A DNA stretch of 62,003 nucleotides from the IMG/VR virus record IMGVR_UViG_3300031707_000016, positions 1-62,003 of that record. The stretch is one strand, 5' to 3'. How positions within the stretch are numbered: position 1 is the first letter of the stretch; the number at the start of each line of letters is the position of its first letter. The translations under genes were made by a program, and so were the position numbers. The notes under the pieces were generated by a model that saw only the letters and a program-made list of their open reading frames with translations, was not told the origin of the DNA and made no database searches. Below, in pieces: positions 1 to 62,003 of this stretch. Source of the stretch: a virus.

Positions 1-242
1 GCCCCGCCCCAAACCCAAATGAAAATCTTTTTTGGAGCAAAGAAATACATTCTTTGGTCATCAAGCAAATAGCAGTTTGTTTCGTCACTCCATTCGTATC
101 CAGCTCCGGTTACAATGGGTTCGTATTTGGCGGGTGCCTTTTCGCAGAGAGCCAGCGTTTCAGCCAGACCAGCAACGGCGGAGGAAGGATTTACTCCATA
201 GGTAGGAGCCAGTTTTTGTAGAACTTTAAGATTTATTTTCAT
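1..242 (-). CDS. partial hypothetical protein, C-terminus outside window
   Basis: Reading from an ATG at 242, the frame stays open to the window edge for 80 codons, beginning MKINLKVLQKLAPTYG. I recognise no domain. The start lies inside the last 17 nt of the upstream gene, a translational-coupling arrangement typical of this phage. The gene follows the portal-linked 303-aa gene and would be the next member of the packaging/head block. The visible part is soluble and aromatic-rich near its end, with no membrane segment. Function unknown. Confidence 0.6.
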   Translation of the reverse strand, partial: MKINLKVLQKLAPTYGVNPSSAVAGLAETLALCEKAPAKYEPIVTGAGYEWSDETNCYLLDDQRMYFFAPKKIFIWVWGG

Positions 243-1137
243 GCTTTGCCTCTGATTGCTTTTTGACTTCTTTCAGCAATTCGTAGGAGAGCATCAATAC
301 CATGACGTGATTGTCCTTGACGATTTTGCCGGGGTTGATCTTATCCAATTGATTGACAACTTCACGGATTTTGATTCGCATCACGTCCGAATCTTTAATC
401 TTGGCGACTATTTCTGTAAGAGATTTCTTAATCTCCAAAACTCGTTCCTTAACAAATACATCAAAATTATTCGTGTTGGCAACATTGCAGATGTATTCAC
501 GCAAAACCGACTTTTGTTCGTCATCAAGAACACTGTCGTATTTCTCGTTGAGTTTTTCACACAAAAGTTTGTAAGTAAGAAGACGTATATCCTCAGTCTG
601 AGTCTGATAGTAGTTGATGAGATCGTCTTCAGAATGCATTGCTTTTGGTTTGTCAATTAAGTGCTCAACTATGCAGTTTTTAGCCTGATACACTTCGTTG
701 ACATCAAATTTACATTCCGAGGATACAACATCTTCGAAAACTTTATAGATAGAAGCCAATACTCGGTAGTTCCTCACGGGTGCTTTCAACATTTCTTCAA
801 TTGGATAAGCATCTTTTACTTCTTTGATTAGATCGAACTTGAGTTGGGTAAGTTTCTTGTTGTTAAGTTTCTTGCGAGCTTCAACAATCACATTAAAAAA
901 TCGTTCTGCGTGAGTCTCATCCTTAATCTTTTCGTTGAGTAGGGTACTATACAGCTGACGCTCACTTGCGAGCTCGGTGTTTTCACGGAAATACTTGTAG
1001 AGTAGATCTTTGGCTACGGACTCTTCTTTGCCCGCAATAATATCTGCCGTCACCTGTTTTGTCAGGAGCTCGAACAGAATGCCGGTATTTCTGAACTTTG
1101 AATGGCGCATTCTTTTCTGCATAGTATTAGACTTCAC
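226..1137 (-). CDS. conserved head-region hypothetical protein (downstream of portal)
   Basis: A 303-aa charged, mostly helical protein beginning MKSNTMQKRMRHSKFRN; a second Met at residue 10 (MRHSKF) is an alternative start. It follows the portal gene with a 68-bp gap that contains an ATATTTAT box, so it may have its own late start. The RNTGILFELLTKQVTADI region resembles proteins I associate with the head genes of marine T4-like phages, where their role is not established. The position, in the T4 scaffold/protease neighbourhood, suggests head assembly. No protease triad or membrane segment is visible. Confidence 0.6.
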   Translation of the reverse strand: MKSNTMQKRMRHSKFRNTGILFELLTKQVTADIIAGKEESVAKDLLYKYFRENTELASERQLYSTLLNEKIKDETHAERFFNVIVEARKKLNNKKLTQLKFDLIKEVKDAYPIEEMLKAPVRNYRVLASIYKVFEDVVSSECKFDVNEVYQAKNCIVEHLIDKPKAMHSEDDLINYYQTQTEDIRLLTYKLLCEKLNEKYDSVLDDEQKSVLREYICNVANTNNFDVFVKERVLEIKKSLTEIVAKIKDSDVMRIKIREVVNQLDKINPGKIVKDNHVMVLMLSYELLKEVKKQSEAKHENKS

Positions 1138-1151
1138 TCTTCAACTTAATT

Positions 1152-1159
1152 ATAAATAT
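1152..1159 (-). promoter_or_regulatory. ATATTTAT box before 303-aa head gene
   Basis: Coding strand ATATTTAT, 14 nt before the ATG at 1137, in the 68-bp gap after the portal gene. Confidence 0.45.
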
Positions 1160-1205
1160 GTTCTCAGAATTGGAAACTCTAAGTTAATATTCATGTACGT
1201 GTTTG

Positions 1206-3284
1206 TTATTCTCGTATATTTTGCTCGTCCATTAGCGACGAACTATTTGGTGAGTGACTTTCTTTAATCAATTCTTTGGTCGTTTCTTTTTGGGTCTTTC
1301 CCATAAACCCAGATAAGCTACTAAACAGAGCCGCATCTACCTTCTTGGGTTGTTGTTTCGTCGTCTGCTCTCTCAATCTTAATGGAGAACCACCTTCATA
1401 ATTATGACTGATGGCACTTTTCTTCTTTCCTTCGCTGTTTTTATTTGGATTATCGTGCATCTGATGCCTGCCCAATGGGTCTTCACGTCTTACATCAGAC
1501 TTATGTTCTCCGCTTTGATCACGTTCACTGGTGTCTCGGTCACTTCGGTCACGATTATCTACGACTTTGGTTTCTTTAACCAAGTCCTCTGGAGAACCAT
1601 CCAAGTCTTTATCTCCGGGCCCGCCCTTGTCGCCACCCTCTCCACCATCCCCACCCTCGTCATCGCCAAGGTCTAGGTCGTCCAAATCTCCCAAATCATC
1701 CAATCCACCACCGCCGCCGCTACTGGATCCGCCGCCATCTTCAGAATCTTTACCGCCCTTGCCGCCAATTTTCTTGAACGGTTTCGCCGGGTCATCACCA
1801 TCCTCCTCAATTGAAGTAAAGCGATAACGCTGCTTGGCATCTTCCACAACCTCGTCTTTAACGATTTTGATGTCATCCTCAGACATGTTGAAGATGTTCT
1901 TGTAAATCCAGTTGAACGAGAAGAACTTGTTTTCCACCATATCGGTTGCGACTGCAACCTTGTCAGACCAGATCTCAATCTTTTCCTTCTCGAAGATGGT
2001 AGATGGGTTGGTAAGTTCAAGCTCAAAATCAACCAAGCTTTCGTCACGATACCCTTGGGCATACAAATGCACGATTGCAATTTTGGTCAATTCTGAGCAA
2101 AGAATACGTTGGATACGTTGAATTGTTCGGGCGAAGCGCACGTCTTCTGATGCAAGGGTTGCTTTACCCGAAATACCTTCTTCGTATCCTAGAAATGCTT
2201 TTGGAATCTTCAAAGCTGACATCAGCTTGTTACGAAGATATTCAATATCTTCGGTTCCGGTCCACTCCATGCCGCCAAGAGTGTCAATTTTTGTTCCACT
2301 ATCACCACCACGAACCGGGATGTAATAGTCTTCCACCATGTTCTGTAGGTTGAAACGGAGATTGTATTCACCCGTCTGTTCGTCCATGTATGGAACTTTC
2401 TTCATCTTATCCATCATCTTCTGCATGTAGTTATCAACTTCAGCAGGAGGAATGTTTCCGATATCGGTATAGAAAATGCGCTTCTCAGGAGCACGCATGA
2501 TACGGTGAATCAACATAGCATCTTCCATCAATGAAAGCTGCTTCCACACACGGCGAGCACCCTCGATCATACCCTTACCATACGGCAGGAAATTGCTATC
2601 AGACATGAGACGGAAGTGTGCCATCTCATAATTTTCAAGGATTTCTGCTTGTGCTGTATCGGTAGGACGAAGTTGGAACTTGACGTAGCGTTTGTTGTAA
2701 GGATCGGCGTTTTCAATACGTTCAACATTGTATGCCGAAATTGGCTCTACCATGTAAACACCGTATTCTGGTGTGACATACAACTTCAAATAGAAGTCAC
2801 CGTATTTACACATGTTTCGAGTCCACGACCACATGTTAAATTGAATGTTCAGAATATCTGTAAAGAGGTTCTCAAGAATCTGCTTTACATTGTTGTTGGT
2901 AGAATGAACCGTCAACATCTTACCCATTTCATTGTAGGTAAGACATTCGTCAGCGTAAATGTCCAAGGCAGATGAAATGATTGGATCCATGTCCATCGTA
3001 TCATAGTCACGGAACAAGTCCATGCGTGCTGCTTGGTAAGAAAGTGCGAAGTCACGGGTGTAAGCATTGTAGGCTGTAGAACGGATACGATTGAAACGGT
3101 CACGAAGACTATTTCTGTCTGTAGCATACATGATGCTATCAGTATCTTTGATTTTAAGCTGCTTACCACCGACATTGCGAACGATAACGTCAGTAGAAAA
3201 GAGTCTCTTCAGTCTCGCATATAGAGACTGTTTCTTAACGTCTAGTACTTCGTCGTCAAATGGTTTTAGTATTGGATTGGGCAT
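1206..3284 (-). CDS. 20: portal vertex protein (gp20-like)
   Basis: A 692-aa portal protein of the T4 gp20 type. Portals form the dodecameric ring at one capsid vertex through which DNA is packaged. Family-like stretches include the N-terminal MPNPILKPFDDEVLDVKK, the early DPIISSALDIYADE segment (about residue 100) and the IDTLGGMEW region with downstream LMSALKIPKAFLG. Residues about 500-565 form a low-complexity Gly/Asp/Ser tail followed by a charged, probably disordered C-terminus, making it longer than T4 gp20 (524 aa). An AAGGA ribosome site precedes the ATG. It is directly downstream of the large terminase gene, the usual packaging order. Confidence 0.93.
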   Translation of the reverse strand: MPNPILKPFDDEVLDVKKQSLYARLKRLFSTDVIVRNVGGKQLKIKDTDSIMYATDRNSLRDRFNRIRSTAYNAYTRDFALSYQAARMDLFRDYDTMDMDPIISSALDIYADECLTYNEMGKMLTVHSTNNNVKQILENLFTDILNIQFNMWSWTRNMCKYGDFYLKLYVTPEYGVYMVEPISAYNVERIENADPYNKRYVKFQLRPTDTAQAEILENYEMAHFRLMSDSNFLPYGKGMIEGARRVWKQLSLMEDAMLIHRIMRAPEKRIFYTDIGNIPPAEVDNYMQKMMDKMKKVPYMDEQTGEYNLRFNLQNMVEDYYIPVRGGDSGTKIDTLGGMEWTGTEDIEYLRNKLMSALKIPKAFLGYEEGISGKATLASEDVRFARTIQRIQRILCSELTKIAIVHLYAQGYRDESLVDFELELTNPSTIFEKEKIEIWSDKVAVATDMVENKFFSFNWIYKNIFNMSEDDIKIVKDEVVEDAKQRYRFTSIEEDGDDPAKPFKKIGGKGGKDSEDGGGSSSGGGGGLDDLGDLDDLDLGDDEGGDGGEGGDKGGPGDKDLDGSPEDLVKETKVVDNRDRSDRDTSERDQSGEHKSDVRREDPLGRHQMHDNPNKNSEGKKKSAISHNYEGGSPLRLREQTTKQQPKKVDAALFSSLSGFMGKTQKETTKELIKESHSPNSSSLMDEQNIRE

Positions 3285-3336
3285 ATTTTATCCTTCTGTC
3301 TTTGTGTGTATGTGTATGGAGAACAATTCCCCTGCT

Positions 3337-3344
3337 ATAAATAT
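3337..3344 (-). promoter_or_regulatory. ATATTTAT box in portal leader
   Basis: Coding strand CTATATTTATAG, 52 nt before the portal ATG and just past the TerL stop. A conventional AAGGA ribosome site follows, so this unit has a normal leader. Confidence 0.45.
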
Positions 3345-3350
3345 AGAGAA

Positions 3351-5000
3351 TTACCCCAGAAGCCAGCGAATATCTTCGGTTCCCTGATTACCCCTACCTT
3401 GGCGGCCCGTCTGCATCTCCCACGATTTTTTCCCAGCGATGGCAGCATTTTGCTTGTAAACGGGACTTGTGTCAACAGGACGTGTCATATGCATCTGTCC
3501 AAGTGAAGCCCGGGTTAGGTCCATTCCTTCTTGGCGAAGGCGTAGAGCGGTGTCTCTAACCCATAGTCCGATTCCCAGCGCCATAACCAAGTCATCGTTG
3601 TAAGAATCCATTGCCTGCGCCTTTCCATTCTTCCAAATGAAAGTGTCCAATTCTGCTAGTGTTCTCTTGGAATAAATGTCAACTGCCTGACTTCGGAAAT
3701 ACATCTCTATGTTGTTGATAACCAGTGGACGTGTTTTTATATTCGTGCTGAATCCCGGAACCAATTTCTTTTCTTCCGAGTCATAGCGATTTGTCAGTTG
3801 ACGCTGAACGTCCACATATTTCAAGTCGGTGGAACTATAAAAAGTGTTTTTATACTCACGATCAATGATGGCTTGAAGAGTTGCCCAACCTACGTTTTCA
3901 CGCTCAACAATCAAGAGAGCATTATTATATTCGGTGGCGAGTGCTACGAGGAAATTTCCATAGTCCTTGGTTCCAAGGTTTCCCTTATATTCGGCGCATT
4001 GAATTGGCGTCTCGCCTGTAATATCAATCACATGAGCAGCGGAGAAGTCTGCGCCATCACCACGGGCAACGTCGGCGCATACAAGGTATGAGTGGGAGTA
4101 GTCTGGATAGTGCCAAATCCACAGTCCCCTATCTGCTCCACGGATGTCCACCGGGTCTTTCTGGCGGTTCTTCTTGTAGAACTCTACAATGGCAAGATCC
4201 ACCACGTTGTCACCGGAGGCAAGGAAGTTACAATCAAATTCTTGTGCTGCTTTCTTGGGATTGCCTTGCTTCTCTCCCTCAACCCGTCTCCACTCTTCAT
4301 TACGCTCGGGGTGCAACTGCCACGGGAGGGTAATCGGATGGAATCCGTTTTTACCAACCTTCCCGTCGTTGTTTTCTTCCGCCCCTTGCCACATTTGATG
4401 AAACCAGTTACCAACACCACGAGGAGTTGAGAGGATGATTGCGTTACCACCAGTTGACAACGTAGGAGAAGCGGAAGTCCACAATTCAGATGCCTCATCA
4501 ATAAGGGCAGCTTCGTCAATAATAAGAAGGGATAGTGCTTGACCTACACCTGATTTCTTCGTCGTAGATGCCGCCTTGATTTGAGACCCATTTGAGAACT
4601 TCAAAGATAAGCGGTTATCTTCAATGCATTGCACTTTGAGCCATGTGGGAAGTTCCTGTTGGGCGTCTCTAACCTTGGTAACAACGTCTTTGGCATCATC
4701 TTGTCTCAACGAGATTAGAAGAATGTTCTTATCCTTGTTGAATGTCATCAACCACAGCGAATATGCAGCGACCAGTGTTGATATGCCCATCTGACGAGAC
4801 TTGAGGATGATGTTGAATCGAAAATCGTGAAATGAGGTTAGAGTCTCTTCTTGAAACTTGTAAAGGTCAAACAGCACCATTCCACGAATTGGATGTTTAA
4901 TCTTGACATAGTGCTTCATGAAATATACCGGAGAGGCAGCACACTTGGCGAACTCTTGGCGGATTATTTCTTGATATGAAATCTGCGGTTTATCAGACAT
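3351..5000 (-). CDS. 17: terminase large subunit (gp17-like)
   Basis: A 549-aa packaging motor, an ATPase plus headful nuclease. Counting from MSDKPQ, the Walker A-like SRQMGIST is at 68-75, Walker B LLIIDEA at 159-165 and the coupling motif ILSTPRG near 189. The RNase H-like nuclease acidic residues are D310 (VCADVARGDG), E366 (LIVERENVG) and D469/D470 (SYNDDLVMALG). I chose the MSDKPQ start because it gives an 8-nt overlap with the upstream gene; an in-frame start 27 nt earlier (MLASSNW) is possible. Length and motif order match T4-type TerL. Confidence 0.95.
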   Translation of the reverse strand: MSDKPQISYQEIIRQEFAKCAASPVYFMKHYVKIKHPIRGMVLFDLYKFQEETLTSFHDFRFNIILKSRQMGISTLVAAYSLWLMTFNKDKNILLISLRQDDAKDVVTKVRDAQQELPTWLKVQCIEDNRLSLKFSNGSQIKAASTTKKSGVGQALSLLIIDEAALIDEASELWTSASPTLSTGGNAIILSTPRGVGNWFHQMWQGAEENNDGKVGKNGFHPITLPWQLHPERNEEWRRVEGEKQGNPKKAAQEFDCNFLASGDNVVDLAIVEFYKKNRQKDPVDIRGADRGLWIWHYPDYSHSYLVCADVARGDGADFSAAHVIDITGETPIQCAEYKGNLGTKDYGNFLVALATEYNNALLIVERENVGWATLQAIIDREYKNTFYSSTDLKYVDVQRQLTNRYDSEEKKLVPGFSTNIKTRPLVINNIEMYFRSQAVDIYSKRTLAELDTFIWKNGKAQAMDSYNDDLVMALGIGLWVRDTALRLRQEGMDLTRASLGQMHMTRPVDTSPVYKQNAAIAGKKSWEMQTGRQGRGNQGTEDIRWLLG

Positions 5001-5643
5001 ACGTTTCCAATTTGAACTTGCGAGCACTTGCCAAATAATTTTTCTTGGCTACTGCTTTTGACTTTTTAAGGAACGCTACCCGCTTCTTTGCGAGCTTCAA
5101 GTCTCGCTTTGCTCCTATCAAAATCTCTTCAGGATTATTGTGCTTCCATCGTTCAAGGAAACCTTCCGAGTTACAGAGCATCGTGACATCGCCCGAATCT
5201 CGGGAGAAAAACTTGATTACTTCCTCCAATCGGTTTGTGATATCGAGGATTTCGCCAAGCTCGTAAGAAATCAATTTGTAGTTCTCGTAATCTGGATATG
5301 CTCCAACTATTCGGAGTTTGGTCTCGTAATCAATGAGACAGTTGGCACACAACCCTGTGCGATTGAAAAATTTCTGATCCAACTTACTTCCCCATTTTAT
5401 GACTTGCCCACACTTGCATTTTTGGGTAATCAACTCACGGATCATGTCGCCTTGGGTCTTGGTTATTCGGATAGTTCTTCCGCCCCTCATTTCCCATTCC
5501 ACTCCATCGGAGTCTTTCCACTTATCACCATTGCGACGATACTTTTTTTCGTTACCTGTGTAACCAACTTGTACAAAAGGACGAACGCCCGCTACGTAGT
5601 CCTTCAAAATGTCAATATTGCTCTTGTTTACTCCACGTTTCAT
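4993..5643 (-). CDS. zinc-ribbon protein upstream of TerL, candidate small terminase
   Basis: A 216-aa basic protein overlapping the TerL start by 8 nt. Its centre holds a four-cysteine ribbon, CKCG (about residue 75) and CANC (about residue 98), and its C-terminus is a lysine-rich helix. The position immediately before gp17 is where T4-like phages encode the small terminase gp16, so a DNA-recognition role in packaging is a reasonable inference. I do not see the central coiled-coil arrangement typical of gp16, so this could be a substitute or an unrelated Zn-binding protein. ATATGTA-like sequence lies in its leader. Confidence 0.5.
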   Translation of the reverse strand: MKRGVNKSNIDILKDYVAGVRPFVQVGYTGNEKKYRRNGDKWKDSDGVEWEMRGGRTIRITKTQGDMIRELITQKCKCGQVIKWGSKLDQKFFNRTGLCANCLIDYETKLRIVGAYPDYENYKLISYELGEILDITNRLEEVIKFFSRDSGDVTMLCNSEGFLERWKHNNPEEILIGAKRDLKLAKKRVAFLKKSKAVAKKNYLASARKFKLETYV

Positions 5644-5696
5644 AACTGTATATCCTTGTTACCATATCTACATATCAATACCAATGGTATAAAATG

Positions 5697-7967
5697 TTAA
5701 GAAAAGACGGTTTTTGTTCCGGCGGGGTTTATCCAAATTCTTTTTCCAAACGGTCCTGTAAGAAGTCCATCCGCCACGGCACTTCCAGTATATTTAACTG
5801 CAATTGACCTAGCAGTTTTGGTTGTGCTGATTGTTCCCTGTGTTGTGGTCAAATTTACGTAGTCATCTTCAACATTACTCAAATCAGAGACGTTTGTGTA
5901 ACACACTGCGCCGTCGCCCAATGCTGGATTGGGAGGAAAATGTGTGGGGAACTTCCAACCCAAGAGTCGGGTTCCAAGAACCGGGCAACTCCCAATGTTT
6001 GGAATATACAAGCTCTGAGAAATAGTCAAACTTCCAGATACGAAGGTAAGTAGGGTTGGGTCTGAAAGTCCATTTCCATTGAACGCATACAGACTCTCTC
6101 CGTTGGGGTCAAACGTCTGAATCGTTGACAGGTTGGAATACACCAAAGTAGAGTTGATATCATACAACTCTGCCTTCAATTGAAAAGGTTCATTGGCGAC
6201 GTTTACTTTGAACGGTATTTTTGTAAACAAAAGATCAGGAGAAAATCCATAATCGCTGTAAACCTTTAATGACAACTCCGAAAGAGTTACGCTACAGTGG
6301 AACGGCACAATTACCATAGTTCCATAATAGTCTGAGTTCGGCGTGAAATATAGGTACTGTTTGTCTGAAAACACTTTTATGGTAGTATTTTCGTTTGTGG
6401 CAACCGTACCCAGCTTCAATCCATACGGACTGATGTAATCTTTTTCTATGTTTATTCGTGGACTTGAGCTAGTGAAGTAAAAATCGATCTTGGCGTCATG
6501 CGTTGTTTTGGTTTTTTCCATGACCACATTCGCAGACAAAACGTACAACGCTCCCGCCTTTAGAGAAATGAAATTTGAGTTGTATGCCGAACCAGATATT
6601 CTATTAAATGATTCGCTATCATATGGATAGTAAATCCTGTCGTTGACCGTGTTGATTGAATCTGCCTTTACAATGACATATTGCGTTCCATCCATCTGCG
6701 AATATTGACTGGTCGAAATCTTCATTGCATCAATATACGGTTTTACAGAATGCGAAACCGCCATGAAGACCGAACTGGTAAACCAATATCTTTGAATATG
6801 TGACTGATTGTAAAAAGACCCCATCAAAGCATACGTCTTGTTATTGGTGATTGGATCTGTCAGCAATTCCAATGCATTGAGAGGTTCGTCTGCTATAAGT
6901 TGGAAATCTCCGGGGTAAACCAAACTCTTTCTATAAAGTTTGTGGCGAGCAACGAATCCAGAAAAGGGTCTTATGTTTCTATAAACTACTTCGGCATATG
7001 ACTGCTTGATGTATGTGGTTGCCCCGGTTGATACGTCAACAAATTTCAGATAGTCGTCCGACGCAGTATTGTATGCAGTCCATGTGTAAGACGAAGTAAA
7101 TGTTCCTTCGTTGACATTCGTAACAAACTGGTCCTTTCCTACAGTGTAGAAAAATGGATCACTAACCTGCATCGTTTTGCTGTCCAGAATGTTTTTTATT
7201 GTGAACGAAGCAGTCTGCCTCGTATCTTTGGTGACATAAGAATATGGAACTTGAAGCGTGGTGCTTGTAACGGTGATGGATTGTCCCTCCATCTGAGTAT
7301 TGAAAGACTTGGTTGGAAACAAGGTTGGTCCCGCCTGAGAGTCGGGAATATTCAAAATGATACGATAGTCAATATCCGCTTTCTTTGGGTTGATCGACTT
7401 TCGGTTGACATCCTTCTTGGGGGTTACTGCAAGCGAGTAGAAGTTTCCGTAAAAATTGACGGTCTTGGTCAATAGGTCGGCGGTGTTGTTTGTTACGATT
7501 GGATACAACAGACCACGAGATTCAATCGTCGGTTTATTATAGAATCTAACCTTGGAGGTATTTTGCAACGTCTTATCAATTGCGATGTTTCCAATCCAAC
7601 GGACAGTTTCCCCCTTGACCGTGGTTCCCAATAAGATAAGTTTTCCGGCACCGTTGTAAGTCTCCTCGTAAACGCCGATGGATATTAAGAAGTTTGCTAC
7701 GTCAGAATAGGATACATTGCTGTCAGGACGCTCTATGTAGAGAGAATTGCCATTGGAGTCGAGACACTCAACTTGAATTTCAGTTCCGGCCTTTAGGAGG
7801 GATGACCCGTTGAATGCCACTGGGTTTTTTCCACCTGTAAAGACAGGGTTGAACTCGGCAATAACGAAGTATTTTGATAGGTAACTGGTATCTTCGATGT
7901 CGGGTTTAAGGACTAAAAGTCCTAGATTGACACCCTTTTTTCCGAAACTGGACAACAATTGAGCCAT
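5697..7967 (-). CDS. large virion structural protein, unknown
   Basis: A 756-aa, beta-rich, Ser/Thr/Asn-rich protein (MAQLLSSFGKKGVNLGLLV) with low Lys content, typical of virion surface or tail proteins. No named domain is recognised. It stands between the packaging genes and the DNA-repair fusion gene and probably has its own late start: an ATATGTAT box ends 27 nt before the ATG, followed by a small GGGCA/TGCCC hairpin. Its length and composition match the adhesin-like proteins encoded at 15-28 kb. Virion location is inferred from composition only. Confidence 0.55.
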   Translation of the reverse strand: MAQLLSSFGKKGVNLGLLVLKPDIEDTSYLSKYFVIAEFNPVFTGGKNPVAFNGSSLLKAGTEIQVECLDSNGNSLYIERPDSNVSYSDVANFLISIGVYEETYNGAGKLILLGTTVKGETVRWIGNIAIDKTLQNTSKVRFYNKPTIESRGLLYPIVTNNTADLLTKTVNFYGNFYSLAVTPKKDVNRKSINPKKADIDYRIILNIPDSQAGPTLFPTKSFNTQMEGQSITVTSTTLQVPYSYVTKDTRQTASFTIKNILDSKTMQVSDPFFYTVGKDQFVTNVNEGTFTSSYTWTAYNTASDDYLKFVDVSTGATTYIKQSYAEVVYRNIRPFSGFVARHKLYRKSLVYPGDFQLIADEPLNALELLTDPITNNKTYALMGSFYNQSHIQRYWFTSSVFMAVSHSVKPYIDAMKISTSQYSQMDGTQYVIVKADSINTVNDRIYYPYDSESFNRISGSAYNSNFISLKAGALYVLSANVVMEKTKTTHDAKIDFYFTSSSPRINIEKDYISPYGLKLGTVATNENTTIKVFSDKQYLYFTPNSDYYGTMVIVPFHCSVTLSELSLKVYSDYGFSPDLLFTKIPFKVNVANEPFQLKAELYDINSTLVYSNLSTIQTFDPNGESLYAFNGNGLSDPTLLTFVSGSLTISQSLYIPNIGSCPVLGTRLLGWKFPTHFPPNPALGDGAVCYTNVSDLSNVEDDYVNLTTTQGTISTTKTARSIAVKYTGSAVADGLLTGPFGKRIWINPAGTKTVFS

Positions 7968-7994
7968 AAGTATTCAAGGGCACACTGCCCCTGA

Positions 7995-8002
7995 ATACAT
8001 AT
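7995..8002 (-). promoter_or_regulatory. ATATGTAT box before 756-aa virion gene
   Basis: Coding strand ATATGTAT, 27 nt before the ATG at 7967 and just past the Mre11-Rad50 stop, with a small GGGCA/TGCCC hairpin between box and ATG. Confidence 0.4.
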
Positions 8003-8007
8003 AGACA

Positions 8008-11000
8008 TCACTCAAAAATAACCTTACTGAAGTTGCCTTCCCGCTTGATCTCTATCTGTTTGTCCACAGCATCCTTGAGGGCATCAAGGTGAGAAATCAC
8101 CAATACGAAGTCAAAATTATTCTTCAAAAAGGAGAAGAGCGTGTACATGGACGCCAGATTGTCGGGGTCAAGTGTTCCAAATCCCTCATCAATCGCCAAG
8201 AAGGTCGTTTTGGGGAGATTGGATATGTTTGTGAGAGCGACACGAATGGCAATAGACGCAACAAACCGCTCATATCCCGATGTCAACTCAATTGGCCAAC
8301 GACCATACTCATAAACGACGTAGGGGATGATGTTCTTACCATCCGTCTCAAACTGAATGGTGTAATCCACCACTTGACTTAGGATGGAGTTCACTTCCTT
8401 CTCAATCTCTGGCACAGTATTGCAGATAACTTGATAGGGAATACCATCACGCCCCACCGCCAGCATGTAGTGCTGATAAGAGTCTGATTCATTTTCCAAC
8501 TCCGCAACCTCCTTCATGGTTTTGGTCAAGGTTTCGATGGTGCTGCGGAAAAGTTCCCGCTTTCCAGAAATATCCATCAACAAGCGATTCTGACGTTGAA
8601 ACTCCACGTCTAAGCGAGTGAGAGTATTGCGATATGTTCCGATTTTCGCCTGTACTCTTTCATTCATCATTACTGACGCTTCGTTGCGATGATACAGTTC
8701 AATTTGGTGGGTTGCTTCTTTAAGAACCGTGTCCAACTTTTCTAACTCATTCGTCGTGACAATGATGTTGCGGCTCAAAACTGCCGCTTCATCCTTGACC
8801 TTGCTTCGGTCTGTCAGTGCCTTGGTATAGGTTTCATACACCTGTTCAACCCAAACGAACTTGGCGAGTTCACTCCTAAGATTATCCAGATGCTCCAACA
8901 TTTTGTCCGCTTCCTTTTTATCGTCGGACAACTGTTTCTTTGCTTTACTCGCATCTTTGACGAAATCATTGTTGGTGCAAAATTTGCAATTCGGGTCATA
9001 CTCATGTTTATCCAGACGAGCGACCTTTTCCAACTTACCCTTAATCTCAACCTTCTTAAGATCCATCTTCTGCTTGACTTCGTTAATTTTATCCGAAAGA
9101 GACTTGTAAGTTTTGTGACTCTCAACCAAATTGGACTCTTCAATCTTCTTGATTTGTGCATTTAGGTCTGCAACCGTCTTTTCTTTCTCGGAGAGCAGAG
9201 TCTTAAATCCTTCCAACGCCTGCCGCTTCTGTTTAACCGAATTTTCGGAAGATGTCTTCTTGGTTTCCAAGGCGGGAAGATTGGTCGGAACTTCTGCATC
9301 CAAACGAATCAGGTTGGCAGTCTCCGAGATGATTTGGTTATTAACGTCGGCAATCTGCTTCTTGAGACTATCCACTTCTTTCTGGTTTTCATCGAAGAGA
9401 GAAACGGCATGTGCCAACGCACTGTCGTTCTGCTGAATTTCATGTGGATAGTTCTTGTCTTTGTGGAGTTTTAGAACGGCATTCAGTTCCTTATTTCGTT
9501 CTCCTGCCGACTCCTGTAGGCGGTCAAAGACGTTTAACCCAATGAATTGAACCATGAGGTCTTTTCTCTCGCTGTTACCCATGTCAATGAATGACGATAG
9601 ATTCTTAGCACTTTGGAATGATGCTGCTGTGAGAATGAAATCCTCATATGTTCCAATGTAGTCACGGATAATATCGTTGGTGTCACGTCTTGCCGTGCCG
9701 TGCAATTCTTCCTCCACCCCATTCTCCATCTTCCAGAATTTCACATCTACCTTGACATTGCCGGAACGAGTCGTAGAACCCTTGCGTTCAATGAAGTAGC
9801 GCACGCCGGAAATTTCAAACTCCAATTTGCATTTGAATGAGGTCTTCTGCACGTTCATGACGTGAACCCCCTTAAACCCACGATCAAATTTGTCAAACAG
9901 ACAGAAAATGATTGCTGAAAGAATGCTTGATTTACCGGATTTGTTCGGTCCAAATATTCCATACACTCCCGCCATAGATGTGAAATCCACAACGTTGTTC
10001 TCTCCATACGTGAACATATTGTCAAACTCAAATCGGATGGGTTTCCACTTGAGATTGCGAGCAAATTCGTCACGCTTAATGAGCAAATTCGTGTTTCGAT
10101 TGATTTTCAAAATCTCATCAATTTTGGATTGGTCTGTGATTAGAACCTTCTTCTGTAAGAACTCAGTGATGAGACGATTCTGATAATCAACGTTCGTCAG
10201 GTCGGTCAGAACGATGTCTTTACAGAGTGGAATGATGTCTTTTTTGTCTCGCTCTTGATCCATGCGGACATAGGCAGTTTCCACGACGAGTGCCAATTCC
10301 TTTATTTTGGAAATGACTGCCTTAACTTCGGACGCAATACTGTCGTAACACTTGAGACGAAGACGCACCTTCTTGGGAAGGTCTTTTAAGTCGGTTGTGA
10401 GCTGTCCCTTATTCACGTCAACCGTAAAGTATCCATAATCGTTCCTGAGTTCGTAAAATTCGTAAGTGCGAGTCTTCAAGTCCCACAATGAATATCCGTG
10501 ACCACGCAGACCTTCACCATGATTCTGTTGAATCATGCTGCCGACGTAATGTATGCATGGTTTGTGGTCGTCAGGCGCATAGTCCTGCATATCTTGCTTC
10601 TTATGTATGTCCCCGAGCAACGCAATATCGTTGTAGTCAAATAACGGGTTCATAATAGCAGGGTTGCTGATGGCATATCCCGTCTCCAACGCCGCCTTAT
10701 CTACCGCCCCGTGGAACATGGCGATGACGTGCTCATACTGATTGCGGTAAATGTCAGGAATGGTGTTACCTGCGATGTAGTGTTCGGGGGCGTCAAACAC
10801 GCCCATGTTGTTCCACAGAATGTTTCCAAATCCATACAGACCCGTGGTCTTGAGATAAAACAAGTTGGGATGATTGAGAGAATCAACCAGAGGAGTCAAA
10901 CTATCCAAGCGACTCTTATTTGACAATGTGGCGTCGTGGTTGCCCGCAATGAGAACCAGTGGACGAATGTCAGCAAGTGCCTTGAACAAATCCGTCGCCA

Positions 11001-11214
11001 TTTGAATACACTCAGGACTCAAATCCGACTTGCTATGAAATACGTCGCCTAACAACGCTACCACGGTCTCCGGTGGCGTTTGCTTAACTTCTTCATAGAG
11101 GTTGGCGAATACCTCCTTGTATTCATCATGTCGCTTATTCAGACGGATATGGATGTCTGCGACATGCAGAATATTGGTGTATTTTGGAAATGGTGAGGCA
11201 AGTACAGTTATCAT
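8008..11214 (-). CDS. single-chain Mre11-Rad50 (gp47-gp46) fusion
   Basis: A 1068-aa protein containing both subunits of the SbcCD/MR recombination nuclease. Residues 1 to about 380 are a metallophosphoesterase like Mre11/gp47: DIH 20-22, GD 56-57, GNHD 91-94, FHG around H168, GDIH 201-204 and GHGY 238-241. An SMC/Rad50-type ATPase follows directly: Walker A GPNKSGKSS 422-430, a long coiled coil with a zinc hook CKFC 743-746, signature SGYER 979-983, Walker B FLAIDEGF 1005-1012 and H-loop ISH 1040-1042. In T4 and most relatives gp47 and gp46 are separate genes. The primase gene overlaps the start by 4 nt. Expected role: processing DNA ends for recombination-dependent replication. Confidence 0.93.
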   Translation of the reverse strand: MITVLASPFPKYTNILHVADIHIRLNKRHDEYKEVFANLYEEVKQTPPETVVALLGDVFHSKSDLSPECIQMATDLFKALADIRPLVLIAGNHDATLSNKSRLDSLTPLVDSLNHPNLFYLKTTGLYGFGNILWNNMGVFDAPEHYIAGNTIPDIYRNQYEHVIAMFHGAVDKAALETGYAISNPAIMNPLFDYNDIALLGDIHKKQDMQDYAPDDHKPCIHYVGSMIQQNHGEGLRGHGYSLWDLKTRTYEFYELRNDYGYFTVDVNKGQLTTDLKDLPKKVRLRLKCYDSIASEVKAVISKIKELALVVETAYVRMDQERDKKDIIPLCKDIVLTDLTNVDYQNRLITEFLQKKVLITDQSKIDEILKINRNTNLLIKRDEFARNLKWKPIRFEFDNMFTYGENNVVDFTSMAGVYGIFGPNKSGKSSILSAIIFCLFDKFDRGFKGVHVMNVQKTSFKCKLEFEISGVRYFIERKGSTTRSGNVKVDVKFWKMENGVEEELHGTARRDTNDIIRDYIGTYEDFILTAASFQSAKNLSSFIDMGNSERKDLMVQFIGLNVFDRLQESAGERNKELNAVLKLHKDKNYPHEIQQNDSALAHAVSLFDENQKEVDSLKKQIADVNNQIISETANLIRLDAEVPTNLPALETKKTSSENSVKQKRQALEGFKTLLSEKEKTVADLNAQIKKIEESNLVESHKTYKSLSDKINEVKQKMDLKKVEIKGKLEKVARLDKHEYDPNCKFCTNNDFVKDASKAKKQLSDDKKEADKMLEHLDNLRSELAKFVWVEQVYETYTKALTDRSKVKDEAAVLSRNIIVTTNELEKLDTVLKEATHQIELYHRNEASVMMNERVQAKIGTYRNTLTRLDVEFQRQNRLLMDISGKRELFRSTIETLTKTMKEVAELENESDSYQHYMLAVGRDGIPYQVICNTVPEIEKEVNSILSQVVDYTIQFETDGKNIIPYVVYEYGRWPIELTSGYERFVASIAIRVALTNISNLPKTTFLAIDEGFGTLDPDNLASMYTLFSFLKNNFDFVLVISHLDALKDAVDKQIEIKREGNFSKVIFE

Positions 11215-12146
11215 AATCCTAGTTCGTAATTCAGTAAATCGGTAAAGTCAAATTCCCTAGACGTGTTAATCAGATCCGAGACTCGCTCAAACCCAAGCGA
11301 TGACGGATCTTTGCCGTTCAACTTAACAACGTGAACCTCAATGTTTGGAACGTCTTTTATCAGGAGTGAATAGTTCTTCACAGCATCTCTCAAAGCATCA
11401 CTATCCAACACGATGTTAACTCGCTTCGTGCCGTTGATAATCATCTTTTCTCGTAGTTTCTTTGATGGGTATTTTCCAAAAAGAGGAACGGCATTATTGC
11501 GGATGGCAATGGCATCGAATACACCTTCACAGAGATTGAGTGGTTCGTTGTAGTTGATAAAGATTTCAAACCCAACAAGGTCCATTGACACTTCGGGTTT
11601 TTTGTGGGGAATTGTTCCTTCACTCTCGTAATAGCGTCTGCCCATGAAAAAATTCAGATTACCTTTTGCATCGTATGATGGAACGATAATGTGATATGCA
11701 TATGGACCAGTCTCGCAATAACCGATGTTATATCTAAGTATGTCTTCACGGATGATTCCACGACGTTTCAGATACATCATGGCGTTCTTATATTCCGGCG
11801 AGGTTTTGGGTTGGGAGAGGGGGTGGAATTCCCCGGGAAGGGCAACCTCGGCTGATGCCACATACTTGCTCTGCATCGTAAACCGAACGTCTCCCGTCAG
11901 TTTAAGAAGACGATCCCGATAAGTCTTCGGTGCTTTGACTTTGGTCAGAAATGACCCAAGGAAAGACCCCTTGATATTGCATGTCCAACAGTGCCACTGT
12001 CCAGTCTCTAGGTTAATCTCCAACTTGCGCTTGTAGTGATGACAACAGGGGCAGAAATAAACCGCTTGCATACCGCCCTTACGCATACGGGCAGTCTGAT
12101 TCAGCAATTCATTGAGTAACCCAACAATCTGAGATTGCACCAACAT
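11211..12146 (-). CDS. 61: DnaG/gp61-type DNA primase
   Basis: A 311-aa primase. The N-terminal zinc finger is CPCC (32-35) with CWTC (53-56). The TOPRIM domain has LCEGVFDA (E207, D211) and IVLDSDA (D248, D250). This order (zinc-binding domain, RNA-polymerase-like core, TOPRIM) matches T4 gp61 and bacterial DnaG; at 311 aa it lacks room for a DnaG-type helicase-binding domain. Its stop overlaps the Mre11-Rad50 start by 4 nt. The start codon sits 1 nt after a perfect 9-bp stem-loop that contains the only GAGG-like sequence, so initiation may be structure-controlled. Confidence 0.9.
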   Translation of the reverse strand: MLVQSQIVGLLNELLNQTARMRKGGMQAVYFCPCCHHYKRKLEINLETGQWHCWTCNIKGSFLGSFLTKVKAPKTYRDRLLKLTGDVRFTMQSKYVASAEVALPGEFHPLSQPKTSPEYKNAMMYLKRRGIIREDILRYNIGYCETGPYAYHIIVPSYDAKGNLNFFMGRRYYESEGTIPHKKPEVSMDLVGFEIFINYNEPLNLCEGVFDAIAIRNNAVPLFGKYPSKKLREKMIINGTKRVNIVLDSDALRDAVKNYSLLIKDVPNIEVHVVKLNGKDPSSLGFERVSDLINTSREFDFTDLLNYELGL

Positions 12147-12147
12147 G

Positions 12148-12173
12148 CCTCAAGAATACTCGACTTCTTGAGG
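12148..12173 (-). promoter_or_regulatory. stem-loop abutting the primase start codon
   Basis: CCTCAAGAA pairs perfectly with TTCTTGAGG (9 bp, 8-nt loop), ending 1 nt before the primase ATG. No T-tract follows in the transcript direction, so it is not a typical terminator. The 3' arm contains the only purine-rich GAGG near the start, which would be hidden when folded. A translational operator is the simplest reading. Confidence 0.55.
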
Positions 12174-12187
12174 AAACTCAACTTATT

Positions 12188-12841
12188 TTAATGTGACGCC
12201 GACAACTCGTAAAATGTCACTTTTGCCTGTTTTGAACCCACATTGTCAATGCAATAGCATCCTGCCTTGAAATAAAAAGTGCAGGGGTTCCATTCAGGCA
12301 CTAACTGAACGGTTTTACTTTTGCCGTTCACGGTGATTGTTGCCGTAAGATCTACAACCTTTATTTCATACTTGATTTGTTTGCTCAATGAGTACTTTCC
12401 AAAATCAAGTTTTATATCTGTACTGTCCGATGGAGACTTCTTGAATTCAGCAACTAACTTGCCCGCATTATAAACCATCTTAAATAGGGGAAGCGAGGTT
12501 CCGTCTTTCCCGTGAATCTGTCCAATGATTACTTTTTTAGAAGGAGGGACTTTGTTTATGGCACACGTTGCCGAAAGAATGTTTGTGCCGGTCAGTTTCC
12601 AGTTTACTCTGTCTGACTTCCCATCTATAAGCTCTCGCAGTTCTGTCCTTGGATAAGATGACCCAAGCGTGTGTCCTCCGTTTGTAGGTGTGGAAAATAT
12701 GAGTTCGCCGTCACTTCCCTTTGTAAACCATTCGGGATGTGTCCACCCACCCACCAAGTTAGCGGGGGAGATTTCTGTGGGAGGCGTAGAATCTGGAAGA
12801 GTTAGCTTCCAATGGGAAAGGTCGATATTGTATTTTGTCAT
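12188..12841 (-). CDS. alginate lyase, polysaccharide lyase family 7
   Basis: A 217-aa protein with the three PL7 signatures in order: RTELR at 65-69, QIH at 108-110 and YFKAGCY at 190-196. Known family residues (Arg65, Gln108, His110, Tyr196) are all present. PL7 enzymes are jelly-roll beta-elimination lyases cleaving alginate or related polyuronates. There is no signal peptide, so it would be released at lysis or carried on the virion. It is a single-domain lyase of near-minimal family length, placed among DNA-metabolism genes rather than with tail fibres. It overlaps the upstream GIY-YIG-like gene by 4 nt. Substrate is inferred, not shown. Confidence 0.88.
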   Translation of the reverse strand: MTKYNIDLSHWKLTLPDSTPPTEISPANLVGGWTHPEWFTKGSDGELIFSTPTNGGHTLGSSYPRTELRELIDGKSDRVNWKLTGTNILSATCAINKVPPSKKVIIGQIHGKDGTSLPLFKMVYNAGKLVAEFKKSPSDSTDIKLDFGKYSLSKQIKYEIKVVDLTATITVNGKSKTVQLVPEWNPCTFYFKAGCYCIDNVGSKQAKVTFYELSASH

Positions 12842-13158
12842 AGGGATGATTGTTTTGTTTCCGATGCCCGTTCTGTATATTCTTCCAATTGCTCCTCCAA
12901 GCGACTCTTTGCCATGTGCAAGGCAATTTCATACCACTCCCCCTTAATATCATGGGCAAACCGCTTCATGGTCTCTTTGATGTTTTTCTCCGCTTGGCGG
13001 AAGTCGGGATGATGGACGGAATAGACGATGCGGTAGCGGCGGAAAGGGTCTCCGGTTTGATAAACATGAAGACGTTGAGTCAAGTCAAAAGTTGTTCCAA
13101 CTTTAACCCAGTTGGGGAATGCGTCATTTGTAATGAGGTACAAGTAACCCGATTTCAT
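12838..13158 (-). CDS. GIY-YIG-like (T5orf172/MUG113-type) small protein
   Basis: A 106-aa protein with the pattern YLYLITN, VKVGTTFDLTQRL, YQTGDPFRRYRIVY, an AE pair and GEWY. This matches the T5orf172 branch of the GIY-YIG superfamily, which is common in phages. The catalytic-type Tyr, Arg and Glu positions appear present. It overlaps the alginate lyase by 4 nt, so the two are co-translated. It may be a stand-alone nuclease or a DNA-binding accessory; which is not evident. Confidence 0.7.
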   Translation of the reverse strand: MKSGYLYLITNDAFPNWVKVGTTFDLTQRLHVYQTGDPFRRYRIVYSVHHPDFRQAEKNIKETMKRFAHDIKGEWYEIALHMAKSRLEEQLEEYTERASETKQSSL

Positions 13159-13163
13159 AAAAC

Positions 13164-13652
13164 TTATTCTGTCTTAGGACGACTCAACGAGTCTTTAATG
13201 TCTTGGGTATATGCCTTTTTTTGAACTGCTTGAACCGCTATTGATTCGGCGGTTACTTCTTTCTGTGGAATGAGGAGTTCTGAAATGCGATTCGTCGGCG
13301 GCACTGCCAGTGGAGTTAAAAGTGGAGGAGTAGTAAGTGCCAATTGATTTGAACGACTTTCTCTCCAACGAGCTTGTGCAGCACTCATTGATTGTGCAAC
13401 CGCCGTGTTGACTATGTTGGATTGATTGTAGATAACGATGGATAACTGATTTGAAAGACTTTCTAATTGAACTTCATACCCCGCCAATTTGCCGGACAGA
13501 GAATCGATCAAATGGGTCATGTCTCGGCGAGTGCCCTGAACCTTGTCGTCAACCGATGTCGCACCTTTCCATACAATGGTGGAAGCTCCTAAAAATACCG
13601 CAACTACCAATGCGCTAATTGCATTGGTGACTATTTTGTTCCATTCAATCAC
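13164..13652 (-). CDS. membrane-anchored coiled-coil protein (possible lysis accessory)
   Basis: I place the start at the GTG at 13652, whose GTGA overlaps the upstream stop, giving 162 aa beginning (V/M)IEWNKIVTNAISALVV. One hydrophobic segment covers about residues 8-27, followed by a charged segment, a coiled-coil stretch and a Pro/Thr-rich linker. This topology (N-terminal anchor, periplasmic helix) would fit an Rz-like spanin or holin accessory, but no diagnostic motif is present. The longer ATG reading frame starting at 13736 runs through the upstream gene and is less likely. Confidence 0.5.
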   Translation of the reverse strand: MIEWNKIVTNAISALVVAVFLGASTIVWKGATSVDDKVQGTRRDMTHLIDSLSGKLAGYEVQLESLSNQLSIVIYNQSNIVNTAVAQSMSAAQARWRESRSNQLALTTPPLLTPLAVPPTNRISELLIPQKEVTAESIAVQAVQKKAYTQDIKDSLSRPKTE

Positions 13653-13855
13653 TTGTAGATCTCCATGTATTTTGGGTCCGTGTGCATACAATCGTCGCAC
13701 ACATATTCTTCGGTGTCTCGGGCAAATTCTTTCCAACTTCCCTCGGCAACCAGATAATAACCACCAGTGACAATTGCTCCCGTCGTTTTACACTTGTCAA
13801 TGATTCCCTCCACAGATTTCCCGCAGCGGTCACACGTTATCGTGATGTTCTTCAT
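13649..13855 (-). CDS. small zinc-finger protein
   Basis: A 68-aa protein with CDRC near residue 8 and CDDC near residue 53, a probable single treble-clef or ribbon. The start is an ATG preceded 6 nt upstream by an ATATTTAT box; no Shine-Dalgarno sequence is visible. The stop overlaps the next gene's GTG start by 4 nt. Specific function unknown; small Zn-binding phage proteins often act on host or phage regulators. Confidence 0.65.
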   Translation of the reverse strand: MKNITITCDRCGKSVEGIIDKCKTTGAIVTGGYYLVAEGSWKEFARDTEEYVCDDCMHTDPKYMEIYK

Positions 13856-13861
13856 ACACCA

Positions 13862-13869
13862 ATAAATAT
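13862..13869 (-). promoter_or_regulatory. ATATTTAT box before 68-aa gene
   Basis: Coding-strand ATATTTAT overlapping the stop of the RuvC-like gene by one base and ending 6 nt before the ATG at 13855. It belongs to a set of similar boxes interpreted here as late -10-like elements. Confidence 0.5.
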
Positions 13870-14369
13870 CACGCCATTGCTATAACAACTGCATCATATG
13901 TGTCTTCGTTATGAGCATCCCACGTTCCCCGCTTGTTCATTTTATCAAAAGAATGGACATATGGAAACCGAGCATCAATTTGCTGCCGAACATATTCCTT
14001 GCCAGTCATACCTTTGACTCTGGCCTTTCCAAAAACAGCCTTGCGGGCAGTGGTAGCATTTATCAAACGGACCCCTATTTTGAAGTGTTCTGAAACTATG
14101 TATTCAAAGACAGCATTGAAACGGGCAAGTTTGATGATGACTTGTTGACTGGTTCTCCCCATCATAAATCCGGAGAGAGCAGACTCCAAGTTGATTTGAA
14201 GTACCTTTGAAATCAGTGGATGGGCGTCCATGAGAGATATAATTCGTAACGCCTTTTCTTTGTTTGTCGGACACTCGGAAATATCTACAAATCCAGCATC
14301 CAGTATAACCGTTCCATCATAGAACGCCCACCCACAAATCGTTGTTGATGCATCAAATCCTAGCACCAT
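13869..14369 (-). CDS. RuvC-like Holliday-junction resolvase
   Basis: A 166-aa RNase H-fold nuclease starting MVLGFDASTT. Acidic residues fit the RuvC layout: D6 in the first strand, E62 (INLESALSG), and D151/D156/D159 in the final DAHNEDTYDAVVIA helix. A branched-DNA nuclease (the role T4 gives to endonuclease VII) would resolve recombination intermediates before packaging. The start is chosen at this internal Met because the family begins there; a longer frame to 14456 overlaps the upstream gene. The gap to the upstream stop is 4 nt. Confidence 0.82.
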   Translation of the reverse strand: MVLGFDASTTICGWAFYDGTVILDAGFVDISECPTNKEKALRIISLMDAHPLISKVLQINLESALSGFMMGRTSQQVIIKLARFNAVFEYIVSEHFKIGVRLINATTARKAVFGKARVKGMTGKEYVRQQIDARFPYVHSFDKMNKRGTWDAHNEDTYDAVVIAMA

Positions 14370-14373
14370 AATC

Positions 14374-14943
14374 TTAGAAGTCAATTTTTCCAAGTGACCC
14401 GGTGCCAGCATATGATGCGGACACTGAGCACGTTGCCCACGACGCAGAGACCGCATATGGCGAAGACCGATATGAGGTCACATAGCAAGTATTGGATCCG
14501 AGGAACGAATCCCTCCATTGCCACTTGTTTCGGATGTAGGCATCAAATTCATTGGTATCCAACTCAACCTCAGATTCAACGCACAACTCCAAACGACGAA
14601 TTGTTCCCGTGTAATCATCTCCGTGGTCTTCGGGATATTTCCCTTGCCAATAATTGAACCGCTTGGTCTTGTCTTTGGCCTTGACCAAATCCAAATCGTT
14701 CTTCGTATAGACTTTTAGCAGTTTGGTCGCCTCTTTGCGTGCTTTTCTAAGCTGTTTGAGCTTTTCACGATGACTTTTGTTGATTTGTTCCAACTGTTCC
14801 TTCTCATTCTTTTTCAAATGAGTTTCTGCATCCAACCAGTATCCGGCGATGGCCTCAGTTAGAACCAAATCGTGTTTGGTCTTGTTCTCTTGAACAATTT
14901 TCAGAACTTCTTCTCTCGAAACTTTGACTTGCTGTAGTGACAT
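14374..14943 (-). CDS. coiled-coil hypothetical protein
   Basis: A 189-aa protein: residues 1-100 are highly charged helices with a coiled-coil character (KKNEKEQLEQINKSHREKLK), and the C-terminal 40 residues are Ser/Ala/Tyr-rich and probably flexible. No known domain. It is the first gene after the strong terminator at about 15.0 kb and precedes the RuvC-like gene, suggesting the start of a replication/recombination transcription unit. Confidence 0.6.
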   Translation of the reverse strand: MSLQQVKVSREEVLKIVQENKTKHDLVLTEAIAGYWLDAETHLKKNEKEQLEQINKSHREKLKQLRKARKEATKLLKVYTKNDLDLVKAKDKTKRFNYWQGKYPEDHGDDYTGTIRRLELCVESEVELDTNEFDAYIRNKWQWRDSFLGSNTCYVTSYRSSPYAVSASWATCSVSASYAGTGSLGKIDF

Positions 14944-14967
14944 AAACTTTTCCTTTCGTAACAGTAC

Positions 14968-15020
14968 AGTGAAAAAAGCTTCACTGACTCCTAATACATA
15001 GGGCAGTGAAGCTTTTTTTC
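14968..15020 (-). terminator. intrinsic terminator (usable on both strands)
   Basis: The arms AAAAAAGCTTCACTG and CAGTGAAGCTTTTTT form a 15-bp stem around a 17-nt loop, with A- and T-runs at opposite ends, so it can terminate in either direction. For minus-strand transcription it ends the 100-aa gene at 15042-15344. Confidence 0.88.
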
Positions 15021-15041
15021 GAAAGAATCTTTTTTGGTTAT

Positions 15042-15344
15042 TTACGGCTTGTATTTCTGATTGTTGAAACCACGAATATACAATGACAATTCCGCTGATT
15101 TTGGAGACGGAGAAGTATTTGCTTGGAGCGCATCCTTCAGTTCAGTAATACCTTGGATTGCCTTGGTCTTGAAGTCGTCAATGGTGTAGAACACTTCATT
15201 GCCGTCAACTGGCATTCTGGCGTTTGGCGGTGCTCCGGGAGCACCAAGACGCTGCTTAACCTCAAAGGCTCCACCCGCATGTTGCGTGGCATAGCGTTGG
15301 TCAAGGGTCTTGGTCAATGATGGTCTATCTACTGGTGTTGGCAT
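15042..15344 (-). CDS. hypothetical protein, 100 aa
   Basis: A small soluble Pro/Gly/Ala-rich protein (MPTPVDRPSLTKTLDQRY) with a C-terminal SLYIRGFNNQKYKP. No domain recognised. An AAAGGA ribosome site lies before the ATG and an ATATTTAT box 17 nt upstream; a strong terminator follows. This gives it a transcription unit of its own at the end of the adhesin block, consistent with a late virion-associated product, but that is inference. Confidence 0.6.
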   Translation of the reverse strand: MPTPVDRPSLTKTLDQRYATQHAGGAFEVKQRLGAPGAPPNARMPVDGNEVFYTIDDFKTKAIQGITELKDALQANTSPSPKSAELSLYIRGFNNQKYKP

Positions 15345-15361
15345 ATGTTATGTCCTTTGTT

Positions 15362-15369
15362 ATAAATAT
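15362..15369 (-). promoter_or_regulatory. ATATTTAT box before 100-aa gene
   Basis: Coding-strand ATATTTAT 17 nt before the ATG at 15344, followed by a normal AAAGGA ribosome site, in the gap after the FG-GAP gene. This member of the box set leaves room for a short leader. Confidence 0.55.
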
Positions 15370-15372
15370 CGT

Positions 15373-17775
15373 TTAGTAATCCATTTTGACAACAAAATTG
15401 ATTGGAAGCTCGGGAATAATCTTGATGGGTGTTCCTAGTTTGGCGACACCAACCAAGTCCAAACCACTGTAAAGTCCAATGGTTGTTGCCATTGGAGCCA
15501 AAAACGACCCCGTTTTATCCAATGCAACCGAATGCTCGTAATCAAAAAATTCTGGAACGATTTGTGCAGTGGCAGTCTTTTGAGTCACGAAGTTTAGATA
15601 ATCAATGACATCACTGAAGAGTTTTTTCTTACAGGAAGGAGTGATGTAAGTTGCGTAATTCTCCTGAGTCAAACGATTGGCGAAATACTTCCACACAATG
15701 TTCATGTCTCGAATGTCAATTCGGTTATCCTCGTTCAAATCCAACACGTCTTGAACCCATGTATCAACCAACTCCCATCTCACTATGCTTTCGCTGGCGA
15801 GGAATGAAGTGTATTCGTTGTTGTAGGTATTAGCATCTTGGTGGTAATTTAGGAAGCTGATTTCATCATCAGACGTTACGATGGATGAACTCCAATCGGT
15901 CGAGACCGGCTGTCCCAAAAACGAGGTATTCTTGTACTGCATGTAACGAAGAATGATGTCGGCATCTTGGAAATCAAACTCTCCATTTCCGTTGATGTCA
16001 AGGGATGCGGTTGGCTTGTACACTGCCGTAGGGTTGGTGCTGACGTTGAATTCGCCCGGGCTTACTGTGCAAACAACCTGCTTCTCAAAAATGGTATGTT
16101 GACCCTTGAATTGCAGGTCGTATTCGTAAGTGCTCGTATTCACCGCATTGAAGAACAACCCGTCAAACACAGACCCAGAGGTCATGATGACAATCTTTCC
16201 GTTTCTATAGAAAACGTTTCCGACGTGAAACTCATCACGCAGATTCTTGAGATTGTAGATGTATGCCTTGCCCATTATATCATCTAAGGAAATGTTATTG
16301 CTTTGTGTAGTGGAAATATCCATCTGACGGATGTCGTTAGACAGAATCATCGGTGCGCCGACAACCATAGACCTGTCAGCAATAGATACATCGTTTCCAA
16401 AGTCACGATATGGACTTAGATACTTCTTCTTTTTTTGATAGACGTTGGTGATTTCCCAATCGAGAGAGGAAGTGTTTTTTTGAAGAAGCATTGCCTGACC
16501 ATTGAGAGTGTTCTCCAAATTGTTTGTGCATTGATGGAGTTGGTCTATCGTCGCAGCAACATAACACGAGGTCAAAGTTTCGTTGTCTGTTTTTGGAATT
16601 CCGACAACCGCATTGCTTTGAAATATGTCCACCGAATACCCGAGGCGGTTATTCTTCATGGTCAAGTCCGTGCCGTAAGTCTTCAAAACCAAATCAAACT
16701 TTGTATAGGGAAGATTCTTACACTTTTCAAATACGTAAACCGAACCCTGTTCGTAAACCGATGACCCGCTGAATTCATACACCAGTCGGTCTAGGGGTGC
16801 TCCAACCACAACCGCTTCATCAAATGTGGATACTGCGTATCCAAATCCATTGGTGATGTTCATGGTTGGGTTATAGGGTGCATACCCTCCAAACGTCAGT
16901 GGAAGAATATCAGTCGTTGGGAAAAACTCAAATGTCTGGGTCCAACTTCCACTTACAAATTCAAAATAATATGCTTGACCATTGGCTTGATTTCCACATC
17001 CAACAACCATGCTTTGACTTACAGACCCGCTCTGTTTATTGAGCTTCAAGTCCCATCCAAATTGGGCATCCGCCACCGAACCAGATGGCTCAATTCTCTG
17101 GAAGAAACTCCAACTGTAATTGCTTCCGGTGGAGATGTTGCGATACATGTAAACCGTTCCTTTGGAAGAACTTACATGAGGAGACCCGATTGCAATCCAC
17201 GAACTGTTTATGCTTACTCCCCATCCAAATGAAGAAGTGACGGCTATATCTGGATTGTTGAAACTGAATACAAAACTACTCTGACTTAGAGGAATAAACT
17301 CGGTTCTTCCGAAATCGTGAACGTCAACCGACGCACCTGAAGCGGTGATGATACTCGCACTTGTGATAACAATTTGTGTAGCATATGGAGAACCAACAAT
17401 CAACAGTTTTCCATACATGTCAATGGATTTGCCGAATGCGTTATCCACCGAGGCGGTGTATCGGTCTTTATCAATAATAAGATCTGCCAGTGGCCCCACT
17501 ACGCTTCCTGTTTCGGTGTTTATTTGGTAAACCGTGCTGTTAGTGAGTTCGGTTTCCAAAATCACATTGACCTCAAATCCGACGTTGTAAATGGTATTTA
17601 CATAATCGTGGGAGTCAGTGCTCTTATTATAACGAAAAAAGTCCACTGAACCAGTGTGATACACACTGGCAGTAGCAGCGTTGAAACGCAAAAAATCTGG
17701 ATTCGACACCACTACGTAATCACCGTAAGTGGCGACTGCATACCCATAATTTTCATTTTTTACTTGAACAAACAT
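15373..17775 (-). CDS. FG-GAP beta-propeller virion protein with dockerin-like calcium loops
   Basis: An 800-aa protein. Residues 1 to about 520 carry repeated FG-GAP-type blades (YGYAVATYGDYVVV, FGWGVSINSSWIAIGSP, FGYAVSTFDEAVVVGAP, LGYSVDIFQSNAVVG, FGNDVSIADRSMVVGAP), an integrin-like propeller. Two EF-hand/dockerin-type loops follow: DINGNGEFDFQDADI near 593 and DLNEDNRIDIRDMNI near 679, about 86 residues apart, wider than in classical dockerins. The C-terminal segment (TTIGLYSGLDLVGVAKL) resembles the end of the 380-aa protein at 25151-26293, suggesting a shared virion attachment segment. Likely an adhesin or tail-associated protein. Confidence 0.75.
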   Translation of the reverse strand: MFVQVKNENYGYAVATYGDYVVVSNPDFLRFNAATASVYHTGSVDFFRYNKSTDSHDYVNTIYNVGFEVNVILETELTNSTVYQINTETGSVVGPLADLIIDKDRYTASVDNAFGKSIDMYGKLLIVGSPYATQIVITSASIITASGASVDVHDFGRTEFIPLSQSSFVFSFNNPDIAVTSSFGWGVSINSSWIAIGSPHVSSSKGTVYMYRNISTGSNYSWSFFQRIEPSGSVADAQFGWDLKLNKQSGSVSQSMVVGCGNQANGQAYYFEFVSGSWTQTFEFFPTTDILPLTFGGYAPYNPTMNITNGFGYAVSTFDEAVVVGAPLDRLVYEFSGSSVYEQGSVYVFEKCKNLPYTKFDLVLKTYGTDLTMKNNRLGYSVDIFQSNAVVGIPKTDNETLTSCYVAATIDQLHQCTNNLENTLNGQAMLLQKNTSSLDWEITNVYQKKKKYLSPYRDFGNDVSIADRSMVVGAPMILSNDIRQMDISTTQSNNISLDDIMGKAYIYNLKNLRDEFHVGNVFYRNGKIVIMTSGSVFDGLFFNAVNTSTYEYDLQFKGQHTIFEKQVVCTVSPGEFNVSTNPTAVYKPTASLDINGNGEFDFQDADIILRYMQYKNTSFLGQPVSTDWSSSIVTSDDEISFLNYHQDANTYNNEYTSFLASESIVRWELVDTWVQDVLDLNEDNRIDIRDMNIVWKYFANRLTQENYATYITPSCKKKLFSDVIDYLNFVTQKTATAQIVPEFFDYEHSVALDKTGSFLAPMATTIGLYSGLDLVGVAKLGTPIKIIPELPINFVVKMDY

Positions 17776-17840
17776 ATGTTACCCTAGTATAATTAGTCCG
17801 ATGGACCGTCTTTTATCAACTTCATTCGTGCTGTGCGCTC

Positions 17841-20800
17841 TTAAACATGATACCTCTTAACCGATCCTGTGTATGCGTTGACATCTCCGTCAAATCGTTG
17901 TGGCCAATAAAGGTCGCCACTGTAAGGTTCAACCGCAATCGAACGTCCTGCCGATGCTCCCAATGGAATCTCCGAAATGGGATAAATATCGCAAACTACA
18001 GTATGCGCTATGGGGTCAAGTACCAGTACCGCTCCCGCAGGATTACTCCAATAATTGAGAAGTTCCAACGTATGATTCTTTCGGTTGTACTTGATGTCAT
18101 CCACCGCAAAAACACTTCCCGTAAATTCAGACAAGTCGTATGTATAAATAACGTTAAGATGGGAGTCCGTTTCCAAAATCAAGGGTTGATAATCTGGTGC
18201 TGCACCAAATGCTCCAATGAAAACGGTATTGGTCAACTGACAATATGCCATAGACCCGGCCCATCCACCATATGGCGTTATTCCATCGTCTGCCATTGAC
18301 AGAAAATATCCATTTCCAGCATAAAATCCATCCTGAACGGCAGTTAGCAAATCTCCACTTCCACTTTCCGTGCTTCCGCTTATTGCATTGTTAACAAATG
18401 ACCAATTGGTATTGCCATCGGTAAACGACACTATCGCTCCACCATAATAACCATTGTCAATGCTGGTGCTAAAAGATGCCGTGGCAGAAACATTCATGGC
18501 AATAAATCCACCATCATAGATGTTTTGCGTATTCAAAATGCTGCCATCCGATCCGGTCAATTGTTCCAACCACAGAGTCGTGCCGTCATGCTCAAAAACC
18601 CATACGTTTTTTCCATCGGTGGACCAATCCATTCCTCCATAAGTAAGTGGAATTGTGGATAACAAACTTCCAGTTCTATCAAACATCAACATTGCAGATG
18701 CAGTCATTGGTTCATCCAAAAACGTTTGATGGTTTAGACCATCACTCATCATGAAATATTTTCCTCCACAAAATACTGCATTTTTTCCTGGCCAAGTATG
18801 AATGTATGATTCGGTGTAGTCATTGTATCTCACAGTTCCATCAAAGTTGAAGAACCAGTTGTGACGATTGTGTTGAAACGTTCCGTCCAATAGATACTCA
18901 TTATCAGAAACCACCATCGTTCTAAAATTCAAATCATCCGTTGATGTGATGTAACTTGGGTAAGCACGTCCCATCCAGTCGGTAGGACCGGGGTTGGAAG
19001 AGGTAATCAAAAAACTTCCTGAATATGTCATGCAGGACGCCGTGAAGGGGAAATTGGACGCCGTGAAGGGGGCAAGTACCGGAGCGGTTGCCGTAGATGT
19101 TCCAATAGAGTAAAGACGCCCCGTATTGAAATCAAATTCTTGCATTGCAGAATACACCCGTGAGCTTGACGGGACGAATGTGATGCTGTATTGATACCAA
19201 CCAGCTCCATTCGGAGGGTCCGAGTCTTCATTGGTAAATTGAAGGAAATTCTTCTCGGCATAAGTGTTCTTGTCTATTACAACAATACCCGCACTGTTCG
19301 GATTGTTCTGGTCATCCACCGCAGCGATATAGCTGTCAGTACAGGTGTCATCTGCGCCCTCTTCAAAAAGACCAAATCCCGGCACTCCCGTCTGAGTATG
19401 CACAATTGTATCTGACACGGGGTCATATATCTTCAGTGTATCAGTAGTACCACGAATCATCATCGTGCCATTTGATGGAATGTAAGTCACCACTATTTTT
19501 GCGCTCTGCGCCGTATTGCTCATAGCAAAGCTGGAGGCATCAACCTTAACCATTGGATTCATACCTTGTGTAGCAAGATAGTATGAGTTATTGACGGCAG
19601 AGTAGCAAGACATCCAAAACCCGGAAAAATTCTGATATGCCGATGAACTGAGAGTAGCGAGAACAGTTCTCGTAGCACAATCCCAAATGGTTATGTTAGC
19701 TACAGCAGTGTAGTTATATCTCGCAAACAGAATTCTATCATTGAAACTGTCATACGACAAGTATCCATTAAAATCAATGGTTGGTGGTACGGAGGATTGA
19801 GAAATCGGGTCTCTATAAAAGAAATTGCTCTGCAAAAAACTGCCGGTATTGTCGTATTCATCAATAGATGCAGTGTATTTTCCCGCAGTTTGGTAATAAA
19901 CCCAAGCGTACACCTTGTCTTGTGTTGGACTATATGCAGCTCCTTGCACTCCATTTGAATAAACAATCTTGTTGGTCGTTTGATTGGTGATGTCATAGAA
20001 CACCAAGTTTGGACCCGATTCTCCAATTACGATATAATTGGAAGAGGAAATGTAAACCACGTCTGCCGTTTCACCCGCAGCACTCCACGAAGTTTCCAGT
20101 TTTGGACCGGGCGACACATAAAGTGCATACCTTCCAAGACCGTTGTTTTGAGACGCAACTTCAACGGTATATGACCCACTCTTGGTCAATATGGCTGACA
20201 ATGCGGTATCTCCATCTCCGTTAAAATCTCCATCTGGAGTAAATCCGTTTCGAGAAATTCCCACAACTCCTCCATCTGGATCGACCAATGTAACATAAGT
20301 ATCAAAATCTTGTGAACGAGCCCACAGAGATACAGATTGACTGATTACACTGTTTGTAAAGTTCAGGCGAACGCCATAGTTGTAGGCATAGTATGATGCG
20401 CTACCATATCCGATGTATCCCGCCTGAACCGATGGTCCGAAGTCGGGAGAAACACACGAACTCGGTGGATAAAAAATGAAGACGCTGGCAGTATCGCTGT
20501 ATGGTCCGTAAAGACCAAATGTGCAATGTGCTTTAATGCGATACCAGTAATTGCTTGCATAAGAGACTGAGAAATCATTGTAGCTTGTACTGGTCGGATT
20601 TATAGATGCCGAATATGGCCAACTAGACCCAGAATCAATGGAACGTTCGAGAATAAAATAATCACATCCGCCCTGTGAAGAACCACTGTAAGTCCACGAC
20701 ATTGCGGATTGAGTTTCAAAAAGATACTGAGCACCGGCAAGCACCGGCGTATCAACGCCGGGACTATGTATAAACAACTCAAACAATGCACTTGGGGTGC

Positions 20801-21011
20801 TAGAACCAACCGAATTAAGAGCAGACACTCTGTACCACCTTGTATCGCCCCACGTCACGTTATTATCAACGTAGCTAGTAGTTGCTGCCGAGCAGGATAA
20901 GCTGGAAGTCCACGTAGAACCCGAATTTGAGGATTTTTCTAATAAAAATCCATTGTAATCCGCTAAGGCGTAGTCCCAATTTATTAGCGATTGTGTATTG
21001 AATGCACTCAT
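17841..21011 (-). CDS. giant adhesin-like protein with two FnIII domains and a propeller region
   Basis: A 1056-aa protein. Two fibronectin-III-like domains lie at about residues 1-90 and 95-185 (WYRVSALNSVG, WYRIKAHCTFG). A PPC-like beta domain with a DPDGG-type acidic loop and a DFNGDGD stretch lies at about 190-300. Residues 310 onward are long repetitive beta sequence resembling a multi-blade propeller. There is no signal peptide or membrane segment. An ATATGTAT box lies 11 nt before the ATG. It sits in the cluster of variable virion proteins, so a host-surface-binding role is likely but unproven. Confidence 0.65.
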   Translation of the reverse strand: MSAFNTQSLINWDYALADYNGFLLEKSSNSGSTWTSSLSCSAATTSYVDNNVTWGDTRWYRVSALNSVGSSTPSALFELFIHSPGVDTPVLAGAQYLFETQSAMSWTYSGSSQGGCDYFILERSIDSGSSWPYSASINPTSTSYNDFSVSYASNYWYRIKAHCTFGLYGPYSDTASVFIFYPPSSCVSPDFGPSVQAGYIGYGSASYYAYNYGVRLNFTNSVISQSVSLWARSQDFDTYVTLVDPDGGVVGISRNGFTPDGDFNGDGDTALSAILTKSGSYTVEVASQNNGLGRYALYVSPGPKLETSWSAAGETADVVYISSSNYIVIGESGPNLVFYDITNQTTNKIVYSNGVQGAAYSPTQDKVYAWVYYQTAGKYTASIDEYDNTGSFLQSNFFYRDPISQSSVPPTIDFNGYLSYDSFNDRILFARYNYTAVANITIWDCATRTVLATLSSSAYQNFSGFWMSCYSAVNNSYYLATQGMNPMVKVDASSFAMSNTAQSAKIVVTYIPSNGTMMIRGTTDTLKIYDPVSDTIVHTQTGVPGFGLFEEGADDTCTDSYIAAVDDQNNPNSAGIVVIDKNTYAEKNFLQFTNEDSDPPNGAGWYQYSITFVPSSSRVYSAMQEFDFNTGRLYSIGTSTATAPVLAPFTASNFPFTASCMTYSGSFLITSSNPGPTDWMGRAYPSYITSTDDLNFRTMVVSDNEYLLDGTFQHNRHNWFFNFDGTVRYNDYTESYIHTWPGKNAVFCGGKYFMMSDGLNHQTFLDEPMTASAMLMFDRTGSLLSTIPLTYGGMDWSTDGKNVWVFEHDGTTLWLEQLTGSDGSILNTQNIYDGGFIAMNVSATASFSTSIDNGYYGGAIVSFTDGNTNWSFVNNAISGSTESGSGDLLTAVQDGFYAGNGYFLSMADDGITPYGGWAGSMAYCQLTNTVFIGAFGAAPDYQPLILETDSHLNVIYTYDLSEFTGSVFAVDDIKYNRKNHTLELLNYWSNPAGAVLVLDPIAHTVVCDIYPISEIPLGASAGRSIAVEPYSGDLYWPQRFDGDVNAYTGSVKRYHV

Positions 21012-21022
21012 TATTCTTGTAG

Positions 21023-21030
21023 ATACATAT
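21023..21030 (-). promoter_or_regulatory. ATATGTAT box before 1056-aa adhesin gene
   Basis: Coding-strand ATATGTAT inside AGATATGTATCT (a short palindrome), 11 nt before the ATG at 21011. It is a T-to-G variant of the box set. Confidence 0.45.
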
Positions 21031-21044
21031 CTTTTTTTAGAGTG

Positions 21045-22559
21045 TTATCTTGGTACAAGTGGATCTCCCGAAGTAAGGAATTCCAATCTTGTGTAATAAA
21101 ATGTCCTGAGTATTCCGTCTTCCGCCCAGAATGGCCACAGATACCAATTGATGCCATCAACAGAATACCACAGTTCCCCGTGGTCGGTATTCAATACCCA
21201 GTATCCATTTCCATATACGATAGATGCAATGGAGTCTCCGGCTACCACTGGTCCAGTGACCGCAGCATTCCACGTAATTGAATCTGACGAGTAAAGTATG
21301 TCCCCAGCATCTCCAACCGTAATATACAATCCTGCGGCATAAACAATGTCGGTTAGATTATTACTGGTTCCTGTGGTCTGTGCCGTCCATGTAATACCAT
21401 CCGGAGAAGTTTCGAGGGAATCCGCAAGGTTTCCATTTACCACTAAGAATTGGGTTCCGTCCCAGATAATCTGTTTTGCTCCAACACCGCTTGGAAGCGT
21501 GGATTCAACTGCCCATGCTACTCCATTGGTAGAACTCTTGACAATTCCGGTATCCGTTATTGCATAGAATTTGGTTCCATTATAAACTATGCTGTTCATA
21601 TTCCAATTTGGAAATACATCGGTATTTGACTGGGCGGTCCACGCCATACCATCTGGCGAAGTTATGCATACGCCCGCCTGTCCCACCGCAACATATAGCG
21701 AACTACTATTATAAGCGATTCCTCTTAGATGTCTTCCACTGGCGTTGGATGTTTCCGAATTCCAGTTGATTCCGTCTGTGGAAGTTCTAACCGTTCCGCT
21801 GAATCCAACTACTATAGCATACTCACCAACAACGGAGATGTCCAATCCAAAAGAATTTATGTTTTCAATGGAAAGTGTAGTTCCCTGACTTCCCGTAATT
21901 GTAGGAATACCCGCCGGGCCGGATGTAATTGGAACCACTACCTCATTTTCAATATGACGAATCTCCTGAATCTTGGAAAACAGATTTGACCCAGCCAATA
22001 GGTTCTGATTCCCGTCATCATGAATTTCAACGTGGTCATCCAAAGTATTATCAAAGAGTTCAATAGACCCCTCGACCAACCGATCCCCCATCATACGCCT
22101 CGGAATGGAAAACAACAAGAATCGGTCGGCGAGGTATCTATCTGTTTTACTTAGCGGAAAATCTATATTCTCCATTCCGAAAATCTGCAACGGATTTCGG
22201 TAGAGATTATAGAATGCTCGTCCCATCTGGTCATACACAAGTCGCTTGTATGTCCCATCGTCGTTTTGCGCCTCATCAGCGGGAGTGAATAATCCACTCC
22301 CGCTAACACCTTCTTCAAAGATGGCCAAATCAGAGTCTTGTTGCTCAAGTGCTATATTACAGTCAGTGTTTAGAATAGGAACACATGTAGGAGAATACGC
22401 AATGTAATCAACAGCGACTAATGTATCTGGAATGAGAAGGCTCTGAGACAGCGGTTCTAGCAAAACGGCATCTTCATTATCTACATTGGACAATTCCCAT
22501 GCCTTCACCGCCGCAAAGGGCGAAGTCAAGAGATTATGTTTGCCAATCTGTTTTATCAT
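21045..22559 (-). CDS. modular virion protein with Asp-box propeller C-terminus
   Basis: A 504-aa protein. Residues 1 to about 205 are paralogous to the start of the 399-aa protein at 23935-25134 (shared LEQQDSD, GTYKR, NPTQIFG/NPLQIFG, LDD-VEIHDDG-QNLLAG-NLFSKIQE). Residues about 235-490 carry six Asp-box-like motifs of the S-x-D-G-x-x-W type (TSTDGINW, TSPDGMAW, SSTNGVAW, TSPDGITW, YSSDSITW, YSVDGINW), indicating a sialidase/BNR-like six-bladed propeller. The shared N-terminus probably attaches to the virion and the C-terminus is exchangeable. No catalytic residues of sialidases are evident. Confidence 0.72.
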   Translation of the reverse strand: MIKQIGKHNLLTSPFAAVKAWELSNVDNEDAVLLEPLSQSLLIPDTLVAVDYIAYSPTCVPILNTDCNIALEQQDSDLAIFEEGVSGSGLFTPADEAQNDDGTYKRLVYDQMGRAFYNLYRNPLQIFGMENIDFPLSKTDRYLADRFLLFSIPRRMMGDRLVEGSIELFDNTLDDHVEIHDDGNQNLLAGSNLFSKIQEIRHIENEVVVPITSGPAGIPTITGSQGTTLSIENINSFGLDISVVGEYAIVVGFSGTVRTSTDGINWNSETSNASGRHLRGIAYNSSSLYVAVGQAGVCITSPDGMAWTAQSNTDVFPNWNMNSIVYNGTKFYAITDTGIVKSSTNGVAWAVESTLPSGVGAKQIIWDGTQFLVVNGNLADSLETSPDGITWTAQTTGTSNNLTDIVYAAGLYITVGDAGDILYSSDSITWNAAVTGPVVAGDSIASIVYGNGYWVLNTDHGELWYSVDGINWYLWPFWAEDGILRTFYYTRLEFLTSGDPLVPR

Positions 22560-22581
22560 GGCTCAATGTAGATTGACCACC

Positions 22582-23895
22582 TTACTCTCCGTTACTGAGT
22601 GATCTTGCCCAACTCCAACGCCACGAGAGCGTAAGTGTTTGAACGTTCGTCTTGGACTGACTGTAGTTGAACAACAACACATACGACTGCTGTGTGGTGA
22701 GATGTGCATTGGTTGTTAGGTATCCAAATCCCATACTTCTGAGATTGGTACTGTTTGCCTGAGTCAATCCAAATGTTACCGTCTTGTCAGCATAGTATGT
22801 GCCTGTGCCTGCATATGCTGCTCTGGTCATTCCAATTGACGTGAATCCAGTCCAAGTTCCGGTTCTATCCGTAGCACTACCAAACGAAGATAGCGAAGCA
22901 CTTTTTTCCGAAATCCAAGCAGCGCAATTTGTTCCACTAGACATTGGGTCCAAGGGGAATCCCTGCCCACTGTTGGAAGCACCACCCGTAGAAGTGACCA
23001 GTTCGATCTGACTGTTCGTCGAAGTTCCCTGTAATGATTCCGTTGCGTTTAGATTTGGTGTTGGTGCAACTGGCCAGTTTGTAATAATTGGAACCGTTGA
23101 ACCAGAGCGGAAGATAGATGCCGTGGGCTGAACCCTAACATCCAAGGCATAAGCGACACGCAAACGCTGTCCGGCATCAACTGATACGGGAACGCCCAAA
23201 AGAATACGACTAAACGTGGTGCTCGGAAGTACCCCATGTATATGTTGAGATGCAACGCCAATTTCGGTGTAACTTACAAGTGACGGTTCTAGGCGGAAAT
23301 CGTAAGTGCGATACATATGATATGTATTGCCCGAAAACGAATTTCCACAAAATCCACTCAACCAGTAAGACCCAGATGGTGATGGTTTTGATGAACCATT
23401 GTCACCGCCCGCAGTTTCAACTGCATTGTGCAATCCTGTCTGAGAAGTTTTCCAAATGGTAAATCCTTCGGCAGGACTAACGGTTTGAGAAATATCAACC
23501 GTACAAGTTGTGTTGGACACTGTTTGAACGGTCACTGCGCTGGATGTGTCGTATGCTATGACATCGCCGACGCTCAATAGTTGGGCATGACCGCCCAGCG
23601 ATTGTGTGAAGCTGGTGATAGTTGTTCCCGGTGTTAGTGTCACCGTCGTTCCCGCTTGTGAAGATGGCGAATCTCCGCTGAGAACGCTGTTCACTCTGGT
23701 ACCTGTCCCGCCCACGGCATAATAAAAACATGCCGTATATGGTGTGGAAGCAATAAGGTCCATGCCGTTATTAAGAATCAAGTTCTTTTTCCATTCGGGT
23801 TGTTCCCAAATGACTGTTTTTCCATCTCCCGACACTACCGAGACTTTGTATCGTCCCTCAAGTGTCTGATGAAGAGGACTGTTTTTGTTATTCAT
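22582..23895 (-). CDS. virion structural protein, unknown
   Basis: A 437-aa Ser/Thr/Gly-rich beta protein. The N-terminus (YKVSVVSGDGKTVIWE, NLILNNGMDLIA) has the style of phage tail/appendage proteins with a head-like base and a C-terminal jelly-roll-like part ending SWRWSWARSLSNGE. A good AGGAG ribosome site lies before the ATG. It lies between the two paralogous modular proteins, so all three probably assemble into the same tail appendage. No named domain is recognised. Confidence 0.6.
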   Translation of the reverse strand: MNNKNSPLHQTLEGRYKVSVVSGDGKTVIWEQPEWKKNLILNNGMDLIASTPYTACFYYAVGGTGTRVNSVLSGDSPSSQAGTTVTLTPGTTITSFTQSLGGHAQLLSVGDVIAYDTSSAVTVQTVSNTTCTVDISQTVSPAEGFTIWKTSQTGLHNAVETAGGDNGSSKPSPSGSYWLSGFCGNSFSGNTYHMYRTYDFRLEPSLVSYTEIGVASQHIHGVLPSTTFSRILLGVPVSVDAGQRLRVAYALDVRVQPTASIFRSGSTVPIITNWPVAPTPNLNATESLQGTSTNSQIELVTSTGGASNSGQGFPLDPMSSGTNCAAWISEKSASLSSFGSATDRTGTWTGFTSIGMTRAAYAGTGTYYADKTVTFGLTQANSTNLRSMGFGYLTTNAHLTTQQSYVLLFNYSQSKTNVQTLTLSWRWSWARSLSNGE

Positions 23896-23934
23896 ATATT
23901 TTCTCCTAATGTTGACTGTTTTTTACGTCAAGAT

Positions 23935-25134
23935 TTATGTTGCAATAAATCCTGATCCAAATCCTACTGACAAATCTTGTATCGCTTCGCTTCCGCTTGT
24001 TGGAAGAACTATGTTATTCAATCCCGACCCCGTGTCGGGGAATGTTACGCTCATTTCTGCTTGGTTAAGGTCGCTTCCGCTTGTTGGAAGAACTATGTTA
24101 TTCAATCCCGACCCTGTGTCGGGGAATGTTACGCTCATTTCTGCTTGGTTAAGGTCGCTTCCGCTCACTTCATACACCAAACTTTGCATTGACCCCGTAG
24201 GTCCGAATGTAACCCAGTTTTCTCCAAACGACTCTGTAATGCTTGTCTCAACCGCTCCTATATGAGTACTTCCCGATGGTCCGAACGAGACTGTAGAAGC
24301 CCTAATCTCATCAGTCATGAAATAATCGGTTATACTTCCAAACAAGAAGGACACCCTCAACTCTCTGCTGGATTCGCTTCCGGTTGGCGGCGGCAATTCC
24401 AATCTACCACTCAAAAATCCTACATTAACGGATGATGTGGCATGTGCGGATGCCGTGAATACCGTTCCGTTATACGTAGGGCAATCACAGCTAGCCGTTC
24501 CCGGCATAATTATATTTGTAAATGCCTCGGGACTATTAAATCCACGAACTTCTTGAATTTTTGAGAATAAATTTGGTCCCGCCAATAGGTTTTGATACCC
24601 ATCATCATGAATTTCTACATTATCATCCAATGATGTGTCATAAAAATGAATGCTACTCTCGACCAATTTATCCCCAAAAAAGTGGCGGGGGATGCTGAAT
24701 AGGCGGAAAACATCTGATAATTCACGATCGGTCTTGCCAAGGGGGAAGTCAATATATTCCACTCCGAATATCTGAGTAGGATTGCGGCGAAGGTTATAAA
24801 AAGCTGCCTTGGTCTGAACATGGACCATGCGCTTGTAAGTGCCATCGGAATTTTTTGGTTCACTGTCGGGATAGAAGATTCCCGACCCTGTTGCACCTTC
24901 TTGATATGAGATAACATCTGAGTCCTGTTGCTCAAGTGCAATATCACAATCACGGTTGATGATAGGAACTCCGTTATTGTAATCAACGTAGTCTAGGGCT
25001 ACCGCAAATTCCGGCAACGAATCCGGAGGTTCAATCAACACTACATCATCATTTTGAACGCTAAATAACTCCCATTGCTTAACAGCAACGAAGGGAGTCG
25101 TTAAGAGGTTTTGATGATTTATGTGCTTGATCAT
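23935..25134 (-). CDS. modular virion protein with recently duplicated C-terminal repeat
   Basis: A 399-aa paralog of the 504-aa protein at 21045-22559 over the first 205 residues (MIKHINHQNLLTTPF versus MIKQIGKHNLLTSPF). The C-terminus differs: it ends in short beta repeats, including a 28-residue unit (SDLNQAEMSVTFPDTG and following) present twice with near-identical DNA. A Cys-pair (CDCP) marks the junction. Probable role: alternative receptor-binding or appendage protein sharing the same attachment domain. Confidence 0.65.
   Translation of the reverse strand: MIKHINHQNLLTTPFVAVKQWELFSVQNDDVVLIEPPDSLPEFAVALDYVDYNNGVPIINRDCDIALEQQDSDVISYQEGATGSGIFYPDSEPKNSDGTYKRMVHVQTKAAFYNLRRNPTQIFGVEYIDFPLGKTDRELSDVFRLFSIPRHFFGDKLVESSIHFYDTSLDDNVEIHDDGYQNLLAGPNLFSKIQEVRGFNSPEAFTNIIMPGTASCDCPTYNGTVFTASAHATSSVNVGFLSGRLELPPPTGSESSRELRVSFLFGSITDYFMTDEIRASTVSFGPSGSTHIGAVETSITESFGENWVTFGPTGSMQSLVYEVSGSDLNQAEMSVTFPDTGSGLNNIVLPTSGSDLNQAEMSVTFPDTGSGLNNIVLPTSGSEAIQDLSVGFGSGFIAT
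23988..24165. repeat. 84-bp tandem repeat within virion gene
   Basis: Two direct copies start at 23988 and 24072 (period 84 bp = 28 codons), followed by about 10 matching bases of a third copy at 24156. I see one mismatch between the full copies (C at 24031, T at 24115). Near-identity implies recent slippage or recombination, keeping the reading frame. Confidence 0.9.
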
Positions 25135-25150
25135 TCATTCAGCGTTGAAC

Positions 25151-26293
25151 TTAGAAATCAAGGCGAACTTTGATAAGCAATTCTTGGTCGAACGACTTTA
25201 CTGCCGGTCTGCTCAGTTTTGCTACGGCGACGAGTTCGTTACTATCGTTGTACAATCCAACTGTCGTAATGTATGTCTTTGGGTCATTGATAAAGTCGGA
25301 GTTGTAAATCGTTCCTTTAGCATGAGTTCCATCAGTACCATCATAAACGTAGGTTGGATTGTTACTGTAGTTGAAATCACGGTTCATTACTCTGACAAAG
25401 TAGTGGCGTGCGGGAACGTATTCGCTCTTACGAACCTTCATGGATTCGGTTACGCACAGTTCAATTGATTTTGCCAGAGTCTTGTGATTGTATGTGAATT
25501 CGGTTGTCGCTGTGCCGGGAGTGTACCACCAACCTCCGTTTGTAGCAGGACCACCTTCGCTATATCCAATGCCGGGTCCGCTTCCCGAAAGACCGAGTTT
25601 CGCAGCGATTAAACCAGCATTCAAAATTACGATACCATCAGACGGATAAATCAATCCCAAACCTTCATAGGTCGGAGTAGCAGGAGGCGCAGCTTGCGTT
25701 CCAACAATGAGTTGATATACTGCCTGTGTTTGAGTGGTGTAAGACGAGTTGTCAATGACAGTAAACTTGGTTCCCAATGAACCGCTCAAAGTCAACTCAA
25801 ATTGTCCTTCATCAATTCTGTCCTTCATCTTGTAAGCGGAAAAATTGAGAACCCAAATGTCGGTTGCTGTAACCGTTGTGCTTCCACTCTGAATTGTGAA
25901 CTGTCCATCCAAATCTGCCGAACCAAGCAACAAATTCTTGTATTGCGTATAAACCGCTTTGGCCGGGGATGCTTGAATACTGGACGATTCCGTATTGAAA
26001 GAACCGCTGCCAATGTCGCCCGCAATACTTCCATATGAAATGGAAAAGTATGGGTCGTTGTTTGCAAACGCCGCTGCGCCGGGATACATGTTCAGATAAT
26101 ACATCGTCTTCTTGACATCATATACGGATGTGCCATACGATGGATTACCATTGGAACCAGTTAGCGACCAGAAGTCATCAACCAAAAAGCTTTGGGAGAA
26201 GTTTGTCACTCCGCTTGGCCAGAATCCACTTGCAATACGAGTGGTGCGTCCAGCTACAATGTCTTGATTTGGGTTGAATGTGTTAAATATCAT
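25151..26293 (-). CDS. virion structural protein, 380 aa
   Basis: A Gly/Ser/Tyr-rich protein starting MIFNTFNPNQDIVAGRTTRI. The C-terminus (TTVGLYNDSNELVAVAKLS, then KVRLDF) matches in pattern the end of the FG-GAP protein at 15373-17775, so the two probably share an assembly interface. Similar sequences occur in marine T4-like phages as unnamed virion proteins, from memory. It is directly downstream of the 214-aa structural gene with an 8-nt gap. Confidence 0.65.
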   Translation of the reverse strand: MIFNTFNPNQDIVAGRTTRIASGFWPSGVTNFSQSFLVDDFWSLTGSNGNPSYGTSVYDVKKTMYYLNMYPGAAAFANNDPYFSISYGSIAGDIGSGSFNTESSSIQASPAKAVYTQYKNLLLGSADLDGQFTIQSGSTTVTATDIWVLNFSAYKMKDRIDEGQFELTLSGSLGTKFTVIDNSSYTTQTQAVYQLIVGTQAAPPATPTYEGLGLIYPSDGIVILNAGLIAAKLGLSGSGPGIGYSEGGPATNGGWWYTPGTATTEFTYNHKTLAKSIELCVTESMKVRKSEYVPARHYFVRVMNRDFNYSNNPTYVYDGTDGTHAKGTIYNSDFINDPKTYITTVGLYNDSNELVAVAKLSRPAVKSFDQELLIKVRLDF

Positions 26294-26301
26294 AGGTCAT
26301 C

Positions 26302-26946
26302 TTAGGCATTGGATGGAGGAACGGTAACAGTTACCTCGATAGAGATACTTCCACCAGATTCATTTCCGACAATGGTTAAATTGGTTGTGGTTGTCTTTCC
26401 AAGACTGCTGTTTGGAACAAAGCGGAAAGTGTTTCCGACAACAACCTGAGCACTTGTGGTGTTGATGTCCCCGGCGAACGTGGGGATAGTATTGGACACC
26501 GCATTGATTGAGTTCGTTTGCTGAACAATGAGAGTTCCGACATTCTTGTTTCCCAAAATCGCTGTGTAACCGGCCTGAAGGTTGTAAGCGGGGTTTGTGG
26601 AAGGACTGATAATGATGTCGCCAGTGTAGTCACGAGTAACGAGAATCTTGTCTTGAGCAATCGTGATGACTGGAATGGCGGTAACACCTTGGTTCAACGT
26701 GACGAGTTTATACTTCATCGTCTGCGTTTCATCAGTCAATGGTTCAAAGACAGGGGTGTTACGTAGAGCGATGTCGTAGAATGCGCTTCCGTTGGGGTGG
26801 TTTGGCTGGTAAAGCGTGTAATCAATCTCGTCGTCTGCCAAAGCAAATGACGTGATGTTCAGATTGCCAGTCTTGGCAAGCAGTTCACGACCTTTTTTGG
26901 TCAAAACCGCATCTACAGTTATGGTTTGATTGTCAATATATGCCAT
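26302..26946 (-). CDS. virion structural protein, 214 aa
   Basis: Starts MAYIDNQTITVDAVLTKKG; the segment RELLAK...FALADDEIDYTLY is a pattern I recognise from conserved structural proteins of marine T4-like phages. The C-terminus (NLTIVGNESGGSISIEVTV) is an Ig-like beta strand arrangement. It is preceded by only 1 nt after the stop of the GIY-YIG gene, implying the nuclease gene was inserted ahead of it inside an existing operon. Confidence 0.65.
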   Translation of the reverse strand: MAYIDNQTITVDAVLTKKGRELLAKTGNLNITSFALADDEIDYTLYQPNHPNGSAFYDIALRNTPVFEPLTDETQTMKYKLVTLNQGVTAIPVITIAQDKILVTRDYTGDIIISPSTNPAYNLQAGYTAILGNKNVGTLIVQQTNSINAVSNTIPTFAGDINTTSAQVVVGNTFRFVPNSSLGKTTTTNLTIVGNESGGSISIEVTVTVPPSNA

Positions 26947-26947
26947 A

Positions 26948-27529
26948 TTATGCTCCGATTTTTTCTCTGTGAGAAATTATTTTTCCAACGGAAATTGCTG
27001 CTTTGTGTTCTTCCGAATAAACACGTCCGACATTGAACAGTTGTGCTTTCTTGATATTCTCACGAGAGCTTTTTCGCCCAATAAATTTTTCTATGGTTTC
27101 TGGTGAATGCTTTCTACCTTTTCTCTGAATAGACATCTGTTTCTTTTGTTCTTCTGTCCACCGAGGTTTCCCTTTTTGAGCAAGTGATATTTTTTGTTTT
27201 ACCCACTCCGGTCTATTACTCCCCGGCAAAACAATACATTTTGCGTCCTTCCTAATGTTATAACATTCAGGACACCCTACCCATACATCCAACTCTTTTT
27301 GCTCTTCCACCAATAAATCTTCTTTGGAACACTCTCGCAAAACCTCCACCAAAAATGAGTCTTTGCCATATTTGTTCCAAGCATTTTGTAGATGAGGATT
27401 GTCATGAACTCCTCGAACTAACTTTGCTTTATGACCTTCTTTCCAACGACGAACAATGTCATCCGAACTACCAAGATAGAACTTTCCATTTTTGGTGTTT
27501 CTTATTCTATAGATGCCGATTGTGGCCAT
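26948..27529 (-). CDS. GIY-YIG homing endonuclease with NUMOD-type repeats
   Basis: A 193-aa protein: GIY-YIG nuclease domain at the N-terminus (GIYRIRNTKNGKFYLGSS, then R27/R28 region and E at about 74), then helix-turn-helix NUMOD-like repeats (GKPRWTEEQKKQMS, GRKHSPETIEKF, GRVYSEEHKAAIS). This is a free-standing mobile endonuclease of the SegA/Hef type family. It interrupts the virion operon between the 233-aa and 214-aa genes. No intron splice signals or split gene were noticed at the insertion point. Confidence 0.9.
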   Translation of the reverse strand: MATIGIYRIRNTKNGKFYLGSSDDIVRRWKEGHKAKLVRGVHDNPHLQNAWNKYGKDSFLVEVLRECSKEDLLVEEQKELDVWVGCPECYNIRKDAKCIVLPGSNRPEWVKQKISLAQKGKPRWTEEQKKQMSIQRKGRKHSPETIEKFIGRKSSRENIKKAQLFNVGRVYSEEHKAAISVGKIISHREKIGA

Positions 27530-27581
27530 ATGTCTTTATAAAAAGGTTCTCATCTAATAAGTATCAGCGAGCAACCCTTTT

Positions 27582-28283
27582 TTATTTGTTTATTACGTTA
27601 TCGCTCTGGATCAGGTTAAGATTTCCGACTTGTGTTGACTGAACTGGTGCCGAACCATCTTCCAATCCATTTTCCCCGATGGTTGTCGTGATAGTTTGCT
27701 GACATCTAAAGTACGAACCAGAGGTAACTACGCCCGCCTCCATACCATAGGTTGTCATGTTAAACAACGAGAACAATGAACGCTTATGCGTAAAATGATT
27801 GAGTGGGTAACTCCCCACTATTTCAAAGTATTCACCTTGATCTGTATAAATAGGCGGCGGATTGAAGGATGGAAATAGTGGGGAATAACCATACCTTGGT
27901 CTTGCCGGAAAGATTCCAGATGCAATTGGGTTGTACTGCAATTGGTAATTGTTGACGATTGCATTGGGACTGTTGCGGAAGGTGTTTTCTCTATGAAACC
28001 ACTGGTTTGAACCCGTTTCCGACGTATAATCCGCAGGAGTCGTATCAATAAATGACGACGTGTAAACCATGCTGCTGTACCAATCTTTTCGGACAACTAC
28101 ATAGTCATACAGATATACCGACGACGTGGAATACAGATTTTCCAACGGGTTGTCTGTCCTATTGTAAGACCCGCTTTTTGCATAAATAGTGAACTTCCGC
28201 CAACGCTTGAGCAGGTAATCTGAACGTGAACCCGTTGCGTGTTGATCCACCGTCATGTCAAATGATATTTCGCCGTAGTTCAT
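27582..28283 (-). CDS. hypothetical virion protein, 233 aa
   Basis: A Tyr/Ser/Pro-rich protein (MNYGEISFDMTVDQHATGSR) without recognised domains. It follows the 1567-aa baseplate gene by 3 nt and precedes the inserted endonuclease gene, so it is translated with baseplate genes. High aromatic and low Lys content suits a structural component. Function unknown. Confidence 0.55.
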   Translation of the reverse strand: MNYGEISFDMTVDQHATGSRSDYLLKRWRKFTIYAKSGSYNRTDNPLENLYSTSSVYLYDYVVVRKDWYSSMVYTSSFIDTTPADYTSETGSNQWFHRENTFRNSPNAIVNNYQLQYNPIASGIFPARPRYGYSPLFPSFNPPPIYTDQGEYFEIVGSYPLNHFTHKRSLFSLFNMTTYGMEAGVVTSGSYFRCQQTITTTIGENGLEDGSAPVQSTQVGNLNLIQSDNVINK

Positions 28284-28286
28284 AAA

Positions 28287-31200
28287 TTATAGTGTGACTC
28301 CCGGGCAACTTGCAGTCCAGTTCCATCCCGTTCCCGTCAATGGCGACCACGTTTGAACAATTGCCGTGGAAGAACTACCCGTCTTGAGGAACGTTGCCGT
28401 ACCATGACCGGGGGTTATAATGGTTTCGGATGGCAATCCTCTCGACAGAAGTGCGGTATTCAATGCTGCCTGATACGATGATGCGCCACGGTATCCAGTG
28501 TTAATCACGGTGTTACCCTCATAAATAACGATGTATTTGTCAGGAACATTGTAAGAATTGAATTTCAACTGAATAGAACCCGTTGCAGATCCAAGAGTGA
28601 TGGTGTATTGAGTTGGGAATCCACCGGGAGCGACTCCGCTGCGTGAGCTTCCAGAACTAAAACATGAAACCGCAGGTATTGCATTGACGGTGATATACCC
28701 CACTTGAGTATCTACATCAAACAATTCACCACGGAAGGCAGTAAGCGTAACCGTGTAAACGCCGGGTATGTTATAAACATAGGTAGGAGCAACTTCTACG
28801 CTACCAGTTCCATTTCCAAAGTCCCACGAATATCCATCGGCATCCACACTTAGGTTGGAGAAGTTTACAGTCAATGGGTAATTTCCAGACGTAACATCCG
28901 CAATGAAGTTTGCTATTGGAACCACTGTGACCGGAGCAAGGATGATGTTTGGATCGGCGACGATTCCACCAGCAAAGTGCCCAAGTTGATATGGGTCCAT
29001 CATATCCCCGATATACGTTCCACCCATCAAATAGTTGACGGGGTACATTCTGTTTGGCAAATTGAGATATGACAAATTCACATCAATAATTCTATTTTCG
29101 GGCATAGAATTGGTGTTGAAATTTGATACGGAGTTCGTATTAAAGTTGAAGTCCGCATAGAGAAGCGACTCTGTAAGGCGACACAACTTGGTGTTTGGGT
29201 CACGGAAATAATGTGATGCAGTCGCTTCACCATACCACACCGAACCACTGTTCATTTCGCTTCCGATTGGTTTAATTGGATACTTCGGACGCTCCAAAAT
29301 GGAGGGTTCTATCAACACTCCAACAAGTGCATTCGCACGGGCGGGCACAACGTTCCTGATTGCTTCAAATATGGAACGGTTGAAGTATAGCTTGTAGAGT
29401 GTGATTAACTCATTGAACAAAGTTCTGCTTCCGCTGCCTTCATTAAGTGATGAGGCGTATTCTTTGCGGAAAAGATTGAGCGATTGATAACTCTGTGAAT
29501 ACTGATTGAATGGCGCACCGATTGCATCCATGAAATCGAAATTTCCAAAGTATCTTACCGTATCTTTGTTACGGAAATCCTGTGGGTCAACGAAGAATCC
29601 TACTTGGTTGGAATCTGGTGCCGTGTTGTTGCGAGGAACATACGTAGAACGCTCCTTGTTGTCAAATCGGGCAGCAATAGATTGGGATGTATGCCTTACC
29701 TTTTCATTTCTGAATTTGTTTGGACCATATTTGGACACTCCCCAAGTGCTTGGATAATCAATTACCTTGAATTGCCACGGGTATGTAGATTGTGACACGT
29801 ATCGGCAGGAGGCGGTATCATAAACCAACTTTTGCGAACCACTCCACGCCGCATAATTGGCCATCAAATCCATGTTGTTGATTTGTGTTGGCGTTGGCGT
29901 CAGACAATCAAATTGCTTGTTTATCGAGTTTGTTGCATAGTATGGGTTTGCATTTCTCCACTGTCCTACCCATACGTTATATGGTCCAGACAACCCTATG
30001 AAGTTGTTTGGTACGGCATCACCCGGGGCAATTTGACGCATGTCAAATGGATAGTCCGTATGCATACGGAACAATAGAGATTGGTGAGCGGGACGTGACC
30101 CGCTAAAACTGTAGGCGTTTATGCTGTTGGCGTAATCTTCAAAGTTACTATCGGTAATGGCATCATACCATACCTGAAGTTTGTCCATTGCTCCGGTAAA
30201 TCCTTGTCCGTTTCGGTCAGCAAACCAACCACCGAGCATAAGGTAAGACCCAGATGAATCAACCGAGAATCTATGATTGATTGCATAATCATACGAGACT
30301 TTACTTGAAGTAAGTCTTAGTGTCTGGTTTCCAAACTCATTCTTCTGAACATACAAATCAAATATACTTGGAATAGCATCTGTGTTTGTATTGTATTCAA
30401 ATCCCGTAGGAACCAGATTACGACGAAGCATCAAGCTATAGATGCTTCCGTCAAAGAGCGGGAATGTTGAGCTGGTAATTTTGAACTGAGGATTGTTATC
30501 ATATCCAATTCGGAAGTACACTCGTCCGAGATTTGGTCCTGGTTCACGAATAAATCCAACGGTCCAATCTCCCGAACCAGATGGGGAATTTGCAGTGACG
30601 CCTCCCCCAACCACTCCCAACATGTTTTGTTCTCTTCCATAAACATAACTGTCCGCATCGCCGATGCAGAACTTCAGGAGAAACGTGTTACAATTGGTAG
30701 TGAGATTGTTTCTGAAATGGTCGTACTTGGAAGACGTGTCCCACTGATACATGAAGGAACGCTCATACGTGGTGTATGACGCCTTTTCATCTGTATAGTT
30801 GACTCCACCGTATTCACGAATAGTCAACAGCGAAGACGGAACGCCATAACAAGCAAGAATGACACGGACAGACTCTTCGGTTCCCTTAGTCTTGAAAATG
30901 CGTGGCAAGTTGATGAGAATACGATTTCTCACTTCCTTGAGACGGTCTTCCGCAGACATACCATTCAACCCCTCCTGTTGTTCAGAAGTCAAGTAGTTGT
31001 TCAGCATGTTCGCCTGTTCCAACGAATCATCCAGCGTCCAACCAAAAGTCTCAAGCATGTATTCTACAATGCGACGAGTAAATGCTTCTGTTGCCCCCGA
31101 ACCGACGTGCCTTTCCGAAGGCATGTTAGCGATGTAGATGTAGATTTCATCAAAGAAGTGACCAATCATCGAAAGGAAAATGATGTAGTCATCGTTTAAG

Positions 31201-32990
31201 GAATCGGAAAGAATGTGGTAAGGACAGTTGTTAATCAAACTGTCACGGTTATTCTTATCATATGCACTTGCGGAAACATCCATCTCAGCAACAAAGCTTG
31301 AGCTTATGAAATTTCCATTGACATATGCGTAGTCTCCGCTTCGGTACAGATACGATTCAAATCCATCAAAAGAGTTTACGATGCCGTTTATCTCTCCCTG
31401 AGTAGATGTCCACTCTTGGGTATAATATGGATAACTGCTTCCACTTGCCAACATGAACGTAGTATTTCGCTGGTCCAACGTTCTTATGGATGAACTCAAT
31501 GCCGAAGCATTTATGATCTTGTTCTTGAAGATTTTCAGACGAAGCTCTGCCGACGAAAACACTACGAAATTTTGGAAATCCGTATAATCCACGTTCAGCT
31601 CTGTCAAATTTCTGCTAACAGTCAGTTCACGATCAGTCTCATTATCGTGTTGCAAATCCGTCGCAGTATATGACTGATTCGTATTCGTCAAACTGACGTG
31701 TGGAATTGGAACGGAAAAGTTTGGAGGTCCAATCTTGTGAATAACGTTGCCCTGTGGATTCTTAACAATCGCATTGACCACGTATGGCGAAAGTGATATG
31801 TTGGAAACCCAACATGAGGATTGAATTGCAAGGTCGGGCGGCAATTCAGATTGCAACTTTACTAACAAGGTCAGGGGTTCATTTGGAGACTGTCTCTCGT
31901 CCATGACTCCGTGCTGAAGAATCGGCAAAAGTCGGTTATCGCCCAGATTGATGGCGTTCTTTAGGTCGGCAAAGTATTTTTCACGATACGTCGTGCGGAG
32001 GATGTCTGAAATGGGTTGGTAGAAATACTTCGTGAAGTAATCATACACAAACGCTTTCGCTTGCACGTATTGTGGAAGCGGATGTTGTCCAATCGGAGCG
32101 AATTTTCTTTCGATGGACGCCGAAACATATCCATCAAACTGAGCATCCATGTCCGGGAAATCAACGATGTTATCTGAGTTAGACAACAGATAATTGTTGA
32201 AATACGTCTGAATTCCTTGAATACGTACCACGCTTCCGCTGATGCTTGACGGGCCGGATGGAGTAGAAACGGGAGTGGTTGTGTAGATGGTAATGTCTTC
32301 ATACAAATTTCGTAGGAAGTTTACCATTGCCCCATCCGTGTTCAAGAAGAAGATTGACTTGATCGTGTTAATCTGATTCTCATACAACGGACTTACTTTG
32401 TTGTAAATTTGTCCGTATGGACATCCCTTAATTGCCTGCAAGTAAAGAGGAGATACGTCTCTGACTAACACCTTCTTTTTGCAAAATGCTTCGTAGGAAG
32501 CACTTACAGTCGTCAGAGGAATCAGTTTCAACTCACGTCTGGACGGGGAAATATCCTTGATGATGAGCGGGGTGTCTGAACGTCCAGCCATTTCTCGGGT
32601 AAAATTGTATGCAAGAAAGTAACTTCCATCAAGAATTCCCATTGAGGATGACAACTCTGCCGTAGGGTTCACCAATATCTTGGCATTCTTGTATAGAATG
32701 AGATTTGATTGCAACTCCGAGTAAGAATATGTAATTGGGAAATCGAGCGCATTCAGATACGAGAGTGTTACTTCACTGTAACTCTTGGAATCTTCCAGAA
32801 CATCCCATGCGATGAAATTGTTTTCACGGTCCCAAACCGCCAGCTCAACCACGTCATTTTCGGAAAATCCATACCACAAATCTGATGCAAACCCATTAAC
32901 AAACAGGGAATACTCCGTTCGGTTCAGATACGAACCTGTATTCAGACTTGCGGTGTTGTTAGACACCATTTGATATGACGTAAACTCCAT
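28287..32990 (-). CDS. giant baseplate wedge protein (gp7-like position) with LamG-like and PKD domains
   Basis: A 1567-aa protein following the gp6-linked genes, the place of T4 gp7 (1032 aa). The N-terminal half (for example VREIL-like RNRILINLPRIFKTKGTEES) resembles baseplate/tail assembly proteins in marine T4-like phages. Residues about 805-965 look like a LamG/concanavalin-type domain (SYLMLGGWFADRNGQGFTGA). Residues about 1355-1430 are a PKD domain (YSWDFGNGTGS, YNIPGVYTVTLTAF). The added C-terminal modules are typical of carbohydrate-binding extracellular proteins and account for the extra length. Confidence 0.65.
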   Translation of the reverse strand: MEFTSYQMVSNNTASLNTGSYLNRTEYSLFVNGFASDLWYGFSENDVVELAVWDRENNFIAWDVLEDSKSYSEVTLSYLNALDFPITYSYSELQSNLILYKNAKILVNPTAELSSSMGILDGSYFLAYNFTREMAGRSDTPLIIKDISPSRRELKLIPLTTVSASYEAFCKKKVLVRDVSPLYLQAIKGCPYGQIYNKVSPLYENQINTIKSIFFLNTDGAMVNFLRNLYEDITIYTTTPVSTPSGPSSISGSVVRIQGIQTYFNNYLLSNSDNIVDFPDMDAQFDGYVSASIERKFAPIGQHPLPQYVQAKAFVYDYFTKYFYQPISDILRTTYREKYFADLKNAINLGDNRLLPILQHGVMDERQSPNEPLTLLVKLQSELPPDLAIQSSCWVSNISLSPYVVNAIVKNPQGNVIHKIGPPNFSVPIPHVSLTNTNQSYTATDLQHDNETDRELTVSRNLTELNVDYTDFQNFVVFSSAELRLKIFKNKIINASALSSSIRTLDQRNTTFMLASGSSYPYYTQEWTSTQGEINGIVNSFDGFESYLYRSGDYAYVNGNFISSSFVAEMDVSASAYDKNNRDSLINNCPYHILSDSLNDDYIIFLSMIGHFFDEIYIYIANMPSERHVGSGATEAFTRRIVEYMLETFGWTLDDSLEQANMLNNYLTSEQQEGLNGMSAEDRLKEVRNRILINLPRIFKTKGTEESVRVILACYGVPSSLLTIREYGGVNYTDEKASYTTYERSFMYQWDTSSKYDHFRNNLTTNCNTFLLKFCIGDADSYVYGREQNMLGVVGGGVTANSPSGSGDWTVGFIREPGPNLGRVYFRIGYDNNPQFKITSSTFPLFDGSIYSLMLRRNLVPTGFEYNTNTDAIPSIFDLYVQKNEFGNQTLRLTSSKVSYDYAINHRFSVDSSGSYLMLGGWFADRNGQGFTGAMDKLQVWYDAITDSNFEDYANSINAYSFSGSRPAHQSLLFRMHTDYPFDMRQIAPGDAVPNNFIGLSGPYNVWVGQWRNANPYYATNSINKQFDCLTPTPTQINNMDLMANYAAWSGSQKLVYDTASCRYVSQSTYPWQFKVIDYPSTWGVSKYGPNKFRNEKVRHTSQSIAARFDNKERSTYVPRNNTAPDSNQVGFFVDPQDFRNKDTVRYFGNFDFMDAIGAPFNQYSQSYQSLNLFRKEYASSLNEGSGSRTLFNELITLYKLYFNRSIFEAIRNVVPARANALVGVLIEPSILERPKYPIKPIGSEMNSGSVWYGEATASHYFRDPNTKLCRLTESLLYADFNFNTNSVSNFNTNSMPENRIIDVNLSYLNLPNRMYPVNYLMGGTYIGDMMDPYQLGHFAGGIVADPNIILAPVTVVPIANFIADVTSGNYPLTVNFSNLSVDADGYSWDFGNGTGSVEVAPTYVYNIPGVYTVTLTAFRGELFDVDTQVGYITVNAIPAVSCFSSGSSRSGVAPGGFPTQYTITLGSATGSIQLKFNSYNVPDKYIVIYEGNTVINTGYRGASSYQAALNTALLSRGLPSETIITPGHGTATFLKTGSSSTAIVQTWSPLTGTGWNWTASCPGVTL

Positions 32991-32991
32991 A

Positions 32992-33450
32992 TTATGTTGT
33001 TGGTTTTCTTATTGGCGTGTAAGGGAATGTATCGGAAAAATCAGTCTCCACTCTTCCCTGTCCGACTGCTTTTCGGAGTTCGATAATAACTTGCTTCGTC
33101 GCCATAATATCTGCTACCGAACCACTGGACTCATTCTGCAAGATGACCGAATCGAGCTGTGTTTTCAGTGTGACGTTCTCTTCCTGAACAACATCCAACT
33201 GTTGTTGAAGGGTGTCCACCCTCTGCTCCGTCTCGGAGACTGGGCCCGGTATAAACTCCTCAAATTCCGTATTATAAATATTCTTGACCTTGACGGGGTT
33301 GTAGATAACATTTTGAAGTGGAAATGCCAAATACACTTGATTGAAGTTGGCAGAGGAGCTGTCGAACGTCATGTTCCCAACACTATCAAACTTGTAAGTG
33401 TAGGTTCCATATCGCTGAAAGTTTTGAATGTCTTGCGAAAAATCGCTCAT
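32992..33450 (-). CDS. coiled-coil baseplate-cluster protein
   Basis: A 152-aa protein: N-terminal beta part (YTYKFDSVGNMTFDSS), then a coiled coil from about residue 74 (EQRVDTLQQQLDVVQEENV) and a Pro-rich tail. It lies 1 nt from both neighbours in the baseplate operon. Likely a small trimeric or dimeric structural component; no family recognised. Confidence 0.55.
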   Translation of the reverse strand: MSDFSQDIQNFQRYGTYTYKFDSVGNMTFDSSSANFNQVYLAFPLQNVIYNPVKVKNIYNTEFEEFIPGPVSETEQRVDTLQQQLDVVQEENVTLKTQLDSVILQNESSGSVADIMATKQVIIELRKAVGQGRVETDFSDTFPYTPIRKPTT

Positions 33451-33451
33451 A

Positions 33452-36121
33452 TTACCTCGTCAACTTGAATGTCTTGCCGCAGTCAAACGTGTAAATTGAC
33501 TGACCATCATCTACACGAATGAGCACCCGATAGTATCGGTCCTGTGGAAGACTCGTCGTGTCAATCACGAAGTAGTTTCCGCCCGGATACTGACAACCTA
33601 TCTGTGTATAACTATCAAAATTCATGACTATTTCGTCGGTCTCATTATCCTTTAATGCGTAGTATGACGATGTTGGCAAGTACTCAGGGATGAGATACTG
33701 TGCTTGCTGTGTTGTTTTTCCAAAAGTTTTGAGTGGGAATTGCTTGCGACTAAATACTCCTACCTTAACAATATCTCCCGCCTTATAGGTAGGAAGAAGG
33801 TTCTGAACTACCACCGTGAATGGTCTTGCAGCATCCAATGCGGTCATTACACTTGAGGACATTTCTACGCTGGAGGTATAGGTGTAAGATGAAGTAAACA
33901 TACTTCCGCTCAATTGGAGACTCAAAATCCCTCCCAACAGATTTCCATCTACGAACTGTCCGTTAAAGCTTGCACTGTTTGCGCCAGCACTTGCCGTGGT
34001 AGGAGACCCATTGGAGCCAGAAATGGTGTAAATTCCAAGTGCCTTTCCGTTGACATACAATCCACTGACGTATGCATAGGCATATGGGGCGATGGTAGAT
34101 GGCAGTGGAATGTTTACCGTAGCACCCAACAACGCCGCCACGGTCCACGATCCGGATAGGATGGCGTTTTCAAATTTGTGGTCAACATATAGTGCAGCAA
34201 AGGAACTTCCGCTAAATACTCCACTTGTAAAAATTGCCTTTGCCAGTGAAGCACTAAATGATTTTCCGCAAGCACCAGCTACAAGTGATTGAGAAATGGT
34301 TACAAATCCGTTGACCATTCCAAACACAGGGATGCCGCTGATATTTCCGGTCAATCCTTGTCCATTCGTGAATCCACTAAACGCATAGAATAGTGGGTCA
34401 AGATAGTATCCCGAACCAGTGCCGTTGAGATAAACCAAGGAGCTTGTCAGTTGACCGACATAGACCCCGAGGAATCCAACGCTACCGCTTACGCTGCCGG
34501 AAATGCTACCGCTTACACTGCCAGAAATGCTTACGTTGTTGCTTTCTTGGACTATTCCATCAACCGAACCCGAGAAATAGGATGCCGTGAAAAGTCCGCT
34601 TCCAGAGATTGTTCCAACGGTAGATACGGAACCGCTGAACGAACCAGTGAAACTTCCCGTGAACTGATAGATTGGAGAACTTCCATAATCGGGAGCAGGA
34701 GGGTTAACCTGAATATCTGTATTCGGCAAATATCCTCCATGAAATGGATCCAAATCCCACGCAGACTGCCAACTATCATAGTGATATCCATTGTTGGCAT
34801 ACCAAAGTGAGTTTTCATTTGGGTCGCCGGGAGCAGCATAATCAAAGTTTTGATTGCTGGCGGTTATGTAGTTTGCGGTAGTAGTGATTATAGCACTTCC
34901 TGAGAAACTGCCACTGACTCCACCGGCAATGTTAAAGGAAGAACCACTCTGAACAGATGAGGAGATGCCCGCTGCGATAGTTGAAATGACTACGCTACCA
35001 GTTGATTGGCTACCCGTGACAAATCCACCTGCGAGAACAATATCATCCCACGCAACATCCAAGAAGGGGGAGAAAATCGTGTTAGTATCACGACTGTAAA
35101 ACTTTAGAGTGAATCCCGAACCAGTTGCCTGAAGTTCATCGGAAGAAACTAGGACCAATCCCTCATTTGGAATGCTTCCACTCAACCACGCCAAAACCAT
35201 TGGCGTCACATCCATATCAATATCCGCTGATTGATAACTGAAACTCTGTGAGCACCAGCTAGAAGTGTACCACGTTCCCCCACCATAGGCAAACGAGGCA
35301 GTAATCAATAGCGGGTTATGAATAAAATCAATTGCTGGACGTGGAATTGGGTCAACCGATTGCGAAAACCACTCAGTTCCGTAGTTGTTATCACGATACT
35401 GCCAACTTACGCCGGTGTCTGAACCTTCGTCGGACATGTATCCGTCTCCCATATTCCAACTCTGACTGATTGGCAGAGCATAGATGATGTATGTGATTGG
35501 AAGATTGTATTCATTACAAACCTTCAATTTGATTGCAAACTTGGGGCTGGCAATTTCACCGGCAGCGATAGATGCTGAAATAGCAACCAAATCAAACTTC
35601 AGGAATGCTCGGTCAACGTATTGTGTAGCGGTAGTTGTCCAGTTCTGCTGAGTGCGGGTGTCCGTTCCAGAACCAGTTCCAGTCAAACATACATCTGAAC
35701 CAGTCAACTGTCCGACAAATTTCCCAAATTCAAGTGGAGAAATAATTGACCCAGTGACGTATCCTATGATTGCACTTCCAGATGCAGGATCTCCAAAGCT
35801 TCCGCTGCCAACCGATCCCGTTCCATTTACGCTTCCAGAAAAATATGAAGCACTGAATCTCAATCCACTTCCGGAAATACTACCACTTGCAAATGCAACT
35901 GTGCCATGCAACGACCCCGAGAAAGTGCCCGTAAAATACGAAACTCCCTGACCATTGAAAATGACATCTGTATAGATGTAATCCTTGGTTGGGTTAGATG
36001 TTTCAACAGGAGTGTTCTTTGTCCCGACCTGAAGAATTTCATCAATGCCAAAGTTTTTGTCTTCCAACTGCGAGCGGTTGGTTACATACGTGTCTTTAGA
36101 TGGATAAATGAAATGATGCAT
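33452..36121 (-). CDS. virion protein with DNRLRE-like domain and Gly-Ser repeats
   Basis: An 889-aa protein. Residues 1 to about 330 have the DNRLRE-domain layout: MHHFIYPSKDTYVTNRSQLE, FGIDEILQVGT, RAFLKFDL, and a C-terminal strand set VTPMVLAWLSGSIPNEGLVLV. This domain type is associated with bacterial surface and spore-appendage proteins. Many short SGS/GSV repeats (GSFSGSV, GSISGSVSGSVG) extend through the middle, similar in style to the 805-aa fibre. It sits next to gp6, so it is probably baseplate-attached. Confidence 0.65.
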   Translation of the reverse strand: MHHFIYPSKDTYVTNRSQLEDKNFGIDEILQVGTKNTPVETSNPTKDYIYTDVIFNGQGVSYFTGTFSGSLHGTVAFASGSISGSGLRFSASYFSGSVNGTGSVGSGSFGDPASGSAIIGYVTGSIISPLEFGKFVGQLTGSDVCLTGTGSGTDTRTQQNWTTTATQYVDRAFLKFDLVAISASIAAGEIASPKFAIKLKVCNEYNLPITYIIYALPISQSWNMGDGYMSDEGSDTGVSWQYRDNNYGTEWFSQSVDPIPRPAIDFIHNPLLITASFAYGGGTWYTSSWCSQSFSYQSADIDMDVTPMVLAWLSGSIPNEGLVLVSSDELQATGSGFTLKFYSRDTNTIFSPFLDVAWDDIVLAGGFVTGSQSTGSVVISTIAAGISSSVQSGSSFNIAGGVSGSFSGSAIITTTANYITASNQNFDYAAPGDPNENSLWYANNGYHYDSWQSAWDLDPFHGGYLPNTDIQVNPPAPDYGSSPIYQFTGSFTGSFSGSVSTVGTISGSGLFTASYFSGSVDGIVQESNNVSISGSVSGSISGSVSGSVGFLGVYVGQLTSSLVYLNGTGSGYYLDPLFYAFSGFTNGQGLTGNISGIPVFGMVNGFVTISQSLVAGACGKSFSASLAKAIFTSGVFSGSSFAALYVDHKFENAILSGSWTVAALLGATVNIPLPSTIAPYAYAYVSGLYVNGKALGIYTISGSNGSPTTASAGANSASFNGQFVDGNLLGGILSLQLSGSMFTSSYTYTSSVEMSSSVMTALDAARPFTVVVQNLLPTYKAGDIVKVGVFSRKQFPLKTFGKTTQQAQYLIPEYLPTSSYYALKDNETDEIVMNFDSYTQIGCQYPGGNYFVIDTTSLPQDRYYRVLIRVDDGQSIYTFDCGKTFKLTR

Positions 36122-36122
36122 A

Positions 36123-38102
36123 TTAGAGTACTGATCCTTTTATGTCAGAGTCGGGATATTTGACTTCAAAAATTGATGGATCAACCGATGGATAAATGAT
36201 TCCGTTCTTTGTTGCCGCAGCAACGTCATACTCTACTGGTGAATATGCACCATCTAAAGCAGTCTTGTTGTAAATCGTGACCTCGATCACTGACTGAACT
36301 CCATCTACTTTGGCAATTTGAAGATTCAGTTGACTTAGATTGATAGGTTGAGAAAAATTCCAGTTGTCAATGTTAAAGAAATCCTGCACCGTTTGAATGC
36401 AAGACAGTAACGTATCCTTTTTGTTGAATCCTTTATACACCGTGATTACGAAATTGACTCCGATATTGATGACGTATCCATCAATGATGTTAACGCCATC
36501 CGTTATCATTCTGGATTGTTTCAGATGGGTAATCAAATTTGACACCAATGCCTCGTTTGGACTTACCAACTTCTTGTTTGCATCAAAAGACAGAAGATAT
36601 ACGTTAATAGCAAATGGATTGGTTGCGTCATAGGCAATCTTTCGGAAATAGCTGCTGTTGCTGATGTTTCTGACCGAGGCAACGTTATTCTGGTCAACCA
36701 CACCGACCAGAATCTTGTTTACACCTACTTCCAAGTTCGTATCTGAAATGACTTGTGCTTTGGCGATAGACCCGAATTTTGATGGCAAACTATACACCCG
36801 AACCAGATAATCGTTCTGCGTCACTGTTCTGCTCTGTGCAGCAAAATTCGCCATAGAATTCATCTTGATTTCTTCGTCGGTTTCTGAATCCTTACCACCA
36901 ACACATGGAGATGGATTGGTAACGGTCAAAGAATTCTTAACCGTATTGAGCAAATCAACTTGCTCTGGCAACAACCCCTCAGAAGAATTATCAAAGTCTG
37001 CTTGAACTACAGTTCTGATTTCGTCAGACTGACAGTTGCTCTGCAAACCTCCACCAACCAAATAGCGAACCGTTAACGTCGTATTGAATGGAGCAATTCC
37101 GTAGTTTTCATTCTTCAGGAAGTTGCTAGGGTCAAGGGGAACATTGACGTTTGTTGAATTTGTCAACCCTACGTTAATCAGATTGGAATCGAATGTGACA
37201 ATTTCATCATCCACACCGTTGACGCCCGCACCGAATTGAATTTTGGTGATGTTATTCTCATCAACCATAGTAACATAGCGACGAGAAGTCTTCAGGAACT
37301 TCAAGATGTATGGAACTGAATCACGATAGTAACGCAATGACCCCTCGTACTCGGCATCATTTGGAATTGCAATAGGAACCATTTCCTGTGCAATGTAGTC
37401 AACTTCATACCACTTATTGTTGTCGGAGTCAACCATGTCAACTATACCAAGAACGTTATCCTCTTCGAGTTGAATTTCAAAAAATGCTGATGGGGAAGAT
37501 ACCACCACCTGTTTGGTGTAGATTTGTCCCGACGCAATATTTCCTTGCTTCTCAAGCAGGAAAAACTGAGGAGTTCCATCTGGATTGCGAGAATAGACGG
37601 TCTCAATTCTCGGAGACACTGACGAACTGACAGTAAAATCAACTCCCTGAATCAGATTGTAGTACGAACCCCCGTTGTTTGAAAATTGACTATTCTCCTT
37701 GACCAACAACATGTAGTTTGTGTCTGGATAATAGTTTCCATTTCCATCATCTGCCGATGGACAAAGTTGCATGATATTGATTACTCCTGCTGCGGCACGA
37801 CTTGGTTTTACTTTGTATCCGAGGTACGCAGCAAGACTGATGATGTTACGACGCTCCGTAGCACTTAGCATCAACCCTTCTTTGAAAGCGTAATCGGTGT
37901 AGTAACTCAACACGTCACCAACATATGCCGCTTGTTCCATGAACATCATGCCGGGAGATGCGGCAGAAAAATCCTTGTAGGTATTTGGGTAATAGGTCTT
38001 GGCAAAATTGATCAGGGATTCACGCAACTGTGAAAAATCACGGTTAAGATAGCGAATCTCTTTGCTATTTGGCGCAAACGATTTCTGAATTGTGGTTGCC
38101 AT
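36123..38102 (-). CDS. 6: baseplate wedge protein gp6-like
   Basis: A 659-aa gp6/baseplate-J-type protein starting MATTIQKSFAPNSKEIRYLN. Family features: the early segment SLINFAKTYYPNTYKDFS with GDVLSYYTDYAFKE, the SRAAAGVINIMQLCP strand, a central VDEDN-type region and the TRTVTQNDYLVRVYSLPS motif near residue 425. gp6 forms the wedge backbone that dimerises around the baseplate. Gene order gp25-gp6 with gaps of 2 nt matches T4-like phages. Confidence 0.9.
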   Translation of the reverse strand: MATTIQKSFAPNSKEIRYLNRDFSQLRESLINFAKTYYPNTYKDFSAASPGMMFMEQAAYVGDVLSYYTDYAFKEGLMLSATERRNIISLAAYLGYKVKPSRAAAGVINIMQLCPSADDGNGNYYPDTNYMLLVKENSQFSNNGGSYYNLIQGVDFTVSSSVSPRIETVYSRNPDGTPQFFLLEKQGNIASGQIYTKQVVVSSPSAFFEIQLEEDNVLGIVDMVDSDNNKWYEVDYIAQEMVPIAIPNDAEYEGSLRYYRDSVPYILKFLKTSRRYVTMVDENNITKIQFGAGVNGVDDEIVTFDSNLINVGLTNSTNVNVPLDPSNFLKNENYGIAPFNTTLTVRYLVGGGLQSNCQSDEIRTVVQADFDNSSEGLLPEQVDLLNTVKNSLTVTNPSPCVGGKDSETDEEIKMNSMANFAAQSRTVTQNDYLVRVYSLPSKFGSIAKAQVISDTNLEVGVNKILVGVVDQNNVASVRNISNSSYFRKIAYDATNPFAINVYLLSFDANKKLVSPNEALVSNLITHLKQSRMITDGVNIIDGYVINIGVNFVITVYKGFNKKDTLLSCIQTVQDFFNIDNWNFSQPINLSQLNLQIAKVDGVQSVIEVTIYNKTALDGAYSPVEYDVAAATKNGIIYPSVDPSIFEVKYPDSDIKGSVL

Positions 38103-38104
38103 AG

Positions 38105-38527
38105 TTATACTTTGTTGGTATCGAGAATAATTTCGACGACATCCTCTTGATTGATTGCATCAACCGTGAACTTTACAGCGATGTACAGTTTATAAATATC
38201 TCGGAGGTCGGAAGTTTGGTCATCTCCGAAGTATTTAACATCAACGGATGTGACCGACACTCCCGGAATCCACTGTGCGACATCCTCTCTAATCGCTTTA
38301 CCTACCTTGTCAGGAATAAAATCGTCGTTTGGTTCAAAGACAATGTTCCACAGACGGCATCCAAACGTAGGATTCATGCGTCTTTCTCCCGGTGCGGTTC
38401 GGATGAGGTTGATGATATTCATCCGGTACGCCGTAAAAGTATCCGTGGACTGGTCAAAATACCCACTCGTAGGTCCACTACGAATAGGCAAATTCAATCC
38501 GATCGGAGTATTTTTAACTATTGCCAT
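38105..38527 (-). CDS. 25: baseplate wedge protein gp25-like
   Basis: A 140-aa protein with the gp25 hallmark GERRMNPTFGCRLWNIVFEP (residues about 48-67) and the C-terminal beta segment IAVKFTVDAINQEDVVEIIL. gp25 proteins sit at the sheath-baseplate junction and initiate sheath polymerisation. Length matches T4 gp25 (132 aa). Stop and start of neighbours are 1-2 nt away. Confidence 0.93.
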   Translation of the reverse strand: MAIVKNTPIGLNLPIRSGPTSGYFDQSTDTFTAYRMNIINLIRTAPGERRMNPTFGCRLWNIVFEPNDDFIPDKVGKAIREDVAQWIPGVSVTSVDVKYFGDDQTSDLRDIYKLYIAVKFTVDAINQEDVVEIILDTNKV

Positions 38528-38528
38528 C

Positions 38529-39194
38529 TTATGCTATACCCTTCTTTTTCTTATCAATCAACTTCATCATGGATGAGTAATTGCGAGTCAACGCCCCTTT
38601 AACTGCGGCTGGCACTCCATCTGGTATCGGAGTTGAAGGAATCATTCCTTCTTGAAACACTTGTGGTCTTGACCTTGGTGCTGCGTTCACGGGCGGTGCC
38701 ATTGACGGCATATTTCTTGCAAATGTGGGTTCCTCTTCCATTGGCATTGACGATGCTGCATCTGGGTTGAATCCCGGTACCATTGTCAACCCCGGGGAAT
38801 ATCCACCCGCATAAGCGGCTGCACCGACCAAGCGTTCCCTATCTCGCAGGTCTGATGTCGTCTCGTTCAAAATTTGGTTAAGAATCGGGTCTTTGGCAAA
38901 CTGCCGAACTGGTCTCGGTTGATTTGATGCCGGTGGAGTCTTCATAACAGGGGTTCCGGCGAACAATTCCCTTAAAGACGCCTTGAAATCTGTTGGTGAT
39001 TCCCCAACCCGTGGTTCTTGTGGTTCCACTTGCTCCTGAATGGGTTCTGGCTCGTTTCTTTGCTCGGATACGACCTGTCTGCCCATCATGTTCTGAAACG
39101 TCTCTGCAATGATTGCAGGAAGTTGTTTACGCACTTCTTTTGCTACGATGTGCTCAATTATCTGTGTGAGTTGTGTGAGTTCTGACTTTTTCAT
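38529..39194 (-). CDS. baseplate-operon hypothetical protein, 221 aa
   Basis: N-terminal helix (MKKSELTQLTQIIEHIVAKE), then a Pro/Glu-rich probably disordered middle (QNRNEPEPIQEQVEPQEP-like), and a basic C-terminal helix ending MKLIDKKKKGIA. No domain recognised; similar disordered proteins occur beside gp25 in marine T4-like phages by memory. An ATATTTAT box lies 4 nt before its ATG, marking a possible late start. The gap to the hub-like gene upstream is 14 nt. Confidence 0.55.
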   Translation of the reverse strand: MKKSELTQLTQIIEHIVAKEVRKQLPAIIAETFQNMMGRQVVSEQRNEPEPIQEQVEPQEPRVGESPTDFKASLRELFAGTPVMKTPPASNQPRPVRQFAKDPILNQILNETTSDLRDRERLVGAAAYAGGYSPGLTMVPGFNPDAASSMPMEEEPTFARNMPSMAPPVNAAPRSRPQVFQEGMIPSTPIPDGVPAAVKGALTRNYSSMMKLIDKKKKGIA

Positions 39195-39198
39195 AGAT

Positions 39199-39206
39199 AT
39201 AAATAT
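39199..39206 (-). promoter_or_regulatory. ATATTTAT box before 221-aa gene
   Basis: Coding strand GGATATTTATATCT, with the box 4 nt before the ATG at 39194. An AAGG lies just upstream of the box, overlapping where a ribosome site would be 12 nt away. Confidence 0.5.
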
Positions 39207-39208
39207 CC

Positions 39209-40804
39209 TTATGCGGGCCGATAGCTCTTACCTTTCCACTCTCCCGGTACTCCAGAACCATTACCAATTCCTATTTTTATAGGTTCCGTTCCCTCGGGTA
39301 TGGACCCACCGTTCTGTCCCGGTGCTAATCCTCCACCAGTCATGAAGACTCTTCGGCTCATTAGTGTGTGTAGTTTATCTCGTAATGCAATCAATTGTTG
39401 AACTTGAACTGGCAACTGAGTCTGTGACGGAGACTCTTTTCCCGCATCCACATGCGAGTGTTTATACCAGTGAGTATGTGCCAATAACCAATTGCAAAGT
39501 TCATAAAGCCAGTTGACCGTCGTTTGACCTAGCAATGCTGGCTCGTTTGTCATGTCATACTCTCCCAAATAGATAGCAGGAGAATTGATGACTGTCTTGG
39601 TATTTGTGGTCAAAACTATCTGTTGGTGGGCATCCACCGTATATTCATTGTCGGTCACGATGGCAAATCTCTTTTTTGAAAATTGCATCATTTCAGCATA
39701 TCGGGCAGACAATACCATTCTGTCCGTGTTGATAACAATTTGGTCTCCATTTAGAATTGGATACTTAAATGCCGACTTTCCAGCAAATTTGGACACTTCT
39801 TCACCCACGCCGAACATCTTTTTATAACAAGTCGTCACCCATCCACTTACGGTTTGACCACTGGTTATTTGCATGGTTGACCCATCGTGATTGATGTTCT
39901 CTTCCAAAAATCCACCGGCGTTCTTTTCGTATTTGGTTCCTTGAATGGTCGCTGGATTAGGACTATGCTGCAACGAAAGCGTCTGCCCCTCCTTCAAAAG
40001 TGTTCTCTGACGATTGCGAATCAAAATCATCGGGTTCCCACCGTCTCTATAATCACGGTTCTTCGGGTCTCCTACGTCATTGCCTCTCAGAGAATCATAT
40101 GCAGTCATATGAATCGTCTGCCCATGACGACTTTCAATCAACAAGTCTCCCTCAAATCGTTTTACAGTGCGTATCTTGTTGTTTGCAACGAAATATTTTC
40201 CCGCATACCCATGATATCCGGTGTTGTCTTTTAGAATTTCTGTGGTGGGAGCTTTGAGAACGGATTCTTTCTTTCCAGTAAATGGAGTGTTGGTGTATAA
40301 CTCGGTGTTTGTTTGTCCAGATACCGATTCGTTGGAGGAAAAATCAAGATTGTTGTTTGGCCAATTGTGACAGTTGACCTTGCGACTGTAGTAAAGCTTT
40401 CCTCCGAACGTAGTGAGAATTACAGTTTCGTTGATAAGAGGATATTCTGAAAGGTTGGTTTCGAGCGGATATGCCCACAGAAGTTGATCCTTGCTCGTCA
40501 CCTTTTCTGAAATCATGGGACGCACCAACGCCCGTCCAATCCACGTATAGTCTATGTCCTTCTTCGGGTCTGCCTTTTTATCCAACAAGTCGCCCGGCCA
40601 TCGGTCAGCATCAACATACCGATGCAAAATGTCTCCCTTTGTGAGGATGGGGTGTTTATCATCCAGTACGATGTCCAACACAACCCCAATTTCCATCTCA
40701 TAGAATTCTATTGGAGCGGAACCTTTTCCGGAAGTATTGGTTGTTGCCAGACCAAAACTGTCTAACTCTCGGGAATTTTTTGTAGTAGATTTCCAGTAAG
40801 ACAT
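39209..40804 (-). CDS. baseplate hub/spike protein, gp5 OB-fold type
   Basis: A 531-aa protein. The N-terminal half has an OB-like beta barrel with YPLINETVILTTFGGKLYY and, near residue 215, GDLLIESRHGQTIHMTA, a pattern seen in gp5-like hub proteins of marine T4-like phages. The middle (GDQIVINTDRMVLSARYAE, TVINSPAIYLGE) is strand-rich like a spike beta-helix start. No lysozyme domain is visible, unlike T4 gp5. The neighbours gp25 and gp6 support a baseplate location. Confidence 0.75.
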   Translation of the reverse strand: MSYWKSTTKNSRELDSFGLATTNTSGKGSAPIEFYEMEIGVVLDIVLDDKHPILTKGDILHRYVDADRWPGDLLDKKADPKKDIDYTWIGRALVRPMISEKVTSKDQLLWAYPLETNLSEYPLINETVILTTFGGKLYYSRKVNCHNWPNNNLDFSSNESVSGQTNTELYTNTPFTGKKESVLKAPTTEILKDNTGYHGYAGKYFVANNKIRTVKRFEGDLLIESRHGQTIHMTAYDSLRGNDVGDPKNRDYRDGGNPMILIRNRQRTLLKEGQTLSLQHSPNPATIQGTKYEKNAGGFLEENINHDGSTMQITSGQTVSGWVTTCYKKMFGVGEEVSKFAGKSAFKYPILNGDQIVINTDRMVLSARYAEMMQFSKKRFAIVTDNEYTVDAHQQIVLTTNTKTVINSPAIYLGEYDMTNEPALLGQTTVNWLYELCNWLLAHTHWYKHSHVDAGKESPSQTQLPVQVQQLIALRDKLHTLMSRRVFMTGGGLAPGQNGGSIPEGTEPIKIGIGNGSGVPGEWKGKSYRPA

Positions 40805-40807
40805 AGG

Positions 40808-41206
40808 TTAAACAACGGATGATGATGGTGGAAGGACGGTGGGAGCAGAGACTTCTTTGATTATCTCGGAAAGTTTTGCCTTGGAGACGCTTTCGATGAG
40901 TTGTTCCTTCTCTTCATCGGTTAATCCGGTAGAGTCTCCACCAGATGCTTCCAATTGTGCAGACTGAAGTCGTTGAAGTACTGCGGCGAGTTTGATGAGT
41001 TGCTCATCATTCTTGATACCTACATCCATCAACTCTTTGATGCGAGGAAGAAAGACTTGAGCATCATTTATGTTCTTGATATGCCCACGCACGTCTGAAA
41101 AGAGAGTGTCCAACTGGTCCTTCTTGCTTTGTGAACGATCTACGACCTCTTTGCACAAATCACGAAAGGTTTTTCCATCATATACATCGAAATCAAAGGT
41201 TGCCAT
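40808..41206 (-). CDS. baseplate-operon hypothetical protein, 132 aa
   Basis: I start at MATFDFDVYDGKTF (ATG at 41206) because the 16 upstream codons overlap an ATATTTAT-like box. The protein is helical: a basic first half (LCKEVVDRSQSKKDQLD) and an acidic second half. The DFDVYDGKTFRDLCK opening resembles small proteins next to hub genes in T4-like phages; its role is unknown. A 3-nt gap separates it from the hub gene. Confidence 0.6.
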   Translation of the reverse strand: MATFDFDVYDGKTFRDLCKEVVDRSQSKKDQLDTLFSDVRGHIKNINDAQVFLPRIKELMDVGIKNDEQLIKLAAVLQRLQSAQLEASGGDSTGLTDEEKEQLIESVSKAKLSEIIKEVSAPTVLPPSSSVV

Positions 41207-41212
41207 ACATAC

Positions 41213-41220
41213 ATAAATAG
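41213..41220 (-). promoter_or_regulatory. ATATTTAT-like box (CTATTTAT) before 132-aa gene
   Basis: Coding strand CTATTTAT, one mismatch to the set, 6 nt before the ATG at 41206. It directly follows a GGACGC/GCGTCC hairpin that ends the late sigma gene, so termination and restart are adjacent. Confidence 0.45.
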
Positions 41221-41224
41221 ACCG

Positions 41225-41245
41225 GGACGCCCACTTTGAGCGTCC
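41225..41245 (-). terminator. hairpin after the late sigma gene, possible terminator
   Basis: GGACGC and GCGTCC pair (6 bp, 9-nt loop) just past the stop at 41267. There is no T-tract after the stem, so efficiency is doubtful; it could alternatively protect an mRNA 3' end. Confidence 0.4.
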
Positions 41246-41266
41246 TACTATCAATTATTTTAACGG

Positions 41267-42175
41267 TTACGCCGTAGCGTAACGTTCAGTATTCACGTAA
41301 CCATCGTCTTGATATGAACGCTGGATGTTGTCGTGATACTGTTTCATTCGGTTTATGACCTTGGTAATCTGCTGCGTCTTACACATGGCCATTTCACGAA
41401 TGTAAAGATACAGTGCCTTCTTGTTGTATGCATCAATCCTATCTGAATTTCGGAATAACTCAACCACCGCATTGGCAATGTTAAGGTCTCTTTGTTTGGT
41501 GAAGATTTTGTTGACGTTCTTTTCCCAAAATTCAACTATCAATCGGATGAAATCTGACATCTCTTGTTGAGCATAATACTTGTCATGTGCCTGAAGTTGC
41601 ACCGTATGCTCATCACGTTCCTCGCTGATTTCCACATTTTGGTTGAATTTCTTGTAGTTGGTGTTGTTCAACAAAATAAGATAGTGTTTTGCAATGATGG
41701 AAAAATAGGCAAACGCCCGTGCCTTTTTGGTGGGGTCGAGTTTGCTTGTTCGGTTGGGGTCAAACTTGTGCATGTTGGCGACAAGATGTGTGAGGCATTC
41801 CTTCTGAACATCTTGAGGACCAGTTTCAAAATAGGAGAACTTGAATGTGTTAAAAACATTCTCCACCAGCTTTTGAAGTGCGTGATGGATTCGCTCACGG
41901 AAAATCTGCTCACGGACATCTAAGTTTTCTTCCTTGTTGTACGCAATGATGGCGTCCTCAGTGTCCTGAGTAAAATACATTCGGGTGGTTCCGTTCTTGC
42001 TGCGTCTCTTGCGTGGGATTTTAATCTTTCCGACTACCTCAGACGGAACTGTTTCAATAATTTGTCTTATTGGAACTTTTGGCTGAATAACCTTTTGGAC
42101 CTTAGCCGGTTTCTTTTCGGTGTTGCGGGGAGACTTCTGTCGAACGTTTTTTGTAACCTTTTTCTTTTTTGGCAT
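41267..42175 (-). CDS. 55: late-transcription sigma factor, gp55-like
   Basis: A 302-aa protein. The first 70 residues are Lys/Arg-rich; the rest matches the gp55 style of minimal sigma factor: FDPNRTSKLDPTKKARAFAY (about 140-159), YFSIIAKHYLI, and a C-terminal helical region. T4 gp55 (185 aa) recognises a TATAAATA -10 box at late promoters with the sliding clamp. Here the factor is larger because of the basic N-terminus. It is the best candidate reader of the AT-rich boxes found before many genes in this window. The gap to the small membrane-protein gene upstream is 4 nt. Confidence 0.75.
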   Translation of the reverse strand: MPKKKKVTKNVRQKSPRNTEKKPAKVQKVIQPKVPIRQIIETVPSEVVGKIKIPRKRRSKNGTTRMYFTQDTEDAIIAYNKEENLDVREQIFRERIHHALQKLVENVFNTFKFSYFETGPQDVQKECLTHLVANMHKFDPNRTSKLDPTKKARAFAYFSIIAKHYLILLNNTNYKKFNQNVEISEERDEHTVQLQAHDKYYAQQEMSDFIRLIVEFWEKNVNKIFTKQRDLNIANAVVELFRNSDRIDAYNKKALYLYIREMAMCKTQQITKVINRMKQYHDNIQRSYQDDGYVNTERYATA

Positions 42176-42179
42176 AGAG

Positions 42180-42476
42180 TTATTGAATCCTATCGTCTAA
42201 TTTCTCGACGAGGGCCAATAGCTCTTTGAAGACCTGTCCAACTTCATCATCCGACTCAAATACTCCCTTGCCAGTAGATTCAAATGACGATTTGAACGTA
42301 GAGTTCTCATCAATCTTTCTCATCTCTCCAAGTGTGTCTGTCACGTTTTGCTTGAATTCTACTACCCACGTTTCGTAGGTTCTGACCTTCTCTAGGAGCC
42401 TCTGAATAAGTATAAAAGTTGCTATGTTAAGTCCTAAAGAGATAATTAGTCCTACAATCAAAAAAAATGTAATCAT
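42180..42476 (-). CDS. small single-pass membrane protein
   Basis: A 98-aa protein with one N-terminal membrane segment (about residues 2-24, FFLIVGLIISLGLNIATFIL) and a charged cytoplasmic tail containing a coiled coil. No family recognised. It lies between the 45-aa gene (4-nt gap) and the late sigma gene (4-nt gap), in one tight operon. Confidence 0.6.
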   Translation of the reverse strand: MITFFLIVGLIISLGLNIATFILIQRLLEKVRTYETWVVEFKQNVTDTLGEMRKIDENSTFKSSFESTGKGVFESDDEVGQVFKELLALVEKLDDRIQ

Positions 42477-42480
42477 GTGT

Positions 42481-42618
42481 TTATTCGTCGTCTGGAGGCT
42501 CGCCAGTGTCTATAAATTCTTTCAGTGTCTCTCGTGCCTCTTCAACAACGTCCCAATCTTTGGTTGTTATTCCATCGCTGATAAGTTCAATAATGTATTT
42601 GATGTCGGATTGATCCAT
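42481..42618 (-). CDS. conserved 45-aa acidic small protein
   Basis: ATG at 42618 to TAA at 42481: 45 residues, MDQSDIKYIIELISDGITTK then an acidic helix ending GEPPDDE. The reading frame has strong coding character, and it resembles very short acidic proteins seen near gp55 in T4-like cyanophages (from memory). It opens the operon leading to the late sigma factor, with a sigma70-like promoter 86 nt upstream. Function unknown. Confidence 0.65.
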   Translation of the reverse strand: MDQSDIKYIIELISDGITTKDWDVVEEARETLKEFIDTGEPPDDE

Positions 42619-42652
42619 AGAATCGTAGCCTTATTTTAAGGTTAACTGACCC

Positions 42653-42660
42653 ATACATAT
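42653..42660 (-). promoter_or_regulatory. ATATGTAT box upstream of the 45-aa gene
   Basis: Coding strand ATATGTAT 34 nt before the ATG at 42618, between that gene and the sigma70-like promoter at 42704-42732. This unit may therefore be transcribed both early and late. Confidence 0.4.
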
Positions 42661-42703
42661 ATTTCATTCAGCTAAAGCGAAACTTTTTTCACTTCATAAT
42701 TGA

Positions 42704-42732
42704 ATATTACACCACTCCACTCGATTAGTCAA
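42704..42732 (-). promoter_or_regulatory. sigma70-like promoter for late-sigma operon
   Basis: TTGACT, 17-bp spacer, TAATAT on the minus strand. It drives the 45-aa gene, the small membrane protein and the gp55-like gene, allowing the late sigma factor to be made by host polymerase before late transcription. Confidence 0.65.
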
Positions 42733-42752
42733 CTTATTTTATCTATTCTTAT

Positions 42753-43688
42753 TTAGTGAAGCCACGTAGGTCTTGGTGATGGTTTTGCCTCTGGTGCGCC
42801 GGTGGATTGAGGGAGTGGATTATCCGCCACAGGTGGTGCGGGCAATTCATCAGTTAGAGTCGGGCGTATAGAAGTCAAAACTTCCTCGTCTTTTTTATAG
42901 GAGACTACGTTGTAGGCAAGGATGAGTGCAATTGCCATTGGATCAAAGACAAAGATGATAGTGAAGATGAACCACTTGGCAACATTGTCAAGAGTGGTCC
43001 CGAACTGGTCTGCCACAAATTGAAAAGTTCGTATGTCCTTTGTCCCCGCAGAAGCAAATTTCATCTCGTTCACTTGTTGGTCAACCTTTTGGATTTCATC
43101 GGCAGTGTTCTGAATCTTCTCCTGCTCCACCTTAATGGACTCATCTGCGGACTTCACCATGTCAACGGTCTGTTCCTGAATCTGTTTCAGTTGGATAGGA
43201 TTTCTCGTAAGGTATGCATTGGTCAATGTCTCACTCAAACGACCTTCTTGAATTTTTCTCATGTCGTTGAGAGTTTGAACACGGATTTTAGATTGAGCGA
43301 TTTTGTCGTTCAGATAGGTCTTCTTACCTTCAATCAAAACAATCTTCTCCTGACTCGCTTTGAATTCTATGGCGGATTTCTGGTAAGCAGCACTCAAGTA
43401 TCCAAAAATACCAAGTGAAGTTACCAACATGAGGACAAGCGTAGCTATACTGAGATAGGTTTTTAAGAACCCTTGAGTCTTATGCCAATAGCGGTATAAA
43501 AACGTCACGGCAACCAGCTTTCCAATTTCCAAGGAAGATGCCATAATTGCGGTTAGAACGAACGCACCCGCAAAGAGTGTCGCAATACCATAAACGGAGA
43601 AAAATGCTGCCACGAGAGCAATAACGATGGCTGTGATGCCAAGGAGTTTATCGAATCGGATGATACGGTCGAGAATACGGTCTTTCAT
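42753..43688 (-). CDS. four-TM membrane protein with coiled coil, unknown
   Basis: A 311-aa protein. Hydrophobic segments near residues 15-35, 38-58, 75-97 and 235-258 flank a long central coiled coil (about 108-225). The C-terminus is Pro-rich. Similar topology proteins (DUF4407-like) are found in some marine T4-like phages; function unknown. It starts after a strong terminator and an ATATTTAT box, so it begins a separate late unit. A role in membrane remodelling or sensing is conceivable but unsupported. Confidence 0.6.
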   Translation of the reverse strand: MKDRILDRIIRFDKLLGITAIVIALVAAFFSVYGIATLFAGAFVLTAIMASSLEIGKLVAVTFLYRYWHKTQGFLKTYLSIATLVLMLVTSLGIFGYLSAAYQKSAIEFKASQEKIVLIEGKKTYLNDKIAQSKIRVQTLNDMRKIQEGRLSETLTNAYLTRNPIQLKQIQEQTVDMVKSADESIKVEQEKIQNTADEIQKVDQQVNEMKFASAGTKDIRTFQFVADQFGTTLDNVAKWFIFTIIFVFDPMAIALILAYNVVSYKKDEEVLTSIRPTLTDELPAPPVADNPLPQSTGAPEAKPSPRPTWLH

Positions 43689-43693
43689 TCTTT

Positions 43694-43701
43694 ATAAATA
43701 T
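43694..43701 (-). promoter_or_regulatory. ATATTTAT box directly after a terminator
   Basis: Box 5 nt before the ATG at 43688 and 10 bases past the terminator stem-loop T-run at 43711-43738. This placement (terminate, then box, then ATG) is the best argument that the box is a promoter. Confidence 0.6.
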
Positions 43702-43710
43702 TCCTACGCA

Positions 43711-43738
43711 AAGCAAAAGACCCCGGAAATCGGGGTCT
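43711..43738 (-). terminator. intrinsic terminator after tail-fibre gene
   Basis: AGACCCCG pairs with CGGGGTCT (8 bp, 5-nt loop), followed by TTTTGCTTT. It ends transcription of the collar-domain fibre gene, 22 nt past its stop. Confidence 0.85.
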
Positions 43739-43759
43739 GATGCGTATTCACGTATTCAA

Positions 43760-45964
43760 TTATTCGGGCCAGTTGACGTAGTTAATGACCCCCAGAAGTT
43801 CTGTACTGTTTCTTCTGGAATAAATGATTCCACGTTCTGCACCCGTCACCGGGTCATAATCAACGGTCATTCTCTCGCTGTTTTCAGATTCCCATTTTGC
43901 GCTGTCCTGTGAAGGAAGTGCTAGAGTTTTGACATATGTTATGTAAAGGTTGTTCCAATGCGTCATAAACGTTCCGGTGTTTTGTTGGAGAATGTGAAGA
44001 TATCCCGTAGAAGTATCTATGATATAATAACGTTTCAGGATGTAGTTGTAATCCCACAACATCATAGAAGAACCATTTCCAGAATAAGCCGGATAATCAT
44101 TGTAAAACAACGACATACTAGGAGCATTTTGAATGGCTCTCAAATCAATTGTGTTTGGTGCCCACGTATAAGTCCATCCTCCACCAGTAGTCCAGTGGTG
44201 TCTGCGCCATCTTACAGTTGGGTAAAGTCCGTCAGTCGTAGCACCATATCCAGCATACAATGTCCAAACTGTAGGTTTCGAACCACTTGATGCTGCAAAA
44301 CTTACAGAAATAGGAAGATCGTTGTAATGTCCGGCGGTACCGGGAATCAATCTCATGTTTAGAGTTGAAATTGGGAAATCATACAGACCATCATCAGTCC
44401 AAAGATACGCACGTTCCACTGAACCCGTAACTGCCGGAACATTTGCGGTGTTGAACAATCTACCATTGAAATTCCAACTGTTGTTTGATGCAGTACAAAC
44501 AAAAGTCACCACGTTCGTAAGCATATCAAGTTTGGATACGTCACGCCTACTCGTGTGTCGATTGGAATTTATGACATAGAGGTCCGTTCCATTAGATGCA
44601 ACAACTGCATTTCCCGGGTTTGCAATAATCCACGAACGACCAATTCCAGAAACTCCTGAAATACTTGCGGGTGTCCATTTATTGGTTGCAAGATCATACC
44701 TAAGAAACTGTCCATCGGTTGGTGCAGTTACATCAATGGATGTTCCACGCAAACCAACAACGGTTGTCGCCGCCGTGTTTCCAGTTACGTCACCCGCAAG
44801 TGTACTTCCACTGGCAGCAAAATTAACGGCATTGGAATACTTGATGATATAAGTAAAGGCAATGTTTCGTGGGCGACTATCTCCTGAAGAACCATTGACC
44901 GGATTTGACGTGGCCATTGGAAATGCACTCAAGCTGCCGGGAACAGTATGAAAATCCGGTCCTCCCGAACCATCTCCCGGAATTTGTCTTCCAGTATAAG
45001 ACAATCCATCGCTCCAACTGCGATAGATGAAAAATCCATCATTATTTCCCGAACTATCAAAATTTCCAACACCGTGATAGTGAAGTCCTTGTCCGGCGAC
45101 TTGAGCACTTGCCGTTGTTCTCCCCGAATCTATTCCACGACCATGATCCCATCCACGAATAAACTCACCACGTAGGTCGGGCATTTTGAAATAGAATCCG
45201 GAACTGTTTCTGTTTCCGAATTGGTCACACACATACCCATGAATAGAATCAAGGTCGGTATTTCCTATTTTAGCAAACAAGTCTTGATATGATGCGGTTA
45301 GCAATGCTGCACCATCACATTCTAACCAGTTGTTTGGAACTATTTGACCACCATATGCCATGATGGTTCCAATACCAACAGTATCTACTACATTTGTTGA
45401 GACTGGAGATACATCAGTGGAAGACGATTGGATTAGAATTCCTCCTTCATATGTACATTTTTTCCACAGTTGACTTCCTGAATCAAATTGGGTAAATGTT
45501 CCACTCTGTCCTTCAGACCCATTACAAGAGTATTTAAGACTTGCATTGATAATGCTTGTCGTGATTGCGGAGGCAGTTAAAGAAGTTATGTGACTTCTAG
45601 ATCCGGTTGTAAAACTTGCGGTTAATGATTGAGTGGCAAACAATGATTGAGTGGCAAACAATGATTGAGTAGTGAACGCAGAGCTTGATGCAAAAAAGGA
45701 ATTGATCGCAATACTGGCAGTTAAAGAAGTTAGCGAGTTGGTGGCGAATAACGATTGAGTGGCGAATAACGATTGAGTGGAATAATACGACTGAGATGCA
45801 TACTGCGCTCCAATACTATATTGACTCTGAGTAATTGCCAGTGCGATCTGTGCCAATGTAGCACGGTAGGTCGTCATTGATCCACTGTCCACCAACGGCA
45901 GAAAATCATCCGACGTTGGAGAACTTGGAATTGGATTTAGTTCACTGATTTTAATTACGCTCAT
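43760..45964 (-). CDS. tail fibre with phage collar domain (gp12-like)
   Basis: A 734-aa protein. The N-terminus (KISELNPIPSSPTSDDFLPL) resembles that of the 805-aa protein next door and is probably the anchor. Residues about 20-110 are imperfect heptad-like TQSLFA repeats. From about 190 a tail collar domain begins: GTIMAYGGQIVPNNWLECDG, with MPDLRGEFIRGWDHG. The remaining residues are beta-rich. Collar domains occur in short tail fibres of T4 and in receptor-binding proteins, so host recognition is likely. Confidence 0.8.
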   Translation of the reverse strand: MSVIKISELNPIPSSPTSDDFLPLVDSGSMTTYRATLAQIALAITQSQYSIGAQYASQSYYSTQSLFATQSLFATNSLTSLTASIAINSFFASSSAFTTQSLFATQSLFATQSLTASFTTGSRSHITSLTASAITTSIINASLKYSCNGSEGQSGTFTQFDSGSQLWKKCTYEGGILIQSSSTDVSPVSTNVVDTVGIGTIMAYGGQIVPNNWLECDGAALLTASYQDLFAKIGNTDLDSIHGYVCDQFGNRNSSGFYFKMPDLRGEFIRGWDHGRGIDSGRTTASAQVAGQGLHYHGVGNFDSSGNNDGFFIYRSWSDGLSYTGRQIPGDGSGGPDFHTVPGSLSAFPMATSNPVNGSSGDSRPRNIAFTYIIKYSNAVNFAASGSTLAGDVTGNTAATTVVGLRGTSIDVTAPTDGQFLRYDLATNKWTPASISGVSGIGRSWIIANPGNAVVASNGTDLYVINSNRHTSRRDVSKLDMLTNVVTFVCTASNNSWNFNGRLFNTANVPAVTGSVERAYLWTDDGLYDFPISTLNMRLIPGTAGHYNDLPISVSFAASSGSKPTVWTLYAGYGATTDGLYPTVRWRRHHWTTGGGWTYTWAPNTIDLRAIQNAPSMSLFYNDYPAYSGNGSSMMLWDYNYILKRYYIIDTSTGYLHILQQNTGTFMTHWNNLYITYVKTLALPSQDSAKWESENSERMTVDYDPVTGAERGIIYSRRNSTELLGVINYVNWPE

Positions 45965-45974
45965 ATGTTATTCC

Positions 45975-48392
45975 TTACACGTACTGAACTGTCCACGCCC
46001 TTGATTGTAATGTTGCTATTCTCGTAAGAGTAACGGGCAGCAATGCGGCATTTCCACGGATATCCAACGAGCCGGAAAGTAATCCATTTGTAACCAAATC
46101 AGCACAACTACTATCTTGAACTACCGCTGATAAGTTGTTATAGGATGCATCCAAATATTTTACAAGTGGAGGAATGGTTGGGAGATTAACCAATGATGGA
46201 TTGTCTCGAACCCAAAACCATACCAAAGATGATGGAAGAGTAGTCAACCATCCGGACAAATTTGTGTTGCTGGAGAATGACATGCTTACAACGCTCGAAG
46301 GGAATGATGCAGGCGGCCCAACGATACTGTTAGCATCGCAATAGAGTTCTTTTAGTCCGACTGGCAATGTTGCCGGTAGGGTAGTGATTGCATTTTGAGA
46401 ACAATTTATGTATCCATTTGACATGGAATCTGGCAACAATGGGAGACGAGACAATGAAGAATTTGCAACATACAATCTTTTGATAGATGTATTATCCAAA
46501 CGTTTCAATGAAGACAAGCTGCTAGTCTGGAATGACATGGTTAGCAAAGAGGATGGCATACCACTTACACTTGTAAGTCCAGTTGCATTCGACCCTGAAA
46601 TATAGAACATGCTCGTCATTGTCCATACGTTGTGTGCCCCGCCGTTTACACCCGACAAATCTACTTGCAATATTTGATCCGAACCTGTAATTGCCATGTT
46701 AGTTGCAGTATCCACAAACGGCCCGCCGCCAAGAGAGAAAAACGTAATAAAATCGGGGTTATCTGTGTAGAACGCAAGCGGTTCTCCTACAGATACAGAA
46801 AGCGTTCCGATGTTTACATCTACTCCAAATCTCGATAACCTATTCGGAGAAAAACTAATCTTATTGGAAGATGCCGTGACATAGAGCATGTAATCGTCAG
46901 CAAGGAGAACCGACGATGCCATCATACCAAAATTCATAGTGAACGACCCCGAAATCTGATTCGTAATAGTTCCCGTCATAATTCCATTCATAGAACCAGT
47001 GACAGAACCCGAAATAGAACCTGTGGTTACGCCGTTAATTGACCCCGTGGATTGACCGTTAAACGAACCTGTGAGAGTTCCGTTAACCGAACCAGTCACC
47101 GTTCCTGTCAGAGATGCAGTAACAGAACCATCAATTGACCCCGTGCCGAAATTAGAACCGGAAATTGACCCCGTGATTGAACCAGTGATGCTTCCGTTGA
47201 TTGACCCGGTTGTCTGTCCATTAACTGAACCCGTTACTGTTCCGCTTGTAGAACCTGTGATACTGCCGATTACTGAACCAGTCACCGTTCCGATTACTGA
47301 ACCGATAAATGATCCGGAAATTGTTCCAACAAATGTTGAAGTATTACCGACGAAGTAATATATTGGAGTCATATCCAATACTTGGTCAACGCCTGTAGTT
47401 CTGTTCAAAAGGTGAAGAGTAACACTTTCGCTCAATGCTACAGATGCAGTAAATGGAATCGTCAAAGTTCCTTTTACGTCAAAAGAGGCGGTCATTAAAC
47501 CACTTGAATTAAGCGTAACAACGTCCACCTGACTACTGGTGATGGATTGTGTTATTGCCGTAAATACTCCGTATTGGGTAGTACTTGCATCTCCAATGAG
47601 GAATGATGCTGTCAGTGCGGTAACTGCCGTGGTTGCATTTTGAGCATAACTTGCAGAAATTGATGAAGATGCCCACGAAGCACTTGATTGGAAATTTGTG
47701 GTAATACCTACCAAGGCAATATCTGCTACATCAGCATGAGATGCAGATGTTGAAGAGTCGGCGAAATCGGATGTTTGTGAACGAATGGCAAGAGATGCCG
47801 TTCCATTGCCACGGAATACGTTATACTGAAGATAACTAGAAGTCTGTGCTTGTGATGAAGTAGCGGCAAAACTGGAAGAAATAGACCCGGAACCTCCACC
47901 ACCATTCAATGCAAAACTTGCTGTAAGAGCAAGAAGAGAAAATGACGACGTTCCATTTGGAACTCCTGCATAAATCAGAAATGATGCGCTATTGGCAAGA
48001 CCGGCAAAATTTGCGAAAGAAGCGGATGCGACTGTTTGTGACAGGACATAGGATGCGGTTTGAGTAAATGAACTACTCAGAGAATAGGAAGCAGACGTTG
48101 CTGCTGCCGAATAGGAACTGCTAATTGATCGCAGGGCAGTGCTTGCGGAAATAGCAAACGACGAGGATACCGTTGGTGGAGAAAATGACGCACTAACCGT
48201 GTTAATTGCCCAACTTGCAGTTCCATTCAAAGAACCTGTCAGGTTTCCGCCCGACAGAATGTAGGAACTCAAGTCTGCCAATGTCAGCTTCTTTGATTCG
48301 TGCGCTGTAACGTCGGCCAATAGCAACAAATCCGCTGCGGTTAGATCGACAACGGTGATTGGAGCCAGTTCTGATACTCTCTTATTTGCCAT
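45975..48392 (-). CDS. fibre protein with Gly/Ser repeats and leucine-rich repeats
   Basis: An 805-aa protein. The N-terminus (MANKRVSELAPITVVDL, LTLADLSSYIL) is homologous in pattern to the collar-domain fibre. Ala/Ser-rich repeats occupy about 45-250, and short GSV/GSI/GSING repeats about 350-490. Residues about 625-770 contain leucine-rich repeats (IKRLYVANSSLSRLPLLP, LKELYCDANSI, VKYLDASYNNLS) of the bacterial BspA-like style. The order base, shaft, LRR tip suggests a tail fibre with a protein-binding LRR head. LRR tips are uncommon in T4-like phages. Confidence 0.7.
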   Translation of the reverse strand: MANKRVSELAPITVVDLTAADLLLLADVTAHESKKLTLADLSSYILSGGNLTGSLNGTASWAINTVSASFSPPTVSSSFAISASTALRSISSSYSAAATSASYSLSSSFTQTASYVLSQTVASASFANFAGLANSASFLIYAGVPNGTSSFSLLALTASFALNGGGGSGSISSSFAATSSQAQTSSYLQYNVFRGNGTASLAIRSQTSDFADSSTSASHADVADIALVGITTNFQSSASWASSSISASYAQNATTAVTALTASFLIGDASTTQYGVFTAITQSITSSQVDVVTLNSSGLMTASFDVKGTLTIPFTASVALSESVTLHLLNRTTGVDQVLDMTPIYYFVGNTSTFVGTISGSFIGSVIGTVTGSVIGSITGSTSGTVTGSVNGQTTGSINGSITGSITGSISGSNFGTGSIDGSVTASLTGTVTGSVNGTLTGSFNGQSTGSINGVTTGSISGSVTGSMNGIMTGTITNQISGSFTMNFGMMASSVLLADDYMLYVTASSNKISFSPNRLSRFGVDVNIGTLSVSVGEPLAFYTDNPDFITFFSLGGGPFVDTATNMAITGSDQILQVDLSGVNGGAHNVWTMTSMFYISGSNATGLTSVSGMPSSLLTMSFQTSSLSSLKRLDNTSIKRLYVANSSLSRLPLLPDSMSNGYINCSQNAITTLPATLPVGLKELYCDANSIVGPPASFPSSVVSMSFSSNTNLSGWLTTLPSSLVWFWVRDNPSLVNLPTIPPLVKYLDASYNNLSAVVQDSSCADLVTNGLLSGSLDIRGNAALLPVTLTRIATLQSRAWTVQYV

Positions 48393-48411
48393 AATACACT
48401 ATACATAGCAA

Positions 48412-49182
48412 TCACAGAGCTTTTTTTACATGCTTAATAATGAATCGGACAAGACCACTGCGAACAATGTCGTCCTCAGTGAATCTAAATACGTGGATTC
48501 CATTCTGCCGACTTTCATCGTCGTCAAAATGAGAAATCATTTTTATAAACCCACTTTTGCCATTGATGTCACTTTGCTCTGGATCACCCAATATAAATAC
48601 TTTTGAAAACTCTCCAGTGCGTGTAATAAGTGTGAAAAGTTCTTTGAAGGACAAATTTTGGGACTCATCCGCTATAATAACCTTCGCATTCCAGTTCAAA
48701 CCACGTAGGAATCCCACTGGAACACTTGACACTCGCTCCTCTTTGAGAAGAACATCAACGTCTGTTTTTGGAAGCATTTCCGCCATTTTGTCAAGAAGTG
48801 GTTGAATGTATGGTGCCATCTTTTCATTTGCTTCGCCGGGAAGAAACCCTAGTTTGGCATCAGAACTTTCAACCGCACTGCGGATGTAAATAAGGTCACT
48901 TACTCGTCTATCATTTATCATCATGAGTGCGTGATAGATAGCAAGAAATGTTTTGCTTGTTCCAGCCGGACCAGATACAAACACCATTTTCGTATCTTTG
49001 TCGGCAGCAAGTTTTAGAAATTGGTTCTGCTTCTCAGTTAGGTCGTCTCTTTTGTATATTTTTAGAAGACCTTTGAATTTGGAACGTTGTGGAATAGTCG
49101 GACTACGATCTTGTTTAACTGTTTCATTTTGCGTCTGATTCATCAGAGCTTGAGCTTGAGCGATCCGGGTTTTCTTTTTCAT
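48412..49182 (-). CDS. phoH: PhoH-like ATPase
   Basis: A 256-aa protein counting from MKKKTRIAQ. Walker A GPAGTSKT at 71-78, Walker B VIIADESQN at 168-176, and GDPEQSD just after. This is the PhoH ATPase family, which is widespread in marine phages and of uncertain role, possibly RNA or phosphate-stress related. The start is uncertain: an earlier Met at 49236 and a later one at 49143 exist, and all overlap the upstream gene. The stop is followed 19 nt later by the 805-aa fibre gene, so both likely share a late message. Confidence 0.85.
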   Translation of the reverse strand: MKKKTRIAQAQALMNQTQNETVKQDRSPTIPQRSKFKGLLKIYKRDDLTEKQNQFLKLAADKDTKMVFVSGPAGTSKTFLAIYHALMMINDRRVSDLIYIRSAVESSDAKLGFLPGEANEKMAPYIQPLLDKMAEMLPKTDVDVLLKEERVSSVPVGFLRGLNWNAKVIIADESQNLSFKELFTLITRTGEFSKVFILGDPEQSDINGKSGFIKMISHFDDDESRQNGIHVFRFTEDDIVRSGLVRFIIKHVKKAL

Positions 49183-49507
49183 CAGGTTTGTTCTGTAGGA
49201 TGTTACGTAACTGTTCCACCCTCGGGCAAAGTTCAAAGATTTGATTATCTTTGTAGTATTTGCTTATGTGGTCGAGGTTAGGAACAAATTCCTTCTCCGC
49301 AATGGTTACTACGAAGGGAGAATTGCTGAACTGAAATACTTCCACGATGGGGAGTTTGTTTTCCACGGCGAACTTGATCGAAGAGACAACGTGTTCCATC
49401 ATGTCAACTCGAAATTTATTGACAAATGTCCGCATCTCGTCATTTGGAGATGGCAAGATGTATAACTCGTTCTCTTTCATGCTGGCCCTTTTATTCTTTC
49501 TGACCAT
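49124..49507 (-). CDS. hypothetical protein, 127 aa, first gene of late block
   Basis: A charged protein: basic N-terminus (MVRKNKRASMKENELYIL), mixed middle (FVNKFRVDMMEHVVSSIKFA), and an acidic Ser/Asp tail (SSSSSDESDAK). A Met at residue 10 is an alternative start. An ATATTTAT box lies 5 nt before the ATG, after the strong terminator at 49563-49589. It overlaps the PhoH start region by up to 59 nt. No known family. Confidence 0.6.
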   Translation of the reverse strand: MVRKNKRASMKENELYILPSPNDEMRTFVNKFRVDMMEHVVSSIKFAVENKLPIVEVFQFSNSPFVVTIAEKEFVPNLDHISKYYKDNQIFELCPRVEQLRNILQNKPDEKENPDRSSSSSDESDAK

Positions 49508-49512
49508 GACTA

Positions 49513-49520
49513 ATAAATAT
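49513..49520 (-). promoter_or_regulatory. ATATTTAT box at the late-block boundary
   Basis: Box 5 nt before the ATG at 49507, within ACTGATATTTATTAGT, and 43 nt past the terminator T-run at 49563. It probably initiates the PhoH-fibre late transcript. Confidence 0.6.
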
Positions 49521-49562
49521 CAGTAAGCATTCCCATAAGGGCAAATATCGGGTCAATGAAAA

Positions 49563-49589
49563 CAAAAAAAGCGCACCCGAAGGTGCGCT
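49563..49589 (-). terminator. strong intrinsic terminator
   Basis: AGCGCACC and GGTGCGCT flank a TTCG tetraloop (8-bp stem) followed by a run of seven T. This textbook terminator separates the early/accessory region from the late structural block. A second hairpin (GCAGTTC/GAACTGC at 49613-49630) stands just upstream. Confidence 0.92.
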
Positions 49590-49646
49590 CAAACGCATGT
49601 ACGTTTATGTGTGCAGTTCTAACGAACTGCCCCCGTCTCCTTGACG

Positions 49647-49913
49647 TTACCAAACCCGATGCTTCTTGGAATCGTATTGCACGATGCCTACGGGTTCTCC
49701 GTAGGAATGGTTTGTTGCGACACGTTTCCAAAAGTCCCGCTCCACGATTGCAGCAGGGTCTTTTGAATCGGAATACTCACGGTCTGACACACGGAATCCT
49801 TCACGCACAACAACGAACGTGACAGGTCGGTCCTTCTTCTCAGTAACTCCCGTTACCACTCGCTGAGTTGCGGGTGCGGCCACACTATTTTCCGGCTGGT
49901 TTGTTTTTACCAT
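49647..49913 (-). CDS. hypothetical protein, 88 aa
   Basis: Starts MVKTNQPENSVAAPATQR and contains VTFVVVREGFRVSDREYS, an RHS-like strand, and a basic end. It overlaps the upstream gene by 29 nt and lies just upstream of the strong terminator, so it is the last gene of its transcription unit. No domain recognised. Confidence 0.55.
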   Translation of the reverse strand: MVKTNQPENSVAAPATQRVVTGVTEKKDRPVTFVVVREGFRVSDREYSDSKDPAAIVERDFWKRVATNHSYGEPVGIVQYDSKKHRVW

Positions 49914-50184
49914 GTTTAGTCAGTTTTTTTGTTATGAATTCGACAATCCGATGGGCATCTTCTTGAGTTACGATGGTATGATCTGCCCACGGTCTGCCGG
50001 TTTTCATTACGTGTTCACACCACCGAATTCTTTCCTTCTTGGACATCTTTTCTCCCCCGGGATGATTTACCCACAGGGCGATATTGAATTGTCCATTCTC
50101 TCCATCAAAATCATCGAAGTTGATTTCTAGGACGGAGCATCCGCCACAGTCACACTTAACAAAGATTGACTCTGGTTTGCTCAT
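49885..50184 (-). CDS. hypothetical protein, 99 aa
   Basis: Contains a CDCGGC cysteine pair near residue 11 and a WCEHVMKTGRPWADHTIVT segment, then a basic C-terminus. The start ATGA overlaps the stop of the membrane protein upstream. Possibly Zn-binding, but only one C-x-C pair is visible. Confidence 0.55.
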   Translation of the reverse strand: MSKPESIFVKCDCGGCSVLEINFDDFDGENGQFNIALWVNHPGGEKMSKKERIRWCEHVMKTGRPWADHTIVTQEDAHRIVEFITKKLTKHGKNKPAGK

Positions 50185-50450
50185 GAATTTTTAGACGCTG
50201 CCTTCACCGAAAAACGCAAGGCCACGAGAATTGCAACAACAAGATGCACCCAGAACCAAGCACATGGACCCATTGATTGGTAAATCCACACCATGATGAG
50301 AATGCGAGGAACGAAGATGGATGCGAAGAGGTCGGCGATGAAGGGAGTTGTATTGACTGGAAGGTTGCCAGTGACCCACCAAAAAAAGAGGACGATGCGG
50401 GGAACAAAAAGTGAGAGGAGAAGAAACCAAATACCAATTTCGTGTTGCAT
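50181..50450 (-). CDS. small multi-pass membrane protein
   Basis: An 89-aa hydrophobic protein with about three membrane segments (IWFLLLSLFVPRIVLFFWWV, FIADLFASIFVPRILIMV, FWVHLVVAILVALRF). It is first in a unit served by a sigma70-like promoter 43 nt upstream. Similar tiny membrane proteins are common in early regions of large phages; role unknown. Confidence 0.6.
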   Translation of the reverse strand: MQHEIGIWFLLLSLFVPRIVLFFWWVTGNLPVNTTPFIADLFASIFVPRILIMVWIYQSMGPCAWFWVHLVVAILVALRFSVKAASKNS

Positions 50451-50492
50451 AATTTTTACTTTGTCGTGACCATTGTTCTATTCAATGGACAA

Positions 50493-50521
50493 ACATTAAC
50501 ACAGTACGAGGGAGTTGTCAA
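50493..50521 (-). promoter_or_regulatory. sigma70-like promoter upstream of membrane-protein operon
   Basis: TTGACA, 17-bp spacer, TAATGT, ending 42 nt before the ATG at 50450. Unlike several other promoters here it leaves room for a conventional leader. A separate TATAAATA on the minus strand lies about 25 bp further upstream (50545-50552). Confidence 0.65.
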
Positions 50522-50722
50522 GCCCACTTTGATTCTTTTGGAGAATATTTATAATGTATGCAAAGACAATTTGAACCACTGCACTGCCTGTTGCATTTTA
50601 GATGTTTGGTGAGGATGTTTAGGGAGAGAATGTTTGAGGGGAAACATAGGGGGAAGGTACGTCTGCACATATCCTTTTATTTCAAAGGAATGATACGAAG
50701 TATTGGGATCACTCCGAAGTGA
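50522..50722. other. intergenic stretch, purine-rich with weak hairpins
   Basis: No open reading frame of note. It holds a minus-strand TATAAATA at 50545-50552, a purine-rich tract (50620-50660), and hairpins near 50670-50690 (CCTTT/AAAGG) and 50706-50721 (ATCACT/AGTGAT) that may mark the 3' end of the upstream FnIII gene. No T-run follows the second hairpin. Confidence 0.4.
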
Positions 50723-51076
50723 TTACTTTGGAGTCTGATTGAAATTACTGACTACGCTTGGAGAATTTGTTGGAATCTGAATGACGGATGATAGGTCTGT
50801 ACCCGTTCCAAGGGCATTAACTGCGAACGCACGGAACTGATAGACGTATCCCGGCTGAAGGGACTTAACAACCGTAGAATTGGTTGTGGAAGGAACGAAG
50901 GCGATGAACGTCCAATTGGTAACGGCTGGAAGTTTCTTATACTCAATACGATATCCACTAACCAGTTCTTGTGGTGGGTTCGGAGTCCAGCTAAACACGG
51001 CATCATACGACACAGTTTGTGCAATGGCGATTGCCAATGTCACAACCAGGAAAAATGGAGCGAGAATTTTCTTCAT
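50723..51076 (-). CDS. secreted FnIII-like protein
   Basis: A 117-aa protein: signal peptide MKKILAPFFLVVTLAIAIAQ (cleavage about 20), then a single fibronectin-III-like domain (VSGYRIEYKKLPAV, YVYQFRAFAVNALGTGTD). It is a shorter relative of the 120-aa protein immediately upstream (1-nt gap), indicating tandem duplication. Exported FnIII proteins encoded outside tail genes are unusual; they could act in the periplasm or on the cell surface. Confidence 0.7.
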   Translation of the reverse strand: MKKILAPFFLVVTLAIAIAQTVSYDAVFSWTPNPPQELVSGYRIEYKKLPAVTNWTFIAFVPSTTNSTVVKSLQPGYVYQFRAFAVNALGTGTDLSSVIQIPTNSPSVVSNFNQTPK

Positions 51077-51077
51077 A

Positions 51078-51440
51078 TCAATAAATAGTCTTTGTGACCT
51101 TCGTTATGACAAAATCTTTTACTGCGCTGGGCAGTCGGTTCGTATAAGGAAGAGAGTTGGTTTGGAGTTCATTGCCAAATTCTGTCTCCGTGTCATATAT
51201 GCCAATTGCGGTGGCGGTAAGGTATATGGTTCCTTCATTCGGTACAGAAATGGTTGCGTTAGTCACATATCCAAGGGTGGTTTGATTGGTATAGTTTCTA
51301 CTTGAAGGACCGTAGTAAATTTTATACCCAACTACTTCGTTGGTCGTCCCAACGTGGTTCCATCCAAGTTTCAAATCCGCAGCCAAAACGACTGCTGCTA
51401 TCATGGTAAGGCATGAACCTATTACGAATACTTTTTTCAT
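51078..51440 (-). CDS. secreted FnIII-like protein (paralog)
   Basis: A 120-aa protein with a signal peptide (MKKVFVIGSCLTMIAAVVLA) and a fibronectin-III-like body (LKLGWNHVGTTNEVVGYKIY, TIYLTATAIGIYDTE). The ATG lies 5 nt after the CCA end of tRNA-Ser(CGA) with no Shine-Dalgarno sequence. A cysteine at residue 10 is within the signal, so a lipoprotein is not evident. The pair with the next gene suggests duplication of an exported module. Confidence 0.7.
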   Translation of the reverse strand: MKKVFVIGSCLTMIAAVVLAADLKLGWNHVGTTNEVVGYKIYYGPSSRNYTNQTTLGYVTNATISVPNEGTIYLTATAIGIYDTETEFGNELQTNSLPYTNRLPSAVKDFVITKVTKTIY

Positions 51441-51445
51441 TAAAG

Positions 51446-51534
51446 TGGCGGATAGCTGAGTATTCGAAACCCATCCCGGTTAAGGGACAATCTGTTTTCG
51501 AGGCAGTTCCAGTACCCTGACTGGTTAACTATCC
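51446..51534 (-). tRNA. tRNA-Ser(CGA)
   Basis: A class II cloverleaf: acceptor GGATAGT/GCTATCC, G discriminator, CCA encoded, TTCGAAT T-loop and a long variable arm (TCCC/GGGA). Anticodon loop CTCGAAA is read with a C-A mismatch next to the loop. The 5' end overlaps the stop codon of the upstream small gene by 6 nt. Confidence 0.75.
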
Positions 51535-51705
51535 AATTCTGCGGAAAAACGATTCTTGTTCACTCCTACGACGAGCAAGTTCATATGCTTCAAGTTGTGG
51601 AGTGACAGCGGCAATATACCGCTCACGAAACTCTTGATATTCCTTTTCCGTTTTGAACAACGGTTCCCATTTTACCCCCGGACATAACTCAAGTGCTTCA
51701 AACAT
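51529..51705 (-). CDS. hypothetical protein, 58 aa, translated from tRNA-adjacent start
   Basis: Starts MFEALELCPGVKWEPLF, 4 nt after the CCA of tRNA-Ser(GGA); a longer frame runs into the tRNA and is rejected. The C-terminal helix is charged (ELARRRSEQESFFRRIG). The stop TAG lies inside the tRNA-Ser(CGA) acceptor. Sandwiched between two tRNAs, it looks like a short co-transcribed ORF; no family recognised. Confidence 0.55.
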   Translation of the reverse strand: MFEALELCPGVKWEPLFKTEKEYQEFRERYIAAVTPQLEAYELARRRSEQESFFRRIG

Positions 51706-51709
51706 AAAT

Positions 51710-51797
51710 TGGCGGAAGACTGAGATCCCGCCTCTCACTCCCGTAAAGGAGCCAACCGATTTCCAATCGGTGCCAAGTCTCACTCGGTTAATCTTCC
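51710..51797 (-). tRNA. tRNA-Ser(GGA)
   Basis: Class II: acceptor GGAAGAT..ATCTTCC type, CCA encoded, anticodon loop TTGGAAA, long variable arm CTCC/GGAG, T-loop of the GGCGGGATCTCAG type (less canonical). Shares arms with the other two serine tRNAs GCT and TGA. Confidence 0.85.
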
Positions 51798-51960
51798 AAA
51801 TGACGAATCGTTGGATTCACGTCCAACTCATACTCCTCTTTAGGCTGGAGATAACCTATTATGGTCTTCGGGTGAACTTAACACCTTACTTATTGTCCAT
51901 AATTCCGATGCTAGTGTGAAACACGACATCGCTTAAATTGATTCGTCAAAGAACTAAAAT
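51798..51960. other. spacer between tRNA-Gln and tRNA-Ser
   Basis: 163 bp without a convincing gene. A 29-codon ATG frame (MSCFTLASELWTISK) exists but has no supporting signal. I see no promoter. Confidence 0.4.
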
Positions 51961-52034
51961 TGGCTGGGGATGTTAGAATCGAACTAACACGTTGACTTTC
52001 AGAGAGTCCTATGCTACCACTACATCAATCCCCA
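51961..52034 (-). tRNA. tRNA-Gln(CTG)
   Basis: Acceptor TGGGGAT/ATCCCCA with U1 as in other glutamine tRNAs, CCA encoded, T-loop TTCGATT, anticodon loop CTCTGAA. Decodes CAG. Confidence 0.88.
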
Positions 52035-52042
52035 ATACAAAT

Positions 52043-52116
52043 TGGTGGAGCCAAGGGGAATCGAACCCCTATCCCATCACTGCCAGCGATATGTCCTACC
52101 GTTGAACGATGGCCCC
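52043..52116 (-). tRNA. tRNA-Ala(GGC)
   Basis: Acceptor GGGGCCA/TGGCTCC with the alanine identity pair G3-U70, A discriminator, CCA, T-loop TTCGATT, loop CTGGCAG. Confidence 0.92.
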
Positions 52117-52208
52117 ATGTCAGCGGAACGTGCCCGCCGATTTGATTCACAACACTCTAAGGTGTTGGAGTTCCGGCTTCTTTATACACCCGCCTCCCGG
52201 TGTTAATT
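52117..52208. other. hairpin-rich spacer between two alanine tRNAs
   Basis: On the minus strand: ACACC/GGTGT, GCCG/CGGC enclosing AACAC/GTGTT, and GCGG/CCGC hairpins. It is reminiscent of a degenerate class II tRNA but no legal acceptor, T-loop or CCA is present. Confidence 0.45.
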
Positions 52209-52282
52209 TGGTGGAGCTGAGGGGAATCGAACCCCTATCTACGCAGTGCAAGTGCATCGTCCTACCGTTGAACGACAGCCCC
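52209..52282 (-). tRNA. tRNA-Ala(TGC)
   Basis: Acceptor GGGGCTG/CAGCTCC with G3-U70, CCA encoded, T-loop TTCGATT, anticodon loop CTTGCAC. Nearly identical in body to the other two alanine tRNAs. Confidence 0.92.
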
Positions 52283-52291
52283 GAAAACAAC

Positions 52292-52380
52292 TAGATGCCG
52301 CCTTTATAGTCAGCGTGACTCCCCTTGCGGGAATTTAGGTTTGCTTATTAGGCAAATATTTGTGTTGCAGTGTGCATCTA
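52292..52380 (-). ncRNA. candidate structured RNA spacer, cloverleaf-like
   Basis: TAGATGC and GCATCTA close the spacer. Inside (minus strand) lie TTTGC/GCAAA around CTAATAA, CCC/GGG, and AGTCA/TGACT hairpins. The layout mimics a tRNA with a 7-nt anticodon-like loop but has no T-arm, so it is not annotated as tRNA. Transcription on minus strand is assumed from the tRNAs. Confidence 0.4.
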
Positions 52381-52387
52381 AAAAAAG

Positions 52388-52460
52388 TGGTTGCGGTCGC
52401 CAGAATTGAACTGGTCCCTGACCTTATGAGAGTCATGTGCAGCCATCACACTTCCCCGCA
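52388..52460 (-). tRNA. tRNA with CAT anticodon (Met, or Ile after lysidine modification)
   Basis: 73 nt: acceptor TGCGGGG/GACCGCA with two mismatches on the inner side, A discriminator, CCA, anticodon loop CTCATAA, T-loop TTCAATT, variable loop of 3 nt. U1-A72 argues against initiator identity. Mismatches make it divergent. Confidence 0.75.
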
Positions 52461-52499
52461 ATCCGAAATTGTAAAAAGAACATACTATCTACTACATCC

Positions 52500-52507
52500 A
52501 TAAATAT
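52500..52507 (-). promoter_or_regulatory. ATATTTAT box before the tRNA(CAT) group
   Basis: Located just past the stop of the CoaD-like gene and 39 nt upstream of the tRNA 5' end, at the head of a run of four tRNAs. It is the case where the box precedes an RNA gene and not an ORF. Confidence 0.45.
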
Positions 52508-52527
52508 AGCAGTTGTTCTCAAAAACG

Positions 52528-52986
52528 TCAAGAAGAAACGACGTATTTCTTGTATTCGTCTTGAGAAAACTTCTCAATACCCCGAAGCGCACTTGAACTG
52601 ATGTGCCGAAACTTTGGGTCGCAATAGAATGCCAAAATTTTGATGCGGGGATACATTCCCCGCAGAAACGCCACGATGTTTTGCTCGTAATCCAAGTCCG
52701 CACCGTTACGCAATCCACGAACCAGCGTCACATTGTATTGTTCTTCTTGCTGCTTAATCATATCAATCAGCAAGGTGTCGTATGAAGTTGTTTTGACTCC
52801 GAGGGAATCCTCCAAAAACTTCACCGGCAAAGGATACCGAGAGGCGATTTGATTTGCCTTCTCTGGATTTACTCCCTTGGCGACCAACACATGGTCAAAC
52901 ACCTGTAATGCTTGATTCACGATGTCCAAATGACCTACATGAAAGGGGTCAAATGAACCGGCATACAATCCTAATGTATTTATCAT
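52528..52986 (-). CDS. phosphopantetheine adenylyltransferase-like (CoaD-like)
   Basis: A 152-aa nucleotidyltransferase with GSFDPFHVGH at 10-19, VRGLRNGAD at 89-97, and HISSSALR at 128-135. The VRGLR motif and ISSS loop match CoaD (PPAT), which makes dephospho-CoA from phosphopantetheine and ATP; NadD-like relatives are less similar. Start and motif spacing fit the family exactly. A TTGACA-17-TAGACT promoter ends 9 nt before the ATG, implying an almost leaderless message. A CoA-pathway enzyme carried by a phage is a candidate metabolic gene; activity is inferred. Confidence 0.85.
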   Translation of the reverse strand: MINTLGLYAGSFDPFHVGHLDIVNQALQVFDHVLVAKGVNPEKANQIASRYPLPVKFLEDSLGVKTTSYDTLLIDMIKQQEEQYNVTLVRGLRNGADLDYEQNIVAFLRGMYPRIKILAFYCDPKFRHISSSALRGIEKFSQDEYKKYVVSS

Positions 52987-52995
52987 CTTGAGAGG

Positions 52996-53024
52996 AGTCT
53001 AACAGAGAGGACTTGAAATGTCAA
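52996..53024 (-). promoter_or_regulatory. sigma70-like promoter for the CoaD-like gene
   Basis: TTGACA, 17-bp spacer, TAGACT. The -10 ends 9 nt before the ATG, so the transcript would start about 2-3 nt before it. Confidence 0.65.
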
Positions 53025-53033
53025 GGGGAAATC

Positions 53034-53438
53034 TTACCACCACAGATGACGGAACCACTTGGAAAACAAGTCCATACCTTCTTGGTATCGTTTCCAGTTT
53101 TCGGTCTGTACTTCCTCTGAGAGTCCATCATACTTATCCTCCTCATGGTTTAGTGACCAGTCAAAGGCGAAAATCATTTTGTCCAACATTGCTTCCCACT
53201 TATGTTCATCAATGTCTTCCCAACCACCGGGAAATCCGTTGTGGAGTTCACGGAAGCGAATGAGGCGAGGCAAGATGAACTGGCAGATAACCGAATCCAG
53301 TGACCACGTTTCTGCATCGGAGAACCCATTCTCCTTCAGCTGCTTAACGTGGCGAGCATATCTCTTGTCTGTCTTTTCAACATAAAGAGGCTTTTTGAGA
53401 GACCAATCACTCGTCAGTTTTCTACTCAACTTTTTCAT
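53034..53438 (-). CDS. hypothetical protein, 134 aa
   Basis: A basic N-terminus (MKKLSRKLTSDWSLKKPL) followed by ETWSLDSVICQFILPRLIRF and a Trp-rich C-terminal helix. The WSLD...FILPRLIRF pattern recurs in uncharacterised phage proteins, from memory. It overlaps the kinase-like gene start by 4 nt, so the two are co-translated. Confidence 0.6.
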   Translation of the reverse strand: MKKLSRKLTSDWSLKKPLYVEKTDKRYARHVKQLKENGFSDAETWSLDSVICQFILPRLIRFRELHNGFPGGWEDIDEHKWEAMLDKMIFAFDWSLNHEEDKYDGLSEEVQTENWKRYQEGMDLFSKWFRHLWW

Positions 53439-53884
53439 AGTTTATCCCATACGATGCGAAGAGACTCGTCGGCAGTCAACCCCTTGGTGTCAACGCAGAT
53501 GAAGTTCTCGGTGGGTTCTTCAAAATCATTCCGCTTAAATTCTTCACGGACATGAGCACCGGAATTTACCACGAGAATTTCACGGACGTTTTTGTTGCGG
53601 TTCTTAAATTCTTCCCTCACGGCACGGTCAGAGTTTACGGTGGAAACAATAACGGAGACGCCCTGATTATCAACATGTTCCACAAATGTCTGCAACTTGC
53701 GGGTATTACTGTCCCGATATTCTTTGGTGAAATGTTCTTGGTGATACGTGCCTCCGAAAATACGGCGCAAATCATCGCCATCAAGATGAATGGATGGCAT
53801 TCCGGTTGCATCAAACTGCGACTTGAGTTTCTTTGCCAATGTGGTCTTACCACAACCTGCTTGTCCGATGAACCAGTATATCAT
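53435..53884 (-). CDS. APS-kinase-like P-loop kinase (CysC-like)
   Basis: A 149-aa protein with Walker A GQAGCGKTT at 7-15 and HLDGDDLRRIF at 33-43, the DGD(D/N)xR motif of adenylylsulfate kinases. CysC converts APS plus ATP to PAPS for sulfate assimilation or sulfation. The protein is shorter than CysC (about 200 aa), so it may phosphorylate another small substrate or nucleotide. It begins 13 nt after tRNA-Ala(CGC) and overlaps the next gene by 4 nt. Confidence 0.72.
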   Translation of the reverse strand: MIYWFIGQAGCGKTTLAKKLKSQFDATGMPSIHLDGDDLRRIFGGTYHQEHFTKEYRDSNTRKLQTFVEHVDNQGVSVIVSTVNSDRAVREEFKNRNKNVREILVVNSGAHVREEFKRNDFEEPTENFICVDTKGLTADESLRIVWDKL

Positions 53885-53897
53885 AACATTTTTAGAG

Positions 53898-53971
53898 TGG
53901 TGGAGCCGAGGGGAATCGAACCCCTATCTAGTCAGTGCGAGTGACCTATCCTACCGTTGAACGACGGCCCC
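53898..53971 (-). tRNA. tRNA-Ala(CGC)
   Basis: Acceptor GGGGCCG/CGGCTCC with G3-U70, CCA encoded, T-loop TTCGATT, anticodon loop CTCGCAC. With GGC and TGC it completes the alanine box. Confidence 0.92.
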
Positions 53972-53988
53972 GTGGAAACCGAAATTTG

Positions 53989-54099
53989 TATAGCGACTCG
54001 GGAGCCACACCGCTACCACAGATAGCTTTTCTGCGATTTCCCATTAGAGGAACGAATCCCCAATTATTGGGCAAAGAGCACGCCAGCTGGTGCGCTATA
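53989..54099 (-). ncRNA. candidate structured RNA spacer
   Basis: TATAGCG and CGCTATA (7 bp) close a 111-nt segment. Internal hairpins on the minus strand are CCCAA/TTGGG, TTCC/GGAA and GCTA/TAGC. It is 17 nt from the tRNA-Ala(CGC) 5' end. No tRNA-like acceptor with CCA is present; role unknown. Confidence 0.4.
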
Positions 54100-54211
54100 A
54101 CGAAGCGTCCGGCGTTTATTTCATTTACGTAACGTAGCGTTCGACGCTACAATGTGCGAACGACGTTTTCACAGAGAACCATTCAATGGTTCAATCTGTG
54201 AACGAAAGGGT
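54100..54211. repeat. two strong hairpins in tRNA-region spacer
   Basis: 54134-54150 folds as GTAGCGT/ACGCTAC. 54168-54202 is a near-perfect 35-nt hairpin: TTCACAGA/TCTGTGAA outer and GAACCATT/AATGGTTC inner arms. No terminator T-tract follows. These are among the densest palindromes in the window. Confidence 0.7.
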
Positions 54212-54295
54212 GAGGTAGGTAGTGCGTTTCTGAGTTAACAGGGGGGTCTGCACCAAGACTGCCCTTACGGAATCCTCCTATCGGGCACCTACCTC
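54212..54295 (-). ncRNA. candidate structured RNA closed by 9-bp helix
   Basis: GAGGTAGGT and ACCTACCTC form a 9-bp terminal helix around an 84-nt segment containing GCCC/GGGC, GTCT/AGAC and CTG/CAG arms. Acceptor-like but the 3' side continues ACCC rather than ACCA and T-loop is absent, so it is not a standard tRNA. Confidence 0.5.
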
Positions 54296-54654
54296 ATTAT
54301 GTATTTGTCGCAGCCGTAGCCGAGGTTCTGTTCTATTCTTACATTTATCTCACATTGTTGATGGCGTGGTGAAACCAAGAACCGAACGGCCATATATCAC
54401 CTTTAGGCACTAAATGGTCCATCAACTCCGTGCCCACGATTAACCGTGGGTGCCCCAACCCGAGCGTTACAACGATAAGCACTAATCTTTGCTCTGTTTG
54501 GGTTACTCCTAATTTGTGGTATTAACGTGGATTTTGATGTCCACTCCCAATCATCTGCTTTGGAGGCTCGAACTTCCTCTACATGCTCTTTCAATCTGTA
54601 ATAGCACGCAGCGTAAGATCGCTTACGACAAAATCTCAAAGAACTGACAATACC
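54296..54654. other. intergenic region with further hairpins, no convincing gene
   Basis: Contains GGTTCT/AGAACC inside GCCG/CGGC (54313-54391), CCCACG/CGTGGG (54432-54450) and CGTAAG/CTTACG (near 54611-54628). The only frame, 78 codons from a TTG at 54639, lacks signals and crosses the hairpins, so I do not call it. I see no promoter. Confidence 0.5.
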
Positions 54655-55032
54655 TTACACTGTCGGCGGCGAATTGTCAACAACTTTTGTTGGAGGAACA
54701 ATTTCCTTGGTAGGCATCTGCCCAGCCGCTAGTTGTGCCATCTGAAACTCGTAGTTCAACTGCGTTTCGTTGTCCTTGGACTCGGCAAAGCGTTGAACTG
54801 GTTTCATCAAACTGAATGCCACGAGAATATAGACCCATTCCTTTGGTGGGATAACCAATGTCCCGGTTGAAATGGTGAGGTATGTTGCCAACGCCATAAA
54901 CGTGGCAATGACGATAAATCCTACGATGCGTGAATATGAAAATGACGGAGGCTCCGTGGCATCTAGGAACATTGACCATAACGCTGGTGCCTTTGGTTTG
55001 GCGGGCGTAAGACTTTTGATTTCTTTGCTCAT
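54655..55032 (-). CDS. two-TM membrane protein, holin-like topology
   Basis: A 125-aa protein from MSKEIKSLTPAKPKAPAL; the 20 codons upstream overlap an ATATTTAT box. Membrane segments at about 41-62 and 69-90 (RIVGFIVIATFMALATYL, EWVYILVAFSLMKPVQRF), and a hydrophilic Pro-rich tail. Two-TM topology with a charged C-terminus is typical of class II holins, but it is not located next to a lysin, so the call is tentative. Confidence 0.5.
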   Translation of the reverse strand: MSKEIKSLTPAKPKAPALWSMFLDATEPPSFSYSRIVGFIVIATFMALATYLTISTGTLVIPPKEWVYILVAFSLMKPVQRFAESKDNETQLNYEFQMAQLAAGQMPTKEIVPPTKVVDNSPPTV

Positions 55033-55037
55033 ATGGT

Positions 55038-55045
55038 ATAAATAT
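55038..55045 (-). promoter_or_regulatory. ATATTTAT box before two-TM membrane protein
   Basis: Coding strand GGTATATTTATACC palindrome with the box 5 nt before the ATG at 55032. No ribosome site is visible. Confidence 0.5.
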
Positions 55046-55066
55046 ACCAAGTATGGGCAAATGACA

Positions 55067-55411
55067 CTAATCTCCCCGCTTAAAGCGGTCAATATCGTCT
55101 AAGATCTTCTCACGGTCATCCCGATATTGTTTGACGATGAATGTAAACCCCACTTTATCAACATCCTCCACCATTTCGTCACAAAAACGAATGATGTCTT
55201 CGTCCGAGGGTTTCCAATCAAATTCCTCACAGACTGCGGCAATGTTCTTGCCTTTCTGACTCATGTTGAATGCAGAGGACACCATACCCAATTCCTCAAG
55301 TTTGTCGAGGTAGTTGATGATAACCATCACAGAAATCATCTGCGGGTTTTCCAACCATCCTTTCGCCTTGAGACGTTCAACAATAGCGGTAAACTTTTCT
55401 TCGTTCGTCAT
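55067..55411 (-). CDS. hypothetical protein, 114 aa
   Basis: Starts MTNEEKFTAIVERLKAKGW; acidic helical protein (EEFDWKPSDEDIIRFCDE). I set the start at 55411 because a sigma70-like promoter ends 8 nt upstream; the extended frame would include the promoter. No domain recognised. Confidence 0.6.
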   Translation of the reverse strand: MTNEEKFTAIVERLKAKGWLENPQMISVMVIINYLDKLEELGMVSSAFNMSQKGKNIAAVCEEFDWKPSDEDIIRFCDEMVEDVDKVGFTFIVKQYRDDREKILDDIDRFKRGD

Positions 55412-55419
55412 TGTGCCAC

Positions 55420-55447
55420 AGTGTATCACGCTCAAGGCGGAAGTCAA
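55420..55447 (-). promoter_or_regulatory. sigma70-like promoter before 114-aa gene
   Basis: TTGACT, 16-bp spacer, TACACT. The -10 ends 8 nt before the ATG at 55411, predicting a leader of about 1-2 nt. Confidence 0.6.
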
Positions 55448-55449
55448 GG

Positions 55450-55788
55450 TTAAAAATACAACCAATCGGCGTCACGTTTGAAAATAGGAACTTCAATATC
55501 GTAATCGCCGTTGCGAATTTTCTGCATTGCGACACGTTCCTGTGCCTTGCGCTCGGCATTGAGATGGCGGCGAAAAGTGGCAGAGGCATGGTGCCAGTGT
55601 TTGTGGGAACCACTATCAATGAAACGAGCACGCTTGGTGATAGTTTCAAAGTTGTGGGCGATTCGTTCTTCGGTAGTCCAGTACCAAGAACCATCGGTGT
55701 TTTCGTAAGGGTTATCCAAACGACGGATGCGATTCCAGCATTTCTGACGGAATGCACGATTGCGAATATACTTGTTTTCAGTTCTCAT
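55450..55788 (-). CDS. basic hypothetical protein, 112 aa
   Basis: Starts MRTENKYIRNRAFRQKCWNR and is Arg/Lys/Trp-rich (SGSHKHWHHASATFRRHLNA), suggesting nucleic-acid binding. A hairpin ACTTACGC/GCGTAAGT (55801-55821) stands 12 nt before the ATG, so translation may be structure-sensitive. The stop lies just ahead of the next gene's promoter. Confidence 0.55.
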   Translation of the reverse strand: MRTENKYIRNRAFRQKCWNRIRRLDNPYENTDGSWYWTTEERIAHNFETITKRARFIDSGSHKHWHHASATFRRHLNAERKAQERVAMQKIRNGDYDIEVPIFKRDADWLYF

Positions 55789-55800
55789 TTTCTCTATGTG

Positions 55801-55821
55801 AACTTACGCTTTATGCGTAAG
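55801..55821 (-). promoter_or_regulatory. leader hairpin before the 112-aa gene
   Basis: ACTTACGC pairs with GCGTAAGT (8 bp, TTTAT-type loop) with outer CTACGTG/CACATAG-like pairing. Located between tRNA-Pro and the ATG at 55788. No T-run, so attenuator or processing element rather than terminator. Confidence 0.5.
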
Positions 55822-55876
55822 TCACGTAGAGTGCAAAATGAGTTGGTTGGTGAGGATAATGTTCATGGTAAATGGG

Positions 55877-55951
55877 TCGGAATGGTGGGATTTGAACCCA
55901 CGACCCCCTGCGCCCAAGGCAGGTGCGCTAGCCAAGCTGCGCTACATTCCG
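55877..55951 (-). tRNA. tRNA-Pro(TGG)
   Basis: Acceptor CGGAATG/CATTCCG, A discriminator, T-loop TTCAAAT, anticodon loop CTTGGGC. The genome continues CCC, so the final A of CCA is not encoded here, unlike most tRNAs in the cluster. Confidence 0.92.
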
Positions 55952-55957
55952 TTGTTG

Positions 55958-55965
55958 ATAAATAT
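55958..55965 (-). promoter_or_regulatory. ATATTTAT box before tRNA-Pro
   Basis: Coding strand TTGATATTTATCAA palindrome, 6 nt before the tRNA-Pro 5' end, overlapping the stop of the 95-aa gene by one base. Confidence 0.45.
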
Positions 55966-56252
55966 CAAAGTCTGACGCCTTGTGCCAAAGCATTTTTCAC
56001 TTCTTCTTCGGATGGTGCCGCTTCGGGTTTCGGGGATGTTTCACGGGCAATCGTTTCTTGGGCGATTTTTTTGAAATCTTCGGGGAGCAACTCACCAAGA
56101 GATTTAAGAACCTCTGAAGCGAATTTAGCATCGGTTTTGATGCGCTCTTTGACCATTTCTTTGGCGAGCTCGTTTCTTTTTTGAGCAACTTTTTGGGCGA
56201 TCCATACTCTTTTTTCATCAAGTTTTCGTCCTGCGGATTTTGATTTGCTCAT
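55965..56252 (-). CDS. charged helical hypothetical protein, 95 aa
   Basis: Starts MSKSKSAGRKLDEKRVWIAQ, an extended amphipathic helix of Lys/Glu repeats, then PKPEAAPSEEEVKNALAQG. Looks like a small structural or accessory helix protein. The ATG is 13 nt after tRNA-Val(GAC). No family recognised. Confidence 0.55.
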   Translation of the reverse strand: MSKSKSAGRKLDEKRVWIAQKVAQKRNELAKEMVKERIKTDAKFASEVLKSLGELLPEDFKKIAQETIARETSPKPEAAPSEEEVKNALAQGVRL

Positions 56253-56265
56253 AACTTATTTCAAA

Positions 56266-56339
56266 TGGTGGTCAGTAGTGGAATCGAACCACTCTCTATA
56301 CCGTGTCGAGGTATTATTCTGCCGATAAACTAACTGACC
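56266..56339 (-). tRNA. tRNA-Val(GAC)
   Basis: Acceptor GGTCAGT/ACTGACC, CCA encoded, T-loop TTCGATT, anticodon loop TCGACAC. The residue before the anticodon (position 33) is C instead of the near-universal U, an unusual feature. Confidence 0.7.
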
Positions 56340-56404
56340 GTTCTGCTGCCACTCGTATCGCAACGAGAATGTACTTAACTTCGATCGGCACTTGCCCGGG
56401 CTGC

Positions 56405-56752
56405 CTAACAGCAAACTTGCATGAAAGATGGGATGAATCCTACATCTTTCAAAATTCGTTTCTTCGCCTGCTCCATTGTGCCTTTGAATACCCAATCAGG
56501 ATAACCCTGACAATAAGTAAACAATTCCTTCGGCATCAGAAGAAATCCTACATCCTCCGACCACAGTTTCATCTGTAGGTTCACCGACATTTTTCCTTCT
56601 TGAACACGTTTGACTATCTCGTATTCCTTGGTCGGCACTTTGTATCCATTTTCTAAACAGAGAAAACTAAACTCACCATCTTCTCCATTTACATCGTAAG
56701 GTGGCAAGTCGTGACTTCCACACTCAAATATCTTTGGGAAATTGATATACAA
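56405..56752 (-). CDS. hypothetical protein with an ambiguous 5' end
   Basis: From a TTG at 56752 the frame gives 115 aa (YINFPKIFECGSHDLPPYDV). The same frame is open upstream for about 23 more codons (VNAKRRSVKRVEFVQNWE) that read as coding but have no start codon. A strong AGGAGG (56814-56819) precedes an ATG at 56808 in a different frame, which closes after 11 codons. The simplest reading is a frameshift, programmed or an error. No domain recognised. Confidence 0.5.
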   Translation of the reverse strand: MYINFPKIFECGSHDLPPYDVNGEDGEFSFLCLENGYKVPTKEYEIVKRVQEGKMSVNLQMKLWSEDVGFLLMPKELFTYCQGYPDWVFKGTMEQAKKRILKDVGFIPSFMQVCC

Positions 56753-56820
56753 TTCCCAGTTCTGAACAAATTCTACTCGCTTGACTGACCGGCGTTTGGC
56801 ATTGACATAGCATCCTCCTG

Positions 56821-57000
56821 TTACTTGTTTCTACAAAAAATTATGTTGAACATAACCACGAAGATAAGTATCAAAGGCCACAACAAAACGTTGAATGACC
56901 AGAACGTGGTTCTCTCCCGCCAATTGCCAAGCGGACCAATGTCTATCCACAACAAAAGTCCCCACACGAATCCCAAAATCAGATAGAGTGTGATTAACAT
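56821..57000 (-). CDS. 59-aa membrane protein
   Basis: ATG at 57000 to TAA at 56821: MLITLYLILGFVWGLLLWID..., two membrane segments (about 2-20 and 36-55) with a short loop. A TTGACA-type promoter ends 7 nt before the ATG, so the message would be leaderless. Too short for most ORF calls but convincingly coding; function unknown. Confidence 0.6.
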   Translation of the reverse strand: MLITLYLILGFVWGLLLWIDIGPLGNWRERTTFWSFNVLLWPLILIFVVMFNIIFCRNK

Positions 57001-57007
57001 GACATAC

Positions 57008-57034
57008 TTTATACTATCGTCTCTTGGTTGTCAA
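57008..57034 (-). promoter_or_regulatory. weak sigma70-like promoter before the 59-aa gene
   Basis: TTGACA with TATAAA at a 15-bp spacing (short). Its -10 ends 7 nt before the ATG at 57000. Confidence 0.45.
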
Positions 57035-57043
57035 GAAACAAAT

Positions 57044-57117
57044 TGGTAGGCGATATTGGAGTTGAACCAATGCCTGTTCCGTGTGAGAGAACTATTCTAC
57101 CGTTATAATAATCGCCC
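57044..57117 (-). tRNA. tRNA-Val(CAC)
   Basis: Acceptor GGGCGAT/ATCGCCT (G1-U72 pair), A discriminator, CCA, T-loop TTCAACT, anticodon loop CTCACAC. Decodes GUG. Confidence 0.82.
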
Positions 57118-57118
57118 A

Positions 57119-57310
57119 TTATCTTCCACCGTTGTTCCACCAAGACTTGGCGGCACGCATGGAAGGAAATTCACCCGTGCAGTGGTCAGGTGCGTAATAC
57201 AACCACCATCTACGTTTGCTTCGGAACAATCTAACTTCTTTGTTGAAAGGTTTGATTTCTCCCTCGACGATTTCCACTCGGCAACCATTCCATATTCTTG
57301 CTTTGGACAT
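57119..57310 (-). CDS. hypothetical protein, 63 aa
   Basis: Starts MSKARIWNGCRVEIVEGEIK and ends with a Trp/Arg/Lys-rich segment (SKRRWWLYYAPDHCTGEFPS). The start is chosen because the preceding gene stops at 57312; the longer frame passes through it. Basic and aromatic, possibly nucleic-acid or protein binding. Confidence 0.5.
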   Translation of the reverse strand: MSKARIWNGCRVEIVEGEIKPFNKEVRLFRSKRRWWLYYAPDHCTGEFPSMRAAKSWWNNGGR

Positions 57311-57311
57311 A

Positions 57312-57647
57312 TCAGGAGTGGTTGTAGTGAAATTTGAAGTGGAACTCAATCCCCGCCGCATTCAAGTGATGAAGAATTGCTCCACCATCCTTAAACAAAT
57401 GGTTAATCATCTCCTCTGCCTTCTTGCTATCAGATTCATAGGCAACAACGCCAGCACCGAAATAGTTGCGGGCAGATTGTTTGTCGGGACCAGTTCCATA
57501 GAAACGGTCGAGATGTTTTTCAATTGCTTCTGGTTTGGTATCGGCATAGCAGAAGTTGATTTCGTAAGTGAAACCTTCGCCCGTGGCGAAGTATTCCATG
57601 TAGGTGAGATACCCACGGTATTCCGTCGTAACTTTTTTCTTTGCCAT
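57312..57647 (-). CDS. hypothetical protein, 111 aa
   Basis: Starts MAKKKVTTEYRGYLTYMEYF, 4 nt after the tRNA-Ser(GCT) CCA with no Shine-Dalgarno sequence; the longer reading frame would enter the tRNA. Contains GEGFTYEINFCYADTKPEAI and ends HFHYNHS-like. No domain recognised. Confidence 0.55.
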   Translation of the reverse strand: MAKKKVTTEYRGYLTYMEYFATGEGFTYEINFCYADTKPEAIEKHLDRFYGTGPDKQSARNYFGAGVVAYESDSKKAEEMINHLFKDGGAILHHLNAAGIEFHFKFHYNHS

Positions 57648-57651
57648 AAAT

Positions 57652-57739
57652 TGGCGGAAGGCAGAGATCCCGCCTCTCACCCCCTTTCAGGGGCCATCGG
57701 TTTAGCAAACCGTGACAAGCCTCGCCTGCTTTACCTTCC
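57652..57739 (-). tRNA. tRNA-Ser(GCT)
   Basis: Class II: acceptor GGAAGGT-type with CCTTCC, CCA encoded, anticodon loop TTGCTAA, long variable arm CCCC/GGGG. Decodes AGY serine codons. Confidence 0.85.
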
Positions 57740-57829
57740 GTAGGTCAAGTATTTTCCTTGGAAAACCTTTGTAAAAAGTCACATTGGAATTTCGCCACAT
57801 TTTCCTGCCTGTGGATTTAACCACTCAGC
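57740..57829. other. short spacer with a TTTTCC/GGAAAA hairpin
   Basis: 90 bp downstream of the 93-aa gene stop and upstream of tRNA-Ser(GCT). A minor hairpin only; nothing else seen. Confidence 0.4.
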
Positions 57830-58111
57830 TCATGGTCGGTTGTCAATGATTACCCTAGATTCTTCCCACTCCTGAAATTTCTCAGGACTTTGGGCACAAA
57901 AAACATCCAAACATCCATGACACTCCATGTCATCGGGAGGAACATCACCTTTGTATTTGGGATGCCACTCACACTTTGTTATGTTTTCCTTCCGCCATTT
58001 TACAGTGGCGGCAAATTGACGCTCTACTTGCTCAAGGGTTGGAGGAGGCAACTTTTTCAGTGCTTCCATTTGGTCTTTCAACCATTGCGGTGCAGATATA
58101 ACGTCTTTCAC
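57830..58111 (-). CDS. hypothetical protein with Cys/His cluster, 93 aa
   Basis: GTG start at 58111, 5 nt after the tRNA-Val(TAC) CCA. Contains CEWHPKYKGDVPPDDMECHG and CLDVFCAQS, giving a C..H..C..H/C arrangement that could bind zinc. The first 35 residues are helical (LKDQMEALKKLPPPTLEQVE). No named family; start chosen because the tRNA prevents a longer frame. Confidence 0.55.
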   Translation of the reverse strand: MKDVISAPQWLKDQMEALKKLPPPTLEQVERQFAATVKWRKENITKCEWHPKYKGDVPPDDMECHGCLDVFCAQSPEKFQEWEESRVIIDNRP

Positions 58112-58116
58112 AAAAT

Positions 58117-58190
58117 TGGTACGGAGTAGAGGTTCTGCCCCTCTGATCTCTCGGTGTAAGCGAGATTTGATACTATTTCAACAACTCCGC
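58117..58190 (-). tRNA. tRNA-Val(TAC) with non-canonical D- and T-loops
   Basis: A full cloverleaf: acceptor GCGGAGT/ACTCCGT, discriminator A, CCA, anticodon loop CTTACAC, 5-bp T stem AGAGG/CCTCT. The T-loop is GGCAGAA rather than TTCGAAT-like, and the D-loop AATAGTA lacks GG, so the usual D-T loop contacts cannot form. Ends 5 nt before tRNA-Ser(TGA). Confidence 0.72.
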
Positions 58191-58195
58191 ATAAA

Positions 58196-58286
58196 TGGCG
58201 GAAGGCTGAGGTCACGCTCCCCACACCCGTCTTAGGGGTGCATACGCATTTCAAGTGCGTTCCGAGTCTCACCCGGTTAACCTTCC
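58196..58286 (-). tRNA. tRNA-Ser(TGA)
   Basis: Class II: acceptor GGAAGG/CCTTCC, G discriminator, CCA encoded, anticodon loop CTTGAAA, long variable arm CACCCC/GGGGTG-like. Decodes UCA. Confidence 0.88.
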
Positions 58287-58294
58287 ATCTGTCA

Positions 58295-58302
58295 ATAAAT
58301 AT
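58295..58302 (-). promoter_or_regulatory. ATATTTAT box before tRNA-Ser(TGA)
   Basis: Box inside CTGTCATATTTATTGACAG palindrome-like sequence, 9 nt before the tRNA 5' end. Confidence 0.4.
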
Positions 58303-58335
58303 GACAGAAAATCTCAAAAATGTCAACTACTAAAT

Positions 58336-58409
58336 TGGTTGGTCTTGAAGGATTCGAACCTTCACAAAAAGCTTCAAAGGCTTCTGTGCTACCATTACAC
58401 CAAAGACCA
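58336..58409 (-). tRNA. tRNA-Gln(TTG)
   Basis: Acceptor TGGTCTT/AAGACCA with U1, CCA encoded, T-loop TTCGAAT, anticodon loop CTTTGAA. Decodes CAA. Confidence 0.9.
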
Positions 58410-58731
58410 ATGAATTGTCAATAGTATGCTATTACGCCAAAGGGACGGGTTCTGCCATTGCAGTAATCAGCTGAATTCTGCTGACCAATCATGGTTCCAG
58501 ACAACTTGCCAATGTCAATTCACTGGTTCTTACAGTCACGATGTAATGTTTGCCTCCGAGCAACTCAGTTGAATACGTCAACCTTTCACGCCGCTATCAA
58601 ACTTTCACGGCGATATGATGTCACATGGAGACATGTTCCCACTTATTATAGGCACCAGACTTTTCAGTTGAAAAGTCTGATGAACTTTTCAGTTTGGCTG
58701 CCTCTAAGCCCACCTTCTACTGACAAATTGT
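58410..58731. other. 322-bp hairpin-rich spacer, no gene seen
   Basis: Closing TTGTCA/TGACAA near its ends; inner hairpins include CAGC/GCTG (58469), CGCCG/CGGCG (58592-58617), ATGTC/GACAT (58618-58636) and CAGACTTTTC/GAAAAGTCTG (58657-58680). A TATAAT lies near 58646-58651 but has no good -35. May contain an RNA; unproven. Confidence 0.45.
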
Positions 58732-58807
58732 TGGTGGCCCTACTCGGACTCGAACCGAGAACTAATCTTTAGGAAAGACCTATGATGTCCAATTTCACCA
58801 TAGAGCC
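58732..58807 (-). tRNA. tRNA-Arg(CCT)
   Basis: Acceptor GGCTCTA/TAGGGCC (one G-U pair), CCA, T-loop TTCGAGT, anticodon loop TTCCTAA. Decodes AGG. Confidence 0.85.
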
Positions 58808-58815
58808 ACTGTTGA

Positions 58816-59376
58816 TTAACGTCCCGCACGATACCCACGGCTGATTTCAGCGTCGGTAACGACTTCCTTCTTAGTCTCCACCACGGAGAACTTGCCAAGC
58901 GCACGGTCAGCGATTTTCTGATACGCATTGACCATCGTATCATAGAGGAAGTTGAAAAAGTCACCCGTGAGTCCCCACGCCAATGACCAAGGCCACCAAG
59001 CAATCCATCCCGTAAGACGTGCCTTGTGACCAGAGACGGAAATCTCGCTCTTCAATTCGGAGCGTTGTGAAGGCGTCAGTGTATTGCCATATTTTTCAGC
59101 ATATCGTGCCGCAGACTTTTGTACAAGACGATACCATTTGAAAACTGACCAAACGACGCCGACTAGGGCGTATCCACCGACAATGAGGGCGAGTGTTTGC
59201 CATCCCACTGCTATCAGCGGTTTCCAAAACACAATTCCTAGCACAATTGCTGTTATGCTTGGAGTGGCGTAATGGTCATTTTCAATAGAAGCGATGAAGA
59301 TGACGCTGGCGATGAGTGTGAGAGCCCAGAACCAAAAGGTTCCGAATGCGAATGTTGCGAGTATAGTTTCAATCAT
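58816..59376 (-). CDS. multi-pass membrane protein, 186 aa
   Basis: Starts MIETILATFAFGTFWFWALT. Four hydrophobic segments (about 3-30, 38-60, 61-82 and 118-145) and a charged tail. The 19 codons upstream of this Met are rejected because a sigma70-like promoter ends 9 nt before it. Function unknown; similar small membrane proteins occur in T4-like phages without names. Confidence 0.55.
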   Translation of the reverse strand: MIETILATFAFGTFWFWALTLIASVIFIASIENDHYATPSITAIVLGIVFWKPLIAVGWQTLALIVGGYALVGVVWSVFKWYRLVQKSAARYAEKYGNTLTPSQRSELKSEISVSGHKARLTGWIAWWPWSLAWGLTGDFFNFLYDTMVNAYQKIADRALGKFSVVETKKEVVTDAEISRGYRAGR

Positions 59377-59384
59377 AGGTGTGC

Positions 59385-59412
59385 ATCTTATCACATCTCC
59401 ATGATTTGTCAA
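59385..59412 (-). promoter_or_regulatory. sigma70-like promoter before membrane protein
   Basis: TTGACA, 16-bp spacer, TAAGAT. The -10 ends 8 nt before the ATG at 59376, predicting a leaderless message. Confidence 0.65.
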
Positions 59413-59422
59413 GCTAAGAAAT

Positions 59423-59498
59423 TGGTGCCGCAACCGAGACTCGAACTCGGAACTTCGCTTTAGAAGAGCACTATGATGTCCAATTTCACCATTGCGGC
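59423..59498 (-). tRNA. tRNA-Arg(TCT)
   Basis: Acceptor GCCGCAA/TTGCGGC, CCA, T-loop TTCGAGT, anticodon loop CTTCTAA. Decodes AGA. Shares most of its body with the CCT tRNA. Confidence 0.9.
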
Positions 59499-59514
59499 AT
59501 AGACTTTGCTTTTG

Positions 59515-59673
59515 TCAACGGGGTACAAAGTCCATACATCCCCGTATTACTTTGTTTCCAATAACAGGTACAGTTCCAACAATTCCAAAACAATCACTAT
59601 TGCGGTCGGCATAGCCTCCTACTAGGATTATCACTTCCTTGTTGCTGTTAGTAGCAGGTAATATACTGCTCAT
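59515..59673 (-). CDS. hypothetical protein, 52 aa
   Basis: ATG at 59673, 3 nt after the tRNA-Glu CCA end: MSSILPATNSNKEVIILVGGYADRN and on. The VIILVGGYADRNSDCFG core reads as a real beta-loop protein and has no Shine-Dalgarno sequence. Longer frames overlap the tRNA. Function unknown. Confidence 0.5.
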   Translation of the reverse strand: MSSILPATNSNKEVIILVGGYADRNSDCFGIVGTVPVIGNKVIRGCMDFVPR

Positions 59674-59676
59674 ATT

Positions 59677-59750
59677 TGGTATCCCATAGGAGAATCGAAC
59701 TCCTGCTATCACCTTGAAAGGGTGTCGTCCTACCACTAGACGAATGGGAC
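59677..59750 (-). tRNA. tRNA-Glu(TTC)
   Basis: Acceptor GTCCCAT/ATGGGAT (G1-U72), CCA, T-loop TTCGATT, anticodon loop CTTTCAA. Confidence 0.92.
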
Positions 59751-59757
59751 ATAAAAT

Positions 59758-59967
59758 TTATAGTGTCGCTGATGGCTTCCATTCGGAACGTGTAAAATAG
59801 ATACTACTATCTACAAATGGATTCCCATTGACAATCGGGCAATACTCTCCATTTATTCCTTGCCATTCCAAGACTTCAAACACGGTTCCTCTTGGAATAC
59901 GTGCATAATTATCGAGTTCATTGAACTGATAATCTTCTAACAATTCAATTTTTTTAGGATCGTTCAT
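59758..59967 (-). CDS. hypothetical protein, 69 aa
   Basis: Starts MNDPKKIELLEDYQFNELDN, with a beta-rich middle (PRGTVFEVLEWQGINGEYCP). The start overlaps the IscU-like stop by 4 nt, so it is co-translated with the Fe-S scaffold. One Cys only. No family recognised; possibly a partner of the upstream scaffold, which is inference. Confidence 0.55.
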   Translation of the reverse strand: MNDPKKIELLEDYQFNELDNYARIPRGTVFEVLEWQGINGEYCPIVNGNPFVDSSIYFTRSEWKPSATL

Positions 59968-60356
59968 TTTGACAATTGTCTCTTCTTGTAATCTTCCAAA
60001 GCAGCTTTCAGTGCTTCCTCGGCAAGAACCGAGCAATGGATTTTTACTGGCGGCAGACCGCCCAAAGCATCAACAACTTCTTGATTGGAAAATGTTTCCA
60101 TTTCCTCAATGGTGCGCCCCTTAATCAATTCCGTTGCCATTGAACTGGCGGCAATCGCCGACCCACATCCAAAAGTTTTGAACCGAGCATCTTGAATTCT
60201 CCCATCTTTTACCTTGATGGTTACTTTCATGATGTCACCACAAGCAGCTGCACCCACTTCTCCAATACCATCGGCATCCTTGATGTCACCCATGTTACGT
60301 GGATGCAAGAAATGGTCCATTACGGTATCATTATACAATGTGTAAGTTTCGCTCAT
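59964..60356 (-). CDS. IscU/NifU-type iron-sulfur scaffold protein
   Basis: A 130-aa protein from MSETYTLYNDTVMDH. Scaffold ligands in family context: C39 and D41 (AAACGDIMK), C64 (FGCGSAIA), H107/C108 (KIHCSVLAEEALKAA). LGGLPPVKIHCSVL matches the NifU N-terminal type found in many anaerobes and epsilonproteobacteria. All essential ligands are intact, so it should bind a cluster. The ATG follows tRNA-Leu(CAG) by 7 nt with no Shine-Dalgarno sequence; the N-terminal extension in the longer frame lies within the tRNA. Confidence 0.9.
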   Translation of the reverse strand: MSETYTLYNDTVMDHFLHPRNMGDIKDADGIGEVGAAACGDIMKVTIKVKDGRIQDARFKTFGCGSAIAASSMATELIKGRTIEEMETFSNQEVVDALGGLPPVKIHCSVLAEEALKAALEDYKKRQLSK

Positions 60357-60363
60357 ACTAAAT

Positions 60364-60449
60364 TGGTGCTGGTGGAGGGACTTGAACCCACAATGCCTTT
60401 CGGCTCTACATTCTGAGTGTAGCGTGTTTGCCAATTACACCACACCAGC
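60364..60449 (-). tRNA. tRNA-Leu(CAG)
   Basis: Class II: acceptor GCTGGTG/CACCAGC, A discriminator, CCA, T-loop TTCAAGT, anticodon loop CTCAGAA, variable arm GCC/GGC. Confidence 0.92.
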
Positions 60450-60452
60450 ATA

Positions 60453-60561
60453 GACAAGTTCAGCGTCACCCTTGGTTTCCTGCCACAGCAATTATTAGTC
60501 GCTGTTTGGGATTGCCCACACCTAGCCAAGAGATACGGCAATTCTCTGCGCCTTACTTGTC
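60453..60561 (-). ncRNA. candidate structured RNA spacer, possible pseudoknot
   Basis: GACAAGT/ACTTGTC (7 bp) close a 109-nt segment; ends are 4 nt from tRNA-Leu(CAG) and 3 nt from the 55-aa stop. On the minus strand AGAGA/TCTCT encloses a loop ATTGCC that is complementary to GGCAAT further on (possible pseudoknot). CAGC/GCTG also pairs. Confidence 0.4.
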
Positions 60562-60564
60562 AAA

Positions 60565-60732
60565 TTATTTCTGCAAAACTCGCAGCACGAGTTTCGCCTT
60601 CTTCAACTTCTGCTCGGTCTTCTCAACCTCTTCGGGAGAAGAATTTTTGCGGAAGTTTGCACTTCGCAAACGAGTCTCAAGAAACTTGATGTAATCTTGC
60701 TCGTGTTGCAATCGCTTTGCGTCTTTGCTCAT
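60565..60732 (-). CDS. small helical protein, 55 aa
   Basis: ATG at 60732, 4 nt after the tRNA-Leu(TAG) CCA: MSKDAKRLQHEQDYIKFLET followed by charged helix. Lys/Glu-rich coiled-coil character. No Shine-Dalgarno sequence; codon use appears coding. Function unknown. Confidence 0.55.
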   Translation of the reverse strand: MSKDAKRLQHEQDYIKFLETRLRSANFRKNSSPEEVEKTEQKLKKAKLVLRVLQK

Positions 60733-60736
60733 AAAG

Positions 60737-60821
60737 TGGTAGCACCGAACGGATTCGAACCGATAAAGGATGACAAGTTCTAAGCTTGTTGCTTGTGCCA
60801 GCTTCGCTTATCCACGGTGCC
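60737..60821 (-). tRNA. tRNA-Leu(TAG), atypical arms
   Basis: Acceptor GGCACCG/CGGTGCT (one G-U), CCA, T-loop TTCGAAT, anticodon loop CTTAGAA. D-arm region is long, variable region short and T-stem has a mismatch compared with usual leucine tRNAs, so its folding is less certain. Confidence 0.7.
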
Positions 60822-60828
60822 ACAAATT

Positions 60829-60912
60829 TGGTGCGGGTGGAGGGACTCGAACCCCCACGGATTTCTCCGGCAGATTTTGAGTCTGCTGCGGCTACCATTA
60901 CGCCACACCCGC
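60829..60912 (-). tRNA. tRNA-Leu(CAA)
   Basis: Class II: acceptor GCGGGTG/CACCCGC, CCA, T-loop TTCGAGT, anticodon loop CTCAAAA, variable arm pairing CCGGAGAAATCCG-like. Confidence 0.92.
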
Positions 60913-60915
60913 ATA

Positions 60916-61061
60916 GACAGTAAGCGGTTTCCTACTTGTATTTCGTACTCCCTCGTCTATTGCTCCCATTTGTGGATGGTGTCATTTTCGTTCCACAGTG
61001 GTTACATACAACCGAACAAGCAAGACACGCCCCTTCGGTTTATTGACTTATCCATACTGTC
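60916..61061 (-). ncRNA. candidate structured RNA spacer
   Basis: GACAGTA/TACTGTC (7 bp) close a 146-nt spacer whose end is 4 nt from tRNA-Leu(CAA). Inner minus-strand arms: AACCGAA/TTCGGTT, CCAT/ATGG, GTA/TAC. No T-loop or CCA. Same arrangement as the 60453 spacer. Confidence 0.4.
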
Positions 61062-61070
61062 AAATTGTTA

Positions 61071-61235
61071 TGGGCTGAGTGCGTTTTCACGCAAGCCTTC
61101 ATGAAGGCGTCAACCTACCTAAGTCTTAAGCCTCGTAGGAGCGTCAAATCCATGTGTCCCTGAACGCTGTCTCACTATCGTAAAATGCTTCGATGGCACA
61201 TATTGTCGTGAGACTTTTTCCGACTTCTCAGCCCA
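61071..61235 (-). ncRNA. candidate small RNA, multi-hairpin, own sigma70 promoter
   Basis: A 9-bp closing helix (TGGGCTGAG/CTCAGCCCA) surrounds five internal hairpins: TGCGT/ACGCA (61080-61093), GCCTT/AAGGC (61095-61108), CCTAC/GTAGG (61114-61139), GCGT/ACGC (61141-61167) and GTCTCAC/GTGAGAC (61169-61214) with an inner ATCG/CGAT. The 5' end (minus strand, about 61235) lies 8 nt after a consensus -10, where transcription would start. No match to known RNA classes was recognised. Confidence 0.6.
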
Positions 61236-61242
61236 CGGGTGG

Positions 61243-61270
61243 ATTATACCACACATCAGGTGGATGTCAA
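61243..61270 (-). promoter_or_regulatory. consensus sigma70 promoter for the structured RNA
   Basis: Perfect TTGACA and perfect TATAAT with a 16-bp spacer. This is the strongest-looking promoter in the window. Predicted start about 61236-61237, at the base of the terminal helix. Confidence 0.8.
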
Positions 61271-61273
61271 CCT

Positions 61274-61281
61274 ATAAATAC
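61274..61281 (-). promoter_or_regulatory. GTATTTAT, near-match to ATATTTAT box
   Basis: One mismatch to the box set, 3 bp upstream of the consensus -35; overlapping early and late signals are possible. Confidence 0.3.
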
Positions 61282-61298
61282 TGTGCCAAATTTGAAAG

Positions 61299-61374
<76 letters not shown>

Positions 61375-61576
61375 AAAATACCGCACTACTCTGGATGGGG
61401 AGAGCGTGTGCGGGAGTATTTTCTCCTTACCGGAGGTAATATATTACCCATCTGTTATCTCTCTATGGAGTGGAGCCTTGAGAGCGTGTCAAACTTTATC
61501 CACCATATCAACATGATTCACATGCTTTGTTGTCAGCCCCACAGTGTATAGACAACCTTCACCCGTGGGGAATTCA
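61375..61576. other. spacer with hairpins downstream of 74-aa gene
   Basis: Contains CCGCAC/GTGCGG (61381-61414) and CCCCAC/GTGGGG (61539-61572), the latter 4 nt past the stop of the 74-aa gene and terminator-like but without a T-run. The string GAGAGCGTGT occurs twice, near 61399 and 61470. No gene seen. Confidence 0.4.
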
Positions 61577-61801
61577 TTACTTGGCATCGGGAAGCGATGA
61601 CTCCAAGTCAAACTCAAACTGACCTGACGCCTTTGGAGCGAATGGTCTCAACATTTTTGAAAGTTCGTTCGGGAAGTCGAAGTAAAAACAGAGGGAATCT
61701 GTGCCAACATAAACGTTGGGACCGAGTTGCCGTTTAACCGCCTTGTCAAACGCCCGCATGTTCTCAAAGTCTTTTTCTTCAAATGTCAAGTGCAGTTTCA
61801 T
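61577..61801 (-). CDS. hypothetical protein, 74 aa
   Basis: Starts MKLHLTFEEKDFENMRAFDK and contains VYVGTDSLCFYFDFPNE and an acidic end. Ferredoxin-like alpha/beta pattern, no known family. Preceded by the small frame-disrupted ORF at 61805-61916 whose stop is 4 nt away. Confidence 0.6.
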   Translation of the reverse strand: MKLHLTFEEKDFENMRAFDKAVKRQLGPNVYVGTDSLCFYFDFPNELSKMLRPFAPKASGQFEFDLESSLPDAK

Positions 61802-61804
61802 AAA

Positions 61805-61916
61805 TCAAGTCGCTTTTCTAACCTCCATGAGCCAGATATTCCACCGAGCGGCGAGTCCAAGGGGATTGTACTCTTGTGCCTCTGGTTCAGCGTCCTTTAG
61901 GAGGCTTTGTAATCAT
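61805..61916 (-). pseudogene. possible frame-disrupted small ORF
   Basis: From 61894 leftward the frame reads DAEPEAQEYNPLGLAARWNI to a TGA at 61805, strongly coding-like, but has no start codon. The only ATG close to the promoter (61916) opens a different frame that ends after nine codons (MITKPPKGR). A one-base shift near the CCTAAAGGA at about 61896 would join them. It may be a programmed frameshift, mutation or sequencing error. Confidence 0.35.
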
Positions 61917-61923
61917 TGACTGT

Positions 61924-61951
61924 ATCATACACCATCTTGACGGAATGTCAA
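61924..61951 (-). promoter_or_regulatory. sigma70-like promoter at the right end
   Basis: TTGACA, 16-bp spacer, TATGAT on the minus strand. It serves the small disrupted ORF and the 74-aa gene. Its -10 ends 7 nt before the ATG at 61916. Confidence 0.65.
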
Positions 61952-62003
61952 GCGGTAAAAAAAAGAAGGGGAAGGATTTCACGGGCGTTCCGGTTCCAAC
62001 ATG

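Follow-up and report, generated by a model that had tools for sequence, protein, structure and literature searches.

A Mre11-Rad50 (SbcD-SbcC) fusion gene in a tailed phage, probably encoding an ordinary M2R2 nuclease as a single chain

We propose that the gene described here encodes a Mre11-Rad50 fusion protein of a tailed phage, belonging to a kind known since 2011 and working as an ordinary M2R2 nuclease, a reading to which we give a probability of about 0.88. The gene lies in a window of 62,003 bases, by which we mean the whole stretch of viral DNA that was analysed and which may be a fragment of its genome. Terminase, portal, baseplate-wedge and tail-fibre matches in this window indicate a tailed phage whose tail is probably contractile. 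A single ATG frame, without interruption, gives a protein of 1068 amino acids in which, as a sequence-only reading of the window had put it, the Mre11 motifs come before the Rad50 motifs; the frame itself, Pfam, PHROGs and the predicted fold all bear this out (Table 1). Both domains in one ORF with Mre11 first is the architecture of known Mre11/Rad50 fusion proteins.

The nuclease half is identified by Metallophos at residues 14-205, above its Pfam cut-off (E 1.5e-11), and by an SbcD-like match to phrog_100 at residues 13-342 (4.6e-19), and the ATPase half by an SbcC-like match to phrog_77 at residues 274-1066 (6.7e-54). The Pfam models SMC_N, AAA_23 and SbcC_Walker_B are matched within residues 398-628 and 979-1027, all below their curated cut-offs, and the best PDB matches by sequence are 8.1e-17 for Rad50 chains and 0.0011 for Mre11 chains. 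Matches to the NCBIfam SbcC and SbcD models also fall below their cut-offs, and we therefore regard the fusion protein as a divergent member. All of the Rad50/SbcC hallmarks are present, namely Walker A, signature, Walker B, D-loop, H-loop and a CxxC hook between coils, with the CKFC hook and the SGYE signature exactly as first read, and phosphoesterase motifs I-V are likewise all found.

Table 1. Position of the fusion gene, its parts and the neighbouring primase gene in the window
Feature	Position	Strand	Basis
Mre11-Rad50 (SbcD-SbcC) fusion gene	8008..11214	-	1068 codons plus stop; frame, Pfam, PHROGs, PDB, alignment
Mre11/SbcD nuclease and capping domains, residues 10-317	10264..11187	-	VIA-align to SbcD; motifs
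Low-confidence stretch, probably flexible, residues 320-336	10207..10257	-	pLDDT below 50; poorly conserved, many rows gapped
Predicted helix-loop-helix at the position of the Mre11 Rad50-binding domain, residues 342-378	10081..10191	-	helices 342-357 and 362-378
Inter-domain linker, residues 379-389	10048..10080	-	11 residues in 109/115 rows
Rad50/SbcC ATPase with coiled coil, residues 390-1068	8011..10047	-	model against E. coli SbcC
Walker A GPNKSGKSS, residues 422-430	9925..9951	-	alignment of 115 rows
Zinc hook CKFC, residues 743-746	8977..8988	-	both Cys in 114/115 rows
ABC signature SGYE, residues 979-982	8269..8280	-	S979 and E982 in 115/115 rows, G980 in 113/115
Walker B FLAIDE, residues 1005-1010	8185..8202	-	D1009 and E1010 in 115/115 rows
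H-loop His1042	8089..8091	-	115/115 rows
DNA primase gene directly upstream	11211..12146	-	phrog_47, 6.5e-34; stop overlaps fusion start as ATGA

The fusion is genuine and conserved, and it is common in related, mostly environmental (aquatic) phages, in which the fused form is the rule. IMG/VR was scanned three times, with the Mre11 part only, with the Rad50 part only and with a profile of divergent fusions, giving at least 586, at least 543 and at least 592 relatives respectively, counts that are not additive because the scans share contigs, and the best 80 of each were examined. Good matches to fused queries tend to rank higher, an effect that is smallest in the Mre11-only and Rad50-only scans; IMG/VR matches carry no taxonomy, and a mimivirus among them would go unrecognised. 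No locus is split at the junction in any of the three best-80 sets, a few ending too early to tell. With the Mre11 part as query, 65 of the 80 best loci are complete fused ORFs of 1044-1088 amino acids and two further loci (L125, L155) are full length with a Walker A that starts with Ser, which lies outside the search pattern; eleven leave their contig with an open frame, nine of these already with a Walker A and the other two (L110 and L146) too short to judge, and two more loci are broken far past the junction, L102 after 770 amino acids and L116 by a stop after 942. Two loci from another relative search, L052 (942 amino acids) and L084 (770 amino acids), are the same contigs as L116 and L102. 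With the Rad50 part as query, 77 of the 80 frames extend at least 361 residues upstream of the match, with two nuclease motifs, and the other three leave the contig, L244 having both motifs and L190 and L195 being too short to judge. The profile scan gave nuclease, N-head and C-head in one ORF at 68 of its 80 best loci, and nuclease and N-head in one ORF that leaves the contig at the other 12.

In Grass, MAR10 and PL1 the two genes adjoin in this order, so that a small assembly or sequencing error could fuse two adjacent ORFs. We consider the chance that this happened here to be negligible, in view of the 65 complete fused ORFs and the two with a variant Walker A among the best 80 Mre11-only matches, the presence of a protein identical to that of the window on a separate IMG/VR contig (L005), the fused genes in phages that were sequenced independently, and the 115 distinct complete fused sequences, window included, that were aligned. 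A sequencing error or read-through is ruled out by three scans without a junction-split locus, and the fusion thus stands against the artefact that the sequence-only reading had raised, a stop or frameshift at the junction or homologs that are always two genes.

An AlphaFold2 monomer model of the window protein, made with 24 relatives, has a mean pLDDT of 80.5 and a pTM of only 0.43, and so speaks to each half rather than to their docking or relative placement. By VIA-align, residues 390-1068 align within residues 1-1044 of E. coli SbcC (7yzo_D, Z 31.0, rmsd 3.1 over 350 residues), residues 12-317 with S. aureus SbcD (7dog_A, Z 24.4, rmsd 3.4 over 275 residues) and residues 10-317 with E. coli SbcD (4m0v_A, Z 23.3, rmsd 3.8 over 289 residues). 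As the match to SbcC starts at residue 390, this residue takes the position of Rad50's own first residue. Between the halves of the model the low-confidence stretch comes first, followed by two helices and then by 11 residues. It is established that Mre11 ends in a tether and then a Rad50-binding helix-loop-helix, and the 2011 study describes this order for two-gene systems, with the helix-loop-helix binding the root of the Rad50 coiled coil (PMC3175470). The SbcD match runs to residue 317 with two predicted helices after it, which suggests that a region of the size of the capping and helix-loop-helix parts is retained between nuclease and ATPase, and the expectation that the junction corresponds to the Rad50-binding helices of Mre11 is matched by the presence of these helices at that very place.

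The linker that follows is 11 residues long in 109 of the 115 aligned proteins, 10 in three and 12 in three, and so falls in the range of 9-12 residues that was worked out from the T. maritima complex as sufficient for fusions (PMC3175470). Within the junction Q345 is kept in 99%, N372 in 97% and N376 in 93% of the 115 rows, and at the end of the linker R386 in 83% and N387 in 89%, W390 being invariant. Compared with its relative L006 (977 of 1068 residues identical), the window protein has no amino-acid change in residues 379-389 and a dN/dS of 0.031 over residues 318-389, a rough value with synonymous sites near saturation. This conservation argues that the joined form is what selection maintains. 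A full fusion made alongside free Rad50, by internal initiation or processing, is improbable: a Met occurs somewhere in columns 325-398 in 53 of the 115 rows, and the window gene has in-frame TTG369, TTG377 and ATG400, but a simple pattern gives no Shine-Dalgarno-like match for any of the internal starts in codons 318-401 of that gene, and ATG400 falls within the first Rad50 strand of the model (389-398), past the invariant W390.

Long helices flank the hook in the model, from about 571 to 736 before it and from 750 to 920 after it, giving coil arms of about 165-170 residues as measured on these helices. The coiled coil had been called short, which holds against E. coli SbcC (1048 amino acids, against 679 for the Rad50 half here) and fails against phage SbcC proteins of 560-639 amino acids (T4 gp46 560, Grass 633, ISP 639). 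By protein sizes, the arm length fits a Rad50 half somewhat larger than those of T4 and Herelleviridae and smaller than SbcC.

Across the 115 aligned proteins D20, D57, N92, H93, H168, D202 and H204 of the nuclease and N424, G427, K428, S979, E982, D1009, E1010 and H1042 of the ATPase never vary, and all rows but one have the hook CxxC. The motif I His (H22) is kept in 101 rows and replaced by Gln in the other 14, and H60 of motif II (GDxxH) is kept in 113. The fifth phosphoesterase motif is G-D-x-H (GDIH), where T4 gp47 and E. coli SbcD have G-H-x-H, so that every row has Asp (D202) at the position of P. furiosus His206, a Mn ligand. Judged from the residues, this Asp, together with Gln for the motif I His, could alter the nuclease chemistry. 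One might go further and suppose a repurposed enzyme, its nuclease lost or changed and its role mainly that of a DNA-end tether or of counter-defence, an explanation for which the 14 Gln rows and the universal D202 speak, but to which we give slightly less weight even than to a separately made Rad50. Asp can itself serve as a metal ligand, D20, D57, N92, H93, H168 and H204 are invariant, and G-D-x-H is shared by the split proteins of Vibrio phage MAR10 and T5-like PL1. Mimivirus R555 is described with the same Asp at the His206 position and with His in GDxxH (PMC3175470). GDxxH also occurs in split Herelleviridae and PL1 proteins, and the fused PAU protein has GHIH; GDxxH and GDxH were accordingly dropped as markers of a fused clade or of kinship with R555, as both are found in split phage proteins.

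The ordinary M2R2 nuclease that we favour would assemble as follows. The helix-loop-helix would dock on the coiled-coil root of its own chain, the linker being probably just long enough for this, and two chains would then join through the Mre11 dimer face, through heads sandwiching ATP and through the zinc hook. Such a complex would open and trim phage DNA ends in an ATP-dependent manner, and this end processing may feed recombination, replication and repair, as with T4 gp46/gp47. Fusion would ensure co-synthesis, and co-inheritance beside the primase, with the chemistry probably unchanged. The sequence-only reading had zinc-hook dimerisation alone forming the complex, which does not follow: signature, D-loop and H-loop are kept and Mre11 dimers are known, also among the solved structures matched (by PDB titles), and hook-alone assembly is thus unsupported, the head-dimerisation motifs being intact and the Mre11 dimer a known interface. 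The further claim that fusion fixes a 1:1 stoichiometry adds little, because the canonical Mre11-Rad50 complex is already an equimolar M2R2.

A primase match is found upstream on the same strand in all 81 relatives from two relative searches that have at least 1.1 kb upstream, at a median distance of 36 bases and a maximum of 1068, with some of these 81 loci being one contig counted twice. In the three Herelleviridae examined the order is the other way round, with separate SbcD and SbcC genes upstream of the primase. A PHROGs scan of 27 proteins of the window found no UvsX-like recombinase, which counts against the favoured reading. In other searches, blastn of window positions 8008-14500 against phages gave no match, and a search for a group I intron in L002 gave no Rfam match at gathering score and one weak match, to an unrelated family (E 0.36).

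Trees of 19 fused and 9 split rows, hand-chosen and made without R555 and cellular fusions, bear on how often the fusion arose. In the concatenated tree all 19 fused rows lie on one side of a branch with support 100/97, requiring one change of state; the corresponding branch has 84/94 in the Mre11-only tree and 94/87 in the tree of Rad50 heads only, again with one change in each and both short of what treekit counts as a firm branch. The sample of split rows is small, four of them have long branches, and E. coli and MAR10 have an odd letter make-up. The fused rows stand apart from E. coli SbcCD, the sole cellular pair included. The trees lean to a single fusion in phages, as against the several independent events over all life that the 2011 study proposes (PMC3175470). 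A bolder and rather doubtful extension is that one ancient fusion gave rise to all Mre11-Rad50 fusions of phages, which would have spread out of aquatic phages of medium size into jumbo phages (mostly those of Bacteroidota) and megaphages and would also be the source of Mimivirus R555. If true, the published picture, in which fusions recur independently, would give way to a single origin, the 11-residue linker with its conserved R-N-x-x-W end would be an evolved structural element locking the helix-loop-helix to its own head, and the nuclease would assemble in cis.

Outside IMG/VR, a scan of genome contigs found two relatives among 140 stretches (L098, L099), both on metagenome-assembled Bacteroidota contigs that are perhaps viral. 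In a plasmid collection the window protein had partial matches in 12 records at an E limit of 1e-5, all with coverage under 80%, and the protein of an unannotated 735-kb phage had a partial match in one record.

For the mechanism of Mre11-Rad50 the present case adds little to current knowledge. It does supply full-length phage genes where the aquatic metagenome fusions of the 2011 study were partial only (PMC3175470), and a one-chain complex is a handy experimental object, as the docking of Rad50 and Mre11 is tethered and mutations in heads, hook and nuclease can all be made in a single gene. A modest addition is that the fused phage-type proteins group apart from split pairs, which hints, by tree topology, at one phage fusion.

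Among known systems, the statement that the subunits are separate in T4 and in cells is right for T4 and E. coli, each of which has two genes, and incomplete, since fusions were published in 2011 (PMC3175470). Two genes are also found in Kayvirus ISP, Bacillus phage Grass, Enterococcus phage EfsSzw-1, cyanophage ACG-2014d, Vibrio phage MAR10, T5-like PL1 and Lak-B6 (code 15). T4 gp47/gp46 and Herelleviridae SbcD/SbcC resemble the fusion in their domains, in the order of nuclease before ATPase and in the replication genes around them, and differ in being two genes, separated by small ORFs in T4, Staphylococcus phage ISP and EfsSzw-1, and in the GDIFD and GHFH of T4 gp47. E. coli SbcCD is alike in the fold of both halves and differs in its two genes, its larger SbcC and its canonical GHIH. 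Fused genes are present in the GenBank phages Mel-JY01, PTm1, PTm5, PAU, pT24 and MA9V-1 and in the 735-kb phage. In the named phages the annotation goes no further than 'AAA domain containing protein', 'DNA repair exonuclease', 'DNA repair', 'metallo-phosphoesterase' and gp288. The protein of Microcystis phage Mel-JY01 (1066 amino acids) shares 38% identity with that of the window across 99% of the latter, and a single small ORF separates its gene from a primase gene upstream. The same one-ORF architecture is shared by the proteins of Tenacibaculum phages PTm1 and PTm5 (1318) and pT24 (1310), Sphingomonas phage PAU (gp288, 1301) and Chryseobacterium phage MA9V-1 (1326); those of PTm5 and PAU are about 230-250 residues longer than the window's and share 24% and 23% identity with it, respectively, in alignments that take in some three quarters of the Mre11 part, and a PHROG of 1376 positions named metallo-phosphoesterase spans residues 4-1315 of the PTm5 protein.

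By title, only one paper in a literature search on Mre11/Rad50 fusion treats the fusion itself (PMC3175470), and the passages of a jumbo-phage review that call SbcC and SbcD nearly universal mention no fusion (PMC7824862). In that paper Yoshida, Claverie and Ogata (2011) describe the fusion of Mimivirus R555, with Mre11 at the N-terminus and Rad50 at the C-terminus, and a further twelve from bacteria, eukaryotes, plasmids such as that of C. kluyveri, and Bacillus phage 0305phi8-36, together with R555-like sequences that are abundant in aquatic metagenomes, inferred to be mostly viral and accompanied on some scaffolds by primase genes (PMC3175470). The fusion of 0305phi8-36, the sole phage case of that study, is described as incomplete, without the capping and helix-loop-helix part and one P-loop segment (PMC3175470), whereas that of the window is complete. 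R555 and its aquatic homologues, as described there, are like the window protein in having Mre11 and then Rad50 in one ORF, a region of capping and helix-loop-helix size, a short linker, the His of GDxxH, Asp for His206, a primase nearby and an origin in aquatic viruses; R555, compared by description, differs in its length of 1351 amino acids against 1068 and in a coil described as of cellular length (PMC3175470). The window protein is thus a further case of a kind already described in 2011 and is not new in kind.

At L006, a relative of the fused gene, the final ~60 codons differ from those of the window gene, and a stretch resembling the last 32 codons of the window gene (78%) lies behind the homing-endonuclease ORF that follows. 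These observations suggest that a mobile element has swapped the 3′ end of the fusion gene while leaving the gene whole.

At L002, the locus of an uncultured phage, the fused gene is once more divided, this time within the nuclease part. The first frame stops 34 residues past the GDIHKRQ motif and is followed by an HNH-endonuclease-like ORF, with the remaining gene present as a separate 863-aa frame. A group I intron was sought in L002 with Rfam at the gathering score and was not found. The arrangement looks like that of a homing endonuclease having split the gene at a catalytic motif.

Features of the fused-gene loci and of the window
Feature	Location	Details
Fusion-gene locus with endonuclease	L006 3390-7475	IMGVR_UViG_3300032053_000613
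NUMOD3 homing-endonuclease ORF	L006 6625-7386	immediately behind fusion gene
Divided fused-gene locus	L002 5001-9181	LR756508.1, 484 kb, uncultured phage
HNH-endonuclease-like ORF	L002 5680-6594	phrog_1271 match; TnsA-like N-terminal Pfam match
Alginate lyase	window 12188-12841	adjoins primase gene; PF08787, E 2.1e-50
800-aa protein	window 15373-17775	FG-GAP repeats; dockerin match
Homing-endonuclease match	window 26951-27529	phrog_314, 2.6e-30; GIY-YIG family match
14 tRNA genes, clustered	window 51961-61374	minus strand

The homing-endonuclease match of the window itself lies close to tail genes. The alginate lyase is perhaps a polysaccharide depolymerase, which would hint at a host from alginate-rich surroundings, and the FG-GAP/dockerin protein, of a kind uncommon in phages, is perhaps a virion adhesin. 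The tmRNA that ARAGORN calls in the window is probably spurious; its span, 52043-52418, runs into two tRNA-Ala genes.

In the genome_contigs scan the only relatives were L098 and L099, on metagenome-assembled Flavobacteriales and Bacteroidota contigs. These contigs are possibly phage DNA binned together with that of the host, a reading that fits the Bacteroidota hosts of several phages carrying the fused gene.

Follow-up and report, generated by a model that had tools for sequence, protein, structure and literature searches.

A conserved structured RNA in the tRNA cluster of a T4-like phage, and a sibling RNA that appears to copy the ribosomal GTPase-associated centre

Structured RNAs among phage tRNA genes

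Phages and other mobile elements carry the large structured RNAs GOLLD and ROOL, frequently close to tRNAs, and tRNA-like T-arm/acceptor domains are carried by the bacterial YrlA/Y RNAs and by tmRNA. The closest known kind to the RNA described here, by place and size, is the pair of small RNAs likewise encoded among the tRNA genes of phage T4, the species 1 RNA (rnaC, 139 nt) and the species 2 RNA (rnaD, 119 nt), reported as late RNAs (PMC9697503). Papers of 2010 and 2022 still gave the roles of this T4 pair as unknown (PMC3014915, PMC9697503), and structures have been described for GOLLD and ROOL (PMC12286853).

The window, i.e. the whole stretch of 62,003 nucleotides analysed here (IMGVR_UViG_3300031707_000016), is a fragment of an uncultured T4-like myophage with T4-type terminase and portal genes. 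Its tRNA cluster encodes RNA1, a 165-nt structured RNA (61071–61235, minus strand). Near its 3' end rnaC carries a T-arm-like hairpin; a comparable one lies next to the terminal stem in two of the three known RNA1 copies, and a GAAA hairpin takes its place in the window copy. The T4 RNA lacks the GACAATATGTGCCA core and is not homologous by sequence, and a search of the T4 genome with the RNA1 model R1 gave no match at the rnaC/rnaD positions (70908–71171). Compared to GOLLD and ROOL, RNA1 is about a quarter of the size. The Rfam search of 60913–61298 (386 nt) returned no match even at E ≤ 10, whether to GOLLD, ROOL, YrlA, 6S, tmRNA, RNase P or SRP, and Rfam in gathering mode likewise gave nothing for RNA1; at E ≤ 1 over the whole tRNA cluster, nothing fell on RNA1. 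ARAGORN reported no tmRNA at RNA1 and no tag ORF was recognised there, in agreement with an earlier note, made from the sequence alone, that had seen no tmRNA, RNase P or SRP signature. RNA1 represents a kind absent from the RNA databases. Searches of an open-access collection that omits most subscription papers gave no account either of these RNAs or of any phage RNA resembling the GTPase-associated centre (GAC), so that their novelty is provisional.

Promoter, fold and anatomy of RNA1

RNA1 is preceded by a sigma-70-type promoter, TTGACA-16-TATAAT with a TG before the -10 box (61243–61270, minus strand), which is the sole match to TTGACA-N15..18-TATAAT in the 62 kb of the window, where 0.06 would be expected. 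The predicted start, 6–8 nt past the -10 box (61237–61235), coincides with the start of the closing helix P1 (TGGGCTGAG/CTCAGCCCA), whose 9 bp surround five hairpins; both the perfect promoter and the enclosed hairpins had been claimed in the earlier note and are reproduced here. The minimum free energy of -59.1 kcal/mol (z -4.22) lies well below the average of the shuffled sequences (-42.2), with 0 of 200 shuffles as good; the folding control proposed in that note came out in favour of a genuine structure. The ORFs overlapping RNA1 are short (≤47 aa), and its homologs show indels of lengths not divisible by three, with no ORF conserved, which bears out the earlier view that no convincing ORF is present.

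The invariant core (61168–61226, minus strand) comprises AAGTCGGAAAA, helix P2 and the loop GACAATATGTGCCA..AGCATTT.ACGATA. Within this region, GTCGG has two potential partners: YGAC, with which the P2 loop opens, would give a possible H-type pseudoknot (GTCG/CGAC), and TTGAC after P5 is the alternative; the pseudoknot lies beyond a covariation test because its strands hardly vary. The 3' domain (61071–61097, minus strand) consists of the hairpin P7, separated by 0–1 nt from the 3' strand of P1 and stacked on it in the predicted structure. The P7 loop reads TTCAACT, T-arm-like, in the two homologous copies, L004 and L034, and GAAA in the window copy. By sequence and pairing, the P1/P7 arrangement resembles the acceptor/T-arm stack of a tRNA, with neither an anticodon arm nor an encoded 3'-terminal CCA. 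A terminator-like site was not detected immediately beyond RNA1.

Homologs and compensatory changes

RNA1 homologs occur in two other contigs, both of uncultured phages: IMGVR_UViG_3300011266_000048 (L034:1079–1247; the same record as L108) and IMGVR_UViG_3300019487_000038 (L004:50–224; the same record as L110), L035 being the same homolog as L004. A covariance-model search from related phages, as the earlier note had proposed, scored the three copies at 94.2, 92.0 and 89.7 bits (92–94 bits for the two homologs), far above the next best match at 17.5 bits, and gave a single strong match within the window; its model covered the 5' half of RNA1 and was derived from the same three sequences. R1 was clear only in the two known homologs among 44 whole related or reference records and had no significant match in L100–L103; when viral and genome contigs were scanned by pattern, RNA1 was recognisable only in L034 and L004/L035, and BLAST against INPHARED, with two versions of RNA1 and with RNA2, RNA5 and RNA6 as queries, gave nothing or chance pieces. 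Other candidate copies (L036–L039, L067 and the genome matches L092–L099) were set aside as chance by score or context, and a hammerhead suggested by CUGAUGA in L034 is not conserved.

Across the three copies, on which the conservation rests, the core AAGTCGGAAAA...GACAATATGTGCCA...AGCATTT.ACGATA is invariant and the intervening helices diverge. TTGACA precedes P1 at a nearly equal distance in all three phages, with a TAnnnT -10 box 5–7 nt before the helix in L034 and L004. Helices P1, P2, P4, P5 and P7 are paired in every copy, and a listing made by hand from the three sequences gives 18 helix columns with two-sided changes, including 5 in P6, a helix compared in two phages only. P2 provides strong evidence of a helix at the level of sequence: it reads GTCTCAC/GTGAGAC in the window, GGTCCAT/ATGGGCC in L034 and GCATCC/GGATGC in L004, and its segments, bounded by conserved blocks, form 7, 7 and 6 bp within each phage vs 3–6 bp when combined across phages. 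Taken singly, P4, P5 and P7 are weak evidence, because random segments of such size often form short helices (probability of a helix of at least 5 bp, 0.13). The folding z-scores of the homologs themselves are modest (-1.9 and -2.2).

RNA1 is a real non-coding RNA gene, its promoter match, homologs, conserved helices and linkage to RNA2 and tRNAs each being backed by evidence. The new structured, tRNA-linked small RNA that the earlier note had postulated is thus upheld by homologs, a conserved promoter, compensatory helix changes and the lack of a known family.

The tRNA cluster and its spacer RNAs

RNA1 lies inside the phage tRNA cluster, between tRNA-Lys(CTT) and RNA2/tRNA-Leu. The earlier note had it heading a tRNA run, an impression that arises because the window ends there: tRNA-Lys(CTT) (61299–61374, minus strand; ARAGORN) is located 64 nt upstream, in the same order relative to RNA1 in L108, where the cluster continues 7.5 kb further upstream. 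Two of the three other related-phage clusters (G025 and G040) end at a contig edge, so the absence of RNA1 there means little; in G027, tRNA-Lys(CTT) and tRNA-Pro(CGG) are present with no RNA1 between them.

RNA1 is one of several structured RNAs that fill tRNA spacers. RNA2 (60916–61061, minus strand), which starts GACAGTATGGATAAGTC and is closed by the terminal helix GACAGTA/TACTGTC, follows RNA1 in all three RNA1-bearing phages, directly so in the window, and lies directly upstream of tRNA-Leu(CAA) in the window and L108 alike. Its homologs in L110 and L108 (9113–9277) reach nhmmer E-values of 5e-44 and 2.5e-35 with a profile built from these same sequences, and its fold energy is weak alone (z -1.8). 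RNA5 (51800–51955, minus strand), conserved and structured, separates tRNA-Gln(CTG) from tRNA-Ser(GGA) in five phages, the window and four relatives (e.g., L105 7116–7317 and L106 14377–14579). RNA6 (61375–61556, minus strand) is non-coding, immediately precedes tRNA-Lys(CTT) and is conserved in a second contig (L118, about 4240–4424), with which it can be aligned over its full length. In addition, edge-to-edge helices of 8–13 bp close about a dozen spacers across six tRNA clusters.

The cluster also displays several features of its own. Four tRNA-Ser genes, read by eye and missed by both ARAGORN and Rfam, lie on the minus strand at 51442–51535 (CGA), 51705–51800 (GGA), 57648–57742 (GCT) and 58190–58295 (TGA), some with a GGCGGGA-type T-loop replacing TTCGAAT; a probable tRNA-Leu(TAG) at 60740–60808 (minus strand; 22.4 bits, under the Rfam cut-off) was likewise missed by ARAGORN. 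A NifU/IscU-like iron–sulphur scaffold gene (60348–59964, minus strand), with relatives at 32 viral-contig loci, lies within the cluster. L108 7345–7440 shows a circularly permuted tRNA-like order, in which GCTCAT joins a leading T-arm and 3' acceptor half to the 5' acceptor half and D-arm behind it, and a tRNA gene at L034 2471–3035 is apparently interrupted by an HNH-endonuclease ORF. The ARAGORN tmRNA call at 52418–52043 (minus strand) is spurious and merely spans two tRNA-Ala genes.

RNA4 and the GTPase-associated centre of 23S rRNA

The spacer between tRNA-Arg(CCT) and tRNA-Gln(TTG) encodes RNA4 (58415–58726, minus strand), closed by the terminal helix TTGTCAGTAG/CTATTGACAA (fold z -3.45). 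Near its 5' end RNA4 contains the H43-like GGCTTAGAGGCAGCC (58696–58710) and near its 3' end the H44-like GCGTAATAGC (58428–58437), the GTPase-associated centre of E. coli 23S rRNA reading GGCTTAGAAGCAGCC (H43) and GCGTAATAGC (H44). The two elements lie in 23S order inside one closing helix, and across 113 loci plus the window, with E. coli excluded, each pattern occurs only in RNA4 of the window phage and of L108. The L108 copy (13410–13790) holds, in addition, the sarcin–ricin-loop sequence CTAGTACGAGAGGA.

Relatives of RNA4 exist in named phages. BLAST with the 3' end of the L108 copy reached sites without annotation in large phages, GAP32, CBB and BF among them, at E 0.1 each, matches that fall in the same place in many phages. 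Conversely, when 23S rRNA was searched against 50,697 phage records, only 23S 1054–1089 matched, in phages of several genera, after exclusion of (i) whole or long bacterial-looking rRNA pieces, (ii) a 40-nt coding match (E 0.3), and (iii) a few ssRNA-phage records. The named-phage relatives reach up to 94% identity over 35 nt (E. coli 23S 1054–1088), and the Rfam LSU model matches them at E 1.2e-4, below its cut-off. The stretch adjoins tRNA genes in pf16, Aeromonas 4_4572 and Milchi; further loci are JN882285 289504–289779, KU873925 ~29562–29594, MK813943 ~75084–75123 and AP018399 ~150549–150583. RNAs of this type thus occur in diverse large phages, within tRNA clusters or between genes, where they are unannotated or covered by predicted ORFs.

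Compared with H42–H44 of 23S rRNA, RNA4 preserves the H43 and H44 loops and the topology but displays an insertion of ~100–300 nt before the H44 hairpin. Because of this long insertion, a gapped alignment of the whole length of RNA4 with 23S does not pick out the GAC. Judged by the presence of both loops in 23S order and by its relatives in named phages, RNA4 is most simply described as a copy of the ribosomal GTPase-associated centre.

RNA1, in contrast, is without any such match. As an rRNA mimic it shows no significant similarity to E. coli 16S or 23S compared with shuffled controls, and as rRNA fragments RNA1, RNA2 and RNA5 are mostly no better than shuffles. RNA2 of L108 scored against 23S with 0 of 100 shuffles as good, yet RNA2 of the other two phages does not support this, and the 13-nt match involved (GGGAAACCGAGTC) can arise from a GAAA-hairpin. 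A resemblance of T4 rnaD to 16S h17 was also rejected, 54 of 1500 dinucleotide shuffles being as good.

Proposed role of RNA1 and alternative explanations

We give an even chance to RNA1 being an RNA gene with its own promoter and a tRNA-like end, acting in trans on the translation or tRNA-processing machinery. Transcription would start at the first bases of the 9-bp terminal helix, which would stack on the T-arm-like P7 to form the tRNA-like end; host tRNA-maturation nucleases could trim this end, and such trimming would account for the missing downstream terminator. The core (GUCGGAAAA, P2 and the large loop, possibly pseudoknotted) would be the working surface, binding in trans a host or phage component, most likely of one of these two machineries. 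We infer the stability, tRNA-like trimming and trans action from the sibling RNAs and from three features of RNA1 itself, namely its closing helix, its T-arm-like hairpin and the lack of a terminator, and both processing and target are to be read as predictions. RNA1 would then belong to a suite of structured spacer RNAs including RNA4, and a putative GAC mimic in the same cluster would offer a precedent for a translation-directed RNA1.

An unlikely though not negligible alternative is that RNA1 is the cis-acting leader of a long, mostly untranslated tRNA transcript, serving antitermination (put-like) or guiding endonucleolytic processing of tRNA precursors. RNA1 indeed starts exactly at the promoter in all three phages, no terminator-like site follows it, and long edge-to-edge helices also close other tRNA spacers, as expected of a general processing device; against this, the invariant core far exceeds the needs of a processing helix, other TTGACA promoters in the cluster are not accompanied by an RNA1 copy, and in L108 an HNH ORF comes directly after RNA1. 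Rather improbable is a decoy role, in which the tRNA-like RNA1 would lure a host defence nuclease, or a tRNA-modifying enzyme, by its likeness to the acceptor/T-arm: the location in a tRNA cluster and, in two phages, the stacking of a T-arm-like hairpin on P1 would fit, and phage tRNAs are reported to counter tRNA-targeting defences (PMC11555353, PMC10264068), but RNA1 lacks an anticodon arm and an encoded CCA, and the window copy has no T-loop. That RNA1 is non-functional, a chance fold beside a chance promoter match, is very improbable; single-sequence z-scores are noisy and other 120-nt stretches of the cluster also fall below -3, but homologs with an invariant core, a conserved promoter position and re-paired helices argue against it.

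The regulator or decoy role raised in the earlier note gains some weight, because the sibling RNA4 appears to copy the GTPase-associated centre and because the terminal domain of RNA1 is tRNA-like in two of the three phages. Returning to the trans-acting reading, a wider version of it, in which the tRNA cluster is an array of RNAs imitating or engaging the translation machinery, with RNA4 a free-standing GAC copy and RNA1 a trans-acting member, is offered only tentatively.

Significance

RNA1 and RNA2 constitute a pair unrelated to that of T4 but similarly placed, in a different phage lineage. RNA4 copies a ribosomal region at which translation factors dock, a likeness suggesting that these phage tRNA-cluster RNAs act on the host protein-making machinery, and its rRNA resemblance names a testable target, namely L11, elongation factors or RelA. 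The GAC-like RNA, mostly unannotated, is found in culturable phages of Pseudomonas, Aeromonas, Xanthomonas, Erwinia, Serratia and Cronobacter and is therefore experimentally accessible. If these RNAs act on the factor-binding apparatus of the ribosome, phages would control or shield translation by means of RNA mimics.
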